Below, one piece after another: positions 1 to 64,000 of a stretch of 64,000 bases of DNA (positions are counted from its first letter, which is position 1; every line of letters starts with the position of its first letter). A program made the position numbers and the translations under genes. Source of the stretch: Pseudosporangium ferrugineum (GTDB taxonomy: Bacteria; Actinomycetota; Actinomycetes; Mycobacteriales; Micromonosporaceae); contig NZ_PVZG01000001.1 of NCBI RefSeq assembly GCF_003002065.1, forward strand, positions 744,001-808,000. The letters run 5' to 3'. The notes beneath the pieces were generated by a model. The model was not told where the DNA came from. It made no database searches and worked only from the letters and a program-made list of their open reading frames with translations.

Positions 1-1230
1 CAGCTCGCCGCGGCGCACGAGGGGCGGCTGGACTGGCTGATCCCGGTGCGGGTCGGGCGCATGGCCGCCTCCCCGTACGCGTTCCTGCGCGGCTCCGCGA
101 ACATCATGGCGGACGACTTCGCGTCCCTGCCGCGCACCGGCATCACCCCGGTGATCTGCGGCGACGCCCACCTCGGCAACTTCGGCTTCTACGCGTCGCC
201 GGAACGCGAGCTGGTCTTCGACCTCAACGACTTCGACGAGGCCCACCCCGGCGCGTGGGAGTGGGACCTGCGCCGGCTGGTCACCAGCGTGTGGGTCGCC
301 GGGCGGCAGAACGGCTTCCGCGAACACGCCTGCGCCGACGCCGTACGGCACTGCGTCGAGGAGTACCGGGAGCAGATCGGCCACCTCGCCGAGCAGCCGC
401 TGCTGGCCCGCTCCTTCGACACCGTCGACGTCGACGACCTGCGCAAGGCGGCCACCAAGGCCAGCTTCAAGGACGAGATCGAGCGCGCCGCCCGCCGCGC
501 CCGGCGCCGGACCAGCGACCGGGCGCTGCCGCGCTTCACCGAGCAGCGCGACGGCACCGTGCAACTCGTGCAGGAGCCGCCGCTGATCACCCGGCCCAGC
601 GACACCGACCTCGCGCACCTCGCCGCGGCGCTCGACGGCTACCTCAACACGCTGCCGCCGCACTGGGCGCGGATCCTGGCCGGCTACCGGATCGTCGACA
701 TCGCGCACAAGGTCGTCGGAGTCGGGTCGGTGGGGCTGCGGGCGTACGTCGCCCTGTGCGAGGGCAGCAGCCCGGACGACGTGGTGTTCCTGCAGCTCAA
801 GCAGGCCCGGCGGTCGGTGGTGGCCCGGCACCAGCACGGCGCGGCGGCCTGGCACCGGCACCAGGGCCAGCGGGTGGTGGAGTACCAGCAGGCGCTCCAG
901 ACGGTGAGCGACCCGCTGCTCGGCTGGGCCACGGTCGGCGACACCCAGTACTACGTGCGGCAGTTCCGCGACATGAAGGGCGCGATCATCATCGAGGACA
1001 TCAACGCCGCGGCGCTGGCCGACTACGCCGGGATCTGCGGCTACCTGCTGGCCAAGAGCCACGCCCGGACCAGCGGCGCGTCCATGATCGCCGGGTACAT
1101 CGGGGGCAGCGACAAGCTCGACGACATGCTGTGCCGGTTCGCGCGGGCGTACGCGGACCAGGTCGAGAGCGACCACGAACGCCTCGTCGCCGCGGTGCGC
1201 GGCGGCGTCCTGCCGGCGGTGCACGCATGA
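1..1230 (+). CDS. DUF2252 family protein, 5' end outside window
   Basis: The frame is open from base 1, so the first ATG at 46 is internal: residues just before it (ending in RVGRM) already belong to the conserved DUF2252 start. About 409 residues are visible. Recognisable family features are the SPYAFLRG stretch, then GDAHLGNFG and DLNDFDEAHPG, which resemble the catalytic-loop region of phosphotransferase/kinase-like folds. The biochemical function of DUF2252 is not established. It is followed without a gap by a small oxidoreductase gene (ATGA overlap at 1227-1230), suggesting translational coupling. Confidence 0.9.
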   Translation, partial: QLAAAHEGRLDWLIPVRVGRMAASPYAFLRGSANIMADDFASLPRTGITPVICGDAHLGNFGFYASPERELVFDLNDFDEAHPGAWEWDLRRLVTSVWVAGRQNGFREHACADAVRHCVEEYREQIGHLAEQPLLARSFDTVDVDDLRKAATKASFKDEIERAARRARRRTSDRALPRFTEQRDGTVQLVQEPPLITRPSDTDLAHLAAALDGYLNTLPPHWARILAGYRIVDIAHKVVGVGSVGLRAYVALCEGSSPDDVVFLQLKQARRSVVARHQHGAAAWHRHQGQRVVEYQQALQTVSDPLLGWATVGDTQYYVRQFRDMKGAIIIEDINAAALADYAGICGYLLAKSHARTSGASMIAGYIGGSDKLDDMLCRFARAYADQVESDHERLVAAVRGGVLPAVHA

Positions 1231-1634
1231 GCGGGCGGATCAGCCTGGACACCCCCGAGGTCCGGGAATTCTGGCGCGAACGGCACCTGTGCACGCTGAC
1301 CACGCTGCGCGGTGACGGCTCGCCGCACGTCGTGCCGGTCGGGGCGACCCTCGACCCCGGAGCCGGCCTGCTGCGGGTCACCGCGTCGCGGACGTCGGCG
1401 AAGGTACGCCACGTGCTCGCCGGCGCCCGGCGGGTCGCGGTCTGCCAGGTCGACGGCGCCCGGTGGTGCACGGTCGAGGGCCTCGCCGTGGTCCGCGACG
1501 ACCCGGCGGCCGTCGCCGAGGCGGTACGCCGCTACGCCGAGCGCTACCGGCAGCCGCGGCCCAACCCCGAACGGGTCGTGCTCGAGGTGACCATCACGAA
1601 GGTGCTCGGCTCCGCCCGGCTCACTGGAAGCTGA
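1227..1634 (+). CDS. PPOX-class (pyridoxamine 5'-phosphate oxidase-like) F420/FMN-dependent protein
   Basis: A 135-aa protein starting at the ATG that overlaps the upstream stop codon. It has the split-barrel flavin/F420-binding pattern of small actinobacterial PPOX-like enzymes: LCTLTTLRGDGSPHVVPVG near residues 22-40, then a strand with TASRTSAKVRHVLAG and a later VEGLAVVRDD segment. Members usually reduce or oxidise small molecules using FMN or F420H2; the substrate cannot be read from sequence. Its 3' end overlaps the convergent lipoprotein gene by 14 bp (1621-1634). Confidence 0.85.
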   Translation: MSGRISLDTPEVREFWRERHLCTLTTLRGDGSPHVVPVGATLDPGAGLLRVTASRTSAKVRHVLAGARRVAVCQVDGARWCTVEGLAVVRDDPAAVAEAVRRYAERYRQPRPNPERVVLEVTITKVLGSARLTGS

Positions 1635-2550
1635 TCAGCTCCGGGACGTCCTTGAACCTCAGCAGGTCGCCGGCGCCGTACCGCTTGACGTCCTCGTCGT
1701 AGAAGAGCTTGTAGCCCAGGTGGAACTGCTGCGGGCGGCGCAGCCTGTTCCAGGTCGCGTCCTTCTCCGAGCGGGTGCCGAAGCCGTCGATGTGCTGCAC
1801 CATGGCCAGACCGGGCCGCTTGGCGATCTTCGCCACGTCCGGCAGCATCGACGCCCGGAACTGGTGCAGCACGAACAGCTTCTCCGGCAGCTCGTGCCGC
1901 TCCACCAGGCCGGCGACGTACTCCGAGACCCGGTTCACCTCGGCCGGGCTCACCCTGCCGATGGTCCTGCCCGGCACCTTGCCCGGCGGCATCCGCCACT
2001 CCGGGTCCAGGGCCAGCCCGACGTGCGGCTCCTTGAGGAACCGCTCGAGCTGCCGCGCCTGGGGCAGGAAGTCCCCGCGGCCCGGCTGCAGGTCCAGCAC
2101 GACCATGACCTTGTGGCGTTTCGCCTGGTCCACGTACTCCTGGATGCGCTCCAGCGGGATCATCCGGCTGTAGTCGCCGTCCTTGCCCGGGCCTGCCTGG
2201 GCGACGCTGGCGATCAGCTCGTACGCCACCTGGACCTTGCGGTCGCCGGCGAACGGCTTCGCGGCGCGACGCAGCTTCGGCAGCATGGCGTCGGGGCTGC
2301 CCTCCCCCAGCACGCCGAGCGCGCTGTTGCCGGCCGTCCCGTAGTAGGCGACCACCCGGTACGCCGGGAAGATCTTCGTGCCGCCCAGCGGCAGTTCCTT
2401 CGGCGCCGCGGGAGCGGGCGCGGCACTCGGCGCCGCTGAGGGAGCAACGGCCGAAGGGGACGGTTGCCCCTTCTGCGCCGGAGGCTTGTCGGCGCCGCAG
2501 CCCGCGAGGACGGCGACGGTCAGGACGGAAACAGCACGGCGGGCCAGCAC
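1621..2550 (-). CDS. Putative secreted lipoprotein of unknown function
   Basis: A 309-aa protein. I chose the GTG at 2550 because AAGGAGG lies five bases upstream (around 2554-2560) and the new N-terminus is a short lipoprotein signal: RR, hydrophobic VSVLTVAVL, lipobox LAGC with Cys near residue 17. A Pro/Ala/Ser-rich linker follows, then a roughly 250-residue domain with alternating strand/helix character (VVAYYGT, VQVAYELIA, KVMVVLDLQPGRGDF, VGLALDPEW, LFVLHQFRASM) that suggests a TIM-barrel fold of glycosidase type. I do not recognise a characterised family. The gene converges on the PPOX gene. Confidence 0.8.
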   Translation of the reverse strand: MLARRAVSVLTVAVLAGCGADKPPAQKGQPSPSAVAPSAAPSAAPAPAAPKELPLGGTKIFPAYRVVAYYGTAGNSALGVLGEGSPDAMLPKLRRAAKPFAGDRKVQVAYELIASVAQAGPGKDGDYSRMIPLERIQEYVDQAKRHKVMVVLDLQPGRGDFLPQARQLERFLKEPHVGLALDPEWRMPPGKVPGRTIGRVSPAEVNRVSEYVAGLVERHELPEKLFVLHQFRASMLPDVAKIAKRPGLAMVQHIDGFGTRSEKDATWNRLRRPQQFHLGYKLFYDEDVKRYGAGDLLRFKDVPELISFQ

Positions 2551-2690
2551 CTCGACCTCCTTGTCGGCGGGACCGGGCCACCCTACTGCGGACCGCCCGG
2601 GCCGGCAGCGCACGAAAGTGGCCGTACCCGGGCGAGGTTGGGTATGCGGGCTCATCCGCGCAGGCCGCGCCCCCGGCAGGGTCTTCTGTC

Positions 2691-3995
2691 ATGACCTCCG
2701 CCACGCTCTTTGCGGCCGGGCTCGCGGCCCGCACCCCCGCCGCCCGGGACCGCTACGTCGACCTGCTCCGGGTCGTGTCGCTCGGCGTCGTGATCGCCGG
2801 GCACTGGCTCATGGCCGTACCCGAGGCGGGCGGCGACCGGATCACCAACGTCCTCGCCGTCGTGCCCGTGCTCCGGCCGCTGACCTGGCTGCTCCAGGTC
2901 ATGCCGCTGTTCTTCCTGGTCGGCGGCTTCGCGCACGCCACCGCCCTGGCCTCCCTCGACCGGCGCGGCGGCGGCTACGCGGACTTCGCCCGCTCCCGGA
3001 TCTCCCGGCTGCTGCGCCCGGCGGCCGTGTTCCTCGGCGTGTGGCTGGCGGTGGCGCTCGGCGCCGCCCTGGCCGGCCAGGACCACGGCATCGTCCGGGT
3101 CGCGCTGCGGACCGTCGTGCAACCCCTGTGGTTCCTCGGCGTGTACCTCGCGCTGGTCGCGCTCGCCCCGGTCATGCTGCGGCTGCACCGCAGATTCGGC
3201 GGGCGGGTCCCGGTCGCGCTGCTCGCCGCGGCCGCCGTCGTGGACCTGCTCCGCTTCCAGGGGTACGCCGGACCGGCCGTCCTCAACCTGCTCCTCGTCT
3301 GGGCCGCCGTGCACCAGCTGGGTTTCCTGTACGCGGACGGCACCCTCCAGCGGTACGGCGCCCCGCTCGCGGGCGGCGGGCTGGCGGCGTTGCTGCTTCT
3401 CACGACCGTGGGGCCGTACCCGGTGTCCATGGTGGGCGTACCCGGGCAACCGGTGTCCAACATGTCGCCGCCGACGATGGCGCTCGCCGCCCACGCCCTC
3501 TGGCTCACCGGTCTGGCCATGCTGCTGCGCGGCCCGGCGACCCGCCGGCTGGACCGCGCCCGGGTCTGGCGCGGCGTGGTGGCGGCCAACGGCCTGGCGA
3601 TGACGGCGTTCCTGTGGCACCTGAGCGCGGCGTTCGTGCTGCTGGCGGTGTTCCGCACCGGCATCGGCGGGGCGCCCGGCACGGCATCGTGGTGGCTGAC
3701 CCGCCCGCTGTGGCTGGCCGCCGCGGCGGCGATCACGGCCGGGTTCGTGACGGTGTTCCGGCGCTTCGACGCACCCCGCCCGGCGACCGTCGAACCGGGC
3801 GCGGCGACCGGGCCGGCGGTGGCCGGGGCGGTGGCCTGCACGGTAGGGATGTTCGGGGTCTCGGCGGTGGGGTTCGGCGGGCTGCTCGAGGGGCGGAGCG
3901 CGCTGGTGGCGGGGGTGCCGCTGACGGCCCCGGCGGCTCTGGCGCTGATCATCCTCGGCGCGTGGCTGCTGCGCGCCCGGCGTCTCCGGCGCTGA
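2691..3995 (+). CDS. Acyltransferase 3 family membrane protein
   Basis: A 434-aa polytopic membrane protein. Residues 20-45 carry the acyltransferase-3 opening (RDRYVDLLRVVSLGVVIAGH, with the conserved His), followed by LLQVMPLFFLVGGFAHA and further hydrophobic segments to the C-terminus. This family transfers acyl groups to exported carbohydrates, lipids or peptides at the cytoplasmic membrane; the acceptor is unknown. It is transcribed away from the lipoprotein gene, so 2551-2690 is a shared divergent promoter region. The family is present twice in this window (see 19628). Confidence 0.88.
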   Translation: MTSATLFAAGLAARTPAARDRYVDLLRVVSLGVVIAGHWLMAVPEAGGDRITNVLAVVPVLRPLTWLLQVMPLFFLVGGFAHATALASLDRRGGGYADFARSRISRLLRPAAVFLGVWLAVALGAALAGQDHGIVRVALRTVVQPLWFLGVYLALVALAPVMLRLHRRFGGRVPVALLAAAAVVDLLRFQGYAGPAVLNLLLVWAAVHQLGFLYADGTLQRYGAPLAGGGLAALLLLTTVGPYPVSMVGVPGQPVSNMSPPTMALAAHALWLTGLAMLLRGPATRRLDRARVWRGVVAANGLAMTAFLWHLSAAFVLLAVFRTGIGGAPGTASWWLTRPLWLAAAAAITAGFVTVFRRFDAPRPATVEPGAATGPAVAGAVACTVGMFGVSAVGFGGLLEGRSALVAGVPLTAPAALALIILGAWLLRARRLRR

Positions 3996-4129
3996 TCGCG
4001 CTCCCCGCGGGCCGACGTCGCCGGCGCCGGTCGGACTCGCCGCGGGGCCGGCGGCGCCGGGACCGGTCGGACTCGCCGGGGGACCGGCGGCTCCGGGGCC
4101 GGTCGTGGCTGTCGCGGGGGCGGCGGCGG

Positions 4130-4135
4130 TAGGTT
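4130..4135 (+). promoter_or_regulatory. -10 box of leaderless pirin promoter
   Basis: TAGGTT lies exactly six bases before the GTG at 4142, which places the predicted transcription start on or next to the start codon. No Shine-Dalgarno is present between them. The same arrangement recurs at several other genes here. Confidence 0.55.
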
Positions 4136-4141
4136 GGGGGC

Positions 4142-5101
4142 GTGAGCAGCCTGGAGGCGGATCCCGAGGTCAGCGGCGCGGTCACCCGGGCGTCGGTCGT
4201 CGAGGTGCTCGAGGGCGCTCCGGTGGCCCTGGGCGGCCCGCGCGGCATGGAGGTCGTCCGCACCCTGCCCAACAAGCAGCGGCGCATGGTGGGAGCCTGG
4301 TGCTTCCTCGACGCGTACGGGCCGCAGCAGCTCGCCGGGACCGCCGGGATGCGCGTGGGGCCGCACCCACACACCGGCCTGCAGACGGTGAGCTGGCTGG
4401 TCAGCGGCGAGATCCTGCACCGCGACAGCCTCGGCAGCCGGCAGGAGATCCGGCCCGGGCAGCTCAACCTGATGACCGCGGGCCGGGGGATCTCGCACTC
4501 CGAGGAGACGCCGCCGGTGCACGGTGCGGTGCTTCAGGGCGTACAGCTGTGGGTTGCCCTGCCCGGCAGCGACCGCGACGTGGCACCGTCGTTCGCCCAC
4601 CACGCGGATCTGCCGGTCCTCACCGACGGCGGCCTCACCGCGACCGTGCTGATGGGCGACCTGGCCGGCGCGGTGTCGCCGGCCCGCTGCTACACCCCGC
4701 TGGTCGGCGCCGAGCTCACCCTCGCGGCGGGCACGGACACGGTGCTGCCCCTGCGCCCCGACTTCGAGTACGCGATCCTCCCGCTCGACGGCGCGGTGAC
4801 CGTGGCCGGACACCGCGCCGGACCGGGACCCCTGACCTACCTCGGCACGGGCCGGTCGTCGCTGTCGCTGGCGGCCGGCACGGACAGCCGCCTGATGCTG
4901 CTCGGCGGGGAACCGTTCGAGGAGCGGCTGGTGATGTGGTGGAACTTCGTGGGCCGCACCCACGAGGAGATCGTGGAAGCCCGCGCGGCCTGGGAGACCC
5001 CCGACGGACGGTACGGCGAGGTGCACGGCTACGACGGCCCGGCGATCCCGGCACCACCGATGCCGATCACCCGGCTGGTCGCCCGGGGCCGCGTCCGCTG
5101 A
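4142..5101 (+). CDS. Pirin family protein
   Basis: A 319-aa cupin-fold protein. The N-terminal pirin domain shows the metal-binding pattern: CFLDAYGP near residue 58, GPHPHTGLQTVSWLVSGEILHRDS and then RGISHSEE, with the His, His and Glu ligands in the expected order; the C-terminal pirin domain (KPFEERL-like stretch, here EPFEERLVMWWNFVGRTHEEI) is present. Bacterial pirins are quercetinase-like dioxygenases or act as metabolic regulators; which applies here is unknown. The GTG start is supported by a leaderless -10 box six bases upstream. Length and residues look complete. Confidence 0.92.
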   Translation: MSSLEADPEVSGAVTRASVVEVLEGAPVALGGPRGMEVVRTLPNKQRRMVGAWCFLDAYGPQQLAGTAGMRVGPHPHTGLQTVSWLVSGEILHRDSLGSRQEIRPGQLNLMTAGRGISHSEETPPVHGAVLQGVQLWVALPGSDRDVAPSFAHHADLPVLTDGGLTATVLMGDLAGAVSPARCYTPLVGAELTLAAGTDTVLPLRPDFEYAILPLDGAVTVAGHRAGPGPLTYLGTGRSSLSLAAGTDSRLMLLGGEPFEERLVMWWNFVGRTHEEIVEARAAWETPDGRYGEVHGYDGPAIPAPPMPITRLVARGRVR

Positions 5102-5142
5102 CGGTCCGCCCCCACCCGCGCCGGCGGCCGGGCCGGTGACGG

Positions 5143-5293
5143 TCGTTCGCGGGGCGCGTTCTTGGGGCGCATTCGCGGCGCGTTCGTGGGGCGCGTCCGC
5201 AAGGCGCGTCCGCGGCGCGTTCGCAAGGCGCGTTGGCGGGGCGCGTTCGCGGGGCGCGTTCGCGGGGCGCGTTCGCGGGGCGCGTTCGCGGGT
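5143..5293. repeat. 13-bp tandem repeat array (about 12 units)
   Basis: The gap between pirin and the next gene (5102-5434, 333 bp) holds no convincing gene. It is dominated by tandem units of CGCGTTCGCGGGG. Four consecutive copies lie at 5242-5293 (the last ends in T), preceded by about eight degenerate units of 13 bp or 11 bp from about 5143. Because 13 is not a multiple of three, every reading frame is cycled, so the array is non-coding. 5294-5434 carries nothing recognisable except the AAGGAG of the next gene. Confidence 0.85.
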
Positions 5294-5434
5294 GGGAGAT
5301 CGACTTCGCGGATCGCACAGAACCGGCTTGACGCTGGTCGTGGGGCGGCGGATCGTCGGACGGACAGCCGGTGACCACGCGGGGCCGTATCCGCTCGGTG
5401 CGCTGCGTGACCGCCATGGCCCGCAAGGAGTGCC

Positions 5435-5872
5435 ATGAGCCTGCTCGACCTGGGGAAACTCGCCCTGATCACGCTGACGCCGACCCTGCTCGGCGCAACG
5501 CTCGTCTACGCGCCGCGCTGGGGCGCCCGGCTCACCGAAGCCTGGCAGGAGCGGGCGGCCCGCGAGCCCCGCCCGCTCGGCCCGCCGATCGAGCGACTCG
5601 CCGCCGACCTCCGCCGCCTGCTCCGCCTGCACGACGAGCTGACCCGCTCGGCCCACATCGCGATGCTCGCCCACCGGCTGTGGGCGGTCGAGGCGGCGAT
5701 CGGCGTACGGGCGGTGGAGACCGCGCAGGCCCTCGACGTGCCGCACCGCACGCCGGACCGGCCCGGGGAGCTGACCCGGAGCGAACTGGCCGCGCTGCTG
5801 CACGCCCTCGCGGACGCGGGCCTGGTCCTGCCGGCCTCGGTCGGCCACTTCACCCGCGGCGGCCGCCTCTGA
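5435..5872 (+). CDS. Small membrane-anchored hypothetical protein
   Basis: A 145-aa protein with AAGGAG six bases before its ATG. Residues 5-25 form one hydrophobic segment (LGKLALITLTPTLLGATLVYA), followed by a mostly helical, basic and Leu/Ala-rich domain containing LAADLRRLLRLHDELTRSAH and a C-terminal LTRSELAALLHALADAGLVLP. The domain looks like a helical bundle facing the cytoplasm. I do not recognise the family. It is flanked on both sides by tandem-repeat intergenic DNA. Confidence 0.7.
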   Translation: MSLLDLGKLALITLTPTLLGATLVYAPRWGARLTEAWQERAAREPRPLGPPIERLAADLRRLLRLHDELTRSAHIAMLAHRLWAVEAAIGVRAVETAQALDVPHRTPDRPGELTRSELAALLHALADAGLVLPASVGHFTRGGRL

Positions 5873-5970
5873 CAGTGCCGGGACGCCGGGCGTGCGCGGG
5901 CCGCGAGGCACGCGCCACACGAGGTCGGGCGGCGCGATGACGCGCGCCGCAAAGGCGGCGGCACGGCGAA

Positions 5971-6120
5971 CGCAGGCGACACGGGGGAAGCGCGACGCGA
6001 AGGCAGACGACGTGGGGAAGCGCGACGTCACGGCAGACGACGCGGGGAAGCACGACGCGACGGCAGACGACGCGGGGAAGCACGACGCGACGGCAGACGA
6101 TGCGGGGAAGCGCGAGGCGA
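5971..6120. repeat. 30-bp tandem repeat array (five units)
   Basis: Five consecutive 30-bp units fill 5971-6120; the units at 6031-6060 and 6061-6090 are identical and the others differ at a few bases. If translated on the plus strand from an ATG at 5938 they give a ten-residue motif ADDAGKHDAT, but no Shine-Dalgarno precedes it and the frame runs on through the hairpin at 6260-6291, so I do not call a gene. The rest of the 5873-6306 gap holds only GC-rich sequence and that hairpin. Confidence 0.8.
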
Positions 6121-6259
6121 AGGCGGGCGGCACCAGAAGGCACGCCCGGCCGAGGTGGGTGGCGCGGGGAGCGCTACGTGGGTGGACGGTGGATGAGGCG
6201 GGTGGGGTTCTGGCGCGGCGACCGCCCCTGCCGCGGGGGCGGGGGCGGTCGGGTGGGGT

Positions 6260-6291
6260 GAAACGGCGGCGGGTGCACCCGCCGCCGTTTC
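6260..6291. terminator. Perfect 32-bp palindrome, probable terminator of the 38-aa gene
   Basis: The arms AAACGGCGGCGGGTG (6261-6275) and their exact complement (6276-6290) are contiguous, and one further G-C pair extends the palindrome to 6260-6291. It begins 15 bases past the stop codon of the small minus-strand gene at 6307-6423. There is no T-run, which is usual for actinobacterial hairpin terminators. A long palindrome could also bind a protein, but its position favours termination. Confidence 0.6.
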
Positions 6292-6306
6292 CGGCCCGGC
6301 GGTGGG

Positions 6307-6423
6307 TCAGCGGGGGTGGCTGGCACCGGCCGGGGGGTTCATGGTGGACAGGGTCCAGGTGTCCAGGCGGCGCAGGGCCGACCGGACGGTGGCGCGTACG
6401 GCGCCGAGTTCCAGGCGCGGCAT
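6307..6423 (-). CDS. Small hypothetical protein, 38 aa
   Basis: This gene is short enough to be overlooked. The ATG at 6423 is preceded by AAGGAG with a five-base spacer (ACAAGGAGCGACC then ATG), the frame runs 38 codons and stops at 6307, and a perfect 32-bp hairpin follows. Shine-Dalgarno, ORF and hairpin in the right order make it a credible gene. The peptide starts MPRLELGAVRATVRSALRRL and ends with a Trp/Thr/Ser/Pro-rich tail. It is basic, has no membrane segment, and the N-terminal 20 residues could form an amphipathic helix. I do not recognise it. It could be a regulatory peptide or a precursor, but no modifying enzyme is adjacent. Confidence 0.55.
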   Translation of the reverse strand: MPRLELGAVRATVRSALRRLDTWTLSTMNPPAGASHPR

Positions 6424-7124
6424 GGTCGCTCCTTGTCGATCGGTGTCGGGTTTCTGTCATTCGCCGGGCGGTTCCGGGGCGGCCGCGGCTGCTTCCGAAG
6501 GGCTCCGGTGGGGGCCGGCACTGCGCCGGGCCGGCCCGCTCCTCCACGGTGACACCCCGCTCGTCCATGATCCGTGCACTTCGGACGTGTCCCTGAACAC
6601 GGTCACGCTCTGTGTCCGTACCCGATAATGGTCTTTCGCCCCCGGCAGGGGGTCTTTCTCTGTTTCCTGAGCTGCCCTTTAAGAATGGCTTAAGTTCTGC
6701 GGCCGGATCCGGGCCGGAAACATTCGGGGCGCTTTCTGGAATGGACCGGCGGGCTTTCGCCGTTCGTCACTCTGCGTCAAAGCAGACCGACCTTCCGTAC
6801 GCCGCCCCGTGTGAACTGAACCGCTGGGCGCCCGGGCCCGTACTGTCTGTTGAGGTCGGCACCCGGCGAGCCGCGGCGCCGGGCCGGCCGGCGGGCGTGA
6901 GGGGCGTCCGCGGGCCGGGTGACTCGCCTCCGCGGGCGGTAGCGCGGCACGCAAATCCGTGGCTAACCTTCCAACTCGACCGCGCGGAAGGTGGGGAACG
7001 GACGCGCGGCCGTACGGGGCGGCGAGGACGGGGGGACACGCATGCGGCATGGGGCCTGCTCGGCGTACCCCGCTGCGCGTCCGGGTGCCGGGGTGGCGCT
7101 TCGTCCGGGTGCCGGGGTGGCTCG
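6424..7124. other. 700-bp region without a convincing gene, upstream of the giant repeat protein
   Basis: No frame here has both a ribosome site and coding character. An open frame continues upstream of 7125 but its translation is compositionally unlike the protein. The region is AT-richer around 6650-6700. TAACCT at 6964-6969 could be a -10 box giving a 5' leader of about 150 bases. A 19-bp direct repeat (7079-7097 and 7103-7121) sits just before the ATG. It probably contains the divergent promoters of the 38-aa gene and the large gene. Confidence 0.4.
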
Positions 7125-10100
7125 ATGAGCTACGAGGACGACGAGTACTGGGAAGCCGAGTACGACGACGAGCGGCCCGTTCCGTACGCGGACAACACGG
7201 TCACGGCGCGTGACCCGTACGCGGAGGCGGCCGTCCTTTCCCGCTGGGGGCCGGAGACCCGCCGGCCGCCGGAACCGCGGAAACGACCCCGGACCCAATA
7301 CATCGAAGATGATGACTTCGCGGATGCGGCGCGCATTTCGCGTACGCGGGAAACGGCCCCGCCGCCCGCACCGGAACAGGGCGTCGACGAGCTCGCCGAG
7401 CGCCGGCAGCGACGGCAGGCCGGCTACCAGCGGTCACCGAAGCGCGAGAAGCAGATCACGCAGGCGTTCGACGGCGAACGGCCGAGCTGGCTCGACGACC
7501 CGGACTTCGAGGAGGCCGACCTCAACGCGGCGCCGGTCTCCCCCGGCGTCGACGGCTGGCAGATGCGCAGCCTCGACTTCGACGAACTCGAGTACGACGA
7601 CCGCGAGTTCGACGCCTCCGACTGGGAGGCGCAGCGCCGGTACGTGGCCGCCCAGCGCGCCCGCCGCATCGAGACCTCCTCGTTCTGGGACGGCGACCAG
7701 GAGGAACCGGAGGAGCAGCCCCGCCGCGGCCGCCGCCGCAACGCGGAAGCCCCGGTCACCGGGCGCGCGCGGGTCACGCCCCCGGAGACTGAGGACGAAT
7801 CCGTCCGGAAGGGACGGACCTCCCCGGAACCACCCCGGAAGGGACGGGGCCAGCGCCCGGCGGCGGTCTACGGCACGCCCGGCGAGGTGCGTGACCCGGC
7901 CCGCGAGGCCGAGGACCGGCGCGACGGCGGCCGCAAGCTCGGGCGCGGAGCAGGACGGGGTGCCGGGGTCGGGCGGGACGTTGCCGCTGGCCGGGATGTT
8001 GCGGCTGGGCGGGACGTTGCGGCTGGCCGGGATGTTGCCGCTGGCCGGGATGTTGTTCCCGGGCGCGATGTGGCGGCCGGGCGGGATGTGGCGGCCGGGC
8101 GGGATGTGGCGGCCGGGCGGGATGTGGCGGCCGGACGGGATGTGGTCAGGGACGGCGGGCGTGGCGCCGGGCGGGAAGGTGGACGGCGGGGCGAGGGACG
8201 ACGCTTCGGTCGTTCGCGTCCGGAGAGCCCGGCCGCGTTCCGGGACCCTGAGGCGTTCGCGGGCGAGGGGCAGGATCCGGCGGCCTTTACGCGCGGGCCG
8301 GCGGCCTTCGCGGGGGATGCGGAGGAGCCGGGGACGTATTCGCGCGGGCCGGCGGCGTTCACGCGCGATGTGCAGGACGCGGTGGCGTTCACGCGGGACT
8401 CGCAGGACGCGGCGGCCCTTGCCCGGGAGGCGCGCGAGCCCGCGGCGTTCGCCCGGGACCCGGAGGACGCGGCGGCTTTCGCTCGGGAGGCGCAGGGGCC
8501 GGCGGGGCGGCAGGACGACGAGGGTTTCGCGTACCGGCGGGACGAGGACGTGGCGGCGTATCGGCGGGACGAGGAGGCTGCCGCGTTCGGGCGGGCCAGC
8601 GTGCGTCCCGCCGCCGAGGAGCCGGCCGGATCGCGGCCGGACGAGGGCGAGGGCGAGCGTCCGGGACGGGAGGGCGAGGGCCCGCGCGTGCTCAGCCGGA
8701 CCACTCCCCCGCCGGCGCCCCGGATCCTCAGCAAGGCGACACCGCCCGCCCAGCCGAAGGTCATCAAGAAGGCCGAGCCGCCGGCCCAGCCCCGCGTCGT
8801 CGCCGCACCGCCGCAGACCGCCGCGCCGCGCGTGGTCACCCCGGCGCCGCCGACGATACCCAGGACACCGCCCTCCACCGGCGCGCAGCCGGCCGCTTCC
8901 GGCGCCGGGTACGAGGGACAGCATCTCGACGGCCGCCCCCAGGCCGGTGCGGGCGCCACGCAGACCGGTCCGGCGCACGCCGGTCCCGCGCAGGGCGGCC
9001 TGGCGCAGGGCGGCCTGGCGCAGGGCGGCCTGGCGCAGGGCGGTCCGGCGCAGGGCGGTCCGGCGCAGGGCGGTCCGGCGCAGGCTGCTCCCACTCAGGC
9101 CGATGCCGCACAGGCAGGTCCCGCGCACGTTGGTCCCGCGCACGGCGGCACCGCTCAGGCTGGTCCCGCGAACGGCGGTCCAGCGCACGGCGGTCCGGCG
9201 CACGGCGGTCCGGCGCACGGCGGTGCCGCTCAGGCCGGTGCCGCTCAGGCCGGGGTTGGTTGGGGGGCCGGGACGGGTGCGGCAGCCGCGTATGCGCCGG
9301 CGCCGCAGACGATGCCGCCGGTTGCTCCGCCGCCGGTGCCGCCGACCGCGGCGCCGCAGAGTCCCGCCGGGGGGCGGCCGGCCTTCGAGGCTCCCCGCGC
9401 TCCGTCGGGCTTCTCGCCCTGGGGCGACCGGGCGGCGCCCGACGCCGAGGGGGCACGCTTCGCGTCGCCGCAGCCGGGGGCGCAGGACGGGGACGTTTCC
9501 ACTGCCGAGCGGCCGATCGTGGGTGGGCCGCGGACCGCGATGATCCTGTCCACGGGTGAGCCGACGCTCGTGCCGCCGTCGCAGCGCCCGCCGTCGCGGA
9601 TCGCTCCGCCCGGCGGCTCACCCGGCCAGGAACGACCGGTCAGCGGCGCGCCGGGGCAGGGCCGCCCGGCCGGCGGACCGCCCGGACACGAGCGCCCGAC
9701 CAGCGGCGCACCCGGATACCAGCGGCCGACCAGCGGCGCGCCCGGATACCAGCGCCCGACCAGCGGCGCACCCGGGCAGGAACGGCCGACGAGCGGCGCG
9801 CCCGGATACGAGTGGCCGGCGAGCGGCGCACCCGGGCAGGAACGGCCCACGAGCGGCGCACCCGGGTACGAGCGGCGGGACGTGCCGGTGGACGGTTCGG
9901 CCGTTACCGGGCGGGCCGTGGTCGATCCGCGGGTGCTGGGCACGCCGACCGGTGAGGTGCCGGCGGCCCGGCCGCTCGACGCCGCGGCGATGCAGTCCAC
10001 CGCGCTCGACCGCCATGCCGAAGCGACCCGCCAGGCCGACGCCGCACGCCAGGCCGAGGCTGCACGCCGGGCGGAGGACGCGCGCCGGGCGGAGGACGCG

Positions 10101-11975
10101 CGCCGGGCCGACGAAGAGCGCCTGGCGGCCGAACGCCAGGCCGAGGCCACGAGGCGGGCGGAGGCGGAGCGTCAAGCGCAGGCCGCACGCCAGGCAGAAG
10201 CAGCACGCCAGGCGGAGGCCGCGCGCCAGGCGGAGGCGGCACGCCAGGCGGAGGCGGCACGCCAGGCGGAGGCGGCACGCCAGGCGGAGGCGGCACGCCA
10301 GGCGGAGGCGGCACGCCAGGCGGAGGCGGCACGCCAGGCGGAGGCGGCACGCCAGGCGGAGGCGGCACGCCAGGCGGAGGCGGCACGCCAGGCGGAAGCG
10401 GCACGGCAGGCGCAGCTGGCCCGCGAGGCGGAGGAAGCGTGGCACGCCCAGGCGGCGCGCCATGCCGAGGCTGCCCGTCAGGCCGAGGAGATCCGTCAGG
10501 CCGAGGCCGCCCGGCAGGCAGCCGCCGCCCGTCAGGCCGAGGTGGCCCGGCAGGAGCAGGCTGCCCGTCAGGCCGAGGAGGCGCGGCAGGCTCAGGTTGC
10601 CCAGGAGGCCGAGGCGGCGCGGCGGGCCGAGGTTGCCCGGCAGGCGGAGGAGCAGGCCGCGCGGCTGGCCGAGGTGGCTCGGCAGGCGGAGGCGGCGCGG
10701 CAGGAGGAAGCGCGGCGGCAGGCCGATGCTGCGCGGCAGGCGGAGATGGACCGGGACGCCGCGGCGGCGCGGCGGGTCGAGGAGGCTCTGCGGCTGGCCG
10801 AGGCTACCCGGCAGTCCGAGGCCGATCGGCAGGCCGAGGCGGCGCGGCAGGTGGAGGCCACTCGGGCGTTGCAGCGGGACGGGTCGGGGGCCGCCGCGCA
10901 GCCGGTCTCGGCGGTGCCTCCGGCCTCGCGGCCGGGGCCGAATCCGGCGGCCAACGCGCAGCCGATCGGGCGGCTGCTCACGTTCGGGCCCGACGGGCCG
11001 CGCAAGTATGCCGACTCGGATCTCGGGCCCACCTGGTTCGGGCCCAAGGCCGACAAGAAGGACGGCGAAACCGGCGCGCAGGACGTCAAGACCGACAAGG
11101 CGGGCGGGAAGCCGGAGGCCGGGGTATCCATAGACCTGGACATCACCGACCTGATGGCCGGCCGCACCCCGCAAGAGCCGCCGCAGGACCAGCAGGAGCC
11201 GTCGCAAGACCAGCAGAAGCGACCGCAAGAGCAACAAGAGACGCTGCAAGACCAGCAAGAGACGCAGCAAGGGACGCGGCAAGGGACGCGGCAAGACCCG
11301 CAGGCAGTGCAGGAAAAGGCGCAAGCGCCGGAGAAGGAACCGGACGGGGACCGCCCGCTCGGCCCGGAGGATCTCGCGGCGATCCGGTGGCGGCTCGACG
11401 GGGCCACCCTCAAGGAGGTCGTCGACGACCGGGACGCGCTGCGGGAGCTCGGGGAGCGGATCGACGGGCCGCTCGCCGACGAGAAGGACAACGTCGCGCG
11501 GGCCGGGCTGCTCAGTGTGCGGGCCGAGGTGTACCGGTTGCTCGGTGAGCTGGGTCTCGCCGCCGCCGCGAGCCGGTTGGCGCTCGCGCACGCCGAGTCC
11601 GCCGGGGACACGCAAGCGATCGTCATCGCCCAGGCCGAGCTGGCGCACGTGTTGCGGCTGCGGGGTGACTACCAGGAGGCCGACCGGTTGTTCGAGGAGG
11701 CCGCCGGCGCCGACGCCCCGGACGTGCTGCGCAGCGTCGTGCACGAGAACGCCGGGCGCAGCGCCTACGACCAGGGGCGGCACATGGAGGCGCTGGATCA
11801 TTTCGCGCGGGCCGTGCGGCTGGGGTCGCCCGACGATCAGGAGCTGGCCCAGCGGATCGACGTCGCGCTGGAGGCCGTGTACATCCACGTGCTGCGGGAC
11901 GGATGGGGGCCCTATCCGCGGCTGCGCCGCGAGATCCTCGGGATCAAGGGCGGGGATGCGGAACGAAGCTCCTGA
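7125..11975 (+). CDS. Giant low-complexity/helical repeat protein with C-terminal TPR-like domain
   Basis: A 1616-aa cytoplasmic protein; the frame is open further upstream, but ATG 7125 begins the conserved-looking acidic start (MSYEDDEYWEAEYDDE). Order: acidic, Tyr/Asp-rich N-terminus (1-280); about ten copies of a GRDVAA hexapeptide (about 282-345); Gln-Gly-Gly and His-Gly-Gly hexapeptides (about 620-702); ten-residue GAPGYQRPTS units (about 838-915); a long Ala/Gln/Glu/Arg helix (about 962-1249) containing twelve ARQAEA units; a Gln-rich linker (about 1349-1395); and a helical TPR-like domain (about 1411-1616: AGLLSVRAEVYRLLGELG, AELAHVLRLRGDYQEADRLF). No signal peptide or membrane segment is present. 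TolA and single-alpha-helix proteins resemble the helix, but only in composition. A scaffold or spacer role is an inference. Its 3' end overlaps the convergent diguanylate cyclase by 32 bp. Confidence 0.85.
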   Translation: MSYEDDEYWEAEYDDERPVPYADNTVTARDPYAEAAVLSRWGPETRRPPEPRKRPRTQYIEDDDFADAARISRTRETAPPPAPEQGVDELAERRQRRQAGYQRSPKREKQITQAFDGERPSWLDDPDFEEADLNAAPVSPGVDGWQMRSLDFDELEYDDREFDASDWEAQRRYVAAQRARRIETSSFWDGDQEEPEEQPRRGRRRNAEAPVTGRARVTPPETEDESVRKGRTSPEPPRKGRGQRPAAVYGTPGEVRDPAREAEDRRDGGRKLGRGAGRGAGVGRDVAAGRDVAAGRDVAAGRDVAAGRDVVPGRDVAAGRDVAAGRDVAAGRDVAAGRDVVRDGGRGAGREGGRRGEGRRFGRSRPESPAAFRDPEAFAGEGQDPAAFTRGPAAFAGDAEEPGTYSRGPAAFTRDVQDAVAFTRDSQDAAALAREAREPAAFARDPEDAAAFAREAQGPAGRQDDEGFAYRRDEDVAAYRRDEEAAAFGRASVRPAAEEPAGSRPDEGEGERPGREGEGPRVLSRTTPPPAPRILSKATPPAQPKVIKKAEPPAQPRVVAAPPQTAAPRVVTPAPPTIPRTPPSTGAQPAASGAGYEGQHLDGRPQAGAGATQTGPAHAGPAQGGLAQGGLAQGGLAQGGPAQGGPAQGGPAQAAPTQADAAQAGPAHVGPAHGGTAQAGPANGGPAHGGPAHGGPAHGGAAQAGAAQAGVGWGAGTGAAAAYAPAPQTMPPVAPPPVPPTAAPQSPAGGRPAFEAPRAPSGFSPWGDRAAPDAEGARFASPQPGAQDGDVSTAERPIVGGPRTAMILSTGEPTLVPPSQRPPSRIAPPGGSPGQERPVSGAPGQGRPAGGPPGHERPTSGAPGYQRPTSGAPGYQRPTSGAPGQERPTSGAPGYEWPASGAPGQERPTSGAPGYERRDVPVDGSAVTGRAVVDPRVLGTPTGEVPAARPLDAAAMQSTALDRHAEATRQADAARQAEAARRAEDARRAEDARRADEERLAAERQAEATRRAEAERQAQAARQAEAARQAEAARQAEAARQAEAARQAEAARQAEAARQAEAARQAEAARQAEAARQAEAARQAEAARQAEAARQAQLAREAEEAWHAQAARHAEAARQAEEIRQAEAARQAAAARQAEVARQEQAARQAEEARQAQVAQEAEAARRAEVARQAEEQAARLAEVARQAEAARQEEARRQADAARQAEMDRDAAAARRVEEALRLAEATRQSEADRQAEAARQVEATRALQRDGSGAAAQPVSAVPPASRPGPNPAANAQPIGRLLTFGPDGPRKYADSDLGPTWFGPKADKKDGETGAQDVKTDKAGGKPEAGVSIDLDITDLMAGRTPQEPPQDQQEPSQDQQKRPQEQQETLQDQQETQQGTRQGTRQDPQAVQEKAQAPEKEPDGDRPLGPEDLAAIRWRLDGATLKEVVDDRDALRELGERIDGPLADEKDNVARAGLLSVRAEVYRLLGELGLAAAASRLALAHAESAGDTQAIVIAQAELAHVLRLRGDYQEADRLFEEAAGADAPDVLRSVVHENAGRSAYDQGRHMEALDHFARAVRLGSPDDQELAQRIDVALEAVYIHVLRDGWGPYPRLRREILGIKGGDAERSS
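7974..8142 (+). repeat. 18-bp in-frame repeats encoding GRDVAA
   Basis: About ten tandem 18-bp units inside the 1616-aa gene encode the hexapeptide GRDVAA, with two units changed to VVP or VVR. The DNA copies are more diverged from each other than those at 10188, so this array looks older. Confidence 0.8.
9636..9870 (+). repeat. 30-bp in-frame repeats encoding GAPG(Y/Q)(Q/E)RPTS
   Basis: About eight 30-bp units within the 1616-aa gene encode a Gly/Pro/Ser-rich decapeptide likely to be disordered. Positions alternate between GYQRPTS and GQERPTS, a higher-order pattern expected from unequal crossover between pairs of units. Confidence 0.75.
10188..10403 (+). repeat. Twelve 18-bp in-frame repeats encoding ARQAEA-type helix
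   Basis: Twelve consecutive units of the type CGCCAGGCGGAGGCGGCA run from 10188 to 10403. Most central units are identical even at third codon positions, which points to recent expansion or gene conversion. They are followed by more diverged copies of the same motif to about 10870. The encoded helix has a six-residue period and not a seven-residue one, so it is not a classical heptad coiled coil. Confidence 0.9.
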
Positions 11976-13020
11976 CGTCCGGTACGCGGTCCAGCCGCTC
12001 GCCGGCCACCGAGATCCTCCCCCGGCCGGACGTCTTGGCGTGGTACAGCGCCGCGTCGGAGGCCGTGATCAGGTCGTCGACCGTACCCGCGTCGCCGGGC
12101 AGGACCGCCACGCCGATGCTGAGGCTGGGCGCGCCGCCGGGCAGGTCGGTGATGCCTGCGACTGCCCGGGTCAGTGACTCGGCCACGGTGACCGCGGTGC
12201 GGCGGCCCGTACGCAGCAGCATCACGAACTCGTCGCCGCCGAGCCGGGCCGCGACGCCCGTGTCGCCGGTGACCGTACGCATGGCCGACGCGACCGCTTG
12301 CAGGGCCCGGTCGCCCTCGGTGTGGCCGTACGTGTCGTTGATGCTCTTGAAGTGGTCCAGGTCGACCGTGACCAGCGCGAGGCTGCCGCCGGACGCCGCG
12401 ACCCGCGCACCCTCCCGGGTCAGGGCCTCGGTGAACGAGCGGCGGTTGGCCAGGCCGGTGAGCGCGTCCGCGTTGGCCTGGCGTTCCAGCACCCGGCGCA
12501 GCCGGTCGGCGCGACCCCGCAGGCTCGACACCACGACCGCCGTCATGCTCATCGCCAGCACGGTCGCCACCAGGTCGGCGGTTCCCCGGGCCGGCCCGAG
12601 GAGGGTGAGGACCACCGCGGCGTCGCCCACGGAGACGAGCGCGAGGTTGAGGTAGATGGCGCGGCGGCGCAGGAAGTTGGCCGCGTACAGGATGGGCCAG
12701 AGGTAGAAGAACTGCGCGCCGGTGCTGGCGTCGTTGGTGGCCAGGTTCAGCGCCGTGATGACGACGGTGGTGATCGCCGGCACGAAGAGCCAGAACGACC
12801 GGGGCAGGCTCTCCGGGCGGCGCAGGCAGACCACGCCGGCGACGGCCACCACGAGCGCGGTCACCAGGACGGCGACGATCCCGGACGTCGTGATCCGCGG
12901 TGTCAGGATGCCGGTGAAGAACAGGTACGGGGCGGCGGCCAGCGCGAGGTACGCCACCGAACGGGACGCCCCGTGCAGGTCACGCAGCCCTTCTCCGGAG
13001 CGGTCCGTCCTGAACAACAC
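11944..13020 (-). CDS. Membrane-bound diguanylate cyclase (GGDEF)
   Basis: A 358-aa protein. Residues 20-165 form about six hydrophobic segments, an apparently sensor-type membrane domain; residues 185-345 are a GGDEF domain with ADALTGLANRRSF at its start, DLDHFKSINDTYGH and an intact GGDEF active site in ARLGGDEFVMLL. This should make c-di-GMP from GTP at the membrane. The inhibitory RxxD site five residues before GGDEF is absent, so classical product inhibition is not expected. It lies 37 bp downstream of the EamA transporter gene on the same strand and could be read with it; its 3' end overlaps the giant gene by 32 bp. Confidence 0.92.
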   Translation of the reverse strand: MLFRTDRSGEGLRDLHGASRSVAYLALAAAPYLFFTGILTPRITTSGIVAVLVTALVVAVAGVVCLRRPESLPRSFWLFVPAITTVVITALNLATNDASTGAQFFYLWPILYAANFLRRRAIYLNLALVSVGDAAVVLTLLGPARGTADLVATVLAMSMTAVVVSSLRGRADRLRRVLERQANADALTGLANRRSFTEALTREGARVAASGGSLALVTVDLDHFKSINDTYGHTEGDRALQAVASAMRTVTGDTGVAARLGGDEFVMLLRTGRRTAVTVAESLTRAVAGITDLPGGAPSLSIGVAVLPGDAGTVDDLITASDAALYHAKTSGRGRISVAGERLDRVPDVRSFVPHPRP

Positions 13021-13057
13021 ACCCCCAGATCGGCCTCCGGGCGGCGTACGTGAGCGT

Positions 13058-13921
13058 TTAGCCGGTCTCGCGATGGGCGAGGGTGGCGCCGAGGCTGGCG
13101 AGGCTGACGAGCACCAGGGCGGCCACCTCCCGCGGGCCCAGGCGCTGGTGCAGGACGACGAGCCCGGCGAGGGCGGCGGCGGCCGGCTCGAGGCTCATCA
13201 GGATGCCGAACACCCGGGTGGGCATCCGGCGCAGCGCGTTGATCTCCAGCCCGTAGGAGAGGACCGACGACAGCAACGCGACCGTGGCGGCCCCGATCAG
13301 CAGGTGCGGGTGGTCCAGGACCGCGGAGGCGCCGGGTACGCCGAACGGCAGGACGATCGTCGCGGCCACCGCGAGCGCGACGGCCAGTCCGCCCGTACCC
13401 GGGACCAGGGTGCCCAGGTGGGCACTCGCCAGGATGTAGCCCGCCCAGCAGAGCCCCGCGGCGAAGGCCAGCAGCAGGCCGCCCAGCGGCGCGGAGACGC
13501 CGGCGCCGAGCCCGAGCAGCGCGACACCGCCGCCGGCCAGCAGCGCCCACAGCAGGTCGGCCAGCCGGCGGGTCTGCGCCAGGGTCAGCAGCAGCGGGCC
13601 GAGGAACTCGACCGTGACGCCGACGCCCAGCGGGACCGTGCGCAGGGCGAGGTAGAAGAGCAGATTCATGCCGGCCATGGCGACGCCGAGCAGGGCCGCG
13701 GCCCGCCAGGCCCCGGCGGTCCACGTCCGGACCTTCGGCCGGAACGCGATCCCGAGCACGAGGGCGGCCACGGCGAGGCGCAGCAGGGTCACGCCCGCCG
13801 CGCCCAGATCATCGAAGAGGGTACCCGCCACAGCGCTCCCGACCTGCACCGACGCGATGGCTCCGAGCACGAGCAGGGGCGCCGGCACGACCCGGCCCGG
13901 CCGCCGGTCGACGGCGGTCAC
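13058..13921 (-). CDS. EamA/RhtA-type drug/metabolite exporter
   Basis: A 287-aa protein with ten predicted hydrophobic segments in two EamA repeats, resembling RhtA-type threonine/homoserine exporters (GVTVEFLGPLLLTLAQTRR in the first repeat, LSYGLEINALRRMPTRVFGILMSLEPAAAALAG in the second). I chose GTG 13921 because it overlaps the stop of the ABC permease gene (GTGA), implying translational coupling, and because the upstream extension is basic and not family-like. It is probably the fourth gene of the efflux operon starting at 17140. Substrate unknown. Confidence 0.88.
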   Translation of the reverse strand: MTAVDRRPGRVVPAPLLVLGAIASVQVGSAVAGTLFDDLGAAGVTLLRLAVAALVLGIAFRPKVRTWTAGAWRAAALLGVAMAGMNLLFYLALRTVPLGVGVTVEFLGPLLLTLAQTRRLADLLWALLAGGGVALLGLGAGVSAPLGGLLLAFAAGLCWAGYILASAHLGTLVPGTGGLAVALAVAATIVLPFGVPGASAVLDHPHLLIGAATVALLSSVLSYGLEINALRRMPTRVFGILMSLEPAAAALAGLVVLHQRLGPREVAALVLVSLASLGATLAHRETG

Positions 13922-15102
13922 TCGGTGCGCAGCGCGACGACGGGGTCGAGCCGCCCGGCGCGCTGGGCCGGCACGACGCCGAAGACGATCCCGACCGTGG
14001 CCGACACGCCGAACGCCAGCGCGAGCGACCACCAGGTGATCGCGGCGGGCACCGGGGTCAGCCGGTCGACGAGCAGGGCCGCGCCGATGCCGAGGGCCAT
14101 GCCGAGGACTCCTCCGAGCGTGGTGAGCAGGACCGCCTCCAGCAGGAACTGCAGGCCGATGTCGCGGGGCCGGGCGCCGACCGCCTTGCGCAGGCCGATC
14201 TCACGGGTCCGTTCCCGCACCGACACCAGCATGATGTTGGAGACGCCGACGCCGCCGACGAGCAGGCTGATCCCGGCGATCGCGGCCAGCACGCCGGTGA
14301 GGACGCCGAGGATGTCCCCGAGTACGCCGAGGATCTGCTCCTGCGTGACGGCGCTGAAGTCGGTGTCGGGGTGCCGTTCGCCGAGGGTCGCCACGATGTC
14401 GGCGCCGAGCTCGTCGATGCGCTCGCGGTCCGGCGCGCGGATGGCGAGCCCGTCGATGCGGTCGGTGCCGAGCAGCCGCTGCGCCGCCGTGACCGGCACG
14501 TGCACCTCGTTGTCGCGGTCCACGCCGAGGCTCTGCCCGAGCCGCTCGAAGGTGCCGATGACCCGGAACCGTACGCCGCCGATGGTGATCTGCCGGCCGA
14601 TGGGGTCGCGGTCGCCGAAGAGCTGGGTGGCCACGCCGGCGCCGAGGACCGCCACCCGCCGTCCGGTGCCGACGTCGGCGCGGGTCAGGTAGCTGCCCCG
14701 GTCGAGGGTGCGGACGAACACCGTCGGCGTGGTCTCGAGGACGCCCTGGAGGCTGGAGAAGGTGGTGCGGCTGCCCGCGCGTACGGTCTCCCCCGAAGCG
14801 ACGGTGACCGCGACCCGCGACCGGTCGCCGACCACCCGGCTGACCGCGTCCACGTCGTCGAGCGACAGGGTCGAGACCGACGGGACGGAGCCCGCCTCGA
14901 GCCGGCCCGGCACGACGATGAGCAGGTTGGAGCCGAGCCCCTCGACCTGCTGCTCGATCTGCTGCTTGGTGCCGGTGCCGATGGCGACCAGCGCGACGAC
15001 CGCGGCGACCCCGATGACGACGCCGAGCATGGTGAGGATGCTGCGCAGCCGGTTGGCCCGCAGCGCGTCGAGCGCGACCCGCCACGCCTCGGCCAGCCTC
15101 AC
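13918..15102 (-). CDS. MacB-type ABC transporter permease
   Basis: A 394-aa MacB/FtsX-like permease: N-terminal membrane segment (ILTMLGVVIGVAAVVALVAIG), a large extracytoplasmic MacB core (about 45-265), then three C-terminal membrane segments with the conserved VGGVGVSNIMLVSVRERTREIGLRKA region before the second one. It pairs with the adjacent ATPase through a 4-bp ATGA overlap. With the adaptor gene it makes a tripartite-like MacAB efflux set. In a Gram-positive cell there is no TolC partner; such sets usually export peptides, lipids or antibiotics, or sense envelope stress. Confidence 0.92.
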   Translation of the reverse strand: MRLAEAWRVALDALRANRLRSILTMLGVVIGVAAVVALVAIGTGTKQQIEQQVEGLGSNLLIVVPGRLEAGSVPSVSTLSLDDVDAVSRVVGDRSRVAVTVASGETVRAGSRTTFSSLQGVLETTPTVFVRTLDRGSYLTRADVGTGRRVAVLGAGVATQLFGDRDPIGRQITIGGVRFRVIGTFERLGQSLGVDRDNEVHVPVTAAQRLLGTDRIDGLAIRAPDRERIDELGADIVATLGERHPDTDFSAVTQEQILGVLGDILGVLTGVLAAIAGISLLVGGVGVSNIMLVSVRERTREIGLRKAVGARPRDIGLQFLLEAVLLTTLGGVLGMALGIGAALLVDRLTPVPAAITWWSLALAFGVSATVGIVFGVVPAQRAGRLDPVVALRTE

Positions 15103-15800
15103 CGGTCCCCGCCCGGGGTGGGTGCCGGGTCGACGATGAGGCCGTCGCGCATGACGATCCGGCGGTGGGCGCGGGCGGCCACCTCGCTGTCGTGGGTGAC
15201 CAGGACGATCGCCACGCCGTCGGCGTGGAGCGACTCCAGCAGGCTCAGGACCGCCTCGCCGGTCGCCGAGTCCAGGTTCCCGGTGGGTTCGTCGGCGAGC
15301 AGCACCGACGGCCCGGTGACCAGGGCGCGGGCGATCGCCACCCGCTGCTGCTCACCGCCGGAGAGCTGGTTGGGCCGGTGGTCGATCCGGTGCCCGAGGC
15401 CGACGCGTTCGAGCAGCGCGGCGGCGCGGGCCCGGCGTTCCCGCCGGCCGACGCCGCGGTAGACCAGGGGCAGCGCGACGTTGTCCCGGGCGGTCGTGCG
15501 CGGCAGCAGGTGGAAGGACTGGAAGACGAAGCCGATCACCTCGTTGCGCAGCCGGGCCAGTTCGGGCGCGGAGAGCGAGGTGACGTCGCGCCCGCCGATG
15601 ACCAGCGTGCCGCCAGTGGGCCGGTCGAGCCCGCCGAGCAGGTGCATCAGGGTCGACTTGCCGGAGCCGGAGGTGCCCACGACGGCGAGGTAGTCGCCGT
15701 CGGCCACGGTCAGGGAGACGCCGCGCAGCGCGGGCACCGACACGCCGTCCAGCTCGTACGTGCGGGTGACCCCGGTGGCGACGATGGCGGGGCCGGTCAC
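15099..15800 (-). CDS. MacB/LolD-type ABC transporter ATP-binding protein
   Basis: A 233-aa ATPase with every expected motif: Walker A GTSGSGKST near residue 42, Q-loop VFQSFHLL, signature LSGGEQQRVAIARAL, Walker B VLLADEPTGNLD and the switch histidine in VTHD. It overlaps both neighbours by 4 bp (ATGA), so ATPase, permease and adaptor are made in step. It powers the permease at 13918 by ATP hydrolysis on the cytoplasmic face. Confidence 0.95.
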   Translation of the reverse strand: MTGPAIVATGVTRTYELDGVSVPALRGVSLTVADGDYLAVVGTSGSGKSTLMHLLGGLDRPTGGTLVIGGRDVTSLSAPELARLRNEVIGFVFQSFHLLPRTTARDNVALPLVYRGVGRRERRARAAALLERVGLGHRIDHRPNQLSGGEQQRVAIARALVTGPSVLLADEPTGNLDSATGEAVLSLLESLHADGVAIVLVTHDSEVAARAHRRIVMRDGLIVDPAPTPGGDR

Positions 15801-17140
15801 GGCAGGTCTTGCCCGGCGCTGACCTGGTCGGCGCCGGCCACCACGATCCGCTGCCCGGCGTCGAGGCCGGAGACGACCTGCACCACGTCCTCGCCCTGGA
15901 CGCCGAGGCTGACCGCGACGCGCTCGGCCTTGCCGCCGCGGACCGCCCAGACGACGTTCCGGCCGTCGCTGGAGACCACCGCGCCGGCGGGCACCGTGAC
16001 CGCGTCGGCGGCCTGGCGTACGCGCAGCCGCACGATGGCGCTCATGCCGGGGCGGGGGCCGGGGGCGGGGCTGCCGTCGGCGTACGTGCCCCTGCCCAGG
16101 GTGAGGCGCACCCGGTAGGAGACGCCGCCGCGGGCCGACGTGGTGGGGAGCAGGTCGACGGCGCGGACCTTCGCCTCGTACGTGGCACCCGCGGCGGCGT
16201 CGAGCTCGATGGTGCCGGTGCCGCCCGGCTTCACCAGGAGCACGTCGGTCTCGTCCACCTCCGCGGCGACGCCGAGGCCGCCGGTGTCGACGACGGTGAG
16301 GATCGGGGTGCCCGGGCCCACGGCGGCGCCCTCCGGAACGGCCACGTCGACGCCCGGCAGCGGGGCCCGGGCGGCGGGAGCGCCGGCGGCGGCCGGGTCG
16401 GCGCCCGCGATCAGGTCGGTGAGCGACGGGGTGCCGGCCGCCGCGGTGCCGCCCAGCTGCACCACACCGGACACCGGTGCCCGCAGGGTGAGGGCGTCGA
16501 CCGCGGCCTTCGCCAGGTCGTACGCCTGCCGCGCCTGCACCCGCTGCGCCGCCGAGAGGGCCGCCACCGCCTCGCCCACGCTCGCCACCCCGCGTTCGAG
16601 GGAGCGTACGGCGGCATCCGCGGCCGCGGAGACGGCGGCGTACTGCTCCCGGGCGGCGTCGAGCTGGGCGAGCAACGCCGTGCGCAGGGTCTCGTCGGTG
16701 ATCTCGCCGGCCGCCTCCCGGGCCTCGGCGAAGGCCTTGCCGGCGCTCGCGTCGGTGCGCTGCCGGGCCGCCGTGAAGCCGGCCGCCCCGCCGCCGGTGG
16801 GCACTCCCCCTGCGGAGGCCGCGTCCCGCGCCTCGGCGGCGGCGTCCAGGCGCTTGCGGGCCGCGGGTGAGTCGACGACCGCGACGACCTGGCCCTTGCG
16901 CACCCGGTCACCGGCGTCGACGCGCAGCAAGGCGAGGGTGCCCTCGGCGGGCGCGGTGACCGTCCCGGCGGCCCGCGCGGTCACGGCGCCGGACGCCTCC
17001 ACGATCTCGTCGACGGTGCCCCGCCCGGCCGTGCCGACGGTCACCCCGGACGGCTCGTCGCCGCAGGAGGCCGCGGTCAGCGGCGGCAGCAGGACGCACG
17101 CGACGAGCAGCACGGCGGCGCGGCGGGGGGATCCGGACAC
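15797..17140 (-). CDS. HlyD/MacA-like membrane-fusion adaptor, probable lipoprotein
   Basis: A 447-aa protein. An earlier in-frame GTG at 17149 overlaps a TAGAGT -10 box; I prefer GTG 17140, seven bases after that box and without a Shine-Dalgarno. The start then gives a compact signal (SGSPRRAAVLLVACVLLPPLTAASC) with a possible lipid-attached Cys. Then come a lipoyl/barrel-sandwich half (EGTLALLRVDAGDRVRKGQVVAVVDS), an Ala-rich helical hairpin (about 90-215), the second lipoyl half and a C-terminal beta-barrel (VTVPAGAVVSSDGRNVVWAV). It is the first gene of the MacA-MacB operon and should couple to the permease outside the membrane. Confidence 0.88.
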   Translation of the reverse strand: MSGSPRRAAVLLVACVLLPPLTAASCGDEPSGVTVGTAGRGTVDEIVEASGAVTARAAGTVTAPAEGTLALLRVDAGDRVRKGQVVAVVDSPAARKRLDAAAEARDAASAGGVPTGGGAAGFTAARQRTDASAGKAFAEAREAAGEITDETLRTALLAQLDAAREQYAAVSAAADAAVRSLERGVASVGEAVAALSAAQRVQARQAYDLAKAAVDALTLRAPVSGVVQLGGTAAAGTPSLTDLIAGADPAAAGAPAARAPLPGVDVAVPEGAAVGPGTPILTVVDTGGLGVAAEVDETDVLLVKPGGTGTIELDAAAGATYEAKVRAVDLLPTTSARGGVSYRVRLTLGRGTYADGSPAPGPRPGMSAIVRLRVRQAADAVTVPAGAVVSSDGRNVVWAVRGGKAERVAVSLGVQGEDVVQVVSGLDAGQRIVVAGADQVSAGQDLP

Positions 17141-17147
17141 GGACGCC

Positions 17148-17153
17148 ACTCTA
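17148..17153 (-). promoter_or_regulatory. -10 box of the efflux operon (leaderless)
   Basis: TAGAGT on the minus strand, seven bases before GTG 17140. The mRNA would start at or beside the start codon. Confidence 0.45.
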
Positions 17154-17447
17154 TGTCGCGGGCCGGGGCGCGGGGCCGGGCCGAATGGCCGGGGAACGGC
17201 CCGGCCGAACGGCGGGGTGAACGATATCGGACTTCCCTAGCAGATACCCCGGGTGTTGTCAGCTATCCGCCCGGCCGGTGGCGGGACCTTGACTGCGCAT
17301 CCCACCATGAGCTGAGAACGTGGGATCCGGTCGGCGTCCGCGCCGGCCGCCCACGATGACAATCGGCCGACGAGATGAACCGCGCGTCCCTCCGCGCTCG
17401 TAATCCCCAGCACGGTGCCCACCCGCGTACGCGAAGGAACGTGTGAC
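17154..17447. other. Divergent regulatory gap without a gene
   Basis: About 300 bp separating the efflux operon (minus) from the 72-aa gene (plus). No frame has a start, ribosome site and coding bias together. 17230-17270 is slightly AT-richer. I see no recognised riboswitch core or strong inverted repeat. Confidence 0.4.
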
Positions 17448-17666
17448 ATGTCGCTCCATGGATTACCGGCCGCCGGGATGCTGCGCGCCGACGAGCTGAC
17501 GGTCGTGCACCACGACGACACGGTCAGCCTGTTCACCGACGTCACCTACATGCTGAGCCGGGACGGACTGCGGGTGCTCACCGCCGGCGGGGACGAGAAG
17601 GCCTTCCCGCCGCACGACGTGCTGACCACCCACGTCCGCTACGCCCATCCGCCCCTGGCCGCCTGA
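17448..17666 (+). CDS. Small hypothetical protein, 72 aa
   Basis: The ATG at 17448 has GAAGGAA seven bases upstream; an earlier in-frame ATG at 17415 has none. The protein is soluble and looks like a small beta-rich fold: ADELTVVHHDDTVSLFTDVTYML followed by DGLRVLTAGGDEKAFPPHDVLTTHVRYA. No family recognised. A strong hairpin terminator lies 18 bp after its stop, consistent with a monocistronic gene. Confidence 0.72.
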   Translation: MSLHGLPAAGMLRADELTVVHHDDTVSLFTDVTYMLSRDGLRVLTAGGDEKAFPPHDVLTTHVRYAHPPLAA

Positions 17667-17684
17667 GCTGAGCCCGCACGACGA

Positions 17685-17710
17685 CGGCCCGCCGGAGAAC
17701 CGGCGGGCCG
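17685..17710. terminator. Bidirectional hairpin terminator
   Basis: An 11-bp perfect stem CGGCCCGCCGG (17685-17695) with loop AGAA and its complement at 17700-17710. It sits between the convergent 72-aa gene and L,D-transpeptidase gene and can serve both. Confidence 0.8.
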
Positions 17711-17728
17711 CTGTGCGTACGGCGTCGA

Positions 17729-18490
17729 TCAGGTGCCGGGACGGCGCCCGATGACCTTGACCTTGCGGCCGATCTTGCCGACCTTGTAGTACGCCTTCGC
17801 GTCCGACGGCAGCAGGTTGACGCAGCCGTGCGATCCGCGCCACGCGTCGTGCAGGTACGTGGTCGTCTGGTGGAAGCCGATCCCGCCGACGAAGCGCTGC
17901 CAGTACGGCAGCCACACCTCGTACGGGTTCGACCACTCCTTCTTCGTGCGCTTGTTGATCTTGTATGTGCCGGTCGGGGTCCGGTAGCCGTTCATGCCCG
18001 TACGGGTCACGGTCGGCTTGCGGTACACCTTGCCGTTCTTCATCACCCAGGTCGTCTGGTGCGTGAGGTCCACGCAGAACCGCCACCCCGAACGCGGGGC
18101 GCGGCACGACGACGTCTTGGTGTTCGCGAGCCGCTTGGCCACACCGTGCGTGGTCGGGCCCGCGAGACCGGCGGCCGGCCTGATGCCGTACCGGCTCTGG
18201 AACTTCTTGATCGCCTTGCAGTCGGCGGCGGACTGCCGGCCGTCCACCGTGACGGCGCCGAAGCCGCCGAGCTTCTTGAGGTAGCCCTCGACCTGCTTCT
18301 GATACCTGCCCGTCGCGCACGAGGCCGCGGCGGCCCTCGTGACGACGACGGCGGCGACCGGTGCCGCCGCGGTGACCGGGGACGCGGCTGCTGCCGCACC
18401 CGGGGTCACCACGGCAGCGCCGAGCCCGCCGGCCACCGCCGCCGCCACGACGGCGGCGGCGAGGCGCGCGGAAACCCGCTGCACTCCCAA
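17729..18490 (-). CDS. Secreted L,D-transpeptidase with peptidoglycan-binding-like domain
   Basis: A 253-aa protein. The TTG at 18490 is preferred because GGGGAGG ends six bases upstream and it begins directly before the signal peptide (VSARLAAAVVAAAVAGGLGAAVV, cleavage near AAAA). A helical region of peptidoglycan-binding type (about 60-125: CKAIKKFQSRYGIRPAAGLAG) precedes a YkuD domain (about 140-250) containing the catalytic signature HDAWRGSHGCVNL, with the nucleophile Cys and conserved His and Asn. It should form 3-3 cross-links in peptidoglycan outside the membrane. Alternative starts are GTG 18484 and ATG 18520. Confidence 0.9.
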   Translation of the reverse strand: MGVQRVSARLAAAVVAAAVAGGLGAAVVTPGAAAAASPVTAAAPVAAVVVTRAAAASCATGRYQKQVEGYLKKLGGFGAVTVDGRQSAADCKAIKKFQSRYGIRPAAGLAGPTTHGVAKRLANTKTSSCRAPRSGWRFCVDLTHQTTWVMKNGKVYRKPTVTRTGMNGYRTPTGTYKINKRTKKEWSNPYEVWLPYWQRFVGGIGFHQTTTYLHDAWRGSHGCVNLLPSDAKAYYKVGKIGRKVKVIGRRPGT

Positions 18491-18587
18491 ATTCGTCCTC
18501 CCCAGGAGATCTGTGAGGCACATCGAAGCACACGAGCGCTCCGGGGAGAGTCGGCCGGACGACCCTGGCACACAACCGGTATGTGCG

Positions 18588-19439
18588 TCACTGCGGCGTG
18601 GCGAAGTCCTGCACCCAGTACGGCGTCCGGTCGGCGGAGAACGCGAGGCCCAGACCCACCTCGTGCAGGCGGCAGTCCATGATGTTCTCCCGGTGCTCCG
18701 GGCTGCGCATCCAGCCGTCCACGACCTCGTGGACGCTGTCCTGGCCGCGGGCGATGTTCTCGCCGTAGCGGGACCACTCGTAGCCGGCGGCGCGCACCCG
18801 CTCGCCGGCCCGGTCGCCGCGCGGGTCCTCGTGCGCGAAGTAGCCGCGCCGGGCCATGTCCGCCGCGTGCCGGTTGGCCGCCTCGATCAGCCGCCGGTCG
18901 ACGCCGAGGGGGTCGCAGCCGCCGCGCCGCCGGTGCTCGTTGACCAGGCGCAACGCCTGCTGCTGCACGTCGCCGGAGGGGTCGGCGGAGAGCGCCTGGC
19001 CCGCGGTCACGTCGCGGTGGGCGTCCGCGGCCGGGTTCTTCTGCGGTGCGGCGTTCCTGTCCGGCTTCGCCGGCGCGGGCCGGGCGGGTGCCGGATCGCC
19101 GGCGGGCCGGTCCGGCTTCGCGTCCGGGGTGCCCCCGGGCCGTGCGGGCGCCGGCCGGTCGGCGGGCTCACCCCCGCCGGCCGGTCCGGGCTCATCCCCG
19201 CCGGCCGGTCCGGGCGCATCGGCGGTGGTCGCGGGCGTCCCGGCATCGGGAGCATCGGGTACGGCGGGGAGCACCGGCACGCCGGCGTCCGGGGGCAGCT
19301 GGGGCACGGCCGGCAGCTCCGAGATCGCCGTCGACGGCACGTCCGGGGTGGTCTCCGCGCCCGCGGTGGTCGCGATCATGACCCCGCCCACCAGGACCGC
19401 CGACACCGCGACCGCCACCACGACAGCAGGCTTGCGCAC
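18588..19439 (-). CDS. Secreted SCP/CAP-domain protein
   Basis: A 283-aa protein starting at GTG 19439 with GAAGAGGGA about six bases upstream. A signal peptide or membrane anchor (VVVAVAVSAVLVGGVMIATTAGA, about 6-29) is followed by a roughly 125-residue Pro/Ala/Gly/Asp-rich linker and a C-terminal CAP domain (about 158-283): ALRLVNEHRRRGGCDPLGVD, ANRHAADMARRGYFAHEDPRG and YGENIARG, with conserved His and Glu of the CAP cavity, ending YWVQDFATP. Bacterial CAP proteins are extracellular and of uncertain biochemical role. The linker suggests it spans the cell wall. Confidence 0.9.
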   Translation of the reverse strand: MRKPAVVVAVAVSAVLVGGVMIATTAGAETTPDVPSTAISELPAVPQLPPDAGVPVLPAVPDAPDAGTPATTADAPGPAGGDEPGPAGGGEPADRPAPARPGGTPDAKPDRPAGDPAPARPAPAKPDRNAAPQKNPAADAHRDVTAGQALSADPSGDVQQQALRLVNEHRRRGGCDPLGVDRRLIEAANRHAADMARRGYFAHEDPRGDRAGERVRAAGYEWSRYGENIARGQDSVHEVVDGWMRSPEHRENIMDCRLHEVGLGLAFSADRTPYWVQDFATPQ

Positions 19440-19615
19440 CGTTGTCCCTCTTCTCGCGCTCGTGGCGCCGCGCCCCGTGCACGCCGCCCTCGAGGAGGAC
19501 CAACGCGGGGATCGCACAGTCGCACCGACAAATGCGACACTTCATTCTTTCGGGGTCATCCGGCGGGGCGTAGTTGCCGACCGGGCGACCGGTCCCCCGT
19601 AACCGGCGCCGTGGC

Positions 19616-19621
19616 TACCGT
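19616..19621 (+). promoter_or_regulatory. -10 box of leaderless acyltransferase promoter
   Basis: TACCGT lies six bases before GTG 19628, with no Shine-Dalgarno. Confidence 0.5.
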
Positions 19622-19627
19622 TTCGCG

Positions 19628-20947
19628 GTGCGCAACCGCTACCTGGACCTTCTCCGGGCCGCCGCCATCGTCCGCGTCGTCGTCTACCACCTGTTCGGCT
19701 GGCCGTGGCTCTCCCTGCTGCTTCCCGCGATGGGCATCATGTTCGCCCTGGCCGGATCCCTGACCGCCGCCTCCCTGGACCGCCGGTCCGCGGGTGCGGT
19801 GCTCACCTCCCGGCTGCGCCGCCTGCTGCCACCGCTGTGGCTGCTCGGCCTGATCGTGGTGCCGGCGATGCTCTACGCCGGCTGGGCCGCTCAGGAGGGC
19901 GGCGACCGGCCGTGGAGCTGGAAGCTCGCGCTGTGGATCCTGCCGCTGGGCGACCCGCCGGGCAGCACCGAGGGCATCGACGCCTGGGAGCCGCTCTGGT
20001 ACATCCGGGCGTACCTGTGGTTCGTACTGCTGTCCCCGCTGCTGTATCTCGCGTACAAGAAGATCGCCTGGGCCGCGGTGGCCGCGCCGATCGTGCTGAT
20101 CGCGGTGCTCGACAAGACCGGCCTCACCCTGCCGTTCGGTCGCGCGGACGCGGCGATGTGGGACTTCGCCACCTACGGCGCCTGCTGGATCGCCGGCTTC
20201 GCGCACCACGACGGCCGCCTGCACCGCCTCCGCCCCGGCCTGGTCGGCGCGGCCGCCGCGGTGCTCGGCGTCGCGGCGCTCTACTGGCTGCACGGGCACC
20301 CGGGCGAGGGCGGGTACGACCTCAACGACGTGCCCGAGTCCCAGGCGCTGTGGTCGCTCGCGTTCGTGCTGCTGGCGCTGCGGTGGCGGCCGGACATGAC
20401 GTGGCTGTCGTACGTACGCCCGCTGGACCGCGCCGTGAACCTGCTCAACGCCCGCGCGGTCACCGTGTACCTGTGGCACAACATCGCGATCGCGGCGATC
20501 TGGCCGGTGCTGACGGTGCTGACGCTCGACGACACCGGGTCGATGGAGGGTCCGGTCACGCTCGGCGCGACGCTGGCGCTGACCGGGGTGGCGGTGCTCG
20601 CGTTCGGCTGGGCCGAGGACCTGGCGGCACGGCGGCGCCCGAGGCTGTGGCCGGCGGACGCGACCCCCGGCCGCCCGGCAGCCGTCCCCGCAGCACAGGG
20701 CCCAGCGGCACCCAACCCCGCGATACCCGGCCCCGCAGCACCGGGCCCTGCGATACCCGGCCCCGCGGCGCCGGGCCCTGCGATAGCCGGCACTGCGGCG
20801 CCTGGCCCTGCGACAGCCGGCACTGCGGCAACCGCGGCGCCGGTGGGAGGGCCGTGGGCGGAGCAGCCCGCGCCGCCGCAGGCCCGGCGGGCGGCGTACG
20901 AGGAACCCGCGGTCTCCTGGCTCGCCGGTGGTGCCGAGCGGGAGTGA
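19628..20947 (+). CDS. Acyltransferase 3 family membrane protein with Pro/Ala-rich tail
   Basis: A 439-aa polytopic protein. GTG 19628 is chosen because a leaderless -10 box is six bases upstream and the sequence starts at the family motif (VRNRYLDLLRAAAIVRVVVYH, with the conserved His). About ten membrane segments run to residue 330. The last 90 residues are a low-complexity Pro/Ala/Gly tail with PGPAIPGPAA-type repeats, absent from the paralogue at 2691. Substrate unknown; a surface or secondary-metabolite acylation is plausible. Confidence 0.87.
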   Translation: MRNRYLDLLRAAAIVRVVVYHLFGWPWLSLLLPAMGIMFALAGSLTAASLDRRSAGAVLTSRLRRLLPPLWLLGLIVVPAMLYAGWAAQEGGDRPWSWKLALWILPLGDPPGSTEGIDAWEPLWYIRAYLWFVLLSPLLYLAYKKIAWAAVAAPIVLIAVLDKTGLTLPFGRADAAMWDFATYGACWIAGFAHHDGRLHRLRPGLVGAAAAVLGVAALYWLHGHPGEGGYDLNDVPESQALWSLAFVLLALRWRPDMTWLSYVRPLDRAVNLLNARAVTVYLWHNIAIAAIWPVLTVLTLDDTGSMEGPVTLGATLALTGVAVLAFGWAEDLAARRRPRLWPADATPGRPAAVPAAQGPAAPNPAIPGPAAPGPAIPGPAAPGPAIAGTAAPGPATAGTAATAAPVGGPWAEQPAPPQARRAAYEEPAVSWLAGGAERE

Positions 20948-20999
20948 TCCCGGCCGTCCTGAACTGAAACATTCTCGCTGTCCGGCGGAAAATGCCCGC

Positions 21000-21005
21000 T
21001 AACCT
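21000..21005 (+). promoter_or_regulatory. -10 box of the chemosensory operon (leaderless)
   Basis: TAACCT six bases before the first ATG of the operon (21012). No Shine-Dalgarno is visible in the six-base spacer, so a leaderless transcript starting at the ATG is predicted. Confidence 0.55.
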
Positions 21006-21011
21006 GAGCGA

Positions 21012-21503
21012 ATGGTGCACCCGGGGCATATCGGAGCACCGGCGGGGACGCCCGCCGGTGTGCCGTCGCTGGTCTTCCGGGCCGGTCCGCTGCTCTGTGC
21101 CCTGCGGATCGACGACGTCATCGAGACGATGCGGCCGCTCGTCACCCATCCCCTCGCCGGCACCCCGCCGTTCGTCTCCGGGATCTGCATCATGCGCGGC
21201 GCTCCCACCCTCGTCGTCGACGTCGCCCGGCTGCTGGGCGGGGCGAGCGCGCCGGTCGGCCGGTTCGTCGCGGTCCGCACCGAACGCGGTCCCGTGGCGT
21301 TCGCGATCGGGGAGATCCAGGGCGTACGGCCGGTCGGCGGCGACCCGGCGGCCCGGCACGAGGCCCTGCTCGGCGACGCCCCGGCCCGGCTGATCGCGGC
21401 GGTGGGCACGCTGGACGCCGAGCCGGTCCTGGTGCTGCAGGGCATGCGGTTCGTGCCCGACGAGGTGTGGGCCGCGGCCGGCGACCTGGCGGCCGCGTCG
21501 TGA
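21012..21503 (+). CDS. CheW-like coupling protein (WspB position)
   Basis: A 163-aa CheW-domain protein (about 15-155): LVFRAGPLLCALRIDDVIETMRP, GICIMRGAPTLVVDVARLLGG and VGRFVAVRTERGPVAFAIGEIQGV follow the two-barrel CheW pattern. It should link receptor and CheA. It is the first gene of a seven-gene operon with all junctions overlapping; its stop overlaps the CheR start (GTGA at 21500-21503). Confidence 0.88.
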   Translation: MVHPGHIGAPAGTPAGVPSLVFRAGPLLCALRIDDVIETMRPLVTHPLAGTPPFVSGICIMRGAPTLVVDVARLLGGASAPVGRFVAVRTERGPVAFAIGEIQGVRPVGGDPAARHEALLGDAPARLIAAVGTLDAEPVLVLQGMRFVPDEVWAAAGDLAAAS

Positions 21504-22948
21504 GCACGGCGCCCGACGTCACCGTGTTCCGCACGGTGCTCGCCACCCAGCTCGGGTGGATGTTCGACGACAACGACGTGCCGCAGCTGGCCCAGGTGCT
21601 GCGGGACCGGGTCGAGACGGCGCGGCTGCACCCCGGGGCGTACCTGCGGCGGCTGGCGCGCGGCGACTGGGACGCCGAGCTGGGCGCGCTCGCCGAGGAC
21701 CTGACGATCAACGAGACGTACTTCTTCCGGCACGGCGAGCAGTTCCGCGCGCTGGCCGAGGTGGTGCTGCCCGAGCGGCTGCGGGACCGGTACGCCCAGC
21801 GCATGCTGCGCCTGCTCTCCGTCGGCTGCTCCTCCGGCGAGGAGGCGTACACGCTGGCCATCGTGGCGCGGGAGGCGCAGTCCGACCCCGGCTGGATCCT
21901 CGACGTGCTGGGCCTGGACGCCAGCGCCGCCATGCTCGAGCAGGCGGCCCGGGCGCGGTACTCCGGCTGGGCGCTGCGCGAGACCCCGGACGCGGTCCGC
22001 GCCCGCTGGTTCCACCCCGAGGACGGGGAGTACATCCTCGACCCCGCGATCCGCGCGTCGGTGCGGTTCCGGCGGTACAACGTCGCCACGGAGGACGAGC
22101 AGCTGTGGCACTCCGGCCAGTACGACGTGATCTTCTGCCGGAACCTGCTGATGTACCTGACCCCGGACGTACGCGAATCGCTGATCGGCCGGATGACCCG
22201 CTCGCTGGCACCGGGCGGCTGCCTGTTCCTGGGTCACACCGACACCCTCGGCAGCCAGCCGGAGGGGCTCGAGCCGCAGCAGTCGCACCAGGCGTTCTAC
22301 TACCGCCGGGCCCCGAGCGCCGCCACCCTCGCCGCGCAGGCCCCCCGGCTCCGGCCACCCGCCCGGCAGGAGCCCACGCCCGCCTCGCAGGAGGCCGCCC
22401 GGGCGGTGCCGCGGAAGGCGCCGGCGACGCCAGCCGCGCCGGCCGCGCCGGGTGATGTGTACGGCAGGGCCCTGGGGCTGTTGCGCGACGAACGCTTCGA
22501 GGAGGCGCTGGCCGCCGTGGAGGACGCGCTCGGTGCCCGCCCGGCCCCGCGCGACCTGCTGCTGCACGGCGTCCTGCTGGCCCAGGCCGGCCGCCTCGAG
22601 GAGGCCGAGATCGTCTGCCGGCGGCTGCTCGACGTCGACGGGCTGTACGCCGACGCCCACCACCAGCTCGCCGTCTGCCTCGAGGGCGGCGCCGCGGTGG
22701 ACGTGGCGATCGGGCACTACCGGCTGGCGGCGTACCTGGATCCCGGCTTCGCGATGCCGCGGCTGCGGCTCGGCCTGCTGGCCCGGCGCCGGGGCGAGCT
22801 CCGGACCGCCCGCACCGAGCTGGAACGCGCGCTGGCCCTGCTCAAGCAGGAGCGGGAGGAGCGCCTGACCCTGTTCGGCGGCGGCTTCGGGCGGATCGCG
22901 CTGACCAGCCTGTGCCGGGCCGAGCTCGACTCGCAGGTGCCCCGGTGA
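21500..22948 (+). CDS. CheR-type MCP methyltransferase with C-terminal TPR domain (WspC-like)
   Basis: A 482-aa protein. The CheR domain (about 1-270) shows TINETYFFRHGEQFRAL, the SAM-binding SVGCSSGEEAYTLAI and FCRNLLMYL. After an Ala/Pro linker (about 275-315) come TPR-like helices (about 316-440: GRALGLLRDERFEEALAAVEDAL, YADAHHQLAVCLEGG). CheR-TPR fusions are typical of WspC and FrzF-type systems and not of plain flagellar chemotaxis. It should methylate glutamates of the receptor at 23481. The GTG start overlaps the upstream stop. Confidence 0.92.
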   Translation: MSTAPDVTVFRTVLATQLGWMFDDNDVPQLAQVLRDRVETARLHPGAYLRRLARGDWDAELGALAEDLTINETYFFRHGEQFRALAEVVLPERLRDRYAQRMLRLLSVGCSSGEEAYTLAIVAREAQSDPGWILDVLGLDASAAMLEQAARARYSGWALRETPDAVRARWFHPEDGEYILDPAIRASVRFRRYNVATEDEQLWHSGQYDVIFCRNLLMYLTPDVRESLIGRMTRSLAPGGCLFLGHTDTLGSQPEGLEPQQSHQAFYYRRAPSAATLAAQAPRLRPPARQEPTPASQEAARAVPRKAPATPAAPAAPGDVYGRALGLLRDERFEEALAAVEDALGARPAPRDLLLHGVLLAQAGRLEEAEIVCRRLLDVDGLYADAHHQLAVCLEGGAAVDVAIGHYRLAAYLDPGFAMPRLRLGLLARRRGELRTARTELERALALLKQEREERLTLFGGGFGRIALTSLCRAELDSQVPR

Positions 22949-23484
22949 GCCCCGCCGATGTGGGCGTGCGGCTGGCCGGCCTGCGCGAGGAGTTCGACCG
23001 CTCGTTCGCCGAGCCGGCCCGCCGCCACGACGTCGAGTACGCCGAACTCCTGGCCGTGCACGCCGGCGGCCGCCCGTACGCGCTGCGCCTCTCCCAGGCC
23101 TCCGGGCTGCACTCGGACCGCCCGGTGACGCCGCTGCCCGGCCCGCAGCCCGCGCTGCTCGGCGTGGCCGGCTTCGGCGGCGCGATCGTGCCCGTCTACG
23201 ACCTCGCCGCGCTGCTCGGGCACGCGCTGCCGGAACGGCCGCGCTGGCTCGTGCTCGCCGCGGGCGCACCCCCGCTGGCCCTCGCCTTCCACGGCCTCGA
23301 CGGCCACGTGCGGGTGCCCGCCACGGACATCGTCGAGGAGGCCGGCGGCCACGACGGCCGGGACGTGCTGCGCGGCATGGTCCCGCTGGCCGGCGGCACC
23401 CGCCCGATCGTCGACCTGCCGGCCGCCCGCGCCGCGGTGCACCGGCTCACCGGCCACAACCCGCACGTCCAGGAGGAGCCATGA
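22945..23484 (+). CDS. Second CheW-like coupling protein (WspD position)
   Basis: A 179-aa protein starting at the GTG that overlaps the CheR stop. A short helical N-terminus (VRLAGLREEFDRSFAEP) precedes a CheW domain (about 35-170) with LAVHAGGRPYALRLSQASGL and GVAGFGGAIVPVYDLAALLGH. Two CheW proteins with a CheR-TPR between them reproduce the wspB-C-D order. Its stop overlaps the receptor start (ATGA). Confidence 0.85.
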   Translation: MSPADVGVRLAGLREEFDRSFAEPARRHDVEYAELLAVHAGGRPYALRLSQASGLHSDRPVTPLPGPQPALLGVAGFGGAIVPVYDLAALLGHALPERPRWLVLAAGAPPLALAFHGLDGHVRVPATDIVEEAGGHDGRDVLRGMVPLAGGTRPIVDLPAARAAVHRLTGHNPHVQEEP

Positions 23485-24950
23485 AGGCCCGACGCACCTT
23501 CGGGAACAAGCTGGCGCTCAGCTTCGGCGTCACGGTGACGCTGACCATCGTCATCTGCGCCGCCTCGGTCGCCGCGCTGTCCCTCGTGATGACCGCGAAG
23601 GACAACGCGATCAAGGTGGCGGTCGACGACCTCGCCCGGTCGGAACAGTTACGGACCGAGGGCGAGAGCCGGATAGCGGACTACCGGGCGTACCTGCTCA
23701 ACGGACGGCAGGAGTATCTGGACCAGACCACCGCCGACCGCCAGCGGTTCCTGGCCCTGGTGACCCAGCTGCGCGGCTCGCTGACCGATCCGGCGGCGCA
23801 GAACCTGCTCGAGGCGGTGTCGACGGCGGAGGCGGCGCACGCGGCGATCCTCGACCCGGTGATCGAGCGCCGCAAGGAGATCACGAACCTCACCGACGTC
23901 GGGCAGCTGAACGCCACCGACGTCACCCCCGCCCGCAAGGCCCTCCAGGACTCCATCGTCGCCCTGACCGCCCGGGTACGCGAGAACGTCGAGCAGGCCC
24001 GGCGCGAGGCCTCCACCGAGGCCTCCCGCGCGATCGTCGTGATCATCGGGCTGGGGGTGCTGGCGCTGATCTTCGCCGCCTGGGTCGCCTGGAAGCTCAA
24101 CCGCGACCTGCGGCGCGAGGTCGGCGCGGCGATCGGGCACATCCAGAGCTCGTCGGCCCAGCTGGAGGCCGCCGCCGCCCAGCAGGCCAGCGGCGGCCGG
24201 GACCAGGCCAGCGCGATGAGCGAGATCACCACCACCATCAGCGAGCTGCTGATCACCTCCCGGCAGATCGCCGACAGCGCGCAACGGGTCTCGCAGATCG
24301 CCGAGGAGACGTCGGCCGCCGCGCGCACCGGCGACGCCACCATCGACCAGACCCGGGCCTCGATCTCCGCGATCCGCAACCAGGTGGACCAGATCGTCCA
24401 GCACATGCTGACCCTCGGCGAGAAGTCGCAGCAGATCGGCGGGGTCGTCGACCTGGTGTCCGAGCTGGCCGAACAGACCAACATCCTGGCCATCAACGCC
24501 ACCATCGAGGCCAGCGGCGCGGGCGAGTGGGGCCGGCGGTTCGCGGTGGTCGCCGAGGAGATCCGCAAGCTCGCCGACCGGACGGCCGGGTCGGCCAAGG
24601 AGATCCGCGCCCTCATCGACGACGTGCGGGGGGCGGTCAACACGACGGTCATGGCGACCGAGATCGGCGCCAAGTCCGTCGACTCCGGCGCCCGCCAGTT
24701 CGACGAGGCCACCGACTCGTTCCGGCGCATCGCGCAGCTCGTGGCCACCACCAACGACGCGACCCGGGAGATCGAGCTCTCCACCAAGCAGCAGACCACG
24801 GCGGTCGAGCAGGTCAACGTCGCCGCCTCGGACACCGCCCGGGTCACCCGCGAGACCGAGGCGAGCGCCGTGCAGACCCGGCAGACCGCGGCGCACCTGT
24901 CGAACCTCTCCGGCGACCTGCTCGACCTCGTCGGCAACGGGCGGTCATGA
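23481..24950 (+). CDS. Methyl-accepting chemoreceptor without HAMP domain (WspA position)
   Basis: A 489-aa receptor: TM1 about 13-37, an extracytoplasmic helical domain of CHASE3/four-helix type (about 38-183, with SRIADYRAYLLNGRQEYL), TM2 about 184-205, then the signalling domain. The kinase-contact tip is at about 328-352 (ELAEQTNILAINATIEASG, then GEWGRRFAVVAEEIRKLA). No HAMP domain is visible: the signalling helix begins directly after TM2. There is no CheR-docking pentapeptide at the C-terminus (ends GNGRS). The ligand is unknown; CHASE3-type domains often respond to surface or envelope state. Confidence 0.93.
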   Translation: MKARRTFGNKLALSFGVTVTLTIVICAASVAALSLVMTAKDNAIKVAVDDLARSEQLRTEGESRIADYRAYLLNGRQEYLDQTTADRQRFLALVTQLRGSLTDPAAQNLLEAVSTAEAAHAAILDPVIERRKEITNLTDVGQLNATDVTPARKALQDSIVALTARVRENVEQARREASTEASRAIVVIIGLGVLALIFAAWVAWKLNRDLRREVGAAIGHIQSSSAQLEAAAAQQASGGRDQASAMSEITTTISELLITSRQIADSAQRVSQIAEETSAAARTGDATIDQTRASISAIRNQVDQIVQHMLTLGEKSQQIGGVVDLVSELAEQTNILAINATIEASGAGEWGRRFAVVAEEIRKLADRTAGSAKEIRALIDDVRGAVNTTVMATEIGAKSVDSGARQFDEATDSFRRIAQLVATTNDATREIELSTKQQTTAVEQVNVAASDTARVTRETEASAVQTRQTAAHLSNLSGDLLDLVGNGRS

Positions 24951-27004
24951 GCCAGGACCCGCTGCGCTACTTCCGGGTGGAGGCCCGCGAACTGGTCGAT
25001 CAGATCAGCGCGGGCGTCCTCGACCTCGACCAGCACCCCGGCACCGAACCGGTGGCCCGGCTGCTGCGCTTCGCCCACACCCTGAAGGGCGCCGCCCGGG
25101 TCGTCCGCCAGCAGGAGATCGCCGACCGCGCCCACGCCTTCGAGGAGGTGCTGGTGCCGCACCGGAGCGACGAGGGCCCGCTCCCGGCGGCCGAGCTGCG
25201 CGAACTGCTGCGGCTCAACGACGAGATCGAGGCGTACGTGTCGGCGATCGAGCCCGGGGAGAAGCCCGCCCCGGCGCCGCACCCCCAGGCACCGGGACCG
25301 CGCGAGGCGCACGCGGCGGAGCCGGCCCCCGCGGCCCGGACCGCCACCGCCGACGTGGACGACCTGCTCGACGCCATCGGCGAGGCGCACGCCCGGTTCG
25401 CCCCGCTGCGCACCGGCGGGCTCTCCCTCGAACGGCTGCACCGGGCCGCCGAGACCCTCGCCGATCAGCTGCGGACCGGGCGGGCGACGGCCGGCACCCG
25501 GGCGGCGCGGGCGGCGGCCGTCCGGCTGGCGGTGGACCTCGGCGCCTTCAGCCGGCAGCTGGCCGACACGGTCGAGCAGGCCGAACGCGAGCTGGACGAG
25601 GTGCGCGGCCGGGCCGAGCGGCTGCGGCTGGTCGCGGCGTCCGGCATCTTCACCGCCCTGCACCGAGCGGTCCGCGACGCCGCGGACGCGGAGGGCAAGC
25701 GGGTGCGCTTCGAGGGGCGCGGCGGCGACCTGCGGCTCGACCCCCAGGTGCTCACCCTGGCCGGCAGCGCGTTGCTGCACATCGTGCGCAACGCGGTGGT
25801 GCACGGCATCGAGACCGAGCAGCGGCGGGTCACGGCCGGCAAACCCGCCGAGGGCACGGTCCTGGTGACGGTCGAGCGCCGGGGCCGCTACGCGGCATTC
25901 CTCTGTACGGACGACGGCCGCGGCTTCGACCTGGTCGCGCTCCGGCGCACCGCCGAGGCCCGCGGGCTGCTCACGCCGGGCGACCCGGCACCGGCCGAGG
26001 ACGCGCTGGTCGACCTCGTCCTGCGCGGCGGGATCAGCACCTCCCCCACGGTGACCGAGGTGGCCGGGCGCGGCATCGGGCTCGACGTGGCCCGCGACGT
26101 CGCCGAGCAGCTGGGCGGGCACGTGAGCGTCCGGACCGGCACGGGCCGGGGCACGACGATCGAGCTGGTGCTGCCGCTGGCCCTGCTGTCGCTGCACGGG
26201 CTCGTCGTGGAGGCGGCCGGGACCGTCGCCAGCGTGCCGCTCGACTCCGTGCGCACGTGCGTACGGCTGGCCCCCGAGCAGGCCGCGGCCGCGGTGATGA
26301 CCGGGAAGCTGGCGTACGACGGCGAGGCGGTGCCCTTCCTCCCCCTGGCCCGCGCCCTGTACGCCGGCAGCACCGTCCCGGAGAACGCCGGACCGGGCGT
26401 GGCCGTGGTGGTCGCCGCCGACGACGAGTGCGTGGCCGTGGGCGTGGACCGCCTCGCCGGCACCTCCACCCTGGTCGTGCGCCCGCTGCCCGAGCTGGCG
26501 CCCGCGGCCCCGGTGATCGGCGGCGTGTCCATGGACCTCGACGGCAACCCGCGCCTCGTGCTCGACGCGCAGGGCCTGGTCGCCGAGACGGCCCGGCTGG
26601 GCACCCTCGGCGCGGTGCCGTCACCGGCCACCCCGCGGCTGCCGATCCTCGTGGTCGACGACTCGCTCACCACCCGGATGCTGGAGCGCAGCATCCTCGA
26701 GTCGGCCGGCTACGAGGTGGACCTGGCCGCCTCCGGCGAGGAGGGGCTCGAGAAGGCCCGCTCCCGCCGGTACGGCCTGTACCTCACCGACATCGACATG
26801 CCCGGCATCGACGGGTTCACCTTCGTCGCCGAGACGCGCGCCGATCCGGAGCTGTCCGGCGTACCGGCGATCCTGGTCAGCTCGCGGGCCAGCGCCGAGG
26901 ACCGGGCCCGGGGTGCGGACGTGGGGGCGAGCGCGTACGTGGTCAAGGGCGAGTTCGACCAGGAGGAACTGCTGGCCCACATCCGGCGGCTGGTGCCCGC
27001 ATGA
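24947..27004 (+). CDS. CheA-type histidine kinase with C-terminal receiver (WspE-like)
   Basis: A 685-aa hybrid kinase. The Hpt domain (about 1-105) has the phospho-accepting His44 in RFAHTLKGAA. A Pro/Ala linker and dimerisation region lead to the HATPase domain (about 240-410: LLHIVRNAVVHGIE, CTDDGRGFDL, VAGRGIGLDV). A CheW-like domain (about 415-545) precedes a receiver (about 563-685) with VVDDS, the acceptor Asp in YLTDIDMPGIDGF and VSSRAS. The missing free CheY is consistent with the receiver being attached here. It starts by ATGA overlap with the receptor and ends by ATGA overlap with CheB. Confidence 0.93.
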   Translation: MSQDPLRYFRVEARELVDQISAGVLDLDQHPGTEPVARLLRFAHTLKGAARVVRQQEIADRAHAFEEVLVPHRSDEGPLPAAELRELLRLNDEIEAYVSAIEPGEKPAPAPHPQAPGPREAHAAEPAPAARTATADVDDLLDAIGEAHARFAPLRTGGLSLERLHRAAETLADQLRTGRATAGTRAARAAAVRLAVDLGAFSRQLADTVEQAERELDEVRGRAERLRLVAASGIFTALHRAVRDAADAEGKRVRFEGRGGDLRLDPQVLTLAGSALLHIVRNAVVHGIETEQRRVTAGKPAEGTVLVTVERRGRYAAFLCTDDGRGFDLVALRRTAEARGLLTPGDPAPAEDALVDLVLRGGISTSPTVTEVAGRGIGLDVARDVAEQLGGHVSVRTGTGRGTTIELVLPLALLSLHGLVVEAAGTVASVPLDSVRTCVRLAPEQAAAAVMTGKLAYDGEAVPFLPLARALYAGSTVPENAGPGVAVVVAADDECVAVGVDRLAGTSTLVVRPLPELAPAAPVIGGVSMDLDGNPRLVLDAQGLVAETARLGTLGAVPSPATPRLPILVVDDSLTTRMLERSILESAGYEVDLAASGEEGLEKARSRRYGLYLTDIDMPGIDGFTFVAETRADPELSGVPAILVSSRASAEDRARGADVGASAYVVKGEFDQEELLAHIRRLVPA

Positions 27005-28077
27005 TCCGCGTGCTGGTGGTGGAGGATTCGGCGACAATGCGGCACCACCTGCGCAACGCCCTCGCGGCCGACCCCGAACTGCGGGTGGTCGGCGAGGCGG
27101 TGGACGGCGCCCAGGCGGTCGAGATGGTCGGCCGGCTGCGCCCCGACGTGGTGACCATGGACATGATCCTGCCGACGATGAGCGGGCTGGTGGCGACCGA
27201 GCACATCATGGCGGAGTTCCCGACCCCGATCCTGGTGGTGTCGTCGGCGGACCGGCGGGAGCTGTTCAGCACGTACAACGCCCTGGCGGCGGGGGCGGTC
27301 GACGTGCTCGAGAAGCCGCGCGGCGACGAGTCCGACGCCGGGTGGGGGCGGCGGCTGTGCTCGGCCGTACGCCTGGTCTCGCGGATCCGGGTCATCACCC
27401 ACCCGCGGGCCCGTCTCGACGGCCGCAACCGCCCGGAGAGCAGGCCTTCCGCGCCGGCTCCGGCGGCCTTCTCGGTACGGGACGGCGCCGCGCCGCGGAT
27501 CGTCGTGGTCGGCGCCTCCACGGGCGGACCCGGCGCCATCACCGACCTGCTGCGCGCGCTGCCCGTCGGCTTCCGGACGCCGGTGCTGTGCGTGCAGCAC
27601 CTCGCCGCGAGCGAACCCTTCGCGGTGGCGTTCTCCGACTGGCTGGCCGGGCAGACCGGGCGCAACGTCAGCTACGCCACCGACGGCCTGCCGCTGACCG
27701 CGCTCGCCGGCCGGGTCCTGCTCGCCCCGCCGGACCGGCACCTGCTCGTGGCCGACGGCGCGGTACGGCTCAGCACCGCCCCGCCCCGGCACTCGTGCCG
27801 GCCCTCCGTCGACGTCCTGTTCGAGTCGGTGGCCGCGGAGTACGGTTCCTCCGCCGTCGGCTGCCTGCTCACCGGCATGGGCCGGGACGGCGCCGACGGC
27901 CTGCTGCGGATGCGTTCCCGCGGCGCCCTCACGTTCGCCCAGGACGAGGCGAGCTGCATCGTCTACGGCATGCCGCGGGAGGCGGCGCTGCTCGGCGCGG
28001 CGGCGTACGTGCTGCCGCCCGCCCGGATCGCCGCCCGGCTCGCCGAGCTCGCCCCGCGCGAGGGGGTGCACCCATGA
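27001..28077 (+). CDS. CheB-type receptor methylesterase (WspF-like)
   Basis: A 358-aa protein with an N-terminal receiver (VLVVEDSATMRHHLRNAL, acceptor in VVTMDMILPTMSGL) and a C-terminal methylesterase domain (about 160-350) with the full triad: Ser in GASTGGPGAI, His in CVQHLAASEP and Asp in LLTGMGRDGADG. It should remove receptor methyl groups when phosphorylated by the CheA at 24947 and so set adaptation against CheR. Overlaps both neighbours by 4 bp. Confidence 0.94.
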   Translation: MIRVLVVEDSATMRHHLRNALAADPELRVVGEAVDGAQAVEMVGRLRPDVVTMDMILPTMSGLVATEHIMAEFPTPILVVSSADRRELFSTYNALAAGAVDVLEKPRGDESDAGWGRRLCSAVRLVSRIRVITHPRARLDGRNRPESRPSAPAPAAFSVRDGAAPRIVVVGASTGGPGAITDLLRALPVGFRTPVLCVQHLAASEPFAVAFSDWLAGQTGRNVSYATDGLPLTALAGRVLLAPPDRHLLVADGAVRLSTAPPRHSCRPSVDVLFESVAAEYGSSAVGCLLTGMGRDGADGLLRMRSRGALTFAQDEASCIVYGMPREAALLGAAAYVLPPARIAARLAELAPREGVHP

Positions 28078-30029
28078 GCCCCACCGTGCTGATCGTCGAC
28101 GACAGCCTGACCGTGCGGATGAACCTGCACGAGGCGTTCGAGGCGGACGGCTTCACCACGATCCTCTGCGCGACCGGCGAGCAGGCGCGGGCGGCGTTCG
28201 TCGCGGGCGGCTTCGACGTGGCGGTGCTGGACGTGCTGCTGCCCGACGCCGACGGCGTGGACCTGCTGCGCGAGCTGCGCTCCCTGCCCGGGCGCGAGCA
28301 CACCGTGACGGTGCTGCTGTCCAGCGAGGCCGAGGTCGCCGACCGGCTGCTCGGCCTGCGCACCGGCGCGGACGAGTACGTCGGCAAGCCCTACGACGCC
28401 GGCTACGTGGTGGCCCGCTCGCGGCAGCTGCTCGGCGAGGACGGCGCGGCAGCCGACCCGCGGCCGACCGTGCTGGTCATCGACGACAGCCTGACGTTCC
28501 GCGAACGGCTGCGCCAGCTGCTCGAGCCCGAGGGGTACGCCGTGCTGACCGCCGCCTCCGGCGAGGAGGGGCTGCGGACGGCGGCGGACCGGCGGCCGCA
28601 CGCGGTGATCGTGGACGGCATCATGCCGGGCATCGACGGCGCGACCGTGATCCGGCGGCTGCGCCTCGACCCGGCGCTACGCGACACGCCCTGCCTGCTG
28701 ATGACGGCCGCCGACGACTACGCGACCGAGGTGCAGATGCTGGAGGCGGGCGCCGACGCGTTCGTCCGCAAGCAGCAGGACCTCGCCGTGGTCCTCGCCA
28801 AGCTGGCGGCGGTGCTGCGGACCAGCGCCGAGCAGCTGCCCATCGAGGTGATCGGCAGCCTGCACGGCCCGGGCAAGGTGCTGGCGGTGACCGCGGACCG
28901 GCGGCGGCTCGACGAGTGGGGCGACGTCCTGCGCGCCGACGGCTACGACGTGGTCGGTGCGGGCAGCGGCGACGAGGCGCTGGACCTGCTCGCGGCGCAG
29001 CCGGTCGACTGCATCGTGCTGGGCTTCGACGACGACGCCCGGCGGACCTGCGCGCGCGTCAAGGAGGTGCCGCAGATCCGCGACACCCCGCTGGTGATGG
29101 CCGGCGACGAGGACGACGCGCTGCTGGAGTGCCTGGCCGCGGGCGCCGACGACTACGTGCGCTCGGCGGACGGCGCGGACACGCTGCGGGCGCACGTACG
29201 GGCCCAGATCCGCCGCAAGCAGTCGCTGGACGAGAGCCGGCGGATCCGCGAGGAGCTGATGCGCCGCGAGCTCGACGCGGCCGGGGAACGCGCCGCCCGC
29301 CAGCTCGCCGAGACGCGGGCCGCCCTGGTGGAGGAGCTCGAGTGGCGCAACCGCGAGCTGGAGGCCTTCAGCGGCTCGGTCTCGCACGACCTGCGCGGGC
29401 CGCTGCAGGTGATCAGCAGCTACGCCGAGGCGATGCTGGACGAGGACGACGAGCCGCTGAGCGCCCAGGTCCGGCACCGGCTGGAGCGCATCCACGCGGC
29501 CGCGGGCCGGATGGCGGACCTGGTCGAGTCGCTGCTGATCCTGGCCCGGGCCAGCCGCGGTGAGCTGCGCCGCCACCGCATCGACATGACCGAGCTGGCC
29601 TGGCAGGTGATCCGCGAGGTCGAGGCCCGCGAGCCGGGCCGCGAGATCGAGTTCCGGGTGGACGAGGCGATGACGGCCGACGCGGACGAGGGCCTGGTCC
29701 GGGTCATCCTGGAGAACCTCGTCAACAACGCCTGCAAGTTCACCCGCCGGATCGAGAAGCCGTCGATCGAGGTCGGCTGGAGCGGCCCGCACGACGAAGC
29801 CCGCTACCACATCCGCGACAACGGGGCGGGCTTCCCGGCGGGCAAGGCGGGCGAGCTGTTCCGCCCGTTCGCCCGCCTGCACAGCGCCGAGGACTTCCCC
29901 GGCACCGGTATCGGCCTGACCACCGTCCACCGCGCGGTGGAACGCCACGGCGGCGAGATCCACGCGGAGGGCGAGGACGGGCGCGGCGCGACCTTCTGGT
30001 TCACCCTTCCGCCGGGGAGGGCGAGCTAG
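28074..30029 (+). CDS. Multi-receiver hybrid histidine kinase (three receivers plus kinase), probable output of the operon
   Basis: A 651-aa protein without membrane segments. REC1 (about 1-118) has acceptor Asp53 in VLDVLLPDADG; REC2 (about 131-248) has Asp181 in VIVDGIMPGIDG; a third receiver-like region (about 266-380) lacks the acidic pair and has Gly/Phe in place of the acceptor (CIVLGFDDDA), so it looks inactive. A helical linker leads to HisKA with His438 (FSGSVSHDLRGPLQV) and HATPase (ENLVNNACKFTR, NGAGFPAGK, GTGIGLTTV). It is the last gene of the cluster, in the place where Wsp systems have the WspR diguanylate cyclase. It should receive phosphate from the CheA, then act on a further, unlinked regulator. 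Confidence 0.92.
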   Translation: MSPTVLIVDDSLTVRMNLHEAFEADGFTTILCATGEQARAAFVAGGFDVAVLDVLLPDADGVDLLRELRSLPGREHTVTVLLSSEAEVADRLLGLRTGADEYVGKPYDAGYVVARSRQLLGEDGAAADPRPTVLVIDDSLTFRERLRQLLEPEGYAVLTAASGEEGLRTAADRRPHAVIVDGIMPGIDGATVIRRLRLDPALRDTPCLLMTAADDYATEVQMLEAGADAFVRKQQDLAVVLAKLAAVLRTSAEQLPIEVIGSLHGPGKVLAVTADRRRLDEWGDVLRADGYDVVGAGSGDEALDLLAAQPVDCIVLGFDDDARRTCARVKEVPQIRDTPLVMAGDEDDALLECLAAGADDYVRSADGADTLRAHVRAQIRRKQSLDESRRIREELMRRELDAAGERAARQLAETRAALVEELEWRNRELEAFSGSVSHDLRGPLQVISSYAEAMLDEDDEPLSAQVRHRLERIHAAAGRMADLVESLLILARASRGELRRHRIDMTELAWQVIREVEAREPGREIEFRVDEAMTADADEGLVRVILENLVNNACKFTRRIEKPSIEVGWSGPHDEARYHIRDNGAGFPAGKAGELFRPFARLHSAEDFPGTGIGLTTVHRAVERHGGEIHAEGEDGRGATFWFTLPPGRAS

Positions 30030-30032
30030 CGT
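30027..30032 (+). promoter_or_regulatory. -10 box of leaderless DUF427 promoter, overlapping the upstream stop codon
   Basis: TAGCGT six bases before ATG 30039. Its TAG is the stop codon of the hybrid kinase, so the next gene has its own start inside the end of the operon. Confidence 0.5.
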
Positions 30033-30038
30033 GGGGGC

Positions 30039-30341
30039 ATGCAGGCAACCATCAATGGGACCGTCGTCGCCGACGCGGCCGAGCCGGATCTGATCACCAT
30101 CGAGGGCAACTACTACTTCCCGCCGTCCTCGCTCACCGCCGAGCTGTTCAGCGACAGCCCGACGCCGTACAACTGCCCGTGGAAGGGCGACGCGCAGTAT
30201 CACGACGTGTCGGTGGACGGGACGACCTACCACGACGCGGCGTGGAGCTATCCGAAGCCGTACCCGGCGTCGTTCGACCGGGTCGGGCGTGACTACAGCG
30301 GCTACGTGGCCTTCGACAAGACGCAGGTGCAGATCGGCTGA
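30039..30341 (+). CDS. DUF427 domain protein
   Basis: A 100-aa single-domain protein. It has the DUF427 pattern: an early strand (ATINGTVVADA), ITIEGNYYFPPSSLTAELF, then PTPYNCPWKGDAQYHDVSVDG and AWSYPKPYPA, ending YSGYVAFDK. DUF427 proteins are small beta-rich folds of unknown activity. It follows the chemosensory operon by nine bases but its leaderless promoter suggests separate control. Confidence 0.9.
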   Translation: MQATINGTVVADAAEPDLITIEGNYYFPPSSLTAELFSDSPTPYNCPWKGDAQYHDVSVDGTTYHDAAWSYPKPYPASFDRVGRDYSGYVAFDKTQVQIG

Positions 30342-30350
30342 GCCGCACCG

Positions 30351-30979
30351 CTACGCCGCCAGCACTCGCCGCAGCCAGTCGATGCGGGTGCGGCGGGCGG
30401 CGACGGAGATCGGCGCGTCCGGCACCAGGCCGTCGAAGCCGTGATAGCCGCCGGCCCAGACGTGCAGGTCGGCGGTGCCACCGGCGGCCCAGATCCGCCG
30501 GACGTAGTCGACGTCCTCGTCGCGGAAGATGTCCGCGCTGCCGACGTCCAGGAAGGTCGGCGGCAGCCCGGACAGGTCCGTCGCCCGGGCCGGTGCCGCG
30601 TACGCCGGCACGTCCGCCCCGCCGCGCGCCGTCCCGAGCAGCGCCGTCCAGCCGTACGAGACGTGGACCGCGGACTCCAACCTGACGGCAGGTCGCTGCG
30701 CTCGTCCCCGGCGACCATGCCGCCGCCGTGCAGGTAGAGCACGCACGGCAGCGGGCCGGTCTCCCCGGCGGGCCGCAGGATCAGCAGGTCGTCCCGCTCC
30801 TCGAAGGTCACCGCGCCGCCGCGGCGGACCTGCTCGTCGGTGAGCCGCTGCGCCGCGCCCAGCGCGCGCCGGGTGGCCAGCGTCTCGAGGGTCAGCGGGC
30901 GCGGGCCGGCAGCGAGGATCCCGGGCAGCGCGTCGCGCAACCCGGGATCCACGGCGGAGAGATCGCTCACCCCCGGCAC
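30351..30979 (-). pseudogene. Broken alpha/beta hydrolase (HSL/GDXG esterase family), internal deletion and frame change
   Basis: The N-terminal part (GTG 30979 or 30970 to about 30690) reads into CVLYLHGGGMVAGDE, the oxyanion-hole motif of the hormone-sensitive-lipase family. The C-terminal part lies in another frame (about 30680 to 30351: GWTALLGTARGG, LPPTFLDVGSADIFRDE, WAGGYHGFDG), carrying the catalytic Asp and His. The roughly 100 residues normally between them, including the strand with YRLAPEHP and the nucleophile motif GDSAGG, are missing. The junction is near 30670-30690. Without the serine it cannot work as an esterase. A real deletion is likelier than a one-base error because so much is absent. 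Confidence 0.8.
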
Positions 30980-31004
30980 GTTACCCGGCCGGGGCGCCGT
31001 CCGG

Positions 31005-33563
31005 TCAGTCCGTCGCGAGCGCCGCGACCGGGCTGACCTTCGCGGCGCGGCGGGCCGGCAGGACGCCCGCGGCGGCGGTGAACACGATCAGGGCCAGGAA
31101 CACCACCAGGAGCTGGCCGGCCGGCAGTTCGAGCGGCGCGTTCACCCCGAGGGCCTTGAGCGACAGCCAGGCGTACGGGACGCCGAGCACGAGCCCGATC
31201 GTGGCGCCGATCAGGCCGTACAGGCTGGACTCGGCGGTGAGCATCGCCCGCAGGCCGCCGCGGGAGAGCCCGACGGCGCGCAGCAGGCCGGACTCGCGGA
31301 CCCGTTCGACCACCGAGAGGGCGGTCGTGGTGCCGACGCCGACGACCGCGATCAGCACGGTCAGCCCGACCAGGCCGATGACGACGGCGAGGACGCCGTT
31401 GAGCACCAGGTTGAACTCGTCGCGCTGGTCGGCGAGCACCTCGACGCCGTACCCGGGGCGGCCCTGGACGGCCTGGCGCAGCGCCTTCTGCCCCGCGGTG
31501 CGGCCCTGCTCGCCGTCCTTGGCCGCGTCGGCCAGCACGCCGGAGTACGTGGCCGTCGCGCCCAGCTTGGTCAGGTCCGACGGGTCGAGCATGAAGTACG
31601 CGTGCAGCGGCCCGTCGTCCGGCAGTACGGCCACGACCTCGAGCTTGACCTGCTTCTTGCCCTTGGTGAGCGTGGTGGTGTCGCCGACGTGCAGGCCGTG
31701 GTTCTCGGCCGCGTAGCCGGCCAGGACGATCTTGCCGGGGCCGAGCGCGGCCAGCGAGCCCTCGGTCGCGTCGACCTTGCGCAGCTCGGGCAGGCCGGAC
31801 ATGACGAGGTCGGTCGGGGCCGCCTCGTCGTCCGTCGCGCCGACCCGGACGCCGGACAGCCGGCGGTACGGCGAGACGTGCGCCAGGTCGGGGCTCTGCC
31901 GGATCTGGTCCAGCACCGCCTGCGAGATCTTCTCGTCGCCGTTGGCGGTCAGTTCGTAGTCGGCGGGCGACGAGACGGCCATCTCCCGGCCGGCGAGGAC
32001 GCGGACCGAGGCACCCGTCACCACCACGCCGGCGATGAGCGTGACGCCGAGGGCGACGACGATCGAGACGGCGGCCGCCCGGCGGGGGGCACCGCCGACG
32101 CCGCCGACCGCGAGCCGCCCGACCGGGCCGAGCCGGCGCAGCGGCCAGCCGACCGTGGCGAGCACCGGGCGCACGAGCAGCGGGCCGAGCGCCATCAGCG
32201 CCAGGAACGCCAGGGCGCCGGAGCCGACGGTGGCGAGCAGCATCGGCTCGGGGTTGTAGTTGCGGGTGTCACGGCCCGGCAGGTTGGTGAACACGTACGC
32301 GGCCAGCACCCCGGCCCCGCCGAGCAGCAACACGCCGAGCACGCCCCGCAGCACGCCGATGCTCTTGCGCCCGCCGGTGGTGCTCGCCGAGCGCAGCGCC
32401 TCGAGCGGTGCCACCTTCGCGGCGGTGAACGCGGGTGCCAGCACGGCCAGGACGGTGATGCCGACGGCGAGCGCGACCACGCCGAGCGCGGGCATCAGCG
32501 GCAGGCCGGGAGCGACCAGGTCGAGGTCGAACAGGCCGGCGAGCGGCAGCACCGCGTACCCGACCAGCAGGGCGCCCAGGACGCCCACCGTGCCCGCGAC
32601 GAAGCCGGTCAGGGCGCCCTCCACCGCGAGGGCACGCCAGATGGAGCCGCGGCCCGCGCCGACCGCGCGCAGCAGCGCCAGCTGCCGCATGCGCTGGGCG
32701 AAGACGATCCGGAACGTCGAGGTGGCGACGAGGCCGGCCGCGAGGACGGCGACGAACACGAACACGCCCACCGCGATGAAGACCTCGTCGAGGTCGGAGG
32801 CGGCCTCGTTGGCCTCGGCCAGGCGCACGTCGTCGCCCTGCATGACGGCCGCCCGGTCGGCGCCCTCGGCGGGTGCCGGGGCCGCGGCGATGATGCGCTC
32901 CGCGGCGGTGGTGACGGCCGCTCGATCGGTGCCCGGCGCGAGCCGCAGTTCGACGCGGCTCATGTACTTGTCGCGCGAGAGCGCCGTCACGATCTTCTCC
33001 GGCGCGTACCCGACGAAGCCGTAGTCGCTGTCGGCGTCGACGATCCCGGTGACCTTGACCTGCGCCGGCTTGATCGGCCGGCCCTTGTCGTCCCAGTCGG
33101 TGTGGATGGTGACCGCGCTGCCGACGGGCAGGCCCATGCGGTCGGCGGTCCGCGGGGTCACCGCGATCTCGCCGGGCTTCGACGGGTACACGCCCTTGGC
33201 GATCTTCACGGTGGCGAGCGGGCCGCTGCCCGGGTCGGACATCACGGCGAGGTAGTCGCCGTTCAGGTCGCCGCCGCCCTCGGCCCGGCCGACCGCCTCG
33301 GCGACGCCGGGCAGGGCGCGCAGCGCGGCCACGTCGGCGGCGCGGATCTGCACCCCGCCGCCGCTGTCGGCCGGAGCGCCGATGACCAGGTCGACCGCGG
33401 CCGGGGTGCCGCTGAGCCCCTCGATCGCGGTCCGCTCGGTGATCTGCTGGGCGAGGACGGTGGCGTACACGACGAACGAGGCGACCAGCACGGCGAGGCC
33501 GGTCAGCAGGAGCCGGGCCGGGCGCTTGGCGACGCCGGCCAGCTGGGTTCCGAGGACCTTCAC
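31005..33563 (-). CDS. FtsX-type ABC transporter permease, 852 aa
   Basis: A large permease with two FtsX/MacB units: N-terminal TM (ARLLLTGLAVLVASFVVYA), an extracytoplasmic domain, three TMs (near 250-400), then a linking pair of TMs and a second unit ending in three TMs with VVERVRESGLLRAVGLSRGGLR. Typical of large Gram-positive exporters of lipids, peptides or antibiotics. GTG 33563 overlaps the stop of the ATPase gene (GTGA). The operon is divergent from a two-component system at 34517, an arrangement often found for self-regulated export. Confidence 0.92.
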   Translation of the reverse strand: MKVLGTQLAGVAKRPARLLLTGLAVLVASFVVYATVLAQQITERTAIEGLSGTPAAVDLVIGAPADSGGGVQIRAADVAALRALPGVAEAVGRAEGGGDLNGDYLAVMSDPGSGPLATVKIAKGVYPSKPGEIAVTPRTADRMGLPVGSAVTIHTDWDDKGRPIKPAQVKVTGIVDADSDYGFVGYAPEKIVTALSRDKYMSRVELRLAPGTDRAAVTTAAERIIAAAPAPAEGADRAAVMQGDDVRLAEANEAASDLDEVFIAVGVFVFVAVLAAGLVATSTFRIVFAQRMRQLALLRAVGAGRGSIWRALAVEGALTGFVAGTVGVLGALLVGYAVLPLAGLFDLDLVAPGLPLMPALGVVALAVGITVLAVLAPAFTAAKVAPLEALRSASTTGGRKSIGVLRGVLGVLLLGGAGVLAAYVFTNLPGRDTRNYNPEPMLLATVGSGALAFLALMALGPLLVRPVLATVGWPLRRLGPVGRLAVGGVGGAPRRAAAVSIVVALGVTLIAGVVVTGASVRVLAGREMAVSSPADYELTANGDEKISQAVLDQIRQSPDLAHVSPYRRLSGVRVGATDDEAAPTDLVMSGLPELRKVDATEGSLAALGPGKIVLAGYAAENHGLHVGDTTTLTKGKKQVKLEVVAVLPDDGPLHAYFMLDPSDLTKLGATATYSGVLADAAKDGEQGRTAGQKALRQAVQGRPGYGVEVLADQRDEFNLVLNGVLAVVIGLVGLTVLIAVVGVGTTTALSVVERVRESGLLRAVGLSRGGLRAMLTAESSLYGLIGATIGLVLGVPYAWLSLKALGVNAPLELPAGQLLVVFLALIVFTAAAGVLPARRAAKVSPVAALATD

Positions 33564-34351
33564 CGGTGGTTCCCCAGGCTCTGCAGGGCCTCGGTGACGG
33601 AGGCGCGGTCGGGGCGGTCGATCTCGCCGGCGATCCGGCCGTCGGCGAGCAGGACGACGCGGTCGGCGTACGCGGCCGCGCCCGGGTCGTGGGTGACCAT
33701 GACGATGGTCTGGCCGAGGTCGCGGACCGAGCCGCGCAGGAAGGACAGCACCTCGGCGCCGGAGCGGGAGTCGAGGTTGCCGGTCGGCTCGTCGGCGAAG
33801 ACCACCTCGGGGCGGGCCACCAGGGCCCGGGCGAGCGCGACCCGCTGCTGCTGGCCGCCGGAGAGCTCGCTGGGCCGGTGGGTGAGGCGGCCGTCGAGGC
33901 CGAGCACGCCGGTGAGGTGGGCGAGCAGTCCGCGCTCGGCGGTGCGGCCGGCCAGGTCCAGCGGCAGCGTGATGTTCTGCTCGGCGGTGAGCTGCGGGAG
34001 CAGGTTGAACGACTGGAAGACGAAGCCGATCCGCTCCCGGCGGACCTTGGTCAGCACCCGGTCCGGCTGCACGGTCAGGTCGGTGCCGCCGAGCAGGGCC
34101 TTGCCGGAGGTCGCGGTGTCGAGCCCGGCGAGGCAGTGCATCAGCGTCGACTTGCCGGAGCCGGACGGGCCCATGATCGCGGTGAACTGGGCGCGGGTGA
34201 AGCCGACCGTGACGCCGTCGAGGGCGCGCACCGCGGTGTCGCCGCTGCCGTACACCTTCACCAGGTCCACGGCCGCGACGGCGGTGAGCCGGCCGTCGGC
34301 GCCGCCCGCGGCGGGTGTCGTCGGCACGTCGGCCGGGGACTGGGTGTGCAT
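33560..34351 (-). CDS. ABC transporter ATP-binding protein
   Basis: A 263-aa ATPase. ATG 34351 is chosen over an upstream frame because GGAGG lies seven bases before it. Motifs: Walker A MGPSGSGKST, Q-loop VFQSFNLLPQ, signature LSGGQQQRVALARAL, Walker B VVFADEPTGNLD and switch His in VTHD. It is a LolD/MacB-type subunit that drives the adjacent 852-aa permease. The first 35 residues are a Pro/Ala/Thr-rich extension not needed for the fold. Confidence 0.94.
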   Translation of the reverse strand: MHTQSPADVPTTPAAGGADGRLTAVAAVDLVKVYGSGDTAVRALDGVTVGFTRAQFTAIMGPSGSGKSTLMHCLAGLDTATSGKALLGGTDLTVQPDRVLTKVRRERIGFVFQSFNLLPQLTAEQNITLPLDLAGRTAERGLLAHLTGVLGLDGRLTHRPSELSGGQQQRVALARALVARPEVVFADEPTGNLDSRSGAEVLSFLRGSVRDLGQTIVMVTHDPGAAAYADRVVLLADGRIAGEIDRPDRASVTEALQSLGNHR

Positions 34352-34502
34352 GGGGTTGCCTCCGAGATCGCAAGAGATGACGCAAGTGGGGAACTGGGAG
34401 AATCCTGGGCGAGGGCACCCGGTCCGCACATCGGTCCGGGGTGGGGCTCGCGGTCCGGCGTGGATCTGCCTTTCGGCCGATGGAGCGCCGGGAGGATGCC
34501 AT

Positions 34503-34508
34503 TACGCT
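34503..34508 (+). promoter_or_regulatory. -10 box of the two-component system (leaderless)
   Basis: TACGCT eight bases before ATG 34517. A GGGAGG directly abuts an earlier in-frame ATG at 34496 with no spacer and so cannot serve it. The -10 box favours ATG 34517. Confidence 0.4.
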
Positions 34509-34516
34509 GGGTCACG

Positions 34517-35686
34517 ATGTTGACGCAACGCCTGCTTCTGCTGCGCCTCGGCCAGCTCGCCGCCCTGTTCCTCATGGCCTGCCTCGGTCTCTTCGACCTG
34601 GCCAACGGCATGACCAACAGCGGCTCCTTCGTGCTGATCCAGATCCTGACCGCGATCGCGACGGCGGTCGTCTGGCTGCCCCGCCATCGCCAGGGCTCGA
34701 AGCGTCTGCCGAAAGTCGCACTGGCGCTCGGCATCGGCTCCCTGCTGCTGACGATGGTGCTGACCGGCGACTCCGGGACGGGCGGCAGTTACGGCCTCGC
34801 CGAGACCGTCGGACTGCTGGGCGTCCTCTTCGTGGTCAGCCGCCGCGGCGACGCGCAGTGGGCCGTCGGCGGGGTGCTCGCGGTGTCGATGGCGCTCGGC
34901 TTCCTCCCGCTGCGCAGCGGGCTGGACTACGAGATGGTCATCGTCGGCCTGATCCAGGGCCTGGCCGCCACGGCCGTGATCGGCCTCGGCGTCTACCTGC
35001 GCAACATCGAGGCGACCCGCCGCCGGGCGATGGATTCGGTACGCGCGGAGCAACGCGCCGAGTTCGCCCGCGACCTGCACGACTTCATCGCCCACCACGT
35101 GACCGGCATCGTCATCCAGGCCCAGGGCGCCCGCTTCGTCGCCGAGCAGGACCCCAAGCGGGTGCTGCTGGCGCTGGAGCAGATCGAGGCCGCGGGCGCG
35201 GAGACGATGGCGTCCATGCGCCGGATGGTCGGCGTCCTGCGCGACCCCGAGGCGAAGCCGGACGCGCCGCTGACCCCGCTGGCCGGGGTGGACGAGCTGG
35301 GCCCGCTGCTGGAGCAGTTCACCAACTCGGGCGGCCCGCTGGCCCGGCTGCACCTGGACGGCAGCACCACCGGCGTGCCCGTGGAGGTGTCGACCTCGGC
35401 GTACCGGGTGGTGATGGAGGCGCTGACCAACATCCGCCGGCACGCGCAGGGCGCCCGGGTGGCCGACGTGTGGGTCCGGCGTACGCCCGACTGGCTGCTC
35501 GTCCGGGTGGCGAACGACGGTTTGCCCCCCAGGGCTCCCGCGACCCGGGAGGCGCCGGGGTACGGTCTCGTGGGCCTGCAGGAGCGGGTCCGCGCGGTCG
35601 GCGGGCGCATCACCGCCGGGCCGGGCATCGACGGCGGCTGGGTGGTCGACGCGGCCCTGCCGCTCGACCAGGAGGTGACGCGGTGA
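34517..35686 (+). CDS. NarL/DesK-class sensor histidine kinase
   Basis: A 389-aa membrane kinase. Residues 10-160 contain about five to six hydrophobic segments with very short loops, so it probably senses within the membrane. The HisKA_3 helix has the acceptor His188 in EFARDLHDFIAHHVTGIV, and the HATPase domain follows (VVMEALTNIRRHA, YGLVGLQERV). It pairs with the response regulator by a GTGA overlap and is divergent from the ABC exporter at 31005-34351, which it probably controls. ATG 34496 is an alternative start. Confidence 0.92.
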   Translation: MLTQRLLLLRLGQLAALFLMACLGLFDLANGMTNSGSFVLIQILTAIATAVVWLPRHRQGSKRLPKVALALGIGSLLLTMVLTGDSGTGGSYGLAETVGLLGVLFVVSRRGDAQWAVGGVLAVSMALGFLPLRSGLDYEMVIVGLIQGLAATAVIGLGVYLRNIEATRRRAMDSVRAEQRAEFARDLHDFIAHHVTGIVIQAQGARFVAEQDPKRVLLALEQIEAAGAETMASMRRMVGVLRDPEAKPDAPLTPLAGVDELGPLLEQFTNSGGPLARLHLDGSTTGVPVEVSTSAYRVVMEALTNIRRHAQGARVADVWVRRTPDWLLVRVANDGLPPRAPATREAPGYGLVGLQERVRAVGGRITAGPGIDGGWVVDAALPLDQEVTR

Positions 35687-36321
35687 TCCGCGTGATGATC
35701 GCCGACGACCAGGCGATGGTACGCACCGGCTTCGGCATGATCATCGGTGCGCAGCCCGACATGGAGCTCGTCGGCGAGGCGGCCGACGGCGTCGAGGCGG
35801 TGGCGATGGCCCGCAAGCTCAAGCCGGACGTGGCGCTCTTCGACATCCGCATGCCCCGGATGGACGGCCTGGAGGCGCTGCGGCTGCTGGCCGGCCCCGG
35901 CGTCGCCGATCCGATGAAGGTCGTCGTGGTGACCACCTTCGACCTCGACGAGTACGTGCACCAGGCCCTGCGCAACGGCGCCGCGGGTTTCCTGTTGAAG
36001 GACTCCGGCCCGTCGCTGCTCGTCGAGGCCGTCCGCGCGGCCGTGTCCGGGGACGCGCTGATCAGCCCGTCGATCACCGTACGGCTGCTGGAGCACCTGT
36101 CCCCGCCGGCGCCCAGCGACGACGACGGCGGCCTCTCCCCGCGTGAGCTGGACGTGGTCAAGCTCGCCGCCCGCGGGCTGACCAACGCCGAGATCGCCAC
36201 GCAGCTGTTCATCTCCGTCGGCACGGTGAAGACGCACCTCGGCAGCGTGCAGACCAAGCTGGGCGCCCGCAACCGGGTGGAGATCGCGGCGTGGGCGTGG
36301 GAGCGTCGGCTGGTGAGCTGA
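35683..36321 (+). CDS. NarL-family response regulator
   Basis: A 212-aa regulator. The receiver (1-120) has MIADDQAMVRTGFGMI, acceptor Asp in VALFDIRMPRMDGLEA and conserved Thr and Lys (VVTTFD, LLKDSG). The LuxR-type HTH (about 145-210) reads LSPRELDVVKLAARGLTNAEIATQLFISVGTVKTHL. The GTG start overlaps the kinase stop. Likely targets are the divergent ABC operon promoter (34352-34516) and its own promoter. Confidence 0.95.
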   Translation: MIRVMIADDQAMVRTGFGMIIGAQPDMELVGEAADGVEAVAMARKLKPDVALFDIRMPRMDGLEALRLLAGPGVADPMKVVVVTTFDLDEYVHQALRNGAAGFLLKDSGPSLLVEAVRAAVSGDALISPSITVRLLEHLSPPAPSDDDGGLSPRELDVVKLAARGLTNAEIATQLFISVGTVKTHLGSVQTKLGARNRVEIAAWAWERRLVS

Positions 36322-36398
36322 CCCTGAACGGGGGATTCCTCCCCTTTGTCCATCAAAACAGGCCCGCGCCGACCGGCCCCGCGCCGACGATCTTGGCC

Positions 36399-37568
36399 AT
36401 GCAGCTCAAGCGAAGTGCGCGCCTCGGCCTGGCCGCGACGACAGCGTTCCTGACCACCGCCGGCCTCGCCGCCGCCGTCACCCCGACGGCGGCGGCCGCA
36501 CCGGCGGCGAACTGGAACCAGGACGGCTACGGGGCCGGCCACACCTTCTACAACCCCGCCGAATCCGTGATCAACTCCGGCACGGTCAAGAAGTTGAAGA
36601 CCCGCTGGACGGTGACCCCCAAGGCCGCCGTGGACAGCTGCCCGCTGAACCCGGTGGCACCCGTGGTGGCCGACGGCCGGATGTTCGTCCTGGAGCCGGA
36701 CGGCAACGGCGTGGGGGCGTACGACACGAAGACCGGCAAGAAGCTCTGGGCCCACTTCGCGGGCTACCTGGAGGCCACCGGGCTCGCGGTCGCCGGCGAC
36801 ACGGTCGTCGTCACGGACATCGCCTGCTACTCCAACAGCAACTACGACAGCAACGTGATCGCGCTGGACGCGGCCACCGGCGATGAACGGTGGAGCAGCA
36901 TCACCGGCTGGACCACCGACACCGTCGTCGTCGACGCCGGGACGGTCGCGGTCTCCGGCTACTGCGGCATCTGCGACGAGGAGCACGGCGTCCAGGCCTT
37001 CCGGCTGTCCGACGGCGCGTCGCTGTGGAGCCGACCGAACGCCGTCCTGGCCGGCCCGGTCTCCCGCGGCGGGCGCATCCTGCTCGCCGGCACGACCAGC
37101 GCGTACACCGAGGACGCCTCCATCAAGACCGGCATCGGCACCTGGGGCACCGGCCTGCGGTACGCCGCCGGCGCCGCCGACCCGTCCCTCCCCCAGTTCT
37201 ACGTGTCGAACTCCGCCGGCCTGCGCGCCCTCGCCGCCACCAGCGGCAAGACGCTGTGGTCGGTGAAGAACGAGGCGGGCGAGCTGGCCACCGACGGGCG
37301 GCGGGTCTACGTCGCCTCGGCCGGGCGGATCAACGCGTACGACACGGCGAAGGGCAAGCTGCTCTGGACGCGGGCGCTCAAGACCCCGGGCCACCTGGTC
37401 CGCGCGGGCGGCCTGCTGTACGCGACCAGCGGCAAGTCGCTGCTGGTGCTGGCGCCGACGAGCGGCAAGACGATCCGCACGTTCGGCACCGCCACCGACC
37501 ACGTGGTCCTCTCCGCCGGGCGGCTGTACGTCACGAACGGGCGGACGGTGCGGACGTACACGCCGTGA
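36399..37568 (+). CDS. Secreted PQQ-like beta-propeller protein
   Basis: A 389-aa protein with a signal peptide (KRSARLGLAATTAFLTTAGLAAAVTPTAAAAPA, cleavage near residue 33). The rest is built of PQQ-binding-like blades: repeated pairs such as GAYDTKTGKKLWAHF, ALDAATGDERWSS, AYDTAKGKLLWTRAL and LAPTSGKTIRTFG. PQQ ligand residues cannot be judged; many such repeats are purely structural. No dehydrogenase or cytochrome gene is adjacent. Its last 38 bp overlap the convergent tetR-type gene. Confidence 0.88.
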   Translation: MQLKRSARLGLAATTAFLTTAGLAAAVTPTAAAAPAANWNQDGYGAGHTFYNPAESVINSGTVKKLKTRWTVTPKAAVDSCPLNPVAPVVADGRMFVLEPDGNGVGAYDTKTGKKLWAHFAGYLEATGLAVAGDTVVVTDIACYSNSNYDSNVIALDAATGDERWSSITGWTTDTVVVDAGTVAVSGYCGICDEEHGVQAFRLSDGASLWSRPNAVLAGPVSRGGRILLAGTTSAYTEDASIKTGIGTWGTGLRYAAGAADPSLPQFYVSNSAGLRALAATSGKTLWSVKNEAGELATDGRRVYVASAGRINAYDTAKGKLLWTRALKTPGHLVRAGGLLYATSGKSLLVLAPTSGKTIRTFGTATDHVVLSAGRLYVTNGRTVRTYTP

Positions 37569-38118
37569 CGAGCTCGTCCACGAAGTCCTCGGTGACCTCC
37601 TGGCCGGTCACCAGGATCCGGTAGTAGACCGGGCCGACCAGGCGGTCCACCAGCACCTCGAGGTCCGTGCCCGCGGGCAGCTCGCCACGCGCCACCGCGC
37701 GTTCGAGCGGCCCGCGGTCGCGCGCCCGCTGCCTCGTCAGATGGTCCTGGCGCAGCCGCGCCGCGAGCGCCGGATCGTGCTGCGCCTGCCCGGCGAGCGC
37801 CCGGAACACCGCGCCGGCGTCGGAGCCGGTGAGATACCGGGCCAGCGAGATCAGATACCCCCGCAGATCGTCCGCCAGGTTCCCGGTGTCGGGCGGCGTC
37901 AGATCCTCGGCCGCGTCCTCGGCGTACGCGTCGAGCAGCACGTCGGTCTTCGACGGCCACCACCGGTAGATCGTCTGCTTGGCGACGCCGGCCCGGGCCG
38001 CGATGCCCTCGATGGTCAGGGCGGCGAAGCCCTTCTCCGCGAGCAGGTCGTCGGCCGCCCGCAACACGCTGCGCCGGGCCTCCTCGCTCCGCCCGTGCCG
38101 GTTGCCCCGGTGGTTCAT
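37531..38118 (-). CDS. TetR/AcrR family transcriptional repressor
   Basis: A 195-aa regulator with N-terminal HTH (about 12-60: VLRAADDLLAEKGFAALTIE, then ARAGVAKQTIYRWWPSK) and a C-terminal ligand domain of TetR_C type (RALAGQAQHDPALAARLRQ). It is divergent from an O-methyltransferase gene, and the 50-bp gap between them holds a perfect 18-bp palindrome, so it most likely represses both itself and the methyltransferase until a ligand binds. Confidence 0.93.
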   Translation of the reverse strand: MNHRGNRHGRSEEARRSVLRAADDLLAEKGFAALTIEGIAARAGVAKQTIYRWWPSKTDVLLDAYAEDAAEDLTPPDTGNLADDLRGYLISLARYLTGSDAGAVFRALAGQAQHDPALAARLRQDHLTRQRARDRGPLERAVARGELPAGTDLEVLVDRLVGPVYYRILVTGQEVTEDFVDELVTACTSAPSARS

Positions 38119-38138
38119 CCTCGACGCCCTTCTTGTCG

Positions 38139-38156
38139 AGACGCAACGTTGCGTCT
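38139..38156. promoter_or_regulatory. Perfect 18-bp palindromic operator for the TetR protein
   Basis: AGACGCAACGTTGCGTCT lies in the gap between tetR (starts 38118, minus) and the methyltransferase (starts 38169, plus). A TACTCT -10 box (38156-38161) begins at the operator edge, seven bases before ATG 38169, so bound repressor would block RNA polymerase. Confidence 0.8.
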
Positions 38157-38168
38157 ACTCTAACTGCC

Positions 38169-38813
38169 ATGACCACCACCTTGACACGGTCGGCCGCTGC
38201 CGCCGTACTCGACAGGCTCTTCGCCGCCGCCGAGCGGGACGACGACCGTCCCGTTCCCGATCTGTCGCGCGCGGACGCCCGGCAGCGGGCCGACGCCCTG
38301 CGGGACATCTACATGCCGGTCTCCCGCAGCGGCGGCGAACTGCTCTACGCGCTCGCCCGCACCTGCCGCCCCCGCACGGTCGTCGAGTTCGGCACGTCGC
38401 ACGGCATCTCGACGATCTTTCTGGCCGCGGCGGTGAGCGACAACGGCGAGGGGCACGTCCTCACCACCGAACTGAGCGCCGACAAGGTCGCCGCGGCGGG
38501 GGACAATCTGGCGCGGGCGGGCCTGGCCGGCGTCGTCACGATCCTGCCCGGCGACGCCCTCGAGACGCTCGCGGACGTGCCCGGCCCCGTCGACCTCGTG
38601 CTGCTCGACGGCTGGAAGGAGCTGTGCCTGCCGGTCCTGCGGCTGCTCGAACCGCGGCTGCGGCCGGGAGCGCTCGTGGTCGCCGACGACACCACGTTCG
38701 CGAGCATGGGCGACTATCTGGCGTACGTGCGCGATCCCGCGAACGGATACGTCACCGTGGACTTCCCGGTCGCGGACGGCATGGAGCTGAGCTGCTTCAC
38801 CCCGGCAGCGTGA
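38169..38813 (+). CDS. O-methyltransferase-like SAM-dependent enzyme
   Basis: A 214-aa class I methyltransferase of the CmcI/COMT-like type: SAM motif I VVEFGTSHGISTIFLAAAV, acidic loop TTELSADKVAAAGDNL, and the metal/catalytic strand VDLVLLDGWKELCLPVLRLLEPRLRPGALVVADDT. The substrate is unknown; catechol-like small molecules are usual for this family. Placed directly under the TetR operator, it looks like an inducible detoxification or modification enzyme. Its end overlaps the convergent GNAT gene by 17 bp. Confidence 0.9.
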   Translation: MTTTLTRSAAAAVLDRLFAAAERDDDRPVPDLSRADARQRADALRDIYMPVSRSGGELLYALARTCRPRTVVEFGTSHGISTIFLAAAVSDNGEGHVLTTELSADKVAAAGDNLARAGLAGVVTILPGDALETLADVPGPVDLVLLDGWKELCLPVLRLLEPRLRPGALVVADDTTFASMGDYLAYVRDPANGYVTVDFPVADGMELSCFTPAA

Positions 38814-39327
38814 TCCAGTAGCGCCGCACGGGGCCGTAGGCGGTGTCCCGGACGTCCTCCAGCACCCCGCCGTTCGCCTCGATCACCCGGCGCGACCCCT
38901 GATTGTCCACCTTGCACGTCAGCAACACCCGATCAAGACCGAGCTTCCTCGCGTACGCGAGAACCTCCGCCAGCGCGGCCGAGGCGAGGCCACGACGGCG
39001 GGCCGCCGGGCGTACGCCGTAACCGATGTGCCCGCCACCGTCCAGGAGCGCCTCGGTGAGCTCGTGCCGCAGCGAGATCGTGCCCAGCACCTCGTCGCCC
39101 TCGACGATCCACCAATAGGTGCAGTGCACCCACCCCGGCACCGGCGGCACCTCGGGATCCGACTCGCGCAGCAGCCTGCGGACGTAGGCGGCGAAGCCGT
39201 CCGCGGTGTCCACCTCGTCCCCGGGCCGCAGCCCGGACCCGTCCTGGTGGACGCCGCGCCCCCAGTCGTCCCGCGCGGCGAGCCACTGGCGGTGCAGACG
39301 GGCGGTGGGCGCGATCAGCTGCGGCAT
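38797..39327 (-). CDS. GNAT family N-acetyltransferase
   Basis: A 176-aa GNAT protein. The acetyl-CoA site is visible as [20 protein letters not shown] (motif A R-x-x-G-x-A), with preceding strands EGDEVLGTISLRHEL and a C-terminal LTCKVDNQGSRRVIEANGGVLED. Substrate unknown. It begins ten bases downstream of the marR-type gene on the same strand and is probably co-transcribed and controlled with it. Confidence 0.92.
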   Translation of the reverse strand: MPQLIAPTARLHRQWLAARDDWGRGVHQDGSGLRPGDEVDTADGFAAYVRRLLRESDPEVPPVPGWVHCTYWWIVEGDEVLGTISLRHELTEALLDGGGHIGYGVRPAARRRGLASAALAEVLAYARKLGLDRVLLTCKVDNQGSRRVIEANGGVLEDVRDTAYGPVRRYWITLPG

Positions 39328-39337
39328 GGCAGGCAGA

Positions 39338-39847
39338 TTAACGGCGCGGTGCGGGACCGGCCACCTGATTCAGGTCCGACGCCTCGAGCCGGGCGAGGAC
39401 GCGGCGGGCCATGTCGCCGAGGGCGGCCAGCTCCTCGCCGGAGAGGGCGTCGAGGACCAGCGACCGCACCGCCTCGACGTGGCCGGGGGCGCTCTCCCGC
39501 ACCTTCTGCCACCCCGCCTCGGTGAGCACGGCGTTGGTGTACCGGCCGTCCTCGGGGCAGGCCCGGCGCTCGATCCAGCCCCGCCCCTCGAGCCGCTTGA
39601 CCACGTGCGACAGCCGGGACAGCGACCCGTTGGCGAGGGCGGCCAGCGCGCTCATCCGGCGGGTCCGCCCCGGGGCCTCGGAGAGGTTGGCCAGCACCAG
39701 ATACTCGAAGTGGTTGAGGCCGGAGTCGCGCTGCATCTGGGCGTCCAGTGCCGCGGGCAGGCGCAGCAGCAGCCCGCCCACCGGGAGCCAGGACTCCAGC
39801 TCCTCGCTGCTCAGCCAGCGGGCCGGTCGCGCGGGTTCGGCACTCAC
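39338..39847 (-). CDS. MarR family transcriptional regulator
   Basis: A 169-aa winged-helix regulator: dimerisation helix at the N-terminus, HTH in MSALAALANGSLSRLSHVVKRLEGRGWIERR and wing PEDGRYTNAVLTEAGW. GTG 39847 is placed six bases after a TACGAT -10 box, and a 12-bp palindrome lies four bases beyond that box, indicating autoregulation. It leads a two-gene unit with the GNAT gene. Confidence 0.93.
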   Translation of the reverse strand: MSAEPARPARWLSSEELESWLPVGGLLLRLPAALDAQMQRDSGLNHFEYLVLANLSEAPGRTRRMSALAALANGSLSRLSHVVKRLEGRGWIERRACPEDGRYTNAVLTEAGWQKVRESAPGHVEAVRSLVLDALSGEELAALGDMARRVLARLEASDLNQVAGPAPRR

Positions 39848-39853
39848 GCCACC

Positions 39854-39879
39854 ATCGTACTGTGAGTTTGAAGCTTCAA
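39854..39879 (-). promoter_or_regulatory. marR promoter and 12-bp palindromic operator
   Basis: The -10 box TACGAT (39854-39859, minus strand) is six bases before GTG 39847, a leaderless arrangement. The palindrome TTGAAGCTTCAA (39868-39879) overlaps the expected -35/-10 spacer and matches the general TTGA(A)-TTCAA form of MarR sites. Confidence 0.6.
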
Positions 39880-39895
39880 CTAGGGCCCGTACGGG

Positions 39896-40480
39896 CTACG
39901 CGGCCAGGCCCAGCAGGCGCTGGATCTGGGACTGGCGGGCGACGGTCATCCGGCCGGCGAGGTCCCGGGCCGGCGGGTACCGGCCGCCCGCGGACTCCAT
40001 CCGGGCCACCTCGACGCAGTTGTGCAGGTGGCCGAGGAGCAGGCTGACCGCCGTACGGTCGAAGTCGCCGCCCTTCGCCGCGGTGAGCTCGGCGATGTCG
40101 GACGGCCGCAGCGAGTGCAGGTCTCCGTGGCCGGCGTGAGCGCCGGCGTCCGGGTCCGCGGACGCCGGCTGCTGCCAGCCGGTCAGCCAGCGGCGCATCG
40201 TCGCGGCCTCGGCCGCCCACTGCCCGCCGAGCTCGGTCGCGAGCGCCCGGATCCGCGGGTCCGCCGCCCGCCGCGCGGCGGGCGAGACGACCCGGTCGCC
40301 CTGGGCGATGTACTCCAGGCTCATCTGCAGGAACATCACATCGGTGCCGTTGTACGCCGCAGCGGGCGCCGGCTCCGGCGTGGCGGCGCCGCCGCAGCCC
40401 GCGAGCAGCAGCGCGAGGAGCAGCGCCACGACGCGCGGGGCGGGTCCACGCCGGTGGCCGTGGACCCGCCCCGGGGTCAT
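39896..40480 (-). CDS. DUF305 lipoprotein
   Basis: A 194-aa protein with a lipoprotein signal (RVVALLLALLLAGCGGA, Cys about residue 26). The mature part is a DUF305/ferritin-like helical bundle: GTDVMFLQMSLEYIAQGDRVV, RIRALATELGGQWAAEAATMRRWL, an Asp/His segment (DAGAHAGHGDLH) and LLLGHLHNCVEVARMESAGG. DUF305 proteins are often found with metal handling; His-rich stretches here fit that but do not prove it. ATG 40480 lies two bases from the upstream stop of the LPMO gene, so the two are co-translated. Confidence 0.85.
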   Translation of the reverse strand: MTPGRVHGHRRGPAPRVVALLLALLLAGCGGAATPEPAPAAAYNGTDVMFLQMSLEYIAQGDRVVSPAARRAADPRIRALATELGGQWAAEAATMRRWLTGWQQPASADPDAGAHAGHGDLHSLRPSDIAELTAAKGGDFDRTAVSLLLGHLHNCVEVARMESAGGRYPPARDLAGRMTVARQSQIQRLLGLAA

Positions 40481-40482
40481 CG

Positions 40483-41223
40483 TCAGATCCGTTCCCACAG
40501 CGCCGGCACGTTCGGCGGCTCCCAGCCGGCGAGCGCGGTGTGCGCCTGGCGGCAGCGGTACGTCGCCCCGCCGTAGGTGACCGTGCTGCCCACCGCGTAC
40601 GCCGTACCGGCCTGCCAGGTGCCACCGGCCGGCGGCGTCGTGGGCGGGGTGGTCGGCGGCGGGTTCGGCGGGGTGGTCGGCGGCGTCGTGGGCGGCGGCT
40701 GGGTGCCACCGCCGCCGATGTTGAGGTCCACGCAGGCGTAGAAGGCGTTCACCGTGTCGGCGATGTTCCACCGGGCCAGCAGGGTCTGCCGGCCGGAGAA
40801 GCTGCCCATGCTCACCGTGTGCGACTTGGTGGCGCCGGGCTGCGCGCCGCCGTCGTTGAAGGAGGCGAGCCGGGTGTTGCCGATGAAGTACTCCCACGTG
40901 CTGGTGGCGTGCCGGGCGGTGAGCACCCAGTTGAACGTCACCGTCCGCCCGACCGACGCGGCCGGCCAGTTCTTGCCGTTGTCGTTGAGGACGGCGAAGC
41001 GGCTGCCGCCGCCGTTGCACTGCATGGAACCCTTCGGGGCCTCGACGCTCTGCGGCTCGTAGATGATGTCGCCGCAGTTCGCCACCGCGCCGCTGGCGCA
41101 GTTGGCCTGCCGACTGGGCGGCGAGGAGATGTAGCCGTGCGCCGAGGCGGGTGCGACGGCGACGAAGAACGAGGCTCCGATGGTGGCGGCGCTGAGCAGG
41201 GGAAGGGCGATCCGGCGTCTCAT
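40483..41223 (-). CDS. AA10 lytic polysaccharide monooxygenase with CBM5/12
   Basis: A 246-aa secreted enzyme; GAGGAG is seven bases before ATG 41223. Signal peptide 1-28 ends APASA, leaving His29 as the mature N-terminus (HGYISSPPSRQANC), the first half of the copper histidine brace. The second His lies in LTARHATSTWEYFI. After the AA10 domain (29-about 172) come a Pro/Thr linker (PPTTPPTTPP) and a C-terminal chitin-binding CBM5/12 (about 200-246: WQAGTAYAVGSTVTYGGATY). It oxidatively cleaves chitin or cellulose. It is divergent from the EAL gene across an AT-rich promoter region. Confidence 0.95.
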   Translation of the reverse strand: MRRRIALPLLSAATIGASFFVAVAPASAHGYISSPPSRQANCASGAVANCGDIIYEPQSVEAPKGSMQCNGGGSRFAVLNDNGKNWPAASVGRTVTFNWVLTARHATSTWEYFIGNTRLASFNDGGAQPGATKSHTVSMGSFSGRQTLLARWNIADTVNAFYACVDLNIGGGGTQPPPTTPPTTPPNPPPTTPPTTPPAGGTWQAGTAYAVGSTVTYGGATYRCRQAHTALAGWEPPNVPALWERI

Positions 41224-41331
41224 GAAGGGCTCCTCTTCATGGGGGACGGCGAGCCGGGCTGGGGGGACCCGGCCCGCCGCGGGACACGTCCGGGAAGTGC
41301 GCGGGAAGGGCACTGGGGGGATCCCGGCTGT

Positions 41332-41374
41332 TCGCTCAACATAAGTTAAAGCTTGTTAACAGTAAAGAGAGATA
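41332..41374. promoter_or_regulatory. AT-rich divergent promoter between LPMO and EAL genes
   Basis: This stretch is conspicuously AT-rich for the window and contains GTTAA-type direct repeats (GTTAAAGCTTGTTAAC at about 41345-41360). It lies 110 bp upstream of the LPMO start and directly before the EAL start. It could contain the EAL promoter and a regulator site. Confidence 0.45.
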
Positions 41375-42688
41375 GTGAAGTTTTTCGATCCCTGTATTCC
41401 CCGCGCTCAGCTTCCCCGCGGGCCTGCCGAACAGCAGGACGTGGGTGAACTTCGCGACGTGATCGGCGGCCGCGCGGTCACGCCGGTGTTCCAGCCGCTC
41501 GTGTCGCTGGCGTCCGGCGCCCTGGTCGGCTACGAGGCCCTCGCCCGCGGACCGGCCGGCACCCGCTGGGAGGCCCCGGCGACGCTGTTCGCCGCCGCGC
41601 GCGAGGCGGGGCTGGACGGGGAACTCGACTGGGTGTGCCGGGCGGCGGCGTACCGGGTGGCGCTCGAGGCGGGCCTGCGTACCCCGCTGTTCGTCAACAT
41701 GGAACCCCGGGCCTGGCGTACGCCCTGCCCGCCCGACCTGGCCGGGGTGGTCGCCGCGGCCCACGACCGGCTGCGCGTGGTCACCGAGATGACCGAGCGC
41801 GCCATCGCCGACGACCCGTCCGCGCTGCTGGCCGCCACGGCGCACTGCCGCGCGGCCGGCTGGGGCGTGGCCCTCGACGACGTGGGCGCCGACCCCATGT
41901 CGCTGGCCCTGATGCCGTTCGTCCACCCCGACGTCGTCAAGCTCGACATGAGCCTGCTGCGCTCGCCGTCGGAGCCGTACACCGCGCAGGTGGTCGCGGC
42001 CGTGCAGGCGTACGCGGAGGCCAGCGGGGCCACGATCCTGGCCGAGGGCGTGGAGACCGCGGTGCACGAGCGCATCGCCCGGACCATGGGCGCCACGATC
42101 GGTCAGGGGTGGCGCTACGGACGGCCGGGACCGCTGCCCGCCACTGCCCCGGCCGCGGCACCGCTCCTGACGCCGGCGTCCCGGCCGGCGTCGATCGCGG
42201 GGACGCCGTACGAGATCGTCGCGCCGCGCCGCCCGGTCGTGGAGACCACCAAGGGGGAGCTGATGCCGATCAGCCGCCACCTCGAGGCCCTCGCCGAGGA
42301 CGGCCCGGTCCTGCTCGCCTGCTTCCAGGACGCCCAGCACTTCACCCCCGCGACCGCCCGCCGCTTCGCCCGCATCGCCCGGCACAGCCCGCTGGTCGCG
42401 GCGATCGGGGTCGGCCTGCCGGAACGACCGGCCCCCGGCATCCGCGGCGCCTCGCTCACGACCGGCGATCCGCTGCGCGACGAATGGAACGTCATCGTCG
42501 TGGGCCCGCACCGCGCGGCCGCCCTGGTGGCCCGTGACCTCGGCGACACCGGTCCGGACCGCGACCGCCGCTTCGCGTTCGCCACGACCCACGACCGCGA
42601 CCTGGTGATAGCGGCGGCCCGCTCGCTGCTCCGCATCATCGCCCCGGCCGAGGGCGCCGACGCCGCGGGCCTGCTCACCCCGGCCTGA
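41375..42688 (+). CDS. EAL-domain c-di-GMP phosphodiesterase with C-terminal DICT-type sensory domain
   Basis: A 437-aa soluble protein. The EAL domain (about 30-260) appears intact: GALVGYEALARG, LFVNMEPRA, VVTEMTERA, GVALDDVGADP, VVKLDMSLL, AEGVET and the final Gln in GQGWRYG, so most metal- and substrate-binding residues are present. The C-terminal part (about 280-430: RHLEALAEDGPVLLACFQDAQHFT, WNVIVVGPHRAAALVARDLGD) resembles the DICT domain found attached to GGDEF and EAL proteins. It should hydrolyse c-di-GMP. GTG 41375 has weak AAAGAGAG upstream. Confidence 0.88.
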   Translation: MKFFDPCIPRAQLPRGPAEQQDVGELRDVIGGRAVTPVFQPLVSLASGALVGYEALARGPAGTRWEAPATLFAAAREAGLDGELDWVCRAAAYRVALEAGLRTPLFVNMEPRAWRTPCPPDLAGVVAAAHDRLRVVTEMTERAIADDPSALLAATAHCRAAGWGVALDDVGADPMSLALMPFVHPDVVKLDMSLLRSPSEPYTAQVVAAVQAYAEASGATILAEGVETAVHERIARTMGATIGQGWRYGRPGPLPATAPAAAPLLTPASRPASIAGTPYEIVAPRRPVVETTKGELMPISRHLEALAEDGPVLLACFQDAQHFTPATARRFARIARHSPLVAAIGVGLPERPAPGIRGASLTTGDPLRDEWNVIVVGPHRAAALVARDLGDTGPDRDRRFAFATTHDRDLVIAAARSLLRIIAPAEGADAAGLLTPA

Positions 42689-42706
42689 CCGGGCCGGCGG
42701 TCGCGC

Positions 42707-44185
42707 TCAGGACGCGGCGGCGAGATCCTCCAGGGTGGCCCGGGCGCCCTTGGTGTGCAGGGAGGAGAGCACCGACCGGTACGCCGACACGAAGCGCTCG
42801 TCGTCGATCAGGTCGCCGAAGACGTCGCGGTTCGCGAGGAAGGCCAGGGGGTCCTCGCGCTGGCGGCGGGCGGCCTCCATGAGGGGCTCGCGGAGGTTGT
42901 CCACGACCTCGATCGGCCTGCCCTGCTCGTCCACGCCCTCGGCGTAGCGGGCCCACGACGCCACCACCGCGGTCGCGCGGAGGATCTCGCCGCCGGTACG
43001 CAGGTTGTGGCGGATCACCGGCAGCAGCCACTTGGGGATCCGGTCGGAGCTCTCCGCGCACAACCGCGCGACCGTGTCCCTGACCTGGGCGTTGGAGAAG
43101 CGGTCGATGAGCTGGTGCTGGTACTCGTCCAGGTCGATGCCGGGCACCGGTGCCAGCGTCGGGGCGGCCTCGCGGGCCATGTACGCCAGCAGGAAGTCCG
43201 CGAACAGCGGGTCCTGGGCGGCGTCGTGCACGAGCCGGTAGCCGCTGAGGTAGCCGAAGTAGCAGAGCGCCTGGTGGCCGGCGTTGAGCAGGCGCAGCTT
43301 CATCAGCTCGTACGGTTCGACGTCCGCCACGACCTGCACCCCGGCGTCCTCGAACGGCGGCCGGCCGAGCGGGAACGCGTCCTCGAGCACCCACTGGGTG
43401 AAGGGCTCGCAGACCACCGGCCAGGCGTCGTCCACGCCGAACCGGCTGCGGACCTCCTCGCGATCGTCGTCGGTGGTCACCGGGGTGATCCGGTCCACCA
43501 TGCTGTTCGGGAACGCGACGTTCCCGTCCACCCAGGAGCCGAGTTCCGGGTCGCGCAGCGTGGCGAAGGCGACGAAGCTGCGCCGGGCGGCGTCCCCGTT
43601 GCCCTGGATGTTGTCGCAGCTCATGATCGTGAAGGGCGGCAGGCCGCGGGCGCGGCGGCGGGCCAGCGCCTCGGTGATCAGCGCGAAGGTGGTCCGGGGC
43701 ACGGCGCCGGGCCGCAGATCGTGCCGGACGTCCGGGTTGTCGGCGAGGAACTCCCCCGTGACCGCGCTGAAGTTGTAGCCGCCCTCGGTGACGGTCAGCG
43801 AGACGATGCGGACGCCGGCGGAGGCCATCTTCTCGATGACGGCCTCGGGATCGTCGGGCGCGTACAGGTATTCGGTGATGGCGCCGACGATCCGGGGCTC
43901 CAGCGTGCCGCCGGGCGCCTTGACGACCAGGGTGTAGAGGCCGTCCTGGGCCGCGAGCACGTCACGCATCCGCCGGTCGGCGGGCATCACCCCGACCCCG
44001 CAGATCGCCCAGTCGAGGGCCTTGCCCGCGGACATCAGGCGATCGAGATACATCGCCTCGTGGGCCCGGTGGAACCCCCCGACCCCGAAGTGCACGATCC
44101 CGGTACGCAGGGCGCCGCGGTCGTACGCGGGGACCGGCAACCCGGCCGGCAATGACGACAGGTTCCGGGCGTTGAGCGGCAACAT
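42707..44185 (-). CDS. Mannitol 2-dehydrogenase/fructuronate reductase family oxidoreductase
   Basis: A 492-aa long-chain polyol dehydrogenase; GGGAGG about seven bases before ATG 44185. The N-terminal Rossmann part shows IVHFGVGGFHRAHEAMYLDRLM, and the family motif appears as TIMSCDNIQGNGDAARRSFVAFA. The catalytic Lys/Asn region is in EPYELMKLRLLNAGHQALCYFGYLSG (about 310-335). It oxidises mannitol (or another hexitol or hexonate) with NAD(P); mannitol and arabinitol cannot be told apart. It is separated from aceB upstream by a strong terminator. Confidence 0.93.
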   Translation of the reverse strand: MLPLNARNLSSLPAGLPVPAYDRGALRTGIVHFGVGGFHRAHEAMYLDRLMSAGKALDWAICGVGVMPADRRMRDVLAAQDGLYTLVVKAPGGTLEPRIVGAITEYLYAPDDPEAVIEKMASAGVRIVSLTVTEGGYNFSAVTGEFLADNPDVRHDLRPGAVPRTTFALITEALARRRARGLPPFTIMSCDNIQGNGDAARRSFVAFATLRDPELGSWVDGNVAFPNSMVDRITPVTTDDDREEVRSRFGVDDAWPVVCEPFTQWVLEDAFPLGRPPFEDAGVQVVADVEPYELMKLRLLNAGHQALCYFGYLSGYRLVHDAAQDPLFADFLLAYMAREAAPTLAPVPGIDLDEYQHQLIDRFSNAQVRDTVARLCAESSDRIPKWLLPVIRHNLRTGGEILRATAVVASWARYAEGVDEQGRPIEVVDNLREPLMEAARRQREDPLAFLANRDVFGDLIDDERFVSAYRSVLSSLHTKGARATLEDLAAAS

Positions 44186-44296
44186 CGGGTGTCCTCCCGC
44201 ACGGCGAGGGGCCTGGGACAACCCCAGCATCGCATCCCGCGGAGCCGCCCGCTGGTGCCCGGCCGCCGACCCGGGCGGGCGCCGTGCGCAAACGGT

Positions 44297-44329
44297 CACG
44301 GCCCGGCGGTGGTGCACCGCCGGGCCGTG
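44297..44329 (-). terminator. Strong hairpin terminator after aceB
   Basis: Fifteen-bp perfect arms CACGGCCCGGCGGTG (44297-44311) and their complement (44315-44329) with a three-base loop, 13 bp past the aceB stop. It separates the glyoxylate genes from the downstream dehydrogenase on the same strand. Confidence 0.85.
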
Positions 44330-44342
44330 CCGTTCCCGCCGC

Positions 44343-45959
44343 TCAGGCGGTCAGAACCGGCGCCGGGGCGGGCTTGTCGCCGGTCAGATGCCGCAGATAG
44401 GCGGGCAGGGTGAGGAACTCCGGGCAGGTCCGCTCCGTGAGCAGCACGGTGAGCAGGGTGCGGGCCTGCCCGAAGCGCCGGGCGGCGTCCTCGTCGAGCG
44501 CGCCGGTCTCGGCGAGCACGTCCAGCTCCTCGCGGAGCATCCGGGTCACCAGCCCGGCGGTCACCGGCACGCCGTAGTCGGTCGGGGTCCCGGTCGAGAT
44601 CCACTGCCAGAGCTGGGTACGGCAGATCTCCGCGGTCGCCGCGTCCTCCATCAGCCCGCCGAGCGCCACCGCGCCCCGGCCGCCGAGCCACGCGGCCGTG
44701 TACCGCAGCGCCACGCTGGCGTTGGTGCGCAGTGCCACCTCGCTGACCGCCACGGCCGTCTCCTTGACGTCGAGCAGGTCCTCCGCGGTGACGTGCACAT
44801 CGTCGCGGCGGCGCACGATCTGATGCGGCTCGAAGCCGAGCCACTGATCGAACACCTCCCGGCACGTCTCGACCAGGCCCGGGTGGGCCACCCACGAGCC
44901 GTCGAAGCCGTCGCCGACCTCGCGCCGCTTGTCCTGCCGGACCTGGTTGAGGGCCCGCTTGGCGGCGACCGGGTCACGGCTGGGCACGACGGCGGCCATG
45001 CCGCCGATCGCGTGGGCGCCGCGCCGGTGGCAGGTCCGGACCAGCAGTTCCGTGTACGCCCGCATGAACGGCGCCGTCATCGTCACCTGCGAGCGCTCCG
45101 GCAGCACCACGTCCGGCCGGTTCTTGATCATGCTGAACAGGTAGTCCCACCGGCCCGCGTTGAGCCCGGCCGAGTGCTCGCGCAGCTCGTACAGGATCTC
45201 GTCCATCTCGAAGGCCGCGGTGATGGTCTCGATCAGCACCGTCGCCCGGATCGTGCCGCGCGGGATGCCGAGCTGCTGCTGGGCGAAGACGAACACGTCG
45301 TTCCACAGCCGCGCCTCGAGGTGGTTCTCGAGCTTGGGCAGGTAGAAGTACGGGCCGCTGTCGCGGTCGAGCTGCCTGCGGCCGCAGTGGAACAGGTACA
45401 TGCCGAAGTCGAACAGCGACGCCGACACCGCGCGACCGCCGATCCGCAGGTGGCACTCGGGCAGGTGCCAGCCGCGGGGCCGGACCATGATGGTCGGCAT
45501 CGACTCCCCGACCCTGTATTCCTTGCCGTCCGGGGCGGTGAAGTCCAGCCTGCCGTCCAGCGCGTCGCGCAGGTTGAGCTGGCCGAGCACCACGTTCTCC
45601 CAGGTCGGCGACGTGGCGTCCTCGAAGTCGGCCATCCACACCTTGGCGCCGGAGTTGAGCGCGTTGATCGTCATCTTGCGCTCGGGCGGGCCGGTGATCT
45701 CCACCCGCCGGTCGGTCAGGTCCTCGGCGGGCGGTGCCACCGTCCACGAGTCGTCCTTGCGGACAGCCTCGGTCGACGGCAGGAAGTCCAGCTCCGTGGT
45801 GCGGGTGGCCCGCCGCCGGCGCCGCCGCTCGAGCAGCTGCACCCGCCGCGCGCCGAACTCGCGGTCCAGCGCCACGACGAAGTCGATCGCCTCGGGGGTG
45901 AGGATCTCGGCATAGCGCCCCTGACTCTCGCCGGTGATGGTGATCTCCTCGCCGCTCAT
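44343..45959 (-). CDS. aceB: Malate synthase A
   Basis: A 538-aa enzyme of usual length for malate synthase A. It combines glyoxylate and acetyl-CoA to malate. The family signature is present (about 245-285: ATVLIETITAAFEMDEILYE, then REHSAGLNAGRWDYLFS), with catalytic residues in MTAPFMRAYTELLV and the C-terminal DVKETAVAVSEVALRTNA region. The ATG overlaps the aceA stop (ATGA), so aceA-aceB form one operon, and a 15-bp hairpin follows. Confidence 0.97.
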   Translation of the reverse strand: MSGEEITITGESQGRYAEILTPEAIDFVVALDREFGARRVQLLERRRRRRATRTTELDFLPSTEAVRKDDSWTVAPPAEDLTDRRVEITGPPERKMTINALNSGAKVWMADFEDATSPTWENVVLGQLNLRDALDGRLDFTAPDGKEYRVGESMPTIMVRPRGWHLPECHLRIGGRAVSASLFDFGMYLFHCGRRQLDRDSGPYFYLPKLENHLEARLWNDVFVFAQQQLGIPRGTIRATVLIETITAAFEMDEILYELREHSAGLNAGRWDYLFSMIKNRPDVVLPERSQVTMTAPFMRAYTELLVRTCHRRGAHAIGGMAAVVPSRDPVAAKRALNQVRQDKRREVGDGFDGSWVAHPGLVETCREVFDQWLGFEPHQIVRRRDDVHVTAEDLLDVKETAVAVSEVALRTNASVALRYTAAWLGGRGAVALGGLMEDAATAEICRTQLWQWISTGTPTDYGVPVTAGLVTRMLREELDVLAETGALDEDAARRFGQARTLLTVLLTERTCPEFLTLPAYLRHLTGDKPAPAPVLTA

Positions 45960-47248
45960 CAGAACTGCTCCGCCTCGGTCGAGCCGGACAGCGCCGTCGT
46001 GGAGCTCTCCGGGTTCAGCGCGGTCGAGACGGCGTCGAAGTAGCCGGTGCCGACCTCGGCCTGGTGCTTGGTCGCGGTGTAGCCCTCGGACTCGGCCGCG
46101 AACTCGGCCTCCTGGAGCTTCACGTACGCGCTCATGCCGGTCTCGGAGTAGCCCTTGGCCAGCTCGAACATCGAGTGGTTCAGGGCGTGGAAGCCGGCCA
46201 GCGTGACGAACTGGAACTTGTAACCCATCGCGCCGAGCTCCTTCTGGAACCGGGCGATCGTGGCGTCGTCGAGGTTGCGCTTCCAGTTGAACGACGGCGA
46301 GCAGTTGTACGCCAGCATCTTGTCCGGGTGCACCCTGTGGACCGCCTCGGCGAAGGACCGCGCGAACTCCAGGTCGGGCTTGCCGGTCTCGACCCAGAGC
46401 AGGTCGGCGTAGTCGGCGTACGCCACCCCGCGGGCGATCGCGGACTCCGGGCCGCTGCGCACCCGGAAGAACCCCTCGGCCGTACGCTCACCGGTGAGGA
46501 ACGGCTTGTCCCGCTCGTCGACGTCGGTGGTGAGCAGGTCGGCGGCGAGCGCGTCGGTGCGGGCGATGATCAGGCTGGGCACCCCGGCGACGTCCGCGGC
46601 GAGGCGGGCGGCGTTGAGCGTACGGATGTGCTGCGCGGTCGGGATGAGCACCTTGCCGCCCAGGTGGCCGCACTTCTTCTCGGAGGCCAGCTGGTCCTCC
46701 CAGTGCACGCCCGCGGCGCCGGCGGCGATCATCGCCTTCATCAGCTCGAACGCGTTGAGCGGACCGCCGAAGCCGGCCTCGGCGTCGGCGACGATCGGTG
46801 CGAACCAGTCGCGCTCGTGGCGGCCGGCGGCGGTGTCGATCTGGTCGGCGCGCAGCAGGGCGTTGTTGATCCGGCGGACCACGGCCGGCACCGAGTTCGC
46901 CGGGTAGAGGCTCTGGTCCGGGTACGTGTGCCCGGACAGGTTCGCGTCGGCGGCGACCTGCCAGCCGGAGAGGTAGATCGCCTTCAGGCCGGCCCGCACC
47001 ATCTGCACCGCCTGCCCGCCGGTGAGCGCGCCCAGCGCGTTGATGTACTCCTCGTCGTGCAGCAGCTCCCACAGCCGCTGCGCACCGCGCTCGGCGAGGG
47101 TGTGCCGTTCCTGCAAGCTGCCCCGCAGACGGACGACGTCCTGCGCGGTGTAGCTGCGCTTGACGCCGAGCCATCGAGGATCGCCGGCCCAGGCCCGAGT
47201 GAGGTCCGCGGCGGTACCGCCCCTGACGTCGGTCAGCTGATCAGTCAT
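45959..47248 (-). CDS. aceA: Isocitrate lyase
   Basis: A 429-aa enzyme, normal for bacterial isocitrate lyase. The catalytic signature [14 protein letters not shown] is near residues 190-203, with WEDQLASE before it and [21 protein letters not shown] after it; [13 protein letters not shown] lies near the C-terminus. It splits isocitrate to succinate and glyoxylate, the first glyoxylate-shunt step. It leads the aceA-aceB operon and is divergent from the RamB-like regulator across a 119-bp gap. Confidence 0.97.
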
Positions 47249-47331
47249 CTCTTGTCCTTTCCGCCCTGCTCCCCGGTGGAAGAACTCGACTGTTGCGCAG
47301 CCCCACCCGCCCTCTGAAGCCGTTTGTGAGG

Positions 47332-47359
47332 AGAAGAATCGTTAATCTTCTGCTAGCGT
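47332..47359 (+). promoter_or_regulatory. Promoter of the RamB-like gene with inverted repeat
   Basis: AGAAGA (47332-47337) and TCTTCT (47346-47351) form an inverted repeat with an eight-base spacer; the -10 box TAGCGT (47354-47359) follows, eight bases before GTG 47368. A regulator bound at the repeat would cover its own promoter; autoregulation is an inference. Confidence 0.45.
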
Positions 47360-47367
47360 AAAAACCC

Positions 47368-48822
47368 GTGACGGCTTCACCTTCCGACGCCAGCGTCGAT
47401 CTCGTGACCCTCGGCCAGCGGCTGCGCCATCTGCGCCGGTCGAAGAACATGACCCTCGACCAGCTCAGCGCCGCGGTGGGCCGGGCGCCCTCCCAGTTGT
47501 CCCTGATCGAGAACGGCAAACGGGAACCCAAGCTCAGCGTGCTGCAGGCGATCGCGGGTGCTCTGGGCGTACCGATGCAGGATCTGTTGCGGCCGGAAGC
47601 GCCGAGCCGGCGCGCCGGGCTGGAGATCGAGCTGGCCCATTTCCAGCGCGAACCCGCCTACCTGGCGCTGGGGCTGCCGGCCGTGCGGGCCGGGCGGCGG
47701 CTGCCCGCGGACGCCCTCGAGTCGCTGATCGGCCTGCACCGGGAGCTGACCCGGCTGCTCACCGAGCAGAGTGCCACGCCCGAGGTGGCGCGGCGGGCCA
47801 ACCAGCAGCTGCGCGAACGGATGCGCCGGCGCGACAACTACTTCGCCGACGTCGAGCGGGCCGCGGCGAAGGTCCTCCAGTCGGTCAAGCACGCCACCGG
47901 CCCGCTGTCGCAGCGCGGCATCCTCGACATCGCGGCCCACCTCGGCTTCAGCCTGCACTACGTGCCCGACCTGCCCGGCTCCACCCGCTCGGTCACCGAC
48001 CTGCGCAACCGCCGCATCTACCTGCCGCAGGTGGCCAGCAACAAGGGCCACGACCCGCGCGCCGTGGTGCTGCAGACCCTCGGCCACTTCGTCCTCGGCC
48101 ACGAGGACCCGGCGGACTACGGCGACTTCCTCCGCCAGCGCGTCGAGGCCAACTACTTCGCGGCGGCGCTGCTGATGCCGGAGAAGTTCGCCGTCGAATT
48201 CCTCAGCGAGGCGAAGGCCGACCGGGCCCTGGCGATCGACGACTTCCGCGACGCGTTCGGGGTCTCCTACGAGACGGCGGCGCACCGCTTCACCAACCTG
48301 GCGACCCACCACTTCGGCATCCCGGTCCACTTCTGCCGCGTCCACGAGAGCGGCACGGTCTACAAGGCGTACGAGAACGACGGCGTCCGCTTCCCCGCCG
48401 ACGTGACCGGCGCGATCGAGGGCCAGCCGGTCTGCCGCAACTGGGCCTCCCGCACGGTCTTCCAGGCCCCGGACCCGTACTCGTCCTTCTACCAGTTCAC
48501 CGACACCGTCGGCGGCACGTACTGGTGCACGGTGCACGTGGAATCGACCCGCTCGGGCGAATTCTCGGTGACGGTCGGCACCCCGTACGAACACGCCCGC
48601 TGGTTCCGCGGCGGCGACACCGCCCGCCGCACGGTCTCCCGCTGCCCGGACCCGGACTGCTGCCGCCGCCCCCCGGCGGCCCTGGTCCGGCAATGGTCGG
48701 GCCACGCCTGGCCGAGCGCCCGGGTGCACTCGCACCTGCTGGCGGCCCTCCCGCCGGGCACCTTCCCGGGTGTCGACGCCCAGGACGTCTACGAATTCCT
48801 GGACCGCCGAGCCCAGCCCTGA
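47368..48822 (+). CDS. ramB: RamB-like regulator of acetate/glyoxylate metabolism (XRE-ImmA/IrrE-DUF2083)
   Basis: A 484-aa regulator with the full actinobacterial RamB architecture: XRE helix-turn-helix (about 12-70: LRHLRRSKNMTLDQLSAAVG, RAPSQLSLIENGKREPKLS), an ImmA/IrrE-like region (about 185-290: VVLQTLGHFVLGHED, ANYFAAALLMPEKF) and a C-terminal short-chain acyl sensor-type domain with CPDPDCCRRPP. In Corynebacterium RamB controls the divergent aceA and acetate genes, and the same arrangement here makes control of aceA-aceB likely. The symbol is by similarity of architecture and position only. The GTG is leaderless. Confidence 0.87.
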   Translation: MTASPSDASVDLVTLGQRLRHLRRSKNMTLDQLSAAVGRAPSQLSLIENGKREPKLSVLQAIAGALGVPMQDLLRPEAPSRRAGLEIELAHFQREPAYLALGLPAVRAGRRLPADALESLIGLHRELTRLLTEQSATPEVARRANQQLRERMRRRDNYFADVERAAAKVLQSVKHATGPLSQRGILDIAAHLGFSLHYVPDLPGSTRSVTDLRNRRIYLPQVASNKGHDPRAVVLQTLGHFVLGHEDPADYGDFLRQRVEANYFAAALLMPEKFAVEFLSEAKADRALAIDDFRDAFGVSYETAAHRFTNLATHHFGIPVHFCRVHESGTVYKAYENDGVRFPADVTGAIEGQPVCRNWASRTVFQAPDPYSSFYQFTDTVGGTYWCTVHVESTRSGEFSVTVGTPYEHARWFRGGDTARRTVSRCPDPDCCRRPPAALVRQWSGHAWPSARVHSHLLAALPPGTFPGVDAQDVYEFLDRRAQP

Positions 48823-48834
48823 CCGGGTACGCGC

Positions 48835-51800
48835 TCAGTAGTGGATGGTGATGTCCACCCGGCGGTTGCGGGCCCTTCCTGCGGCGGTGTCGTTGCCGGC
48901 GGTGGGGTTCGCCTCGCCCTTGGAGATCGCGTGCGTCGTGAGATTCGGGCGGGTGCTGACGAGCCGGCAGACCGCCGTCGCGCGGCGTTTGCCGAGCCGC
49001 TGACTGTAGCTCTTGCTGCCGCGGTCGTCGGTACGGCCGATACAGGTCACCGCCCGGGCTCCGCTGAGTTTGGCTCGCAGCGTCACAAGGTAGCGCTGCT
49101 GGGCGACGCTGATGCGGCTGGAGTCGGTGCCGAAGTACACCGAGCGGGGCACGGTGAACTGGTTGAGGACCAGGCGGGTGCGGCTGGTGGCGCGCAGGGT
49201 CCGGCCGGTGGCGGGTACGGTCGTGCCGGCGACGGCGACCGGGTACCCGCCCGGTGTGGCGGCCATGGCCCGGCCGAGTGGGTTGAGCTTGACCGTGACG
49301 GCGGCCCGGCGGCCGGCGGTGGTCATGCCGACCCGGCCGGTGCCGAGGATGACGCGCTTGCCGGAGACGGTGCTCCAGAGCACGACGGTGTTGCGGCCCT
49401 TGATCGCCGAGGTGAAGGTGACGATGACCGGAAGCGTGGCCCGGGCCGGTGCGCCCCGGGTGACCATGAGCTTGGTGACCGTGACCTTCGCCGAGCCGGT
49501 CGACGGAGACGGTCCGGGAGTCCCGGCGCCGCCCTCGGTCACGACGGCGGTGTAGGTGCCGGTGACCACGGACCCCACGGCGTCGCTGATGCGGTAGGTG
49601 ACGGAGTTGGCGGTGCCGGCGAAGCCGGCGACGGGGACGAAGGTGATGACACCGGTGGTCGCGTCGAGTGCGTACGTGCCCTGTCCGTCGATGGTGACCA
49701 TGGTGACCGGCCGGCCGCCGGCGTCGAGCAGGGTGATGCCGCCGCCGGCCGGGACGGGCAGGTTTGTCCGCTGGGTGTCGGAGTTGGTGCCGGTGCTGCC
49801 GGAGCGGGTCGGTGGGACGGTCACCGGCAGGCCGATCTTGCGGGCGGTGCCGGCCTCGTTGACGCCGACGGCCAGGAAGGTGTGCTGTCCGGCCGCCAGG
49901 TCCGCCGGGACGGTGACCGGCATGGAGAAGGTGCCGTTGCCGTCGGTGGTGACCGTCGCGAGCTGGATCGGCGCCGAGTAGATGCTCACCTGGACCGTGG
50001 AGTAGGGCGCGAACCCGGTGCCGATGACGGTGATCTGCTGCGCCGGAGCGGCGAGCGCGAGCCGGCCCTTGTCCGTGGTCAACGTCAGCGGCACGTCGTC
50101 GGGTACCTGCGCCGGGGGCACCGGCGCGGACGGGATGACCGCGTTCGACGCCGGCGACGGCGCCGAGCTGCCGCCCGGCCCCTGGGCGATGACCGTCACG
50201 ACGTAGCTGGTGCCGGCGACGGCGCCGATCACACACGAGGTGTCCGACGCTGTCGTCGCGCAAGACCCTGGTCCGGGTGACGCGTACGCGGTGTAGCCGG
50301 TGACCGCGCCGGACGCGGCCGGCCAGGACACCGCGATCGACGAGGTGCCCGCCGTGGCGGTCGCTGACGCCGGCGCAGCCGGGGGGCTGGGGACGGGCGG
50401 GGGGATGACGGGGACGGCCGGGGTGACCGAGGATGCCGGGGACTCGGCGCCCGGGCCGGCGGCGTTCACCGCGCGGACCTTCACCTGATACGCCGTACCG
50501 TTGGTCAGACCGGTCAGGGTGGCCACCCGGGTGCCATTGGCGCCGGCGGTGGTCGTCACGCTCGTCCAGGTGCCGCCATCGTCGGTGGACACCTCGTAGT
50601 CGATGATGGAGCTGCCGCCGTTGTCGGCCGGCGGGGTGAACGTCACCGTCGCCGACTCGCTGCCGCCGGTGGTGCCGACTCCGGTCGGTGCGCCGGGCAC
50701 GGTGCGTGGGGTGCCGTCGACCGGGCCGACCGCGCCGCCGTCGCCGTTCGCGTTGACAGCGCGGACCCTGATGCCGTACGTGGTGCCGTTGGTCAGGTTG
50801 CCGACCGTGGCGCTCAACGGGTCCGTACCGGCCGTGGTGAGGGTTGTCCAGGCGCCGCCGTCGACGGACACCTCGTACCGCAGGATCCCGCTACCGCCGG
50901 CCGGCGGAAAGCTCAGGTCCAGCTCGCCTGCGCCGGGAACGACCGTCAGACTCGCGGGCGCGCTGGGCGGCCCCGGCGCCGCCGGGGTGACCTGCGCGGA
51001 CGGGTCGCTGACCGCGGACTGGCCGGTGACCCCACCGTTGTTCGTGGCGGTGACCGTGAAGGTGTACGCCTGCCCGTTGGTCAGGCCGGTGACCTCGCAG
51101 GTGGTGGCCCCGCTGGTCGTGCACGTGTGGTTGCCCGGGCTGGACGTCACCGTGTAGTTGGTGACGGGCCAGCCGCCGTAGGTCGCCGACGCGGTCCAGT
51201 CGACGGTGACCTTGGTGTCGCCCGGGGTGCCGGCGACGGCGGTCGGCGGCGGCGGCGCGGAGCTGACGACCAGGCCGATCGGGCTGTTCAGGCCGGTGAC
51301 GATCGCGGTCGCGTTGCCGCCGGGGAAGTCAGGGGGCATCTTGTACACGGCGCTGGAACCGTTGCTGGACGCGAAGAGGTTGCCGCGGCCGTCGATGGCC
51401 AGACCCCACGAGTACTGGACGCCGGTGGCGAAGGGCGTCCAGGTGCCGTCGGTCGCGATCCGGATGATGGTGTAGGCGGTGGCGCTGGTGACGTACACGA
51501 CGCCGTTGGCGTCGGCGACGATGCCGGTCGGGAAGGCGATGCCGGTGGCGTACACGCTCACGATGCCGGTGCTGGTCACCTTGATCACGCGGTTGCGCGT
51601 GTAGTCGGCGACGAAGACGTTGTCGCTGGGATCGACCGCGATGCCGTACGGGGTGACCCCGCCCGGGACGGTGATCGTGGATTGCACGCCGCCGACGACC
51701 TTGAGCAGCTGGTTTCCCTGGCCGACGTAGATCGTGCCGGTCGAGTCGATGTTCACCGCGTTCGGATAGCTCAGCCCGGTGACGGCGGTGGTCTGGGTGC

Positions 51801-52155
51801 CGTCGGCGGCGATCCGGACGATCCGGTTGTTGCCGGCGTCGGCGACGTAGAGGGAGCCGTCGCGCGCGCGGCTCACCTGGTACGGGTCGCTCAGCCCGCT
51901 GCCCACGCTGGTCTCCCCGCCGCCGGCCGCGATCCGCAGCAGCGAGGAGTTGTACTGCCCGACGATGTACAGGTCGGCGTACGGGTCGGAGCCGGTGGCT
52001 GCCGCCGCGGGCCCGGCCGAGCCCCCGGCGACGAGGCCGCTGGCCACCAGCGACACGACGAGTACGGCCGCGGTCCGCCGGCAGACTGCCCGGAATGCGA
52101 CGACCCACCGCCGGGACATACGGCGCTGACTGCTGGCGGAGCGATCCGAGCGCAT
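48835..52155 (-). CDS. Large secreted NHL-propeller, fibronectin III and OmpA-like protein
   Basis: A 1106-aa exported protein; GGGGAG is about eight bases before ATG 52155. A long basic signal peptide (to about residue 53) precedes an NHL/SMP-type beta-propeller (about 60-305: GLSDPYQVSRARDGSLYVAD, GVTPYGIAVDPSDNVFVAD). Four fibronectin III domains follow (about 310-665), then an IPT/Ig-like region (about 690-785) and a CshA-type or cadherin-like strand domain (about 800-895). The C-terminus resembles an OmpA peptidoglycan-binding domain (about 990-1106: SVYFGTDSSRISVAQQRYLV, TCIGRTDDRGSKSYSQRLGKRRA, ending RNRRVDITIHY). It should attach to peptidoglycan and display propeller and FN3 domains. 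Function unknown. Confidence 0.85.
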   Translation of the reverse strand: MRSDRSASSQRRMSRRWVVAFRAVCRRTAAVLVVSLVASGLVAGGSAGPAAAATGSDPYADLYIVGQYNSSLLRIAAGGGETSVGSGLSDPYQVSRARDGSLYVADAGNNRIVRIAADGTQTTAVTGLSYPNAVNIDSTGTIYVGQGNQLLKVVGGVQSTITVPGGVTPYGIAVDPSDNVFVADYTRNRVIKVTSTGIVSVYATGIAFPTGIVADANGVVYVTSATAYTIIRIATDGTWTPFATGVQYSWGLAIDGRGNLFASSNGSSAVYKMPPDFPGGNATAIVTGLNSPIGLVVSSAPPPPTAVAGTPGDTKVTVDWTASATYGGWPVTNYTVTSSPGNHTCTTSGATTCEVTGLTNGQAYTFTVTATNNGGVTGQSAVSDPSAQVTPAAPGPPSAPASLTVVPGAGELDLSFPPAGGSGILRYEVSVDGGAWTTLTTAGTDPLSATVGNLTNGTTYGIRVRAVNANGDGGAVGPVDGTPRTVPGAPTGVGTTGGSESATVTFTPPADNGGSSIIDYEVSTDDGGTWTSVTTTAGANGTRVATLTGLTNGTAYQVKVRAVNAAGPGAESPASSVTPAVPVIPPPVPSPPAAPASATATAGTSSIAVSWPAASGAVTGYTAYASPGPGSCATTASDTSCVIGAVAGTSYVVTVIAQGPGGSSAPSPASNAVIPSAPVPPAQVPDDVPLTLTTDKGRLALAAPAQQITVIGTGFAPYSTVQVSIYSAPIQLATVTTDGNGTFSMPVTVPADLAAGQHTFLAVGVNEAGTARKIGLPVTVPPTRSGSTGTNSDTQRTNLPVPAGGGITLLDAGGRPVTMVTIDGQGTYALDATTGVITFVPVAGFAGTANSVTYRISDAVGSVVTGTYTAVVTEGGAGTPGPSPSTGSAKVTVTKLMVTRGAPARATLPVIVTFTSAIKGRNTVVLWSTVSGKRVILGTGRVGMTTAGRRAAVTVKLNPLGRAMAATPGGYPVAVAGTTVPATGRTLRATSRTRLVLNQFTVPRSVYFGTDSSRISVAQQRYLVTLRAKLSGARAVTCIGRTDDRGSKSYSQRLGKRRATAVCRLVSTRPNLTTHAISKGEANPTAGNDTAAGRARNRRVDITIHY

Positions 52156-52190
52156 TCTGAGACTCCCCGTGCCGAAAGGCTGACATCGGG

Positions 52191-52221
52191 AATATAGCTA
52201 AACGTCACCCTATTCGTGACG
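52191..52221 (-). promoter_or_regulatory. Promoter and inverted-repeat operator of the NHL/FN3/OmpA-like gene
   Basis: On the minus strand a TATATT -10 box (52191-52196) is preceded by the inverted repeat CGTCACCCTATTCGTGACG (52203-52221, 6-bp arms with seven-base spacer). The arms nearly extend to AAACGTCAC/GTGACGGTTT. The repeat fills the -35/-10 spacer, as a repressor or activator site would. Confidence 0.5.
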
Positions 52222-52311
52222 GTTTGCCATGATTGTCGACGCCCTGGGGACCCGGCAGCCGGGGGCCCTGCCGGCGCCGGGCGTTGCGGGTCGCCCGGCG
52301 CCGGGAGGGGG

Positions 52312-54525
52312 TCAGTGGAGGCCGGCCGTGAAGGCGGCGATCCAGGCGAGGGCCGAGTTCCAGTTGATCGTCAGCTCGTTCGTCGACCAGGACTGGATGT
52401 CGTCGATGTAGCAGAACTGGCCGACGCAGCCGGTCAGTTTGCTCTGGGCGTACGGGTCCTGGATGGACGAGTTGGCGCCGCCGGCCAGGGAGCCGGCCGG
52501 GGGGTTCGGCAGGGCCGGGTCGAGTTGGTGGGCGTACCAGCGGCTGTGCTGGTTGTGGGAGCTGACCTCGCCGTAGCCGGTCACGTAGGACATGTTGAGG
52601 GCGTTGCGGCCCAGGAGGTAGTCCATGCCCTCCAGGACCGCGTCGCGGAACCGGCGGTCGTGGGTGAGGTCGTACGCCGAGGCCAGCACCACCATGTTGT
52701 TCAGGATGGTGCTGTTGGAGCCCCAGTCCCACATGTTGTTCGCCGGGGCGTAGGGGACGCCGTACGGGTGCGCCTTCTGGATGGCCAGGTACTTCTCGGC
52801 GCCGCGTACGATCGAGGCCCTGACCTCGGCGCGACCGGGCAGCTTGCTGGGCACGAGGGCCAGGTCGAGGCGGCCCGCGGCCGCAGTGTTCGCCCAGTCG
52901 AAGGCGCCCGCGCCGAAGATGTCCGCGGTGTGCACCGGCGAGGCCAGGATCACGTCGGCGTAGCGCTTCTCGCCCGTGGTCAGGTACAGCTCCGCGGCGG
53001 CCCAGTAGAAGTCGTCGTCGACGACGCTGTCGTTGTACGCGCCGCCGCCGGTGCCGTCGGTGACCGGGGCGAACAGTGCCGGGTTGGCCTGCGCCGCGGT
53101 GAAGGCGGTGCGGGCCGCGGCCAGCGACCGCTTCGCGAACGCCGGGTCGAAGCGGCGGTAGAGCCGGGCCGCCTGGGCCGCCGTCGCGGCCAGGTTCAGC
53201 GTCGCGGCGGTCGAGACCGGGTGCAGCTCACGCTGCTGCGGATCCAGGTGCGGCAGCAGCGGCAGCCCGGTCCAGGCAGCGTCGTGGATCTTGTGGTGCG
53301 CCATGCCCGCGTACGGGTGACCCGCCGGCACCTGCATCTTGAGCAGGAACTCCAGCTCCCAGCGGGTCTCGTCGAGGATGTCCGGGACGCGGTCGCCGCT
53401 CTCCGGGATCGCCAGCGACGGGTTCGGGGCGTGCACGCGGGTGCCGCGCTCGTACTCGCTCAGCAGCTGCCACGTCGAGATGCCGCCGTTGACGACGTAC
53501 TTGCCGTGGTCGCCGGCGTCGTACCAGCCGCCGGTGACGTCGAGGCGGTAGTCGCAGACGCCGGGCTGGCAGGGCACGTCGCCGTCGCCGAGGTTCGGCG
53601 CCACGTCGACGTGGCCGGCCGGGCGGGCGTACCCGGGGCGCAGGTCCGCGCGGATCTCGGCGCCGCTGCGCTGGGTGTAGAAGAACTTGAGCGAATCGGC
53701 GCGCAGCCGGTCGTACGCCTGCTTCCCGAGATCGAACGGCCGGCTCGTCTCACCGTCCGCGACCAGGGTGAGGCCCGTGCCGGCCCGGCGGTAACCGCTG
53801 AAGTCGATCGAGTGCACGTTCTGCCCGGAGGACACGTCGGTCCCGCGCGGGGTGGTGCGGCCGCGGGCCACGGTCGCGCCGGCCGAGTTCTTCAACTGCC
53901 ACGGCAGGGCGGTGGTGGCCGCGGTGACGAGGGTGGCGCGCTTCGGCCCGGACGGCAGGTAGCCGACCTGGTTGACGCGTACCCGGGGACCGGTGTCCGG
54001 CTCGTAGACCTCCGGCGGGACGCCGCCGAGCAGCGACACGTCGTCGACGCAGAAACCCCAGGACTCGGCGCTTCCGCCGAGCTGGAACGCCACTTGCGCC
54101 TGGGCGGTGGTCACCGCCGAGGTGAAGGTGTACGCGTACGAGTCACCCGCGACGGTCAGGGCGGGCGAGGCCTCGAAGTACGTGTCGTACGGCGCGACGG
54201 ACAGGCCGGTGATCGCCCGTACGACGTGGCCCTCCGGGGCGCCCGAGGCGGTGAACGAGAACCGGTACGTCTCCCCCGCCACGAGATCGATGTCGTTCTG
54301 GCCGACCGACACGTCCCACTTGTCGGTGGTGCCGCCGGGCACGGTGACGCAGGCCCGCCCGTCGGTGAGGGTGATCGGCATGCCGGGGCTCGACCACCAG
54401 GGGTCGACGCCGGCCGTGAAGCCGCCGTTGACGACCTGTTCGACCTCGTCGGCCAGGGCGGGCCCGGACGGTACGACCAAGAAGGCGGCCGCGAGAACGG
54501 CGGCCGCACCGATTGCGCGTTTCAC
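52312..54525 (-). CDS. Secreted GH9 endoglucanase with N-terminal CBM4/9 and Ig-like domain
   Basis: A 737-aa cellulase. GTG 54525 has AAGGAG seven bases upstream and starts a signal peptide ([20 protein letters not shown], cleaved near PALA). Order: CBM4/9 (about 27-165: [26 protein letters not shown]), CelD_N Ig-like module (about 180-265: [20 protein letters not shown]), GH9 catalytic domain (about 275-735). [17 protein letters not shown] carries the catalytic Asp pair, HHKIHD and [17 protein letters not shown] are family motifs, and the acid Glu is in [16 protein letters not shown]. It hydrolyses beta-1,4-glucans outside the cell. A CebR/CelR-like operator lies just upstream. Confidence 0.96.
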
Positions 54526-54537
54526 GGACAGTCTCCT

Positions 54538-54551
54538 TGGGAGCGCTTCCA
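54538..54551. promoter_or_regulatory. CebR/CelR-like operator upstream of GH9 cellulase
   Basis: TGGGAGCGCTTCCA differs at one base from TGGGAGCGCTCCCA, the known operator of the LacI-family cellulose-utilisation repressors CelR (Thermobifida) and CebR (Streptomyces). It lies 13 bp before the GTG of the GH9 gene, where a bound repressor would block transcription or elongation. The repressor gene itself is not in this window. Confidence 0.85.
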
Positions 54552-54630
54552 TAGGTTGGTGGACATATGTTGATGCGCAGGTCACACGCTGTCAACACCA
54601 GCGAAACATCCGGTGACGCCGGGCGGGACC

Positions 54631-54687
54631 CTTTCCGCCGCCCTCGGCACTTTCCGCCGCCCTCGGCACTTTCCGCCGCCCTCGGGA
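54631..54687. repeat. Three 19-bp tandem repeats upstream of the pentapeptide gene
   Basis: CTTTCCGCCGCCCTCGGCA occurs at 54631-54649 and 54650-54668, with a one-base variant at 54669-54687 and a degraded fourth copy behind it. The array ends about 13-28 bp before the -10-like GATACT and the ATG at 54715. The period is not a multiple of three. Confidence 0.85.
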
Positions 54688-54714
54688 CTTCCGCCGTGCT
54701 CGATACTTGGGGCG

Positions 54715-55818
54715 ATGAGCGCCTCACGCCCCGGATCCCGCGGGATCCGCGCCGCCCTCGACCGCGCGGAGGCCCGCCTGGCCCGGCTCGCGGACGCCCG
54801 CCGCCGCTGGCCGGTCCTCACCGTGACCGCCGCCGTCCTCGGTGGACTCGCCCTGGTCACGGTCCTGCTCGGACCGGTGTCGGCCGCCCTCACCCCGCTC
54901 GCCGGCGTGGCCACGAAGGACCGCTCCGCCGCCCTGAACGCCACCCGCCAGGTGCTGCTCGCGGGCATCGCCGGCGCCTTCGCGCTGGGCGGCCTCGCCT
55001 TCACCGCCCGCTCGTTCTTCCTCACCCGCCGCGGCCAGATCGCCGACCGCTACGCCAAGGCCATGTCCCAACTGGCCTCCGAACGCCTGGTGGAACGCGT
55101 CGGCGGCATCTACGCCCTCGAACACCTCATGCACGAATCGGACCGCAACCACACCACGGTGATGGAGGTCCTGGCCGCCTTCGTCCGCGACCGCACCTCC
55201 GCCCCACCCGGCGCCCCGGGCGGCGGTCCACCATCCGCCACCGGTCGCTCTCCCGGCGCCGAGCCGCCGGAGCCGACCGGAGCCGAGCCGCCGGAGCCGA
55301 CCGGCGCGGAGGCCCAGAGACTCCCCGGCGGCGCGGGAGGCGGGCTGCCGACCGACGTGCGAACCGCGCTGACGGTGCTCGGCCGGCGCCCCCGGCGGCC
55401 CGAACGGCACCCGCTCACCCTGCCCGGGGTCGTCCTGCCCGGCGCCGGCCTCGCCGGGGCGTTCCTGGCCACGGCCGAGCTGCCCGGAGCCGACCTGCGG
55501 GACGCCGAACTGTCCGAAGCGGACCTCACCGACACCAACCTCATGCGCGCCGACCTGCGCGGCGCCCTGCTACGCGGCGCGACCCTGGCCGGCGCCCTGC
55601 TCACCGCCGCCGACCTGAGCGGCGCCGACCTGAGCGGAGCCGACCTCCGCGGCGCGGTGCTGACCTCCACCGCCCTGACCGGCACCATCCTCGACGACGC
55701 CCGGCTCGAGGGCGCCGTCCTGACCCCACCGGACGCGACCGGACTCACCGCCCGCCAACTCCGCTCAGCCCGCCTCGACGGCAACACCGAACTCCCACCC
55801 GGCCTCGGCCTGAGCTGA
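54715..55818 (+). CDS. Membrane-anchored pentapeptide-repeat protein
   Basis: A 367-aa protein. ATG 54715 is seven bases after a GATACT -10-like box. Two membrane segments (about 32-55 and 75-100: LTVTAAVLGGLALVTVLLGP, VLLAGIAGAFALGGLAFTA) are followed by a cytoplasmic region (RYAKAMSQLASERLVERVGGIYALEHLMHES) found in many actinobacterial proteins of this class. A Pro/Glu/Ala linker and about 12 pentapeptide units of A(D/N)LxG type (about 235-345: ADLSGADLSGADLRGAVL) form a right-handed quadrilateral beta-helix. Some pentapeptide proteins mimic DNA; membrane types are uncharacterised. Confidence 0.9.
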   Translation: MSASRPGSRGIRAALDRAEARLARLADARRRWPVLTVTAAVLGGLALVTVLLGPVSAALTPLAGVATKDRSAALNATRQVLLAGIAGAFALGGLAFTARSFFLTRRGQIADRYAKAMSQLASERLVERVGGIYALEHLMHESDRNHTTVMEVLAAFVRDRTSAPPGAPGGGPPSATGRSPGAEPPEPTGAEPPEPTGAEAQRLPGGAGGGLPTDVRTALTVLGRRPRRPERHPLTLPGVVLPGAGLAGAFLATAELPGADLRDAELSEADLTDTNLMRADLRGALLRGATLAGALLTAADLSGADLSGADLRGAVLTSTALTGTILDDARLEGAVLTPPDATGLTARQLRSARLDGNTELPPGLGLS

Positions 55819-55821
55819 ACC

Positions 55822-55950
55822 GGCGAGCCACCCACGACCGGCGACGCCACGAACCGGCGACGCCACCCACGGACCGGCGAGGCCACGGACCGGCGGCGCC
55901 ACCCACGGACCGGCGGCGCCACGGACCGGCGAGGCCGCCCACGGACCGGA
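55822..55950. repeat. Degenerate tandem repeat in the gap before the Hsp70 fusion gene
   Basis: The 316-bp gap 55819-56134 has no convincing gene. Its first part is an array of CCACGGACCGGCG-type units of about 15-19 bp, alternating between GGCGAGG and GGCGGCG forms. The remainder is featureless GC-rich DNA up to the TAAGGT -10 box at 56121-56126. Confidence 0.65.
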
Positions 55951-56120
55951 CCAGCTCCGGCCAGAGCTGCATCGCGGAGGCCGTGCGGACCGGCCCGGCT
56001 CCGGTCAGGGGTGAGCGGCGTCTCGCGCAGGCAGGCCCGGGCCCGGCGGAAGGGGGCGCGGGAGGGTGACGCTGATCCGACACCGGCCGTCCGGCGGTGC
56101 CGTGCGTGGCGCTGGGGCAA

Positions 56121-56126
56121 TAAGGT
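56121..56126 (+). promoter_or_regulatory. -10 box of the Hsp70 fusion gene
   Basis: TAAGGT, eight bases before GTG 56135, compatible with a leaderless or near-leaderless transcript. A GGAG at 56129-56132 could also serve GTG 56138. Confidence 0.4.
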
Positions 56127-56134
56127 CTGGAGCT

Positions 56135-58642
56135 GTGGTGGAGCAGTACGGCCTGGGCATCGACCTCGGCACGACCCAGACAGCGGCCGCCGTCCGGAGG
56201 GACGGGCGGGTCGAGGTTGTGCGCCTCGGGGGGCGGCGGGCGGAGATTCCGTCGCTGATTTTCGTGCAGGCGGACGGGGAGTTGCTCATCGGGGACGCCG
56301 CCGAGCGGCGGGGGCTGAGCGAGCCCGGACGGCTGGCCCGGGAGTTCAAGCGGCGGATCGGCGACCCGGTGCCGGTGCTGGCCGGCGGGGTGCCGTTCTC
56401 CGCGCATGCGCTCACGGCGAAGCTGCTGCGGCACGTGCTCGACACGGTGGCCCGGCTCGAGGGCGGGCCGCCCGCCGTGCTGACCGTGACCCATCCGGCG
56501 AACTGGGGGCCGTACAAGCGGGAGCAGCTGGACCAGGCGCTGCGGATGGCCGAGACCGGACCGGTGCTGTTGCGCACCGAGCCGGAGGCGGCCGCGCTGC
56601 AGCATGCCACCGCCCGGCGGATCGCGGCGGGTGAGACCGTCGCCGTGTACGACCTGGGTGGCGGCACCTTCGACGCGGCGGTGCTGCGGCGGGAGGGCGA
56701 CGGGTTCCTGCTGCTGGGCGAGCCGGAGGGGGTCGAGCAGCTCGGCGGCGCCGACTTCGACGAGGCGGTCTTCGCCCACGTGATCGAGATGCTCGGGGAC
56801 GCCCCGGCCGGGCTCGACCCGGACGATCCGGAGGTGCTCGCGGCCCTCGCCCGGCTGCGGCGCGACTGCGTCGAGGCGAAGGAGGCGCTGTCCTTCGACA
56901 CCGAGGTGATGATCCCGGTGGCGCTGCCGGGCGTGCACACCCGCGTACGCCTGAACCGCTCCGAGCTCGAGTCCATGATCGCGCCGGCGCTGGAGGACAC
57001 GATCGCCGCGATGCGGCGGGCCCTGCGCCAGGCGCGGGTGGCGCCGGAGGAGCTGGACGCGGTGCTGCTGGCGGGCGGCTCGTCGCGCATCCCGCTGGTG
57101 AGTCAGCTGCTGACAGCGGCGTTCGACCGACCGGTGGTGGCGGACCCGCACCCGGAGCACAGCATCGCGATGGGCGCGGCGGTGTCCACGGCCACGATCA
57201 CCGGCGGCGCCTCCCCCTTCGCCACGGCCGACCCCGCCCCGACCCCGGAGCGGACCACCTACCCGGCCGCGACCCCGGACCGGACCGCGGAGACGGCCGC
57301 GGCGGAGACCGAGCCCGTGGAGGCGGCCCCCACGGAGACCGAGGAGATCACCGCCCCGGCGGAGACCGAGGAGATCACGGCCCCGGCCGAGCCGGTGACG
57401 GCGCGGGTGCCGGTCGGCAGCGCGCCGGCCCGCCCGCAGGCCGGCCCGGCGGCGACCATGGTGGAGACCGCCGGCCCGCCCCCGGTCGCCTACTCCCGCG
57501 GCGCGGCCTCCGTCTCCGCCCCGCAGCCGCCCCCGGTCACAACGACCCGGGCCTTCGCCACCGCGCCCCTCCAGGAGCCGCCCCACCACCAGGTGATCCA
57601 GCCGCCGATTTCGCCCGGCGGGCCGGTGCACCACCCTCCGCCGCCGGACCGCGGCGGGGAGTACGGCGGCCGGAAGCGCCGGGGCATGATCCTGCTCGCC
57701 GGCGTGCTCACCGCGGCCGTCATCGCCGGCGCCGCCACCCTGGCGGTCATCCTCAGCAGGGGCGATGGCGGCGCGAAGCCGCAGGGTGCCGGCCCCACGC
57801 CGACCGCGAGCACGCTGCCGTACCCGACCGACACCATGCTGATCCGGGTGGACACGGGCGGCGCCGGCCGGCCCGAGCGCAAGTCGAACGTCATGCTGCG
57901 TACCCCCGGCGTCGACGAGCCGGTGCTGATCTCCGGCACCGGCGGCGACGTGCTGCCGGAGTGGTCGCACGACCGGAAGCGGATCGCCCTGACCCGCAAC
58001 CTCGACGACGGCAGGAACGAGATCTGGGTGATGGACGCGTCGGGCGACAACGCCCGGAGGCTGCTCACCGGCGTCACCGGCGGCCGGGCGGCCTGGTCGA
58101 AGGACGACACCAAGCTCGCCTTCATGAAGGAGGTCGACGGGCGGGGCCAGATGTTCGTCGCGCCGGTGGCCGGCGGCGCCCCGAAGCAGCTGACGTTCTC
58201 CCGCGACCTGAAGGACGATCCGGCCTGGTCACCGGACGGCAAGGAGATCGCGTACTGGGTGGAGCGCGACGGGCAGCGCGACGTGTACGCCCTGACCGTC
58301 GACGACCCGAACGAGCCGGGCCGGCGGATCACCGAGGGCGACACCGGTCCCGCCGTGGACCCGGCCTGGTCGCCGGACGGGCGCCTCATCGCGTACACGC
58401 GGAGCACCGGGCCCGGGCTCTCGGACATCTGGGCGGCCGACGCGGACGGCGGCAAGGCGCGGCCGCTGACCGACGATCCCGCCCGGGAGATGGACCCGTC
58501 GTGGGCGCCGGACAACTCCTGGCTGGCGTTCACCCGCGGCCCGCTGGAGGACCCCCGGATCATCATCGTGAAGGCGGACGGCAGCGACGAGGTCAAGCTG
58601 ACCCCGGGCGACGCCCGGGAGGGTCATCCCTGCTGGTCCTGA
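56135..58642 (+). CDS. Hsp70 ATPase-transmembrane-TolB-type beta-propeller fusion
   Basis: An 835-aa protein. Residues 1-375 form an Hsp70/actin-like ATPase domain with phosphate-1 YGLGIDLGTTQTAAAV, phosphate-2 VAVYDLGGGTFDAAVL and adenosine motif VLLAGGSSRIPLV. No Hsp70 substrate-binding domain follows. Instead there is an acidic Pro/Glu/Thr linker (about 380-515) with a repeated EEITAPAET unit, one membrane segment (about 518-540, after RKRR) and a C-terminal WD40-like/PD40 propeller (about 570-835) with repeated DPAWSPDGKEIAY-type blades. The topology puts ATPase inside and propeller outside, as in PknD-type receptor kinases. The role is unknown; transmembrane signalling or a regulated chaperone is inferred. 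The 3' end overlaps the convergent dynamin gene by 19 bp. Confidence 0.93.
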   Translation: MVEQYGLGIDLGTTQTAAAVRRDGRVEVVRLGGRRAEIPSLIFVQADGELLIGDAAERRGLSEPGRLAREFKRRIGDPVPVLAGGVPFSAHALTAKLLRHVLDTVARLEGGPPAVLTVTHPANWGPYKREQLDQALRMAETGPVLLRTEPEAAALQHATARRIAAGETVAVYDLGGGTFDAAVLRREGDGFLLLGEPEGVEQLGGADFDEAVFAHVIEMLGDAPAGLDPDDPEVLAALARLRRDCVEAKEALSFDTEVMIPVALPGVHTRVRLNRSELESMIAPALEDTIAAMRRALRQARVAPEELDAVLLAGGSSRIPLVSQLLTAAFDRPVVADPHPEHSIAMGAAVSTATITGGASPFATADPAPTPERTTYPAATPDRTAETAAAETEPVEAAPTETEEITAPAETEEITAPAEPVTARVPVGSAPARPQAGPAATMVETAGPPPVAYSRGAASVSAPQPPPVTTTRAFATAPLQEPPHHQVIQPPISPGGPVHHPPPPDRGGEYGGRKRRGMILLAGVLTAAVIAGAATLAVILSRGDGGAKPQGAGPTPTASTLPYPTDTMLIRVDTGGAGRPERKSNVMLRTPGVDEPVLISGTGGDVLPEWSHDRKRIALTRNLDDGRNEIWVMDASGDNARRLLTGVTGGRAAWSKDDTKLAFMKEVDGRGQMFVAPVAGGAPKQLTFSRDLKDDPAWSPDGKEIAYWVERDGQRDVYALTVDDPNEPGRRITEGDTGPAVDPAWSPDGRLIAYTRSTGPGLSDIWAADADGGKARPLTDDPAREMDPSWAPDNSWLAFTRGPLEDPRIIIVKADGSDEVKLTPGDAREGHPCWS

Positions 58643-60054
58643 ACCAGGATCGCCTCGCAGCTGCGGGCCACCGCCCGGGCCGCGGTGCGCAGTTCCCGGG
58701 CCGAGAGCGGGTGCTCGGCGACGGCCTGCCAGCGGGCCAGCGCCGACCGGGCCGCCGCGCCGATCGCCTCCGGTGCCACCCCGGCGGGCAGGCCGAGGCG
58801 CTGGTGCGCGGCGGCGCCGTCGCCGCCGAGCAGGCGGTCCATCTCGGCGAGCTGGCCGGGGCGGCCGGGCAGGCGGCCGGAGCGGACGAGGTGCAGCAGG
58901 CGCAGCTCGACGAACTCGTGGGCGCTGGCCCGGATCCGCTCGACCTCGGCCGCCGCCGCCGATTCCGGGTCGAGGTACTCGTCGAGGACGGCCAGCGCCG
59001 AGCGGGCCTTGAGCACCTCGCTGCGGCCGGCGAACTGGGCGGCGAAGACCTCCCGGAGCCGCTCGATGCCGCTGTGCGCGGTGAGCGCCCGGGCCAGGTC
59101 GGCCGAGTCGAGCACCTTCTGCTCGCGGATCAGCCGCACTCCCAGCCGTACGCCGAACAGCCCGAACCGTTCCAGCACCGCCCGGCGGGCCGGCGCCGAG
59201 TCGGCGAAGCGGTCCGCGGTGAGCAGCAGCTCGACGATGGCGTCCATGGGTTCGGTGGCGACCGCGGCCAGCGTGCGGAACTCGTCCTCGCGCAACGTGG
59301 CCCCGGCGGCGCCGAGCAGGCCCGCGACGGGCACGACCACCGGGCAGAGCCGGCGCAGCCGCTCGTCGGCGGCGTAGCGGGCGGCGACGCGCGCGGCGGC
59401 CTCCATCGCGTCGAGGCGGGCGCCGCCGATCTCGTCCGCCCGGGACAGCACGCCGACCGCGTTGACCGGGCTGCCGCCGGCGAGGCCGTCGCCGTGGAAC
59501 GACTCGAGGAACCGTACGTCGCTGGCGTGCATGTGGCGCAGCAGGTAGAGCACCGCGTCGGTCTGCGTGGCGCGTTCCCCCTCGGCCTCGAGAAACGCCA
59601 TCGTGCGCAGCGACACGTCGGTCGAGAGCGACGCGATGCCCGGCGTGTCGATCAGGGTGTGCTGCCGCAGCCGGGCGCTCGGCACCCGCACCTCGAGGTG
59701 GTCGACCTGCTCGGCGGGGCGGCCGAGGCTGATCCGTACGGCGCCGCCGGCCCGGTCGAACGGGCGGGGCTCGGCGCCGCCGTCGCGCAGGTGGGCGGTG
59801 ACCGCGTAGGTGGGCCCGTCGGCGTACCAGGTGACGATCCGGGTGCACTCCCCCGCGTCGGTGGGCGCGAGTCCCTCGCCGACGAGCGCGTTGAGCAGCG
59901 TGGACTTGCCGGCCTTGACCTTGCCGGCGATCGCCACCCGCAGCGGCTCGTCGACGCGCCGCCGGGCGGCCCCGATCGCCGCGCGGACGGCGGGGTCGCG
60001 GGATTCGGCGGCGGCGCGGTCGAGCACGGCCCGGACGTCGGCGAGCAGGGTCAT
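58624..60054 (-). CDS. Dynamin-like GTPase (IniC-like), second of a pair
   Basis: A 476-aa protein. Its GTPase domain has P-loop AIAGKVKAGKSTLLNAL (about residue 44), a Thr in APTDAGECTRIVTWY, DTPG in HTLIDTPGIASLS and an SRAD in place of the usual G4 NKxD. The rest is helical stalk. No membrane segment is evident, unlike its partner. Its ATG overlaps the stop of the upstream dynamin (ATGA), so the two are co-translated and probably form a heteromer, as known for bacterial dynamin pairs such as IniA-IniC and DynA-DynB. A role in membrane remodelling at septa or under envelope stress is inferred. Confidence 0.87.
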   Translation of the reverse strand: MTLLADVRAVLDRAAAESRDPAVRAAIGAARRRVDEPLRVAIAGKVKAGKSTLLNALVGEGLAPTDAGECTRIVTWYADGPTYAVTAHLRDGGAEPRPFDRAGGAVRISLGRPAEQVDHLEVRVPSARLRQHTLIDTPGIASLSTDVSLRTMAFLEAEGERATQTDAVLYLLRHMHASDVRFLESFHGDGLAGGSPVNAVGVLSRADEIGGARLDAMEAAARVAARYAADERLRRLCPVVVPVAGLLGAAGATLREDEFRTLAAVATEPMDAIVELLLTADRFADSAPARRAVLERFGLFGVRLGVRLIREQKVLDSADLARALTAHSGIERLREVFAAQFAGRSEVLKARSALAVLDEYLDPESAAAAEVERIRASAHEFVELRLLHLVRSGRLPGRPGQLAEMDRLLGGDGAAAHQRLGLPAGVAPEAIGAAARSALARWQAVAEHPLSARELRTAARAVARSCEAILVQDQQG

Positions 60055-61802
60055 GACAGGCGGTCCAGTTCCTCGTGCAGGGCGGCCAGCTGCCGGGCCC
60101 GGGCCTGGCGGGCCGCATCGGGCAGGGCGGCGGTCTCGCGTACGGCCGCGGCCGTGCCCGCCGCCGACCGCTGCATCTCGGCGGCCCGCGCGGCGAACTC
60201 GTCGCGCAGGAACCGCTGGGTGCGGCGTACCGCCTCGCGGGAGTCGCGTCCGACGTGGAACGTGACGTCGTCGACGTAGCGCCGCAGCGCCGCCTTGGCC
60301 TGCTGGCGGCGCTGCTGCACCTGCCGTTCCCGCTCCTGCTTGACGAGGCGGCGGCCCAGGGTGAGCCCGGCGATGATCCCGATCGGTGCCGCCAGGGCGA
60401 CGTTGAACAGGGCGCCGACCGCCCCGAGCAGGTAGAACCCGCCGTACGTGACCCGGGCCGCGGTGAACGCCCCGAGGAACTGCTGCATGCCCGAGCGGTG
60501 GAAGGTCACGTCGAGGTCGGCGACCTTGGCGAGGCCGGCGTCGGGGGCGGGCAGGTCGGCGCCGAACGCGTCCACCTCGACGTCGAAGCGTTCGGCGACC
60601 TCCCGGGCGAGCTGGTCGCTGCGGGTCACCAGGAGCATGAGGTTGTCGGCGGCGGCGGACGCGGCCTCGCGGGCGGCCCACGCCTGGAAGTCGGTCCAGG
60701 TGTCCCGGGGGTCGGAGGCGTCGATCAGCTCCTCGCCGTCGCGCAGCAGCCGCCGCAACCGTTCCCGCAGGTCGTGGTCGACGTCGGCGGTGAGGTCCTG
60801 GATGCCGTCGCCCAGCACGGTCTGCCAGGAGCCGGCCGCCTGCGCCCGGCGGTGCAGCTGGGCGTACCGATCGGAGAGGGCCGGTGCGGCGGCGGGCGCG
60901 GACGCGGCAGCCTGCTCGGCCGCGACGCGCTCGCGGAGCTGCCCGACGACGAACGCCAGCTCGGCGCGCGCCGCGGCCTCGACCCCGGCCCGGGCCGCGC
61001 CGAGCACGTCCCGGCGCAGCGTCTCGACCAGGCGCGGGAAGCCGGACTCCGCGTTGAGCTCGGTGCTGTCGCGGGCCTGGGCGCGCAGCCGCAGGAACGA
61101 GGAGACGGCGACGATCGGCACGTCGAGGCCGGCGGCGGCGAGGTGGGCGGCGTCGAGCTCGGCGATGCGGCGCCACTCGGCGTGCAGGTCGGTCTTGGTG
61201 AGGACGCAGATCACCGACGGGCAGCGCTCGGCGACCCGGCGCAGGAAGTCGACCTCGGGGGCGGTCAGCTCCTGGGAGGCGTCGGTGACGAAGAGGGCCG
61301 CGGCGGCGGTGGCGAGGGCGCCGAGCGTCAGGTTGCCCTGCGCCGAGTCGAGCCCGCCGACGCCCGGGGTGTCCACCAGGGTCAGTCCGGCGCCGAGCAG
61401 CCGCCGGTCGAGCCGGATCTCCACGCCGCGCGGCGCGGGCCCGTCGCCGGCGGGCGCGCCCTCGGTGACGTGCCGGCGGATCTGGTCGAAGGGGACCGGT
61501 ACGGCGGTGAGGCTGCCGTCCTCGGCGGGGACCCGCAGGTGCACCGCCGCGGGCGTGCCGTAGCGCAGGACGGTCGGCACTGCGGTGACCACGTCGGCGT
61601 CGACCGGGCAGACGTCGGTCCGCAGCAGGGCGTTGACCAGGGTGCTCTTGCCCTGCTTGAACTCGCCGACCACGGCGACGGTGACCTCGCCGGAGGCCAG
61701 CCGGCCGGCCGAGCGGGCCAGCCGCTCCGCGAGGTCGGGCCGGTCGTTGCCGGCCGCCAGGAGGCGCGCCGCCTCGAGCTCTGCCGGCAGGTCCGTGGGC
61801 AA
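60051..61802 (-). CDS. Dynamin-like GTPase with membrane segment (IniA-like), first of a pair
   Basis: A 583-aa protein starting at TTG 61802, which has GAGG four bases upstream. GTPase motifs: P-loop AVVGEFKQGKSTLVNAL, switch-I Thr in VVTAVPTVLRYG, G3 LVDTPGVGGLDS and G4 LTKTD. A long helical middle carries a probable membrane hairpin (about 445-480: GGFYLLGAVGALFNVALAAPIGIIAGLTLG), followed by basic coiled-coil helices (KQERERQVQQRRQQAKAALRR). The hairpin is the likely paddle for membrane insertion. It leads the two-gene unit. Confidence 0.87.
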   Translation of the reverse strand: MPTDLPAELEAARLLAAGNDRPDLAERLARSAGRLASGEVTVAVVGEFKQGKSTLVNALLRTDVCPVDADVVTAVPTVLRYGTPAAVHLRVPAEDGSLTAVPVPFDQIRRHVTEGAPAGDGPAPRGVEIRLDRRLLGAGLTLVDTPGVGGLDSAQGNLTLGALATAAAALFVTDASQELTAPEVDFLRRVAERCPSVICVLTKTDLHAEWRRIAELDAAHLAAAGLDVPIVAVSSFLRLRAQARDSTELNAESGFPRLVETLRRDVLGAARAGVEAAARAELAFVVGQLRERVAAEQAAASAPAAAPALSDRYAQLHRRAQAAGSWQTVLGDGIQDLTADVDHDLRERLRRLLRDGEELIDASDPRDTWTDFQAWAAREAASAAADNLMLLVTRSDQLAREVAERFDVEVDAFGADLPAPDAGLAKVADLDVTFHRSGMQQFLGAFTAARVTYGGFYLLGAVGALFNVALAAPIGIIAGLTLGRRLVKQERERQVQQRRQQAKAALRRYVDDVTFHVGRDSREAVRRTQRFLRDEFAARAAEMQRSAAGTAAAVRETAALPDAARQARARQLAALHEELDRLS

Positions 61803-61900
61803 CCGTCCTCACCATTCCTCGACGCGGGCCTCTGGCGAACCCTACGCGGACGCCGCCACTTTCCGCGCAACACCCCGTGACCGCCACCACACTCCGGTAC

Positions 61901-61906
61901 TAGATT
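61901..61906 (+). promoter_or_regulatory. -10 box of leaderless aidB-like gene
   Basis: TAGATT six bases before GTG 61913, with no Shine-Dalgarno. Confidence 0.55.
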
Positions 61907-61912
61907 CACCGG

Positions 61913-63541
61913 GTGGGCACGCACGAGGTCGTCAACCAGCCGCCGCCGCTCGCCGGTCACGACATCGCCGCCGACGCCGCGCTGCTGGAGGCGGTGGAGC
62001 GGGAGGGCGCCGGCTGGGCCGCCGACGACCTGCACCGCCTGGGCAAGCTGGGCGGCGGCGAGGAGGCGCAGCGCTGGGGCGACGAGGCCAACCGGCACGA
62101 GCCGCGCCTGCTCACCCACGACCGGTACGGCCACCGCACCGACGAGGTCGACTTCCACCCGTCCTGGCACCGGCTGATGGACGTGGCCGTGGCCGAGGGG
62201 CTGGCCGGCACCCCGTGGTCGGATCCGCGGCCGGGGGCGCACGTGGCACGGGCCGCCGGCCTGTTCGTGTGGGGGCAGGTGGAGGCCGGGCACACCTGTC
62301 CGATCTCGATGACGTACGCGGTGCTGCCCGCCCTGCGGCACTCCCCCGAGCTGTCCGCCGCGTACGGGCCGCTGCTGGCGAGCCGCGCGTACGATCCGGG
62401 GCTGCGCGCGCCGCAAACCAAGCGGGGACTGCTCGCCGGCATGGGCATGACCGAGAAGCAGGGCGGCTCCGACGTCCGCGCGAACTCGACCACCGCGACC
62501 CCGGCCGGCGACGGCACCTACCGGCTGCGCGGCCACAAGTGGTTCACCAGCGCGCCGATGTGCGACCTGTTCCTGGTCCTCGCCCGGGCGCCGGCCGGCC
62601 TGTCGTGCTTCCTGGTTCCGCGGGTGCTGCCCGACGGCAGCCGCAACACGTTCCGGATCCAGCGGCTCAAGGACAAGCTGGGCAACCGCAGCAACGCCAG
62701 CAGCGAGCCGGAGTTCGAGGACACGGTGGCGTGGCCGGTCGGGGCCGAGGGCGACGGCATCCGCACGATCATCGACATGGTGGCGATGACCCGGCTGGAC
62801 TGCGTGACCGGCTCGGCGTCCGGGATGCGGGCCGCGCTGGTGCAGGCCGTCCATCACGTACGGCACCGGTCGGCGTTCGGCGGCCCGCTGATCGGCAAGC
62901 CGCTGATGCGCAACGTCTGCGCGGACCTGGCGGTGGAGACCGAGGCCGCGACGGCGCTGGCCCTGCGGCTGGCCGGGGCCGTCGACCGGGGCGTACGCGG
63001 GAACGCCGCCGAGCGCGCCTTCAGCCGGCTCGCCGTGCCGATCGGCAAGTTCTGGGTCTGCAAGCGCCAGCCGGCGGTGGTCGGCGAGGCCCTCGAGTGC
63101 CTCGGCGGCAACGGGTACGTCGAGGACTCCGGCCTGCCCCGGCTGTACCGCGACGCCCCGCTGAACTCGATCTGGGAGGGCTCGGGCAACGTCCAGGCCC
63201 TGGACGTGCTGCGGGCGCTGCGCCGCGACCCGGGCAGCCTCGACGCGTACCGGGCGGAGATCGACGCGGCGGCGGGCGCCGACCGCCGCCTGGACGAGGC
63301 GGCGGCCGGGCTGACCGCGCTGCTCGCCGCGGACGACCCGGAGCCGCAGGCGCGGCGCATCGTGGAGCGGATGGCACTGGTGTTGCAGGGCGCGCTGCTC
63401 GTGCGCCACGCTCCGCACGCGGTCGCCGACGCGTTCTGCGCGAGCCGCCTGGCCGGCGACTGGGGGCACACCTTCGGCACGCTGCCCGCCGGCGTCGACA
63501 CCGCCGCCCTGACCGACCGCGCGCTGCCCGCGGCCCGGTGA
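61913..63541 (+). CDS. AidB-like acyl-CoA dehydrogenase family protein
   Basis: A 542-aa flavoprotein of AidB size, longer than the roughly 380-aa catabolic acyl-CoA dehydrogenases. Conserved features: the flavin-binding MTEKQGGSDVRANSTTA followed by RLRGHKWFTSAPMCDLFLV, and the C-terminal HHVRHRSAFGGPLIGKPLM, ALECLGGNGYVEDSGLPRLYRDAPLNSIWEGSGNV pattern, in two stretches. AidB proteins are linked to the response to DNA alkylation and bind DNA; other family members oxidise acyl-CoAs. The AidB C-terminal domain seems present. No ada/alkA neighbours, so its role is open. GTG is leaderless. Confidence 0.9.
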   Translation: MGTHEVVNQPPPLAGHDIAADAALLEAVEREGAGWAADDLHRLGKLGGGEEAQRWGDEANRHEPRLLTHDRYGHRTDEVDFHPSWHRLMDVAVAEGLAGTPWSDPRPGAHVARAAGLFVWGQVEAGHTCPISMTYAVLPALRHSPELSAAYGPLLASRAYDPGLRAPQTKRGLLAGMGMTEKQGGSDVRANSTTATPAGDGTYRLRGHKWFTSAPMCDLFLVLARAPAGLSCFLVPRVLPDGSRNTFRIQRLKDKLGNRSNASSEPEFEDTVAWPVGAEGDGIRTIIDMVAMTRLDCVTGSASGMRAALVQAVHHVRHRSAFGGPLIGKPLMRNVCADLAVETEAATALALRLAGAVDRGVRGNAAERAFSRLAVPIGKFWVCKRQPAVVGEALECLGGNGYVEDSGLPRLYRDAPLNSIWEGSGNVQALDVLRALRRDPGSLDAYRAEIDAAAGADRRLDEAAAGLTALLAADDPEPQARRIVERMALVLQGALLVRHAPHAVADAFCASRLAGDWGHTFGTLPAGVDTAALTDRALPAAR

Positions 63542-63579
63542 AGGTTCAGGTGTCGCGGATCACTGCCGATGGCGTGGGT

Positions 63580-64000
63580 GTGCGGAACCTACGGGGTGAC
63601 CGGGTGACGGTGGCGTGGCTGGCGGCGGGGCTGCTGGTCACCGTCGCGTACCCGCTGCTGGACGACGGCACCCCGGCCGCGGCGGTGCTCTACAACGGCT
63701 TCGAGGTCGCGACGCTGCTCGCGGTCCTGGCCGGCATCCGGCGCCGCCGGCCCGTGCACCGCACCGGCTGGTACGTCTTCGCCGCCGCCGTGCTGGTCCG
63801 GCTGGCCGGTGACATCACGTACGAGATCTACCGGCAGGTGCTGGACGAGCCGCCGTTCCCGTCCCTGGCCGACGTGTTCTACCTCGCCACCTGCCCGCTG
63901 CTGGCCGCCGGCGTCCTGCTGATCGCGCGGGGGCGGCTCGCCCGGGACCGGGCCGGCCTGCTCGACTCGGCCATCATCGCCACCGGGCTGGGGCTGGTGT
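63580..64000 (+). CDS. Polytopic membrane protein N-terminus, cut by window end
   Basis: The frame is open to the last base. GTG 63580 (VRNLRGDRVTVAWL) or GTG 63604 (VTVAWLAAGLLVTVAY) may be the start; neither has a strong ribosome site. The visible 130-140 residues contain about four hydrophobic segments (LAAGLLVTVAYPLLD, VATLLAVLAGI, TGWYVFAAAVLVRLAGD, LADVFYLATCPLLAAGVLLIA). This type of N-terminal membrane domain commonly precedes GGDEF/EAL or kinase domains in Actinoplanes relatives; the output domain is outside the window. Confidence 0.65.
   Translation, partial: MRNLRGDRVTVAWLAAGLLVTVAYPLLDDGTPAAAVLYNGFEVATLLAVLAGIRRRRPVHRTGWYVFAAAVLVRLAGDITYEIYRQVLDEPPFPSLADVFYLATCPLLAAGVLLIARGRLARDRAGLLDSAIIATGLGLV

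Follow-up and report, generated by a model that had tools for sequence, protein, structure and literature searches.

The question raised by this locus is what a chemosensory pathway acts on when the last gene of its operon encodes a second kinase. The answer that we favor, with a probability slightly under 60%, is that the operon is the 'che 3' cluster of the Actinoplanes clade of soil bacteria, an alternative-function pathway wired like Che3 of Rhodospirillum centenum, with sporangium or spore development as its most likely output. In the window, that is, the whole 64,000-nucleotide stretch of Pseudosporangium ferrugineum DNA that was analyzed, seven genes run on the forward strand from 21012 to 30029, and each of their six junctions is a 4-bp overlap, exactly as the first-pass annotation had claimed:

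19574..20947, + strand: atsA-like AT3 acyltransferase gene directly upstream of cheW1 (Pfam Acyl_transf_3)
21012..21503, + strand: cheW1, coupling protein (Pfam CheW, 50 bits)
21500..22948, + strand: cheR-TPR fusion, receptor methyltransferase (Pfam CheR, 155 bits; TPR matches weak; GTGA overlap)
22945..23484, + strand: cheW2, coupling protein (Pfam CheW, 48 bits)
23481..24950, + strand: MCP receptor with a signalling coiled coil (Pfam MCPsignal, 126 bits)
24947..27004, + strand: cheA-REC hybrid with Hpt (His44), HATPase, CheW and a C-terminal receiver (Asp615) (Pfam Hpt, HATPase_c, CheW, Response_reg)
27001..28077, + strand: cheB, receptor methylesterase with receiver (Pfam REC and CheB_methylest; NCBIfam CheB above cut-off)
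28074..30029, + strand: 'cheS', REC1-REC2-REC3(degenerate)-coiled coil-HisKA(His438)-HATPase (Pfam: three REC stretches, HisKA, HATPase_c)

The receptor has an N-terminal four-helix sensor that probably lies outside the membrane. Its CHASE3 match (23.8 bits) falls under the Pfam cut-off of 28, no HAMP domain was matched by Pfam, and the AlphaFold model places helices at residues 2-74, 77-100, 104-133 and 149-216, with a pLDDT of 71-92 over the block of residues 41-180 and of 68.5 for the entire model. Pfam likewise gave no H-kinase_dim match in the CheA-REC hybrid. The product of the last gene had been described as a REC-REC-degenerate REC-HisKA-HATPase protein with His438 and not a GGDEF regulator, and both Pfam and conservation across 32 sequences agree: His438 and the HATPase boxes are present, REC1 (D9, D10, D53, S83, K105) and REC2 (D137, D138, D181, T211, K233) are complete and invariant in 32 of 32 CheS proteins, and REC3 decays, having lost the acceptor aspartate while still being predicted by AlphaFold to adopt the (beta-alpha)5 fold (mean pLDDT 75). 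The kinase is of the HisKA type, PAS is without a Pfam match in CheS, and the window copies of REC1, REC2 and the CheA receiver all carry DDSLTxR.

According to PMC3447774, alternative-function (ACF-type) pathways have a multidomain response regulator in place of CheY and a CheR-TPR protein, both of which are found in the window operon. Since trees of CheA and CheB also split the operon from the two other chemosensory systems of its own genome (C7 and C12) and from E. coli, with 98% support among the few flagellar classes sampled, sequence comparison supports an ACF-type assignment; the grouping of CheA and CheB with a flagellar class, named beforehand as the result that would speak against it, was not seen in these trees. 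With its single CheW domain, the window CheA is unlike the flagellar F5 class, in which 99% of CheA proteins carry two (PMC10782961), as does the C7 CheA. Only CheA, CheB, the last gene and one LuxR-type regulator (about 35.7-36.3 kb) lie in the window among the 128 receiver matches of the genome, and there is therefore no CheY near the operon; CheD and flagellar families were absent from the roughly 30 window frames, a subset of its genes, put to Pfam, in keeping with the earlier claim that none of these lies nearby. No CheX was seen in the operon either, and the flagellin genes of the genome are on contig C7. The LuxR-type regulator was rejected as an orphan target of CheS because it is paired with its own HisKA_3 kinase. 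A DUF427 gene 9 bp downstream gave no tblastn match at 1e-10 in 32 relative loci and is therefore not part of the unit.

Window-type CheA occurs in 22 of 121 family genomes and window-type CheS in exactly these 22, and the operon is not a chance arrangement because the order of its seven genes is unchanged in all 21 family relatives read. Locus L055, from the same genome as L031, was excluded from the conservation counts, and L050 from the CheW1 alignment, its CheW1 nonetheless being matched by tblastn. The Hpt histidine of CheA is kept in 32 of 33 loci, the exception being Actinoplanes sp. TFC3 (L061), where no upstream match exists to either CheW, to CheR, to the MCP or to roughly the first 117 residues of CheA, which contain the Hpt domain; the stretch is gap-free, CheB and full-length CheS are retained, and the front of the operon is truncated, not masked. 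CheS may here outlive its donor, or the locus may be decaying or misassembled. Outside the family, full-length CheS was found in no genome of the class sample (1/394, the genome itself) or of the order sample (3/298: the genome itself, one family member and one kinase-only match), with three to four candidates per genome scored. Of the 393 other class genomes, 39 have a CheA at 33-40% identity (two candidates per genome scored), and the seven-gene set is absent from the 20 loci read, which come from 19 of these 39 genomes. In 19 of the 20 loci, the gene after CheA-REC encodes a receiver protein (REC-GAF in all three put to Pfam); 17 of them have CheW-MCP ahead of CheA-REC, while in the other two the contig carries no gene upstream of it; the twentieth, from an actinobacterium (L127), ends in REC-GGDEF.

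The Wsp set of Pseudomonas comprises two CheW proteins, CheR-TPR, an MCP, CheA-REC and CheB, with the receptor gene wspA first. The window holds the same signalling set in one operon, and the wspB-C-D-A-E-F order ascribed to it stands as to gene content, whereas the receptor gene sits behind the second CheW and the terminal REC-GGDEF regulator WspR is missing. The closest analogue that has been worked out is not Wsp but Che3/CheS3 of R. centenum, which regulates dormant-cell development and in which CheA3 phosphorylates REC1 of CheS3 and restrains it, cheS3 being epistatic to cheA3 (PMC3868531). Like the window, Che3 joins two CheW proteins, CheR, an MCP, CheB and CheA-REC to a tandem-receiver kinase with one receiver active and one dead (PMC3868531); CheS3, however, is a REC-REC-PAS-HWE protein in a cluster with the single-domain CheY3, whereas the window has three receivers, no PAS, a HisKA kinase and no linked CheY. 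The earlier proposal that phosphate passes into a second kinase thus has a precedent in the transfer from CheA3 to CheS3, but in that precedent phosphorylation turns the kinase down, with no pass-through (PMC3868531).

Closer to home, the operon apparently corresponds to che 3 of Actinoplanes missouriensis (AMIS_52400 onward), which starts beside atsA, an AT3 acyltransferase gene with a separate transcript, and contains an MCP and a CheA-CheY fusion (PMC11064477). The correspondence is drawn from synteny with the adjoining atsA-type gene and from conservation across the clade, che 3 being described in print by its neighborhood only; by this synteny, the cluster would already have been named (PMC11064477), and ACF systems in Actinoplanes have been published as well (PMC10746217). 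The atsA-like gene precedes the operon in many Actinoplanes-group loci, although not in those of the genera g7, g25, g30 and g44.

Related operons occur in alphaproteobacteria. On plasmids of Methylobacterium bullatum (L079) and Pseudoroseomonas cervicalis (L102), the six-gene order is kept and followed by a REC-REC-kinase, which differs from window CheS in having two receivers rather than three, a kinase 24-26% identical and a REC-PAS-kinase-REC gene next to it. The P. cervicalis cheB reads in two overlapping frames. Azospirillum ramasamyi (L074) has an equal six-gene order with a different output, a two-receiver protein and a separate kinase-REC, and in Indioceanicola profundi CheA-CheB is followed by a REC-REC-PAS-HWE protein, built like CheS3. 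Residues 129-395 of window CheS (REC2-REC3) align with residues 12-294 of Methylobacterium CheS at 88 bits, against 67 in the REC1 register; for three other actinobacterial CheS proteins the corresponding scores are 99-127 and 57-66 bits, and the two receivers of the Pseudoroseomonas protein align in register with window REC2-REC3. These alignments suggest that REC2-REC3 is the counterpart of the two receivers of the Methylobacterium and Pseudoroseomonas proteins. REC1 is seemingly extra, and the kinase module has a different origin. With the CheS3-type Indioceanicola protein the outcome is a tie: three of the four comparisons put the REC1 register ahead by 1-2 bits, and in the remaining one it trails by a wide margin; the match of the window receivers to CheS3 itself is one that we infer.

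We expect that the membrane receptor, through its four-helix sensor, would control CheA via the two CheW proteins, while CheR-TPR and CheB would set receptor methylation. The phosphate that CheA takes up at His44 by autophosphorylation would go to its own receiver, serving as a sink, as well as to CheB and to CheS, there to REC1, REC2 or both. REC2-REC3 would represent the pair of one active and one dead receiver found in alphaproteobacterial CheS proteins, with REC1 as an additional acceptor and REC3 as a decayed, structural or allosteric receiver. Receiver phosphorylation would alter CheS kinase activity, lowering it by analogy with CheS3, and CheS would phosphorylate a response regulator encoded elsewhere, most likely to the benefit of a sporangium or spore developmental programme rather than flagellar steering. 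We infer the phosphate flow through CheS, its sign and the output of the pathway, and the sign need not carry over from CheS3, because the window kinase domain is only 24-26% identical to the kinase domains of the CheS-like proteins from alphaproteobacteria, and CheS3 has a kinase of the HWE type. It would place a rare, biochemically worked-out circuit, CheA controlling a second kinase, in a genetically tractable sporulating actinomycete clade, tied to flagellin-bearing lineages and with exact residues available to test. A broader idea, which we regard as doubtful, is that a dormancy circuit in which CheA restrains a tandem-receiver kinase arose two or more times, by the attachment of kinase modules unrelated to each other to the same conserved six-gene backbone, and that this circuit governs dormant-cell development in alphaproteobacterial cysts as well as in Actinoplanes-group sporangia, where it has an extra input receiver.

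The operon might instead modulate spore motility, the unlinked CheS target acting on the flagellar motor or on a pre-germination swimming stop. Every one of the 22 operon genomes has flagellin, as do 12 of the 99 genomes without the operon (Fisher 7e-16); counted by genus, the figures are 6/6 against 4/38 (p 3e-5). This makes the earlier picture of a non-motility chain too simple, even with ACF-type trees and no adjoining CheY or flagellar gene in its favor; moreover, FtgA, whose gene sits in one of three che clusters of A. missouriensis (which of them, the passage in PMC11960193 leaves unsaid), stops zoospore swimming. The operon can be said to track flagellin-bearing lineages, an association confounded by shared ancestry, but it is missing from 12 of 34 flagellin genomes, shows no CheY, CheX or flagellar gene, and has CheA and CheB that fall apart from the other two systems of the genome, and che 3 is stated, as unpublished, to be unrelated to zoospore chemotaxis in A. 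missouriensis (PMC11064477). We consider a role in spore motility unlikely. Nucisporomicrobium flavum, whose spores are described as non-motile in PMC11960193, has the operon (L056).

CheS could also be an ordinary hybrid kinase of the RodK kind, phosphorylating its own REC1 or REC2, with CheB and the receiver of CheA itself as the main recipients of phosphate from CheA. Intramolecular transfer is known from multi-receiver kinases such as RodK (cited in PMC3868531), and the TFC3 locus keeps CheS though the Hpt of CheA is gone, but the position of CheS as seventh gene in the 21 relatives read and the DDSLTxR motif common to REC1, REC2 and the CheA receiver make this improbable. A Wsp pathway in disguise, in which the signal from CheS finally switches on a diguanylate cyclase encoded elsewhere, strikes us as very unlikely: in the 22 genomes the seventh place is taken by CheS rather than by a REC-GGDEF gene, and a rough two-sequence GGDEF profile matched one of 32 operon loci (L063), outside the operon, even though related operons end in REC-GGDEF in Novosphingobium (L076) and in the same-class actinobacterium mentioned above, Actinoplanes is rich in GGDEF proteins (PMC10746217) and the window itself contains, 8 kb upstream, a GGDEF gene whose protein is without a receiver match.

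For the favored alternative-function pathway, the co-occurrence search for an orphan regulator proposed in the first-pass annotation yielded two candidates, neither of them in all 22 operon genomes. The AsfR candidate, recognized in the genome itself by its subtilase neighbor and residue spacing, not by sequence, reached the E-value cut-off in 28 of 121 genomes, of which 18 were counted at 53% identity or more: 13/22 with the operon and 5/99 without. It is absent from genera g44 and g25 and, being missing in 9/22 operon genomes, was rejected as an obligate CheS partner. Beside the kinase paralogue closest to CheS (L109) lies a single-receiver protein that was matched in 83 of 121 genomes at the cut-off and, at 63% identity or more, in 12/22 operon genomes and 0/99 others, which is suggestive, yet it is missing in 10/22. 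In A. missouriensis, the kinase for AsfR, an orphan regulator, was sought among 33 non-hybrid kinases and 17 hybrid kinases were set aside (PMC11960193); a che 3 kinase of CheS architecture would fall among the latter. Three g44 loci (L037, L047, L048) have, about 3-4 kb ahead of cheW1, an additional receiver frame, which in L047 matches the LuxR-type frame of the window at 49%.

The chemosensory operon and its upstream neighbor were assigned by Pfam as follows:

19574-20947, directly upstream of the operon: AT3 acyltransferase gene
21012-30029, plus strand: chemosensory operon of seven genes, cheW, cheR-TPR, cheW, MCP, cheA-REC, cheB and cheS
Terminal operon gene, plus strand: CheS, 651 aa, with three receivers, HisKA and HATPase

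The genes overlap by 4 bp at every junction, and the coordinates, domain calls and His438 of the first-pass annotation hold; it had described a Wsp-like operon with a multi-receiver kinase in place of WspR. The MCP sensor has four helices in the predicted structure and a weak CHASE3 match under the Pfam cut-off. CheA comprises an Hpt domain with His44, a single CheW domain and a C-terminal receiver; no Pfam match to H-kinase_dim was obtained in this protein or in the three alphaproteobacterial relatives tested. At 31005-36321, an FtsX-type permease and an ABC ATPase (minus strand) adjoin a HisKA_3 kinase and a LuxR-type regulator (plus strand), a block also found near the operon in many Actinoplanes-group loci, and a GGDEF protein (11944-13020) and an EAL-DICT protein (41375-42688) flank the region, 8 and 11 kb away.

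CheS occurs in 22 of 121 family genomes, including the 8.65-Mb genome of P. ferrugineum, and the window-type CheA is present in the identical set of 22. All 21 relatives keep the seven genes in order on a single strand, while the flanking genes differ from genus to genus. The 19 named loci returned for CheS include 11 close ones (77-89%), led by Couchioplanes caeruleus and followed by Nucisporomicrobium flavum, Amorphoplanes, Winogradskya, Symbioplanes, Actinoplanes and Jidongwangia; the operon is complete in 10 of these 11. The window is accordingly assigned to the Actinoplanes clade. The class and order samples yielded no full-length CheS outside the family.

Scored over 32 distinct CheS sequences, the checked REC1 and REC2 residues, His438 and the HATPase boxes never change, whereas REC3 varies, so that two receivers are strictly constrained and the third has decayed. 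By eye, REC3 looks complete only in G024 (L051); its acceptor Asp is retained in L049 and L050, both remaining genomes of that genus, in L044 and in four of six genomes of genus g44 (L037, L038, L047, L048), and is lost in the Actinoplanes group and genus g7. In four actinobacterial proteins, REC2-REC3 aligns with REC1-REC2 of a Methylobacterium CheS-like protein over the entire tandem at 88-127 bits, the REC1 register scoring lower (57-67 bits), and a Pseudoroseomonas CheS-like protein gives 65-97 versus 39-56 bits. Against a CheS3-type Indioceanicola protein, three of the four favor the REC1 register by 1-2 bits, while in L051 it trails by 32 bits. In Rhodospirillum centenum CheS3, REC1 is active and REC2 has Ala at the acceptor position (PMC3868531).

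CheS3 is an HWE kinase, whereas the window CheS is a HisKA kinase with only 24-26% kinase-domain identity to the Methylobacterium and Pseudoroseomonas proteins; different kinases therefore seem to have joined a tandem-receiver backbone in different lineages. The kinase domains of three actinobacterial CheS are 47-51% identical to a PAS-kinase of the P. ferrugineum genome. At L109:5717-9245 in that genome (C1:397.7-401.2 kb), a PAS-kinase (46-47% to the CheS kinase), a 149-aa single receiver and a REC-PAS-kinase-REC hybrid are consecutive, the hybrid sharing 34% identity with the gene that follows CheS in Methylobacterium bullatum. On the Pseudoroseomonas cervicalis plasmid (L102:10425-11485), two overlapping frames encode CheB where no CDS is listed.

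By analogy, the circuit probably works along R. centenum lines: CheA would autophosphorylate, as in that precedent, its own receiver would act as a phosphate drain, and CheA~P would pass phosphate to a CheS receiver, thereby making the CheS kinase less active on a separate regulator. A later paper reportedly describes adenylate control of CheS3. In the window, the motif DDSLTxR after beta 1 is common to the CheA receiver, REC1 and REC2, with EDSATMR instead in CheB, a pattern in line with a common phosphate donor. The CheA Hpt histidine is kept in 32 of 33 loci, the exception being L061 of Actinoplanes sp. TFC3 (CheA at 7228), also the one incomplete close locus. It retains CheB and full-length CheS, but both CheW, CheR, MCP and the first ~117 CheA residues (Hpt region) are untraceable in its stretch, which is free of N runs, through either genuine loss or misassembly. 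This truncation and the nearly tied CheS3-type register tell slightly against the CheS3-type circuit, to which we give a probability of roughly 0.57; that CheS is instead an ordinary hybrid kinase, its own kinase phosphorylating REC1 or REC2, strikes us as unlikely.

P. ferrugineum has three CheW-bearing clusters (C7, C12 and the window operon), a number shared with Actinoplanes missouriensis. The C7 cluster encodes a double-CheW CheA, CheX, receivers and CheB, ~28-35 kb from flagellin genes. In an E. coli-rooted CheA tree (25 sequences, 326 columns), the 14 proteins from actinobacteria fall into a single clade (100%) and the C7, C12 and E. coli proteins group together (98%), as they do in the CheB tree (20 sequences, 98%). 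With few flagellar classes sampled, these trees do not give the flagellar-class placement of CheA and CheB that would speak against the non-motility signalling chain suggested by the first-pass annotation. A Novosphingobium CheA, from an operon ending in REC-GGDEF, falls on the C7/C12/E. coli side (80%); in a tree this small and rooted on E. coli, Wsp-type and window-type CheA therefore do not come out as sister groups.

Flagellin is found in 22/22 operon genomes versus 12/99 others (11 above the Pfam cut-off; Fisher p 7e-16, inflated by shared ancestry) and, by genus, in 6/6 versus 4/38 (p 3e-5; g42, a sub-cut-off match, scored negative). The operon therefore belongs to flagellin-bearing lineages, though nothing flagellar was seen within it. 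N. flavum carries the operon, and its spores are described as non-motile (PMC11960193), which argues against a strict link to swimming; together with an unpublished remark that A. missouriensis che 3, the putative counterpart by synteny with the acyltransferase gene atsA, does not serve zoospore chemotaxis (PMC11064477), this favors a function during the life cycle of the spores.

PMC11960193 describes AsfR as an orphan single-receiver regulator required for mature sporangia, whose cognate kinase was sought in a screen of 33 kinases that left out 17 hybrid ones; the che 3 kinase may thus never have been tried against it. As a CheS target, the AsfR candidate is unconvincing, being absent from 9/22 operon genomes and tracking flagellin (17/18 carriers) rather than the operon. 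It adjoins a subtilase gene ~9-12 kb from flagellin genes (G000:C7:1137-1562), in contrast to the orphan description. The receiver beside the nearest CheS kinase paralogue (12/22 operon genomes, 0/99 others) is likewise unconvincing, and neither candidate examined yielded the target.

The che cluster, ACF class and circuit type are previously published. Three species of Actinoplanes have been reported to carry ACF systems (PMC10746217), and ~40% of response regulators of CheR-TPR clusters to contain a histidine kinase module (PMC3447774). Among the literature matches listed, we found nothing that deals with the kinase with three receivers, the register in which these align, the exchange of kinases or the association with flagellin in this family.

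Other layouts occur within the class. At 19 loci from other families (L128-L146), in mostly fragmented genomes of 2-4.3 Mb, a CheA-REC related to the window's is followed by a receiver protein, of REC-GAF type in the three examined with Pfam, and, in 17, preceded by CheW-MCP(-MCP). No CheR or CheB-methylesterase match lies on the CheA-REC strand within these stretches, apparently a chemosensory layout without adaptation. L127 (G188), also actinobacterial, carries an MCP-CheW-CheA-CheB-CheR operon with a terminal REC-GGDEF, a Wsp-like output in the same class.
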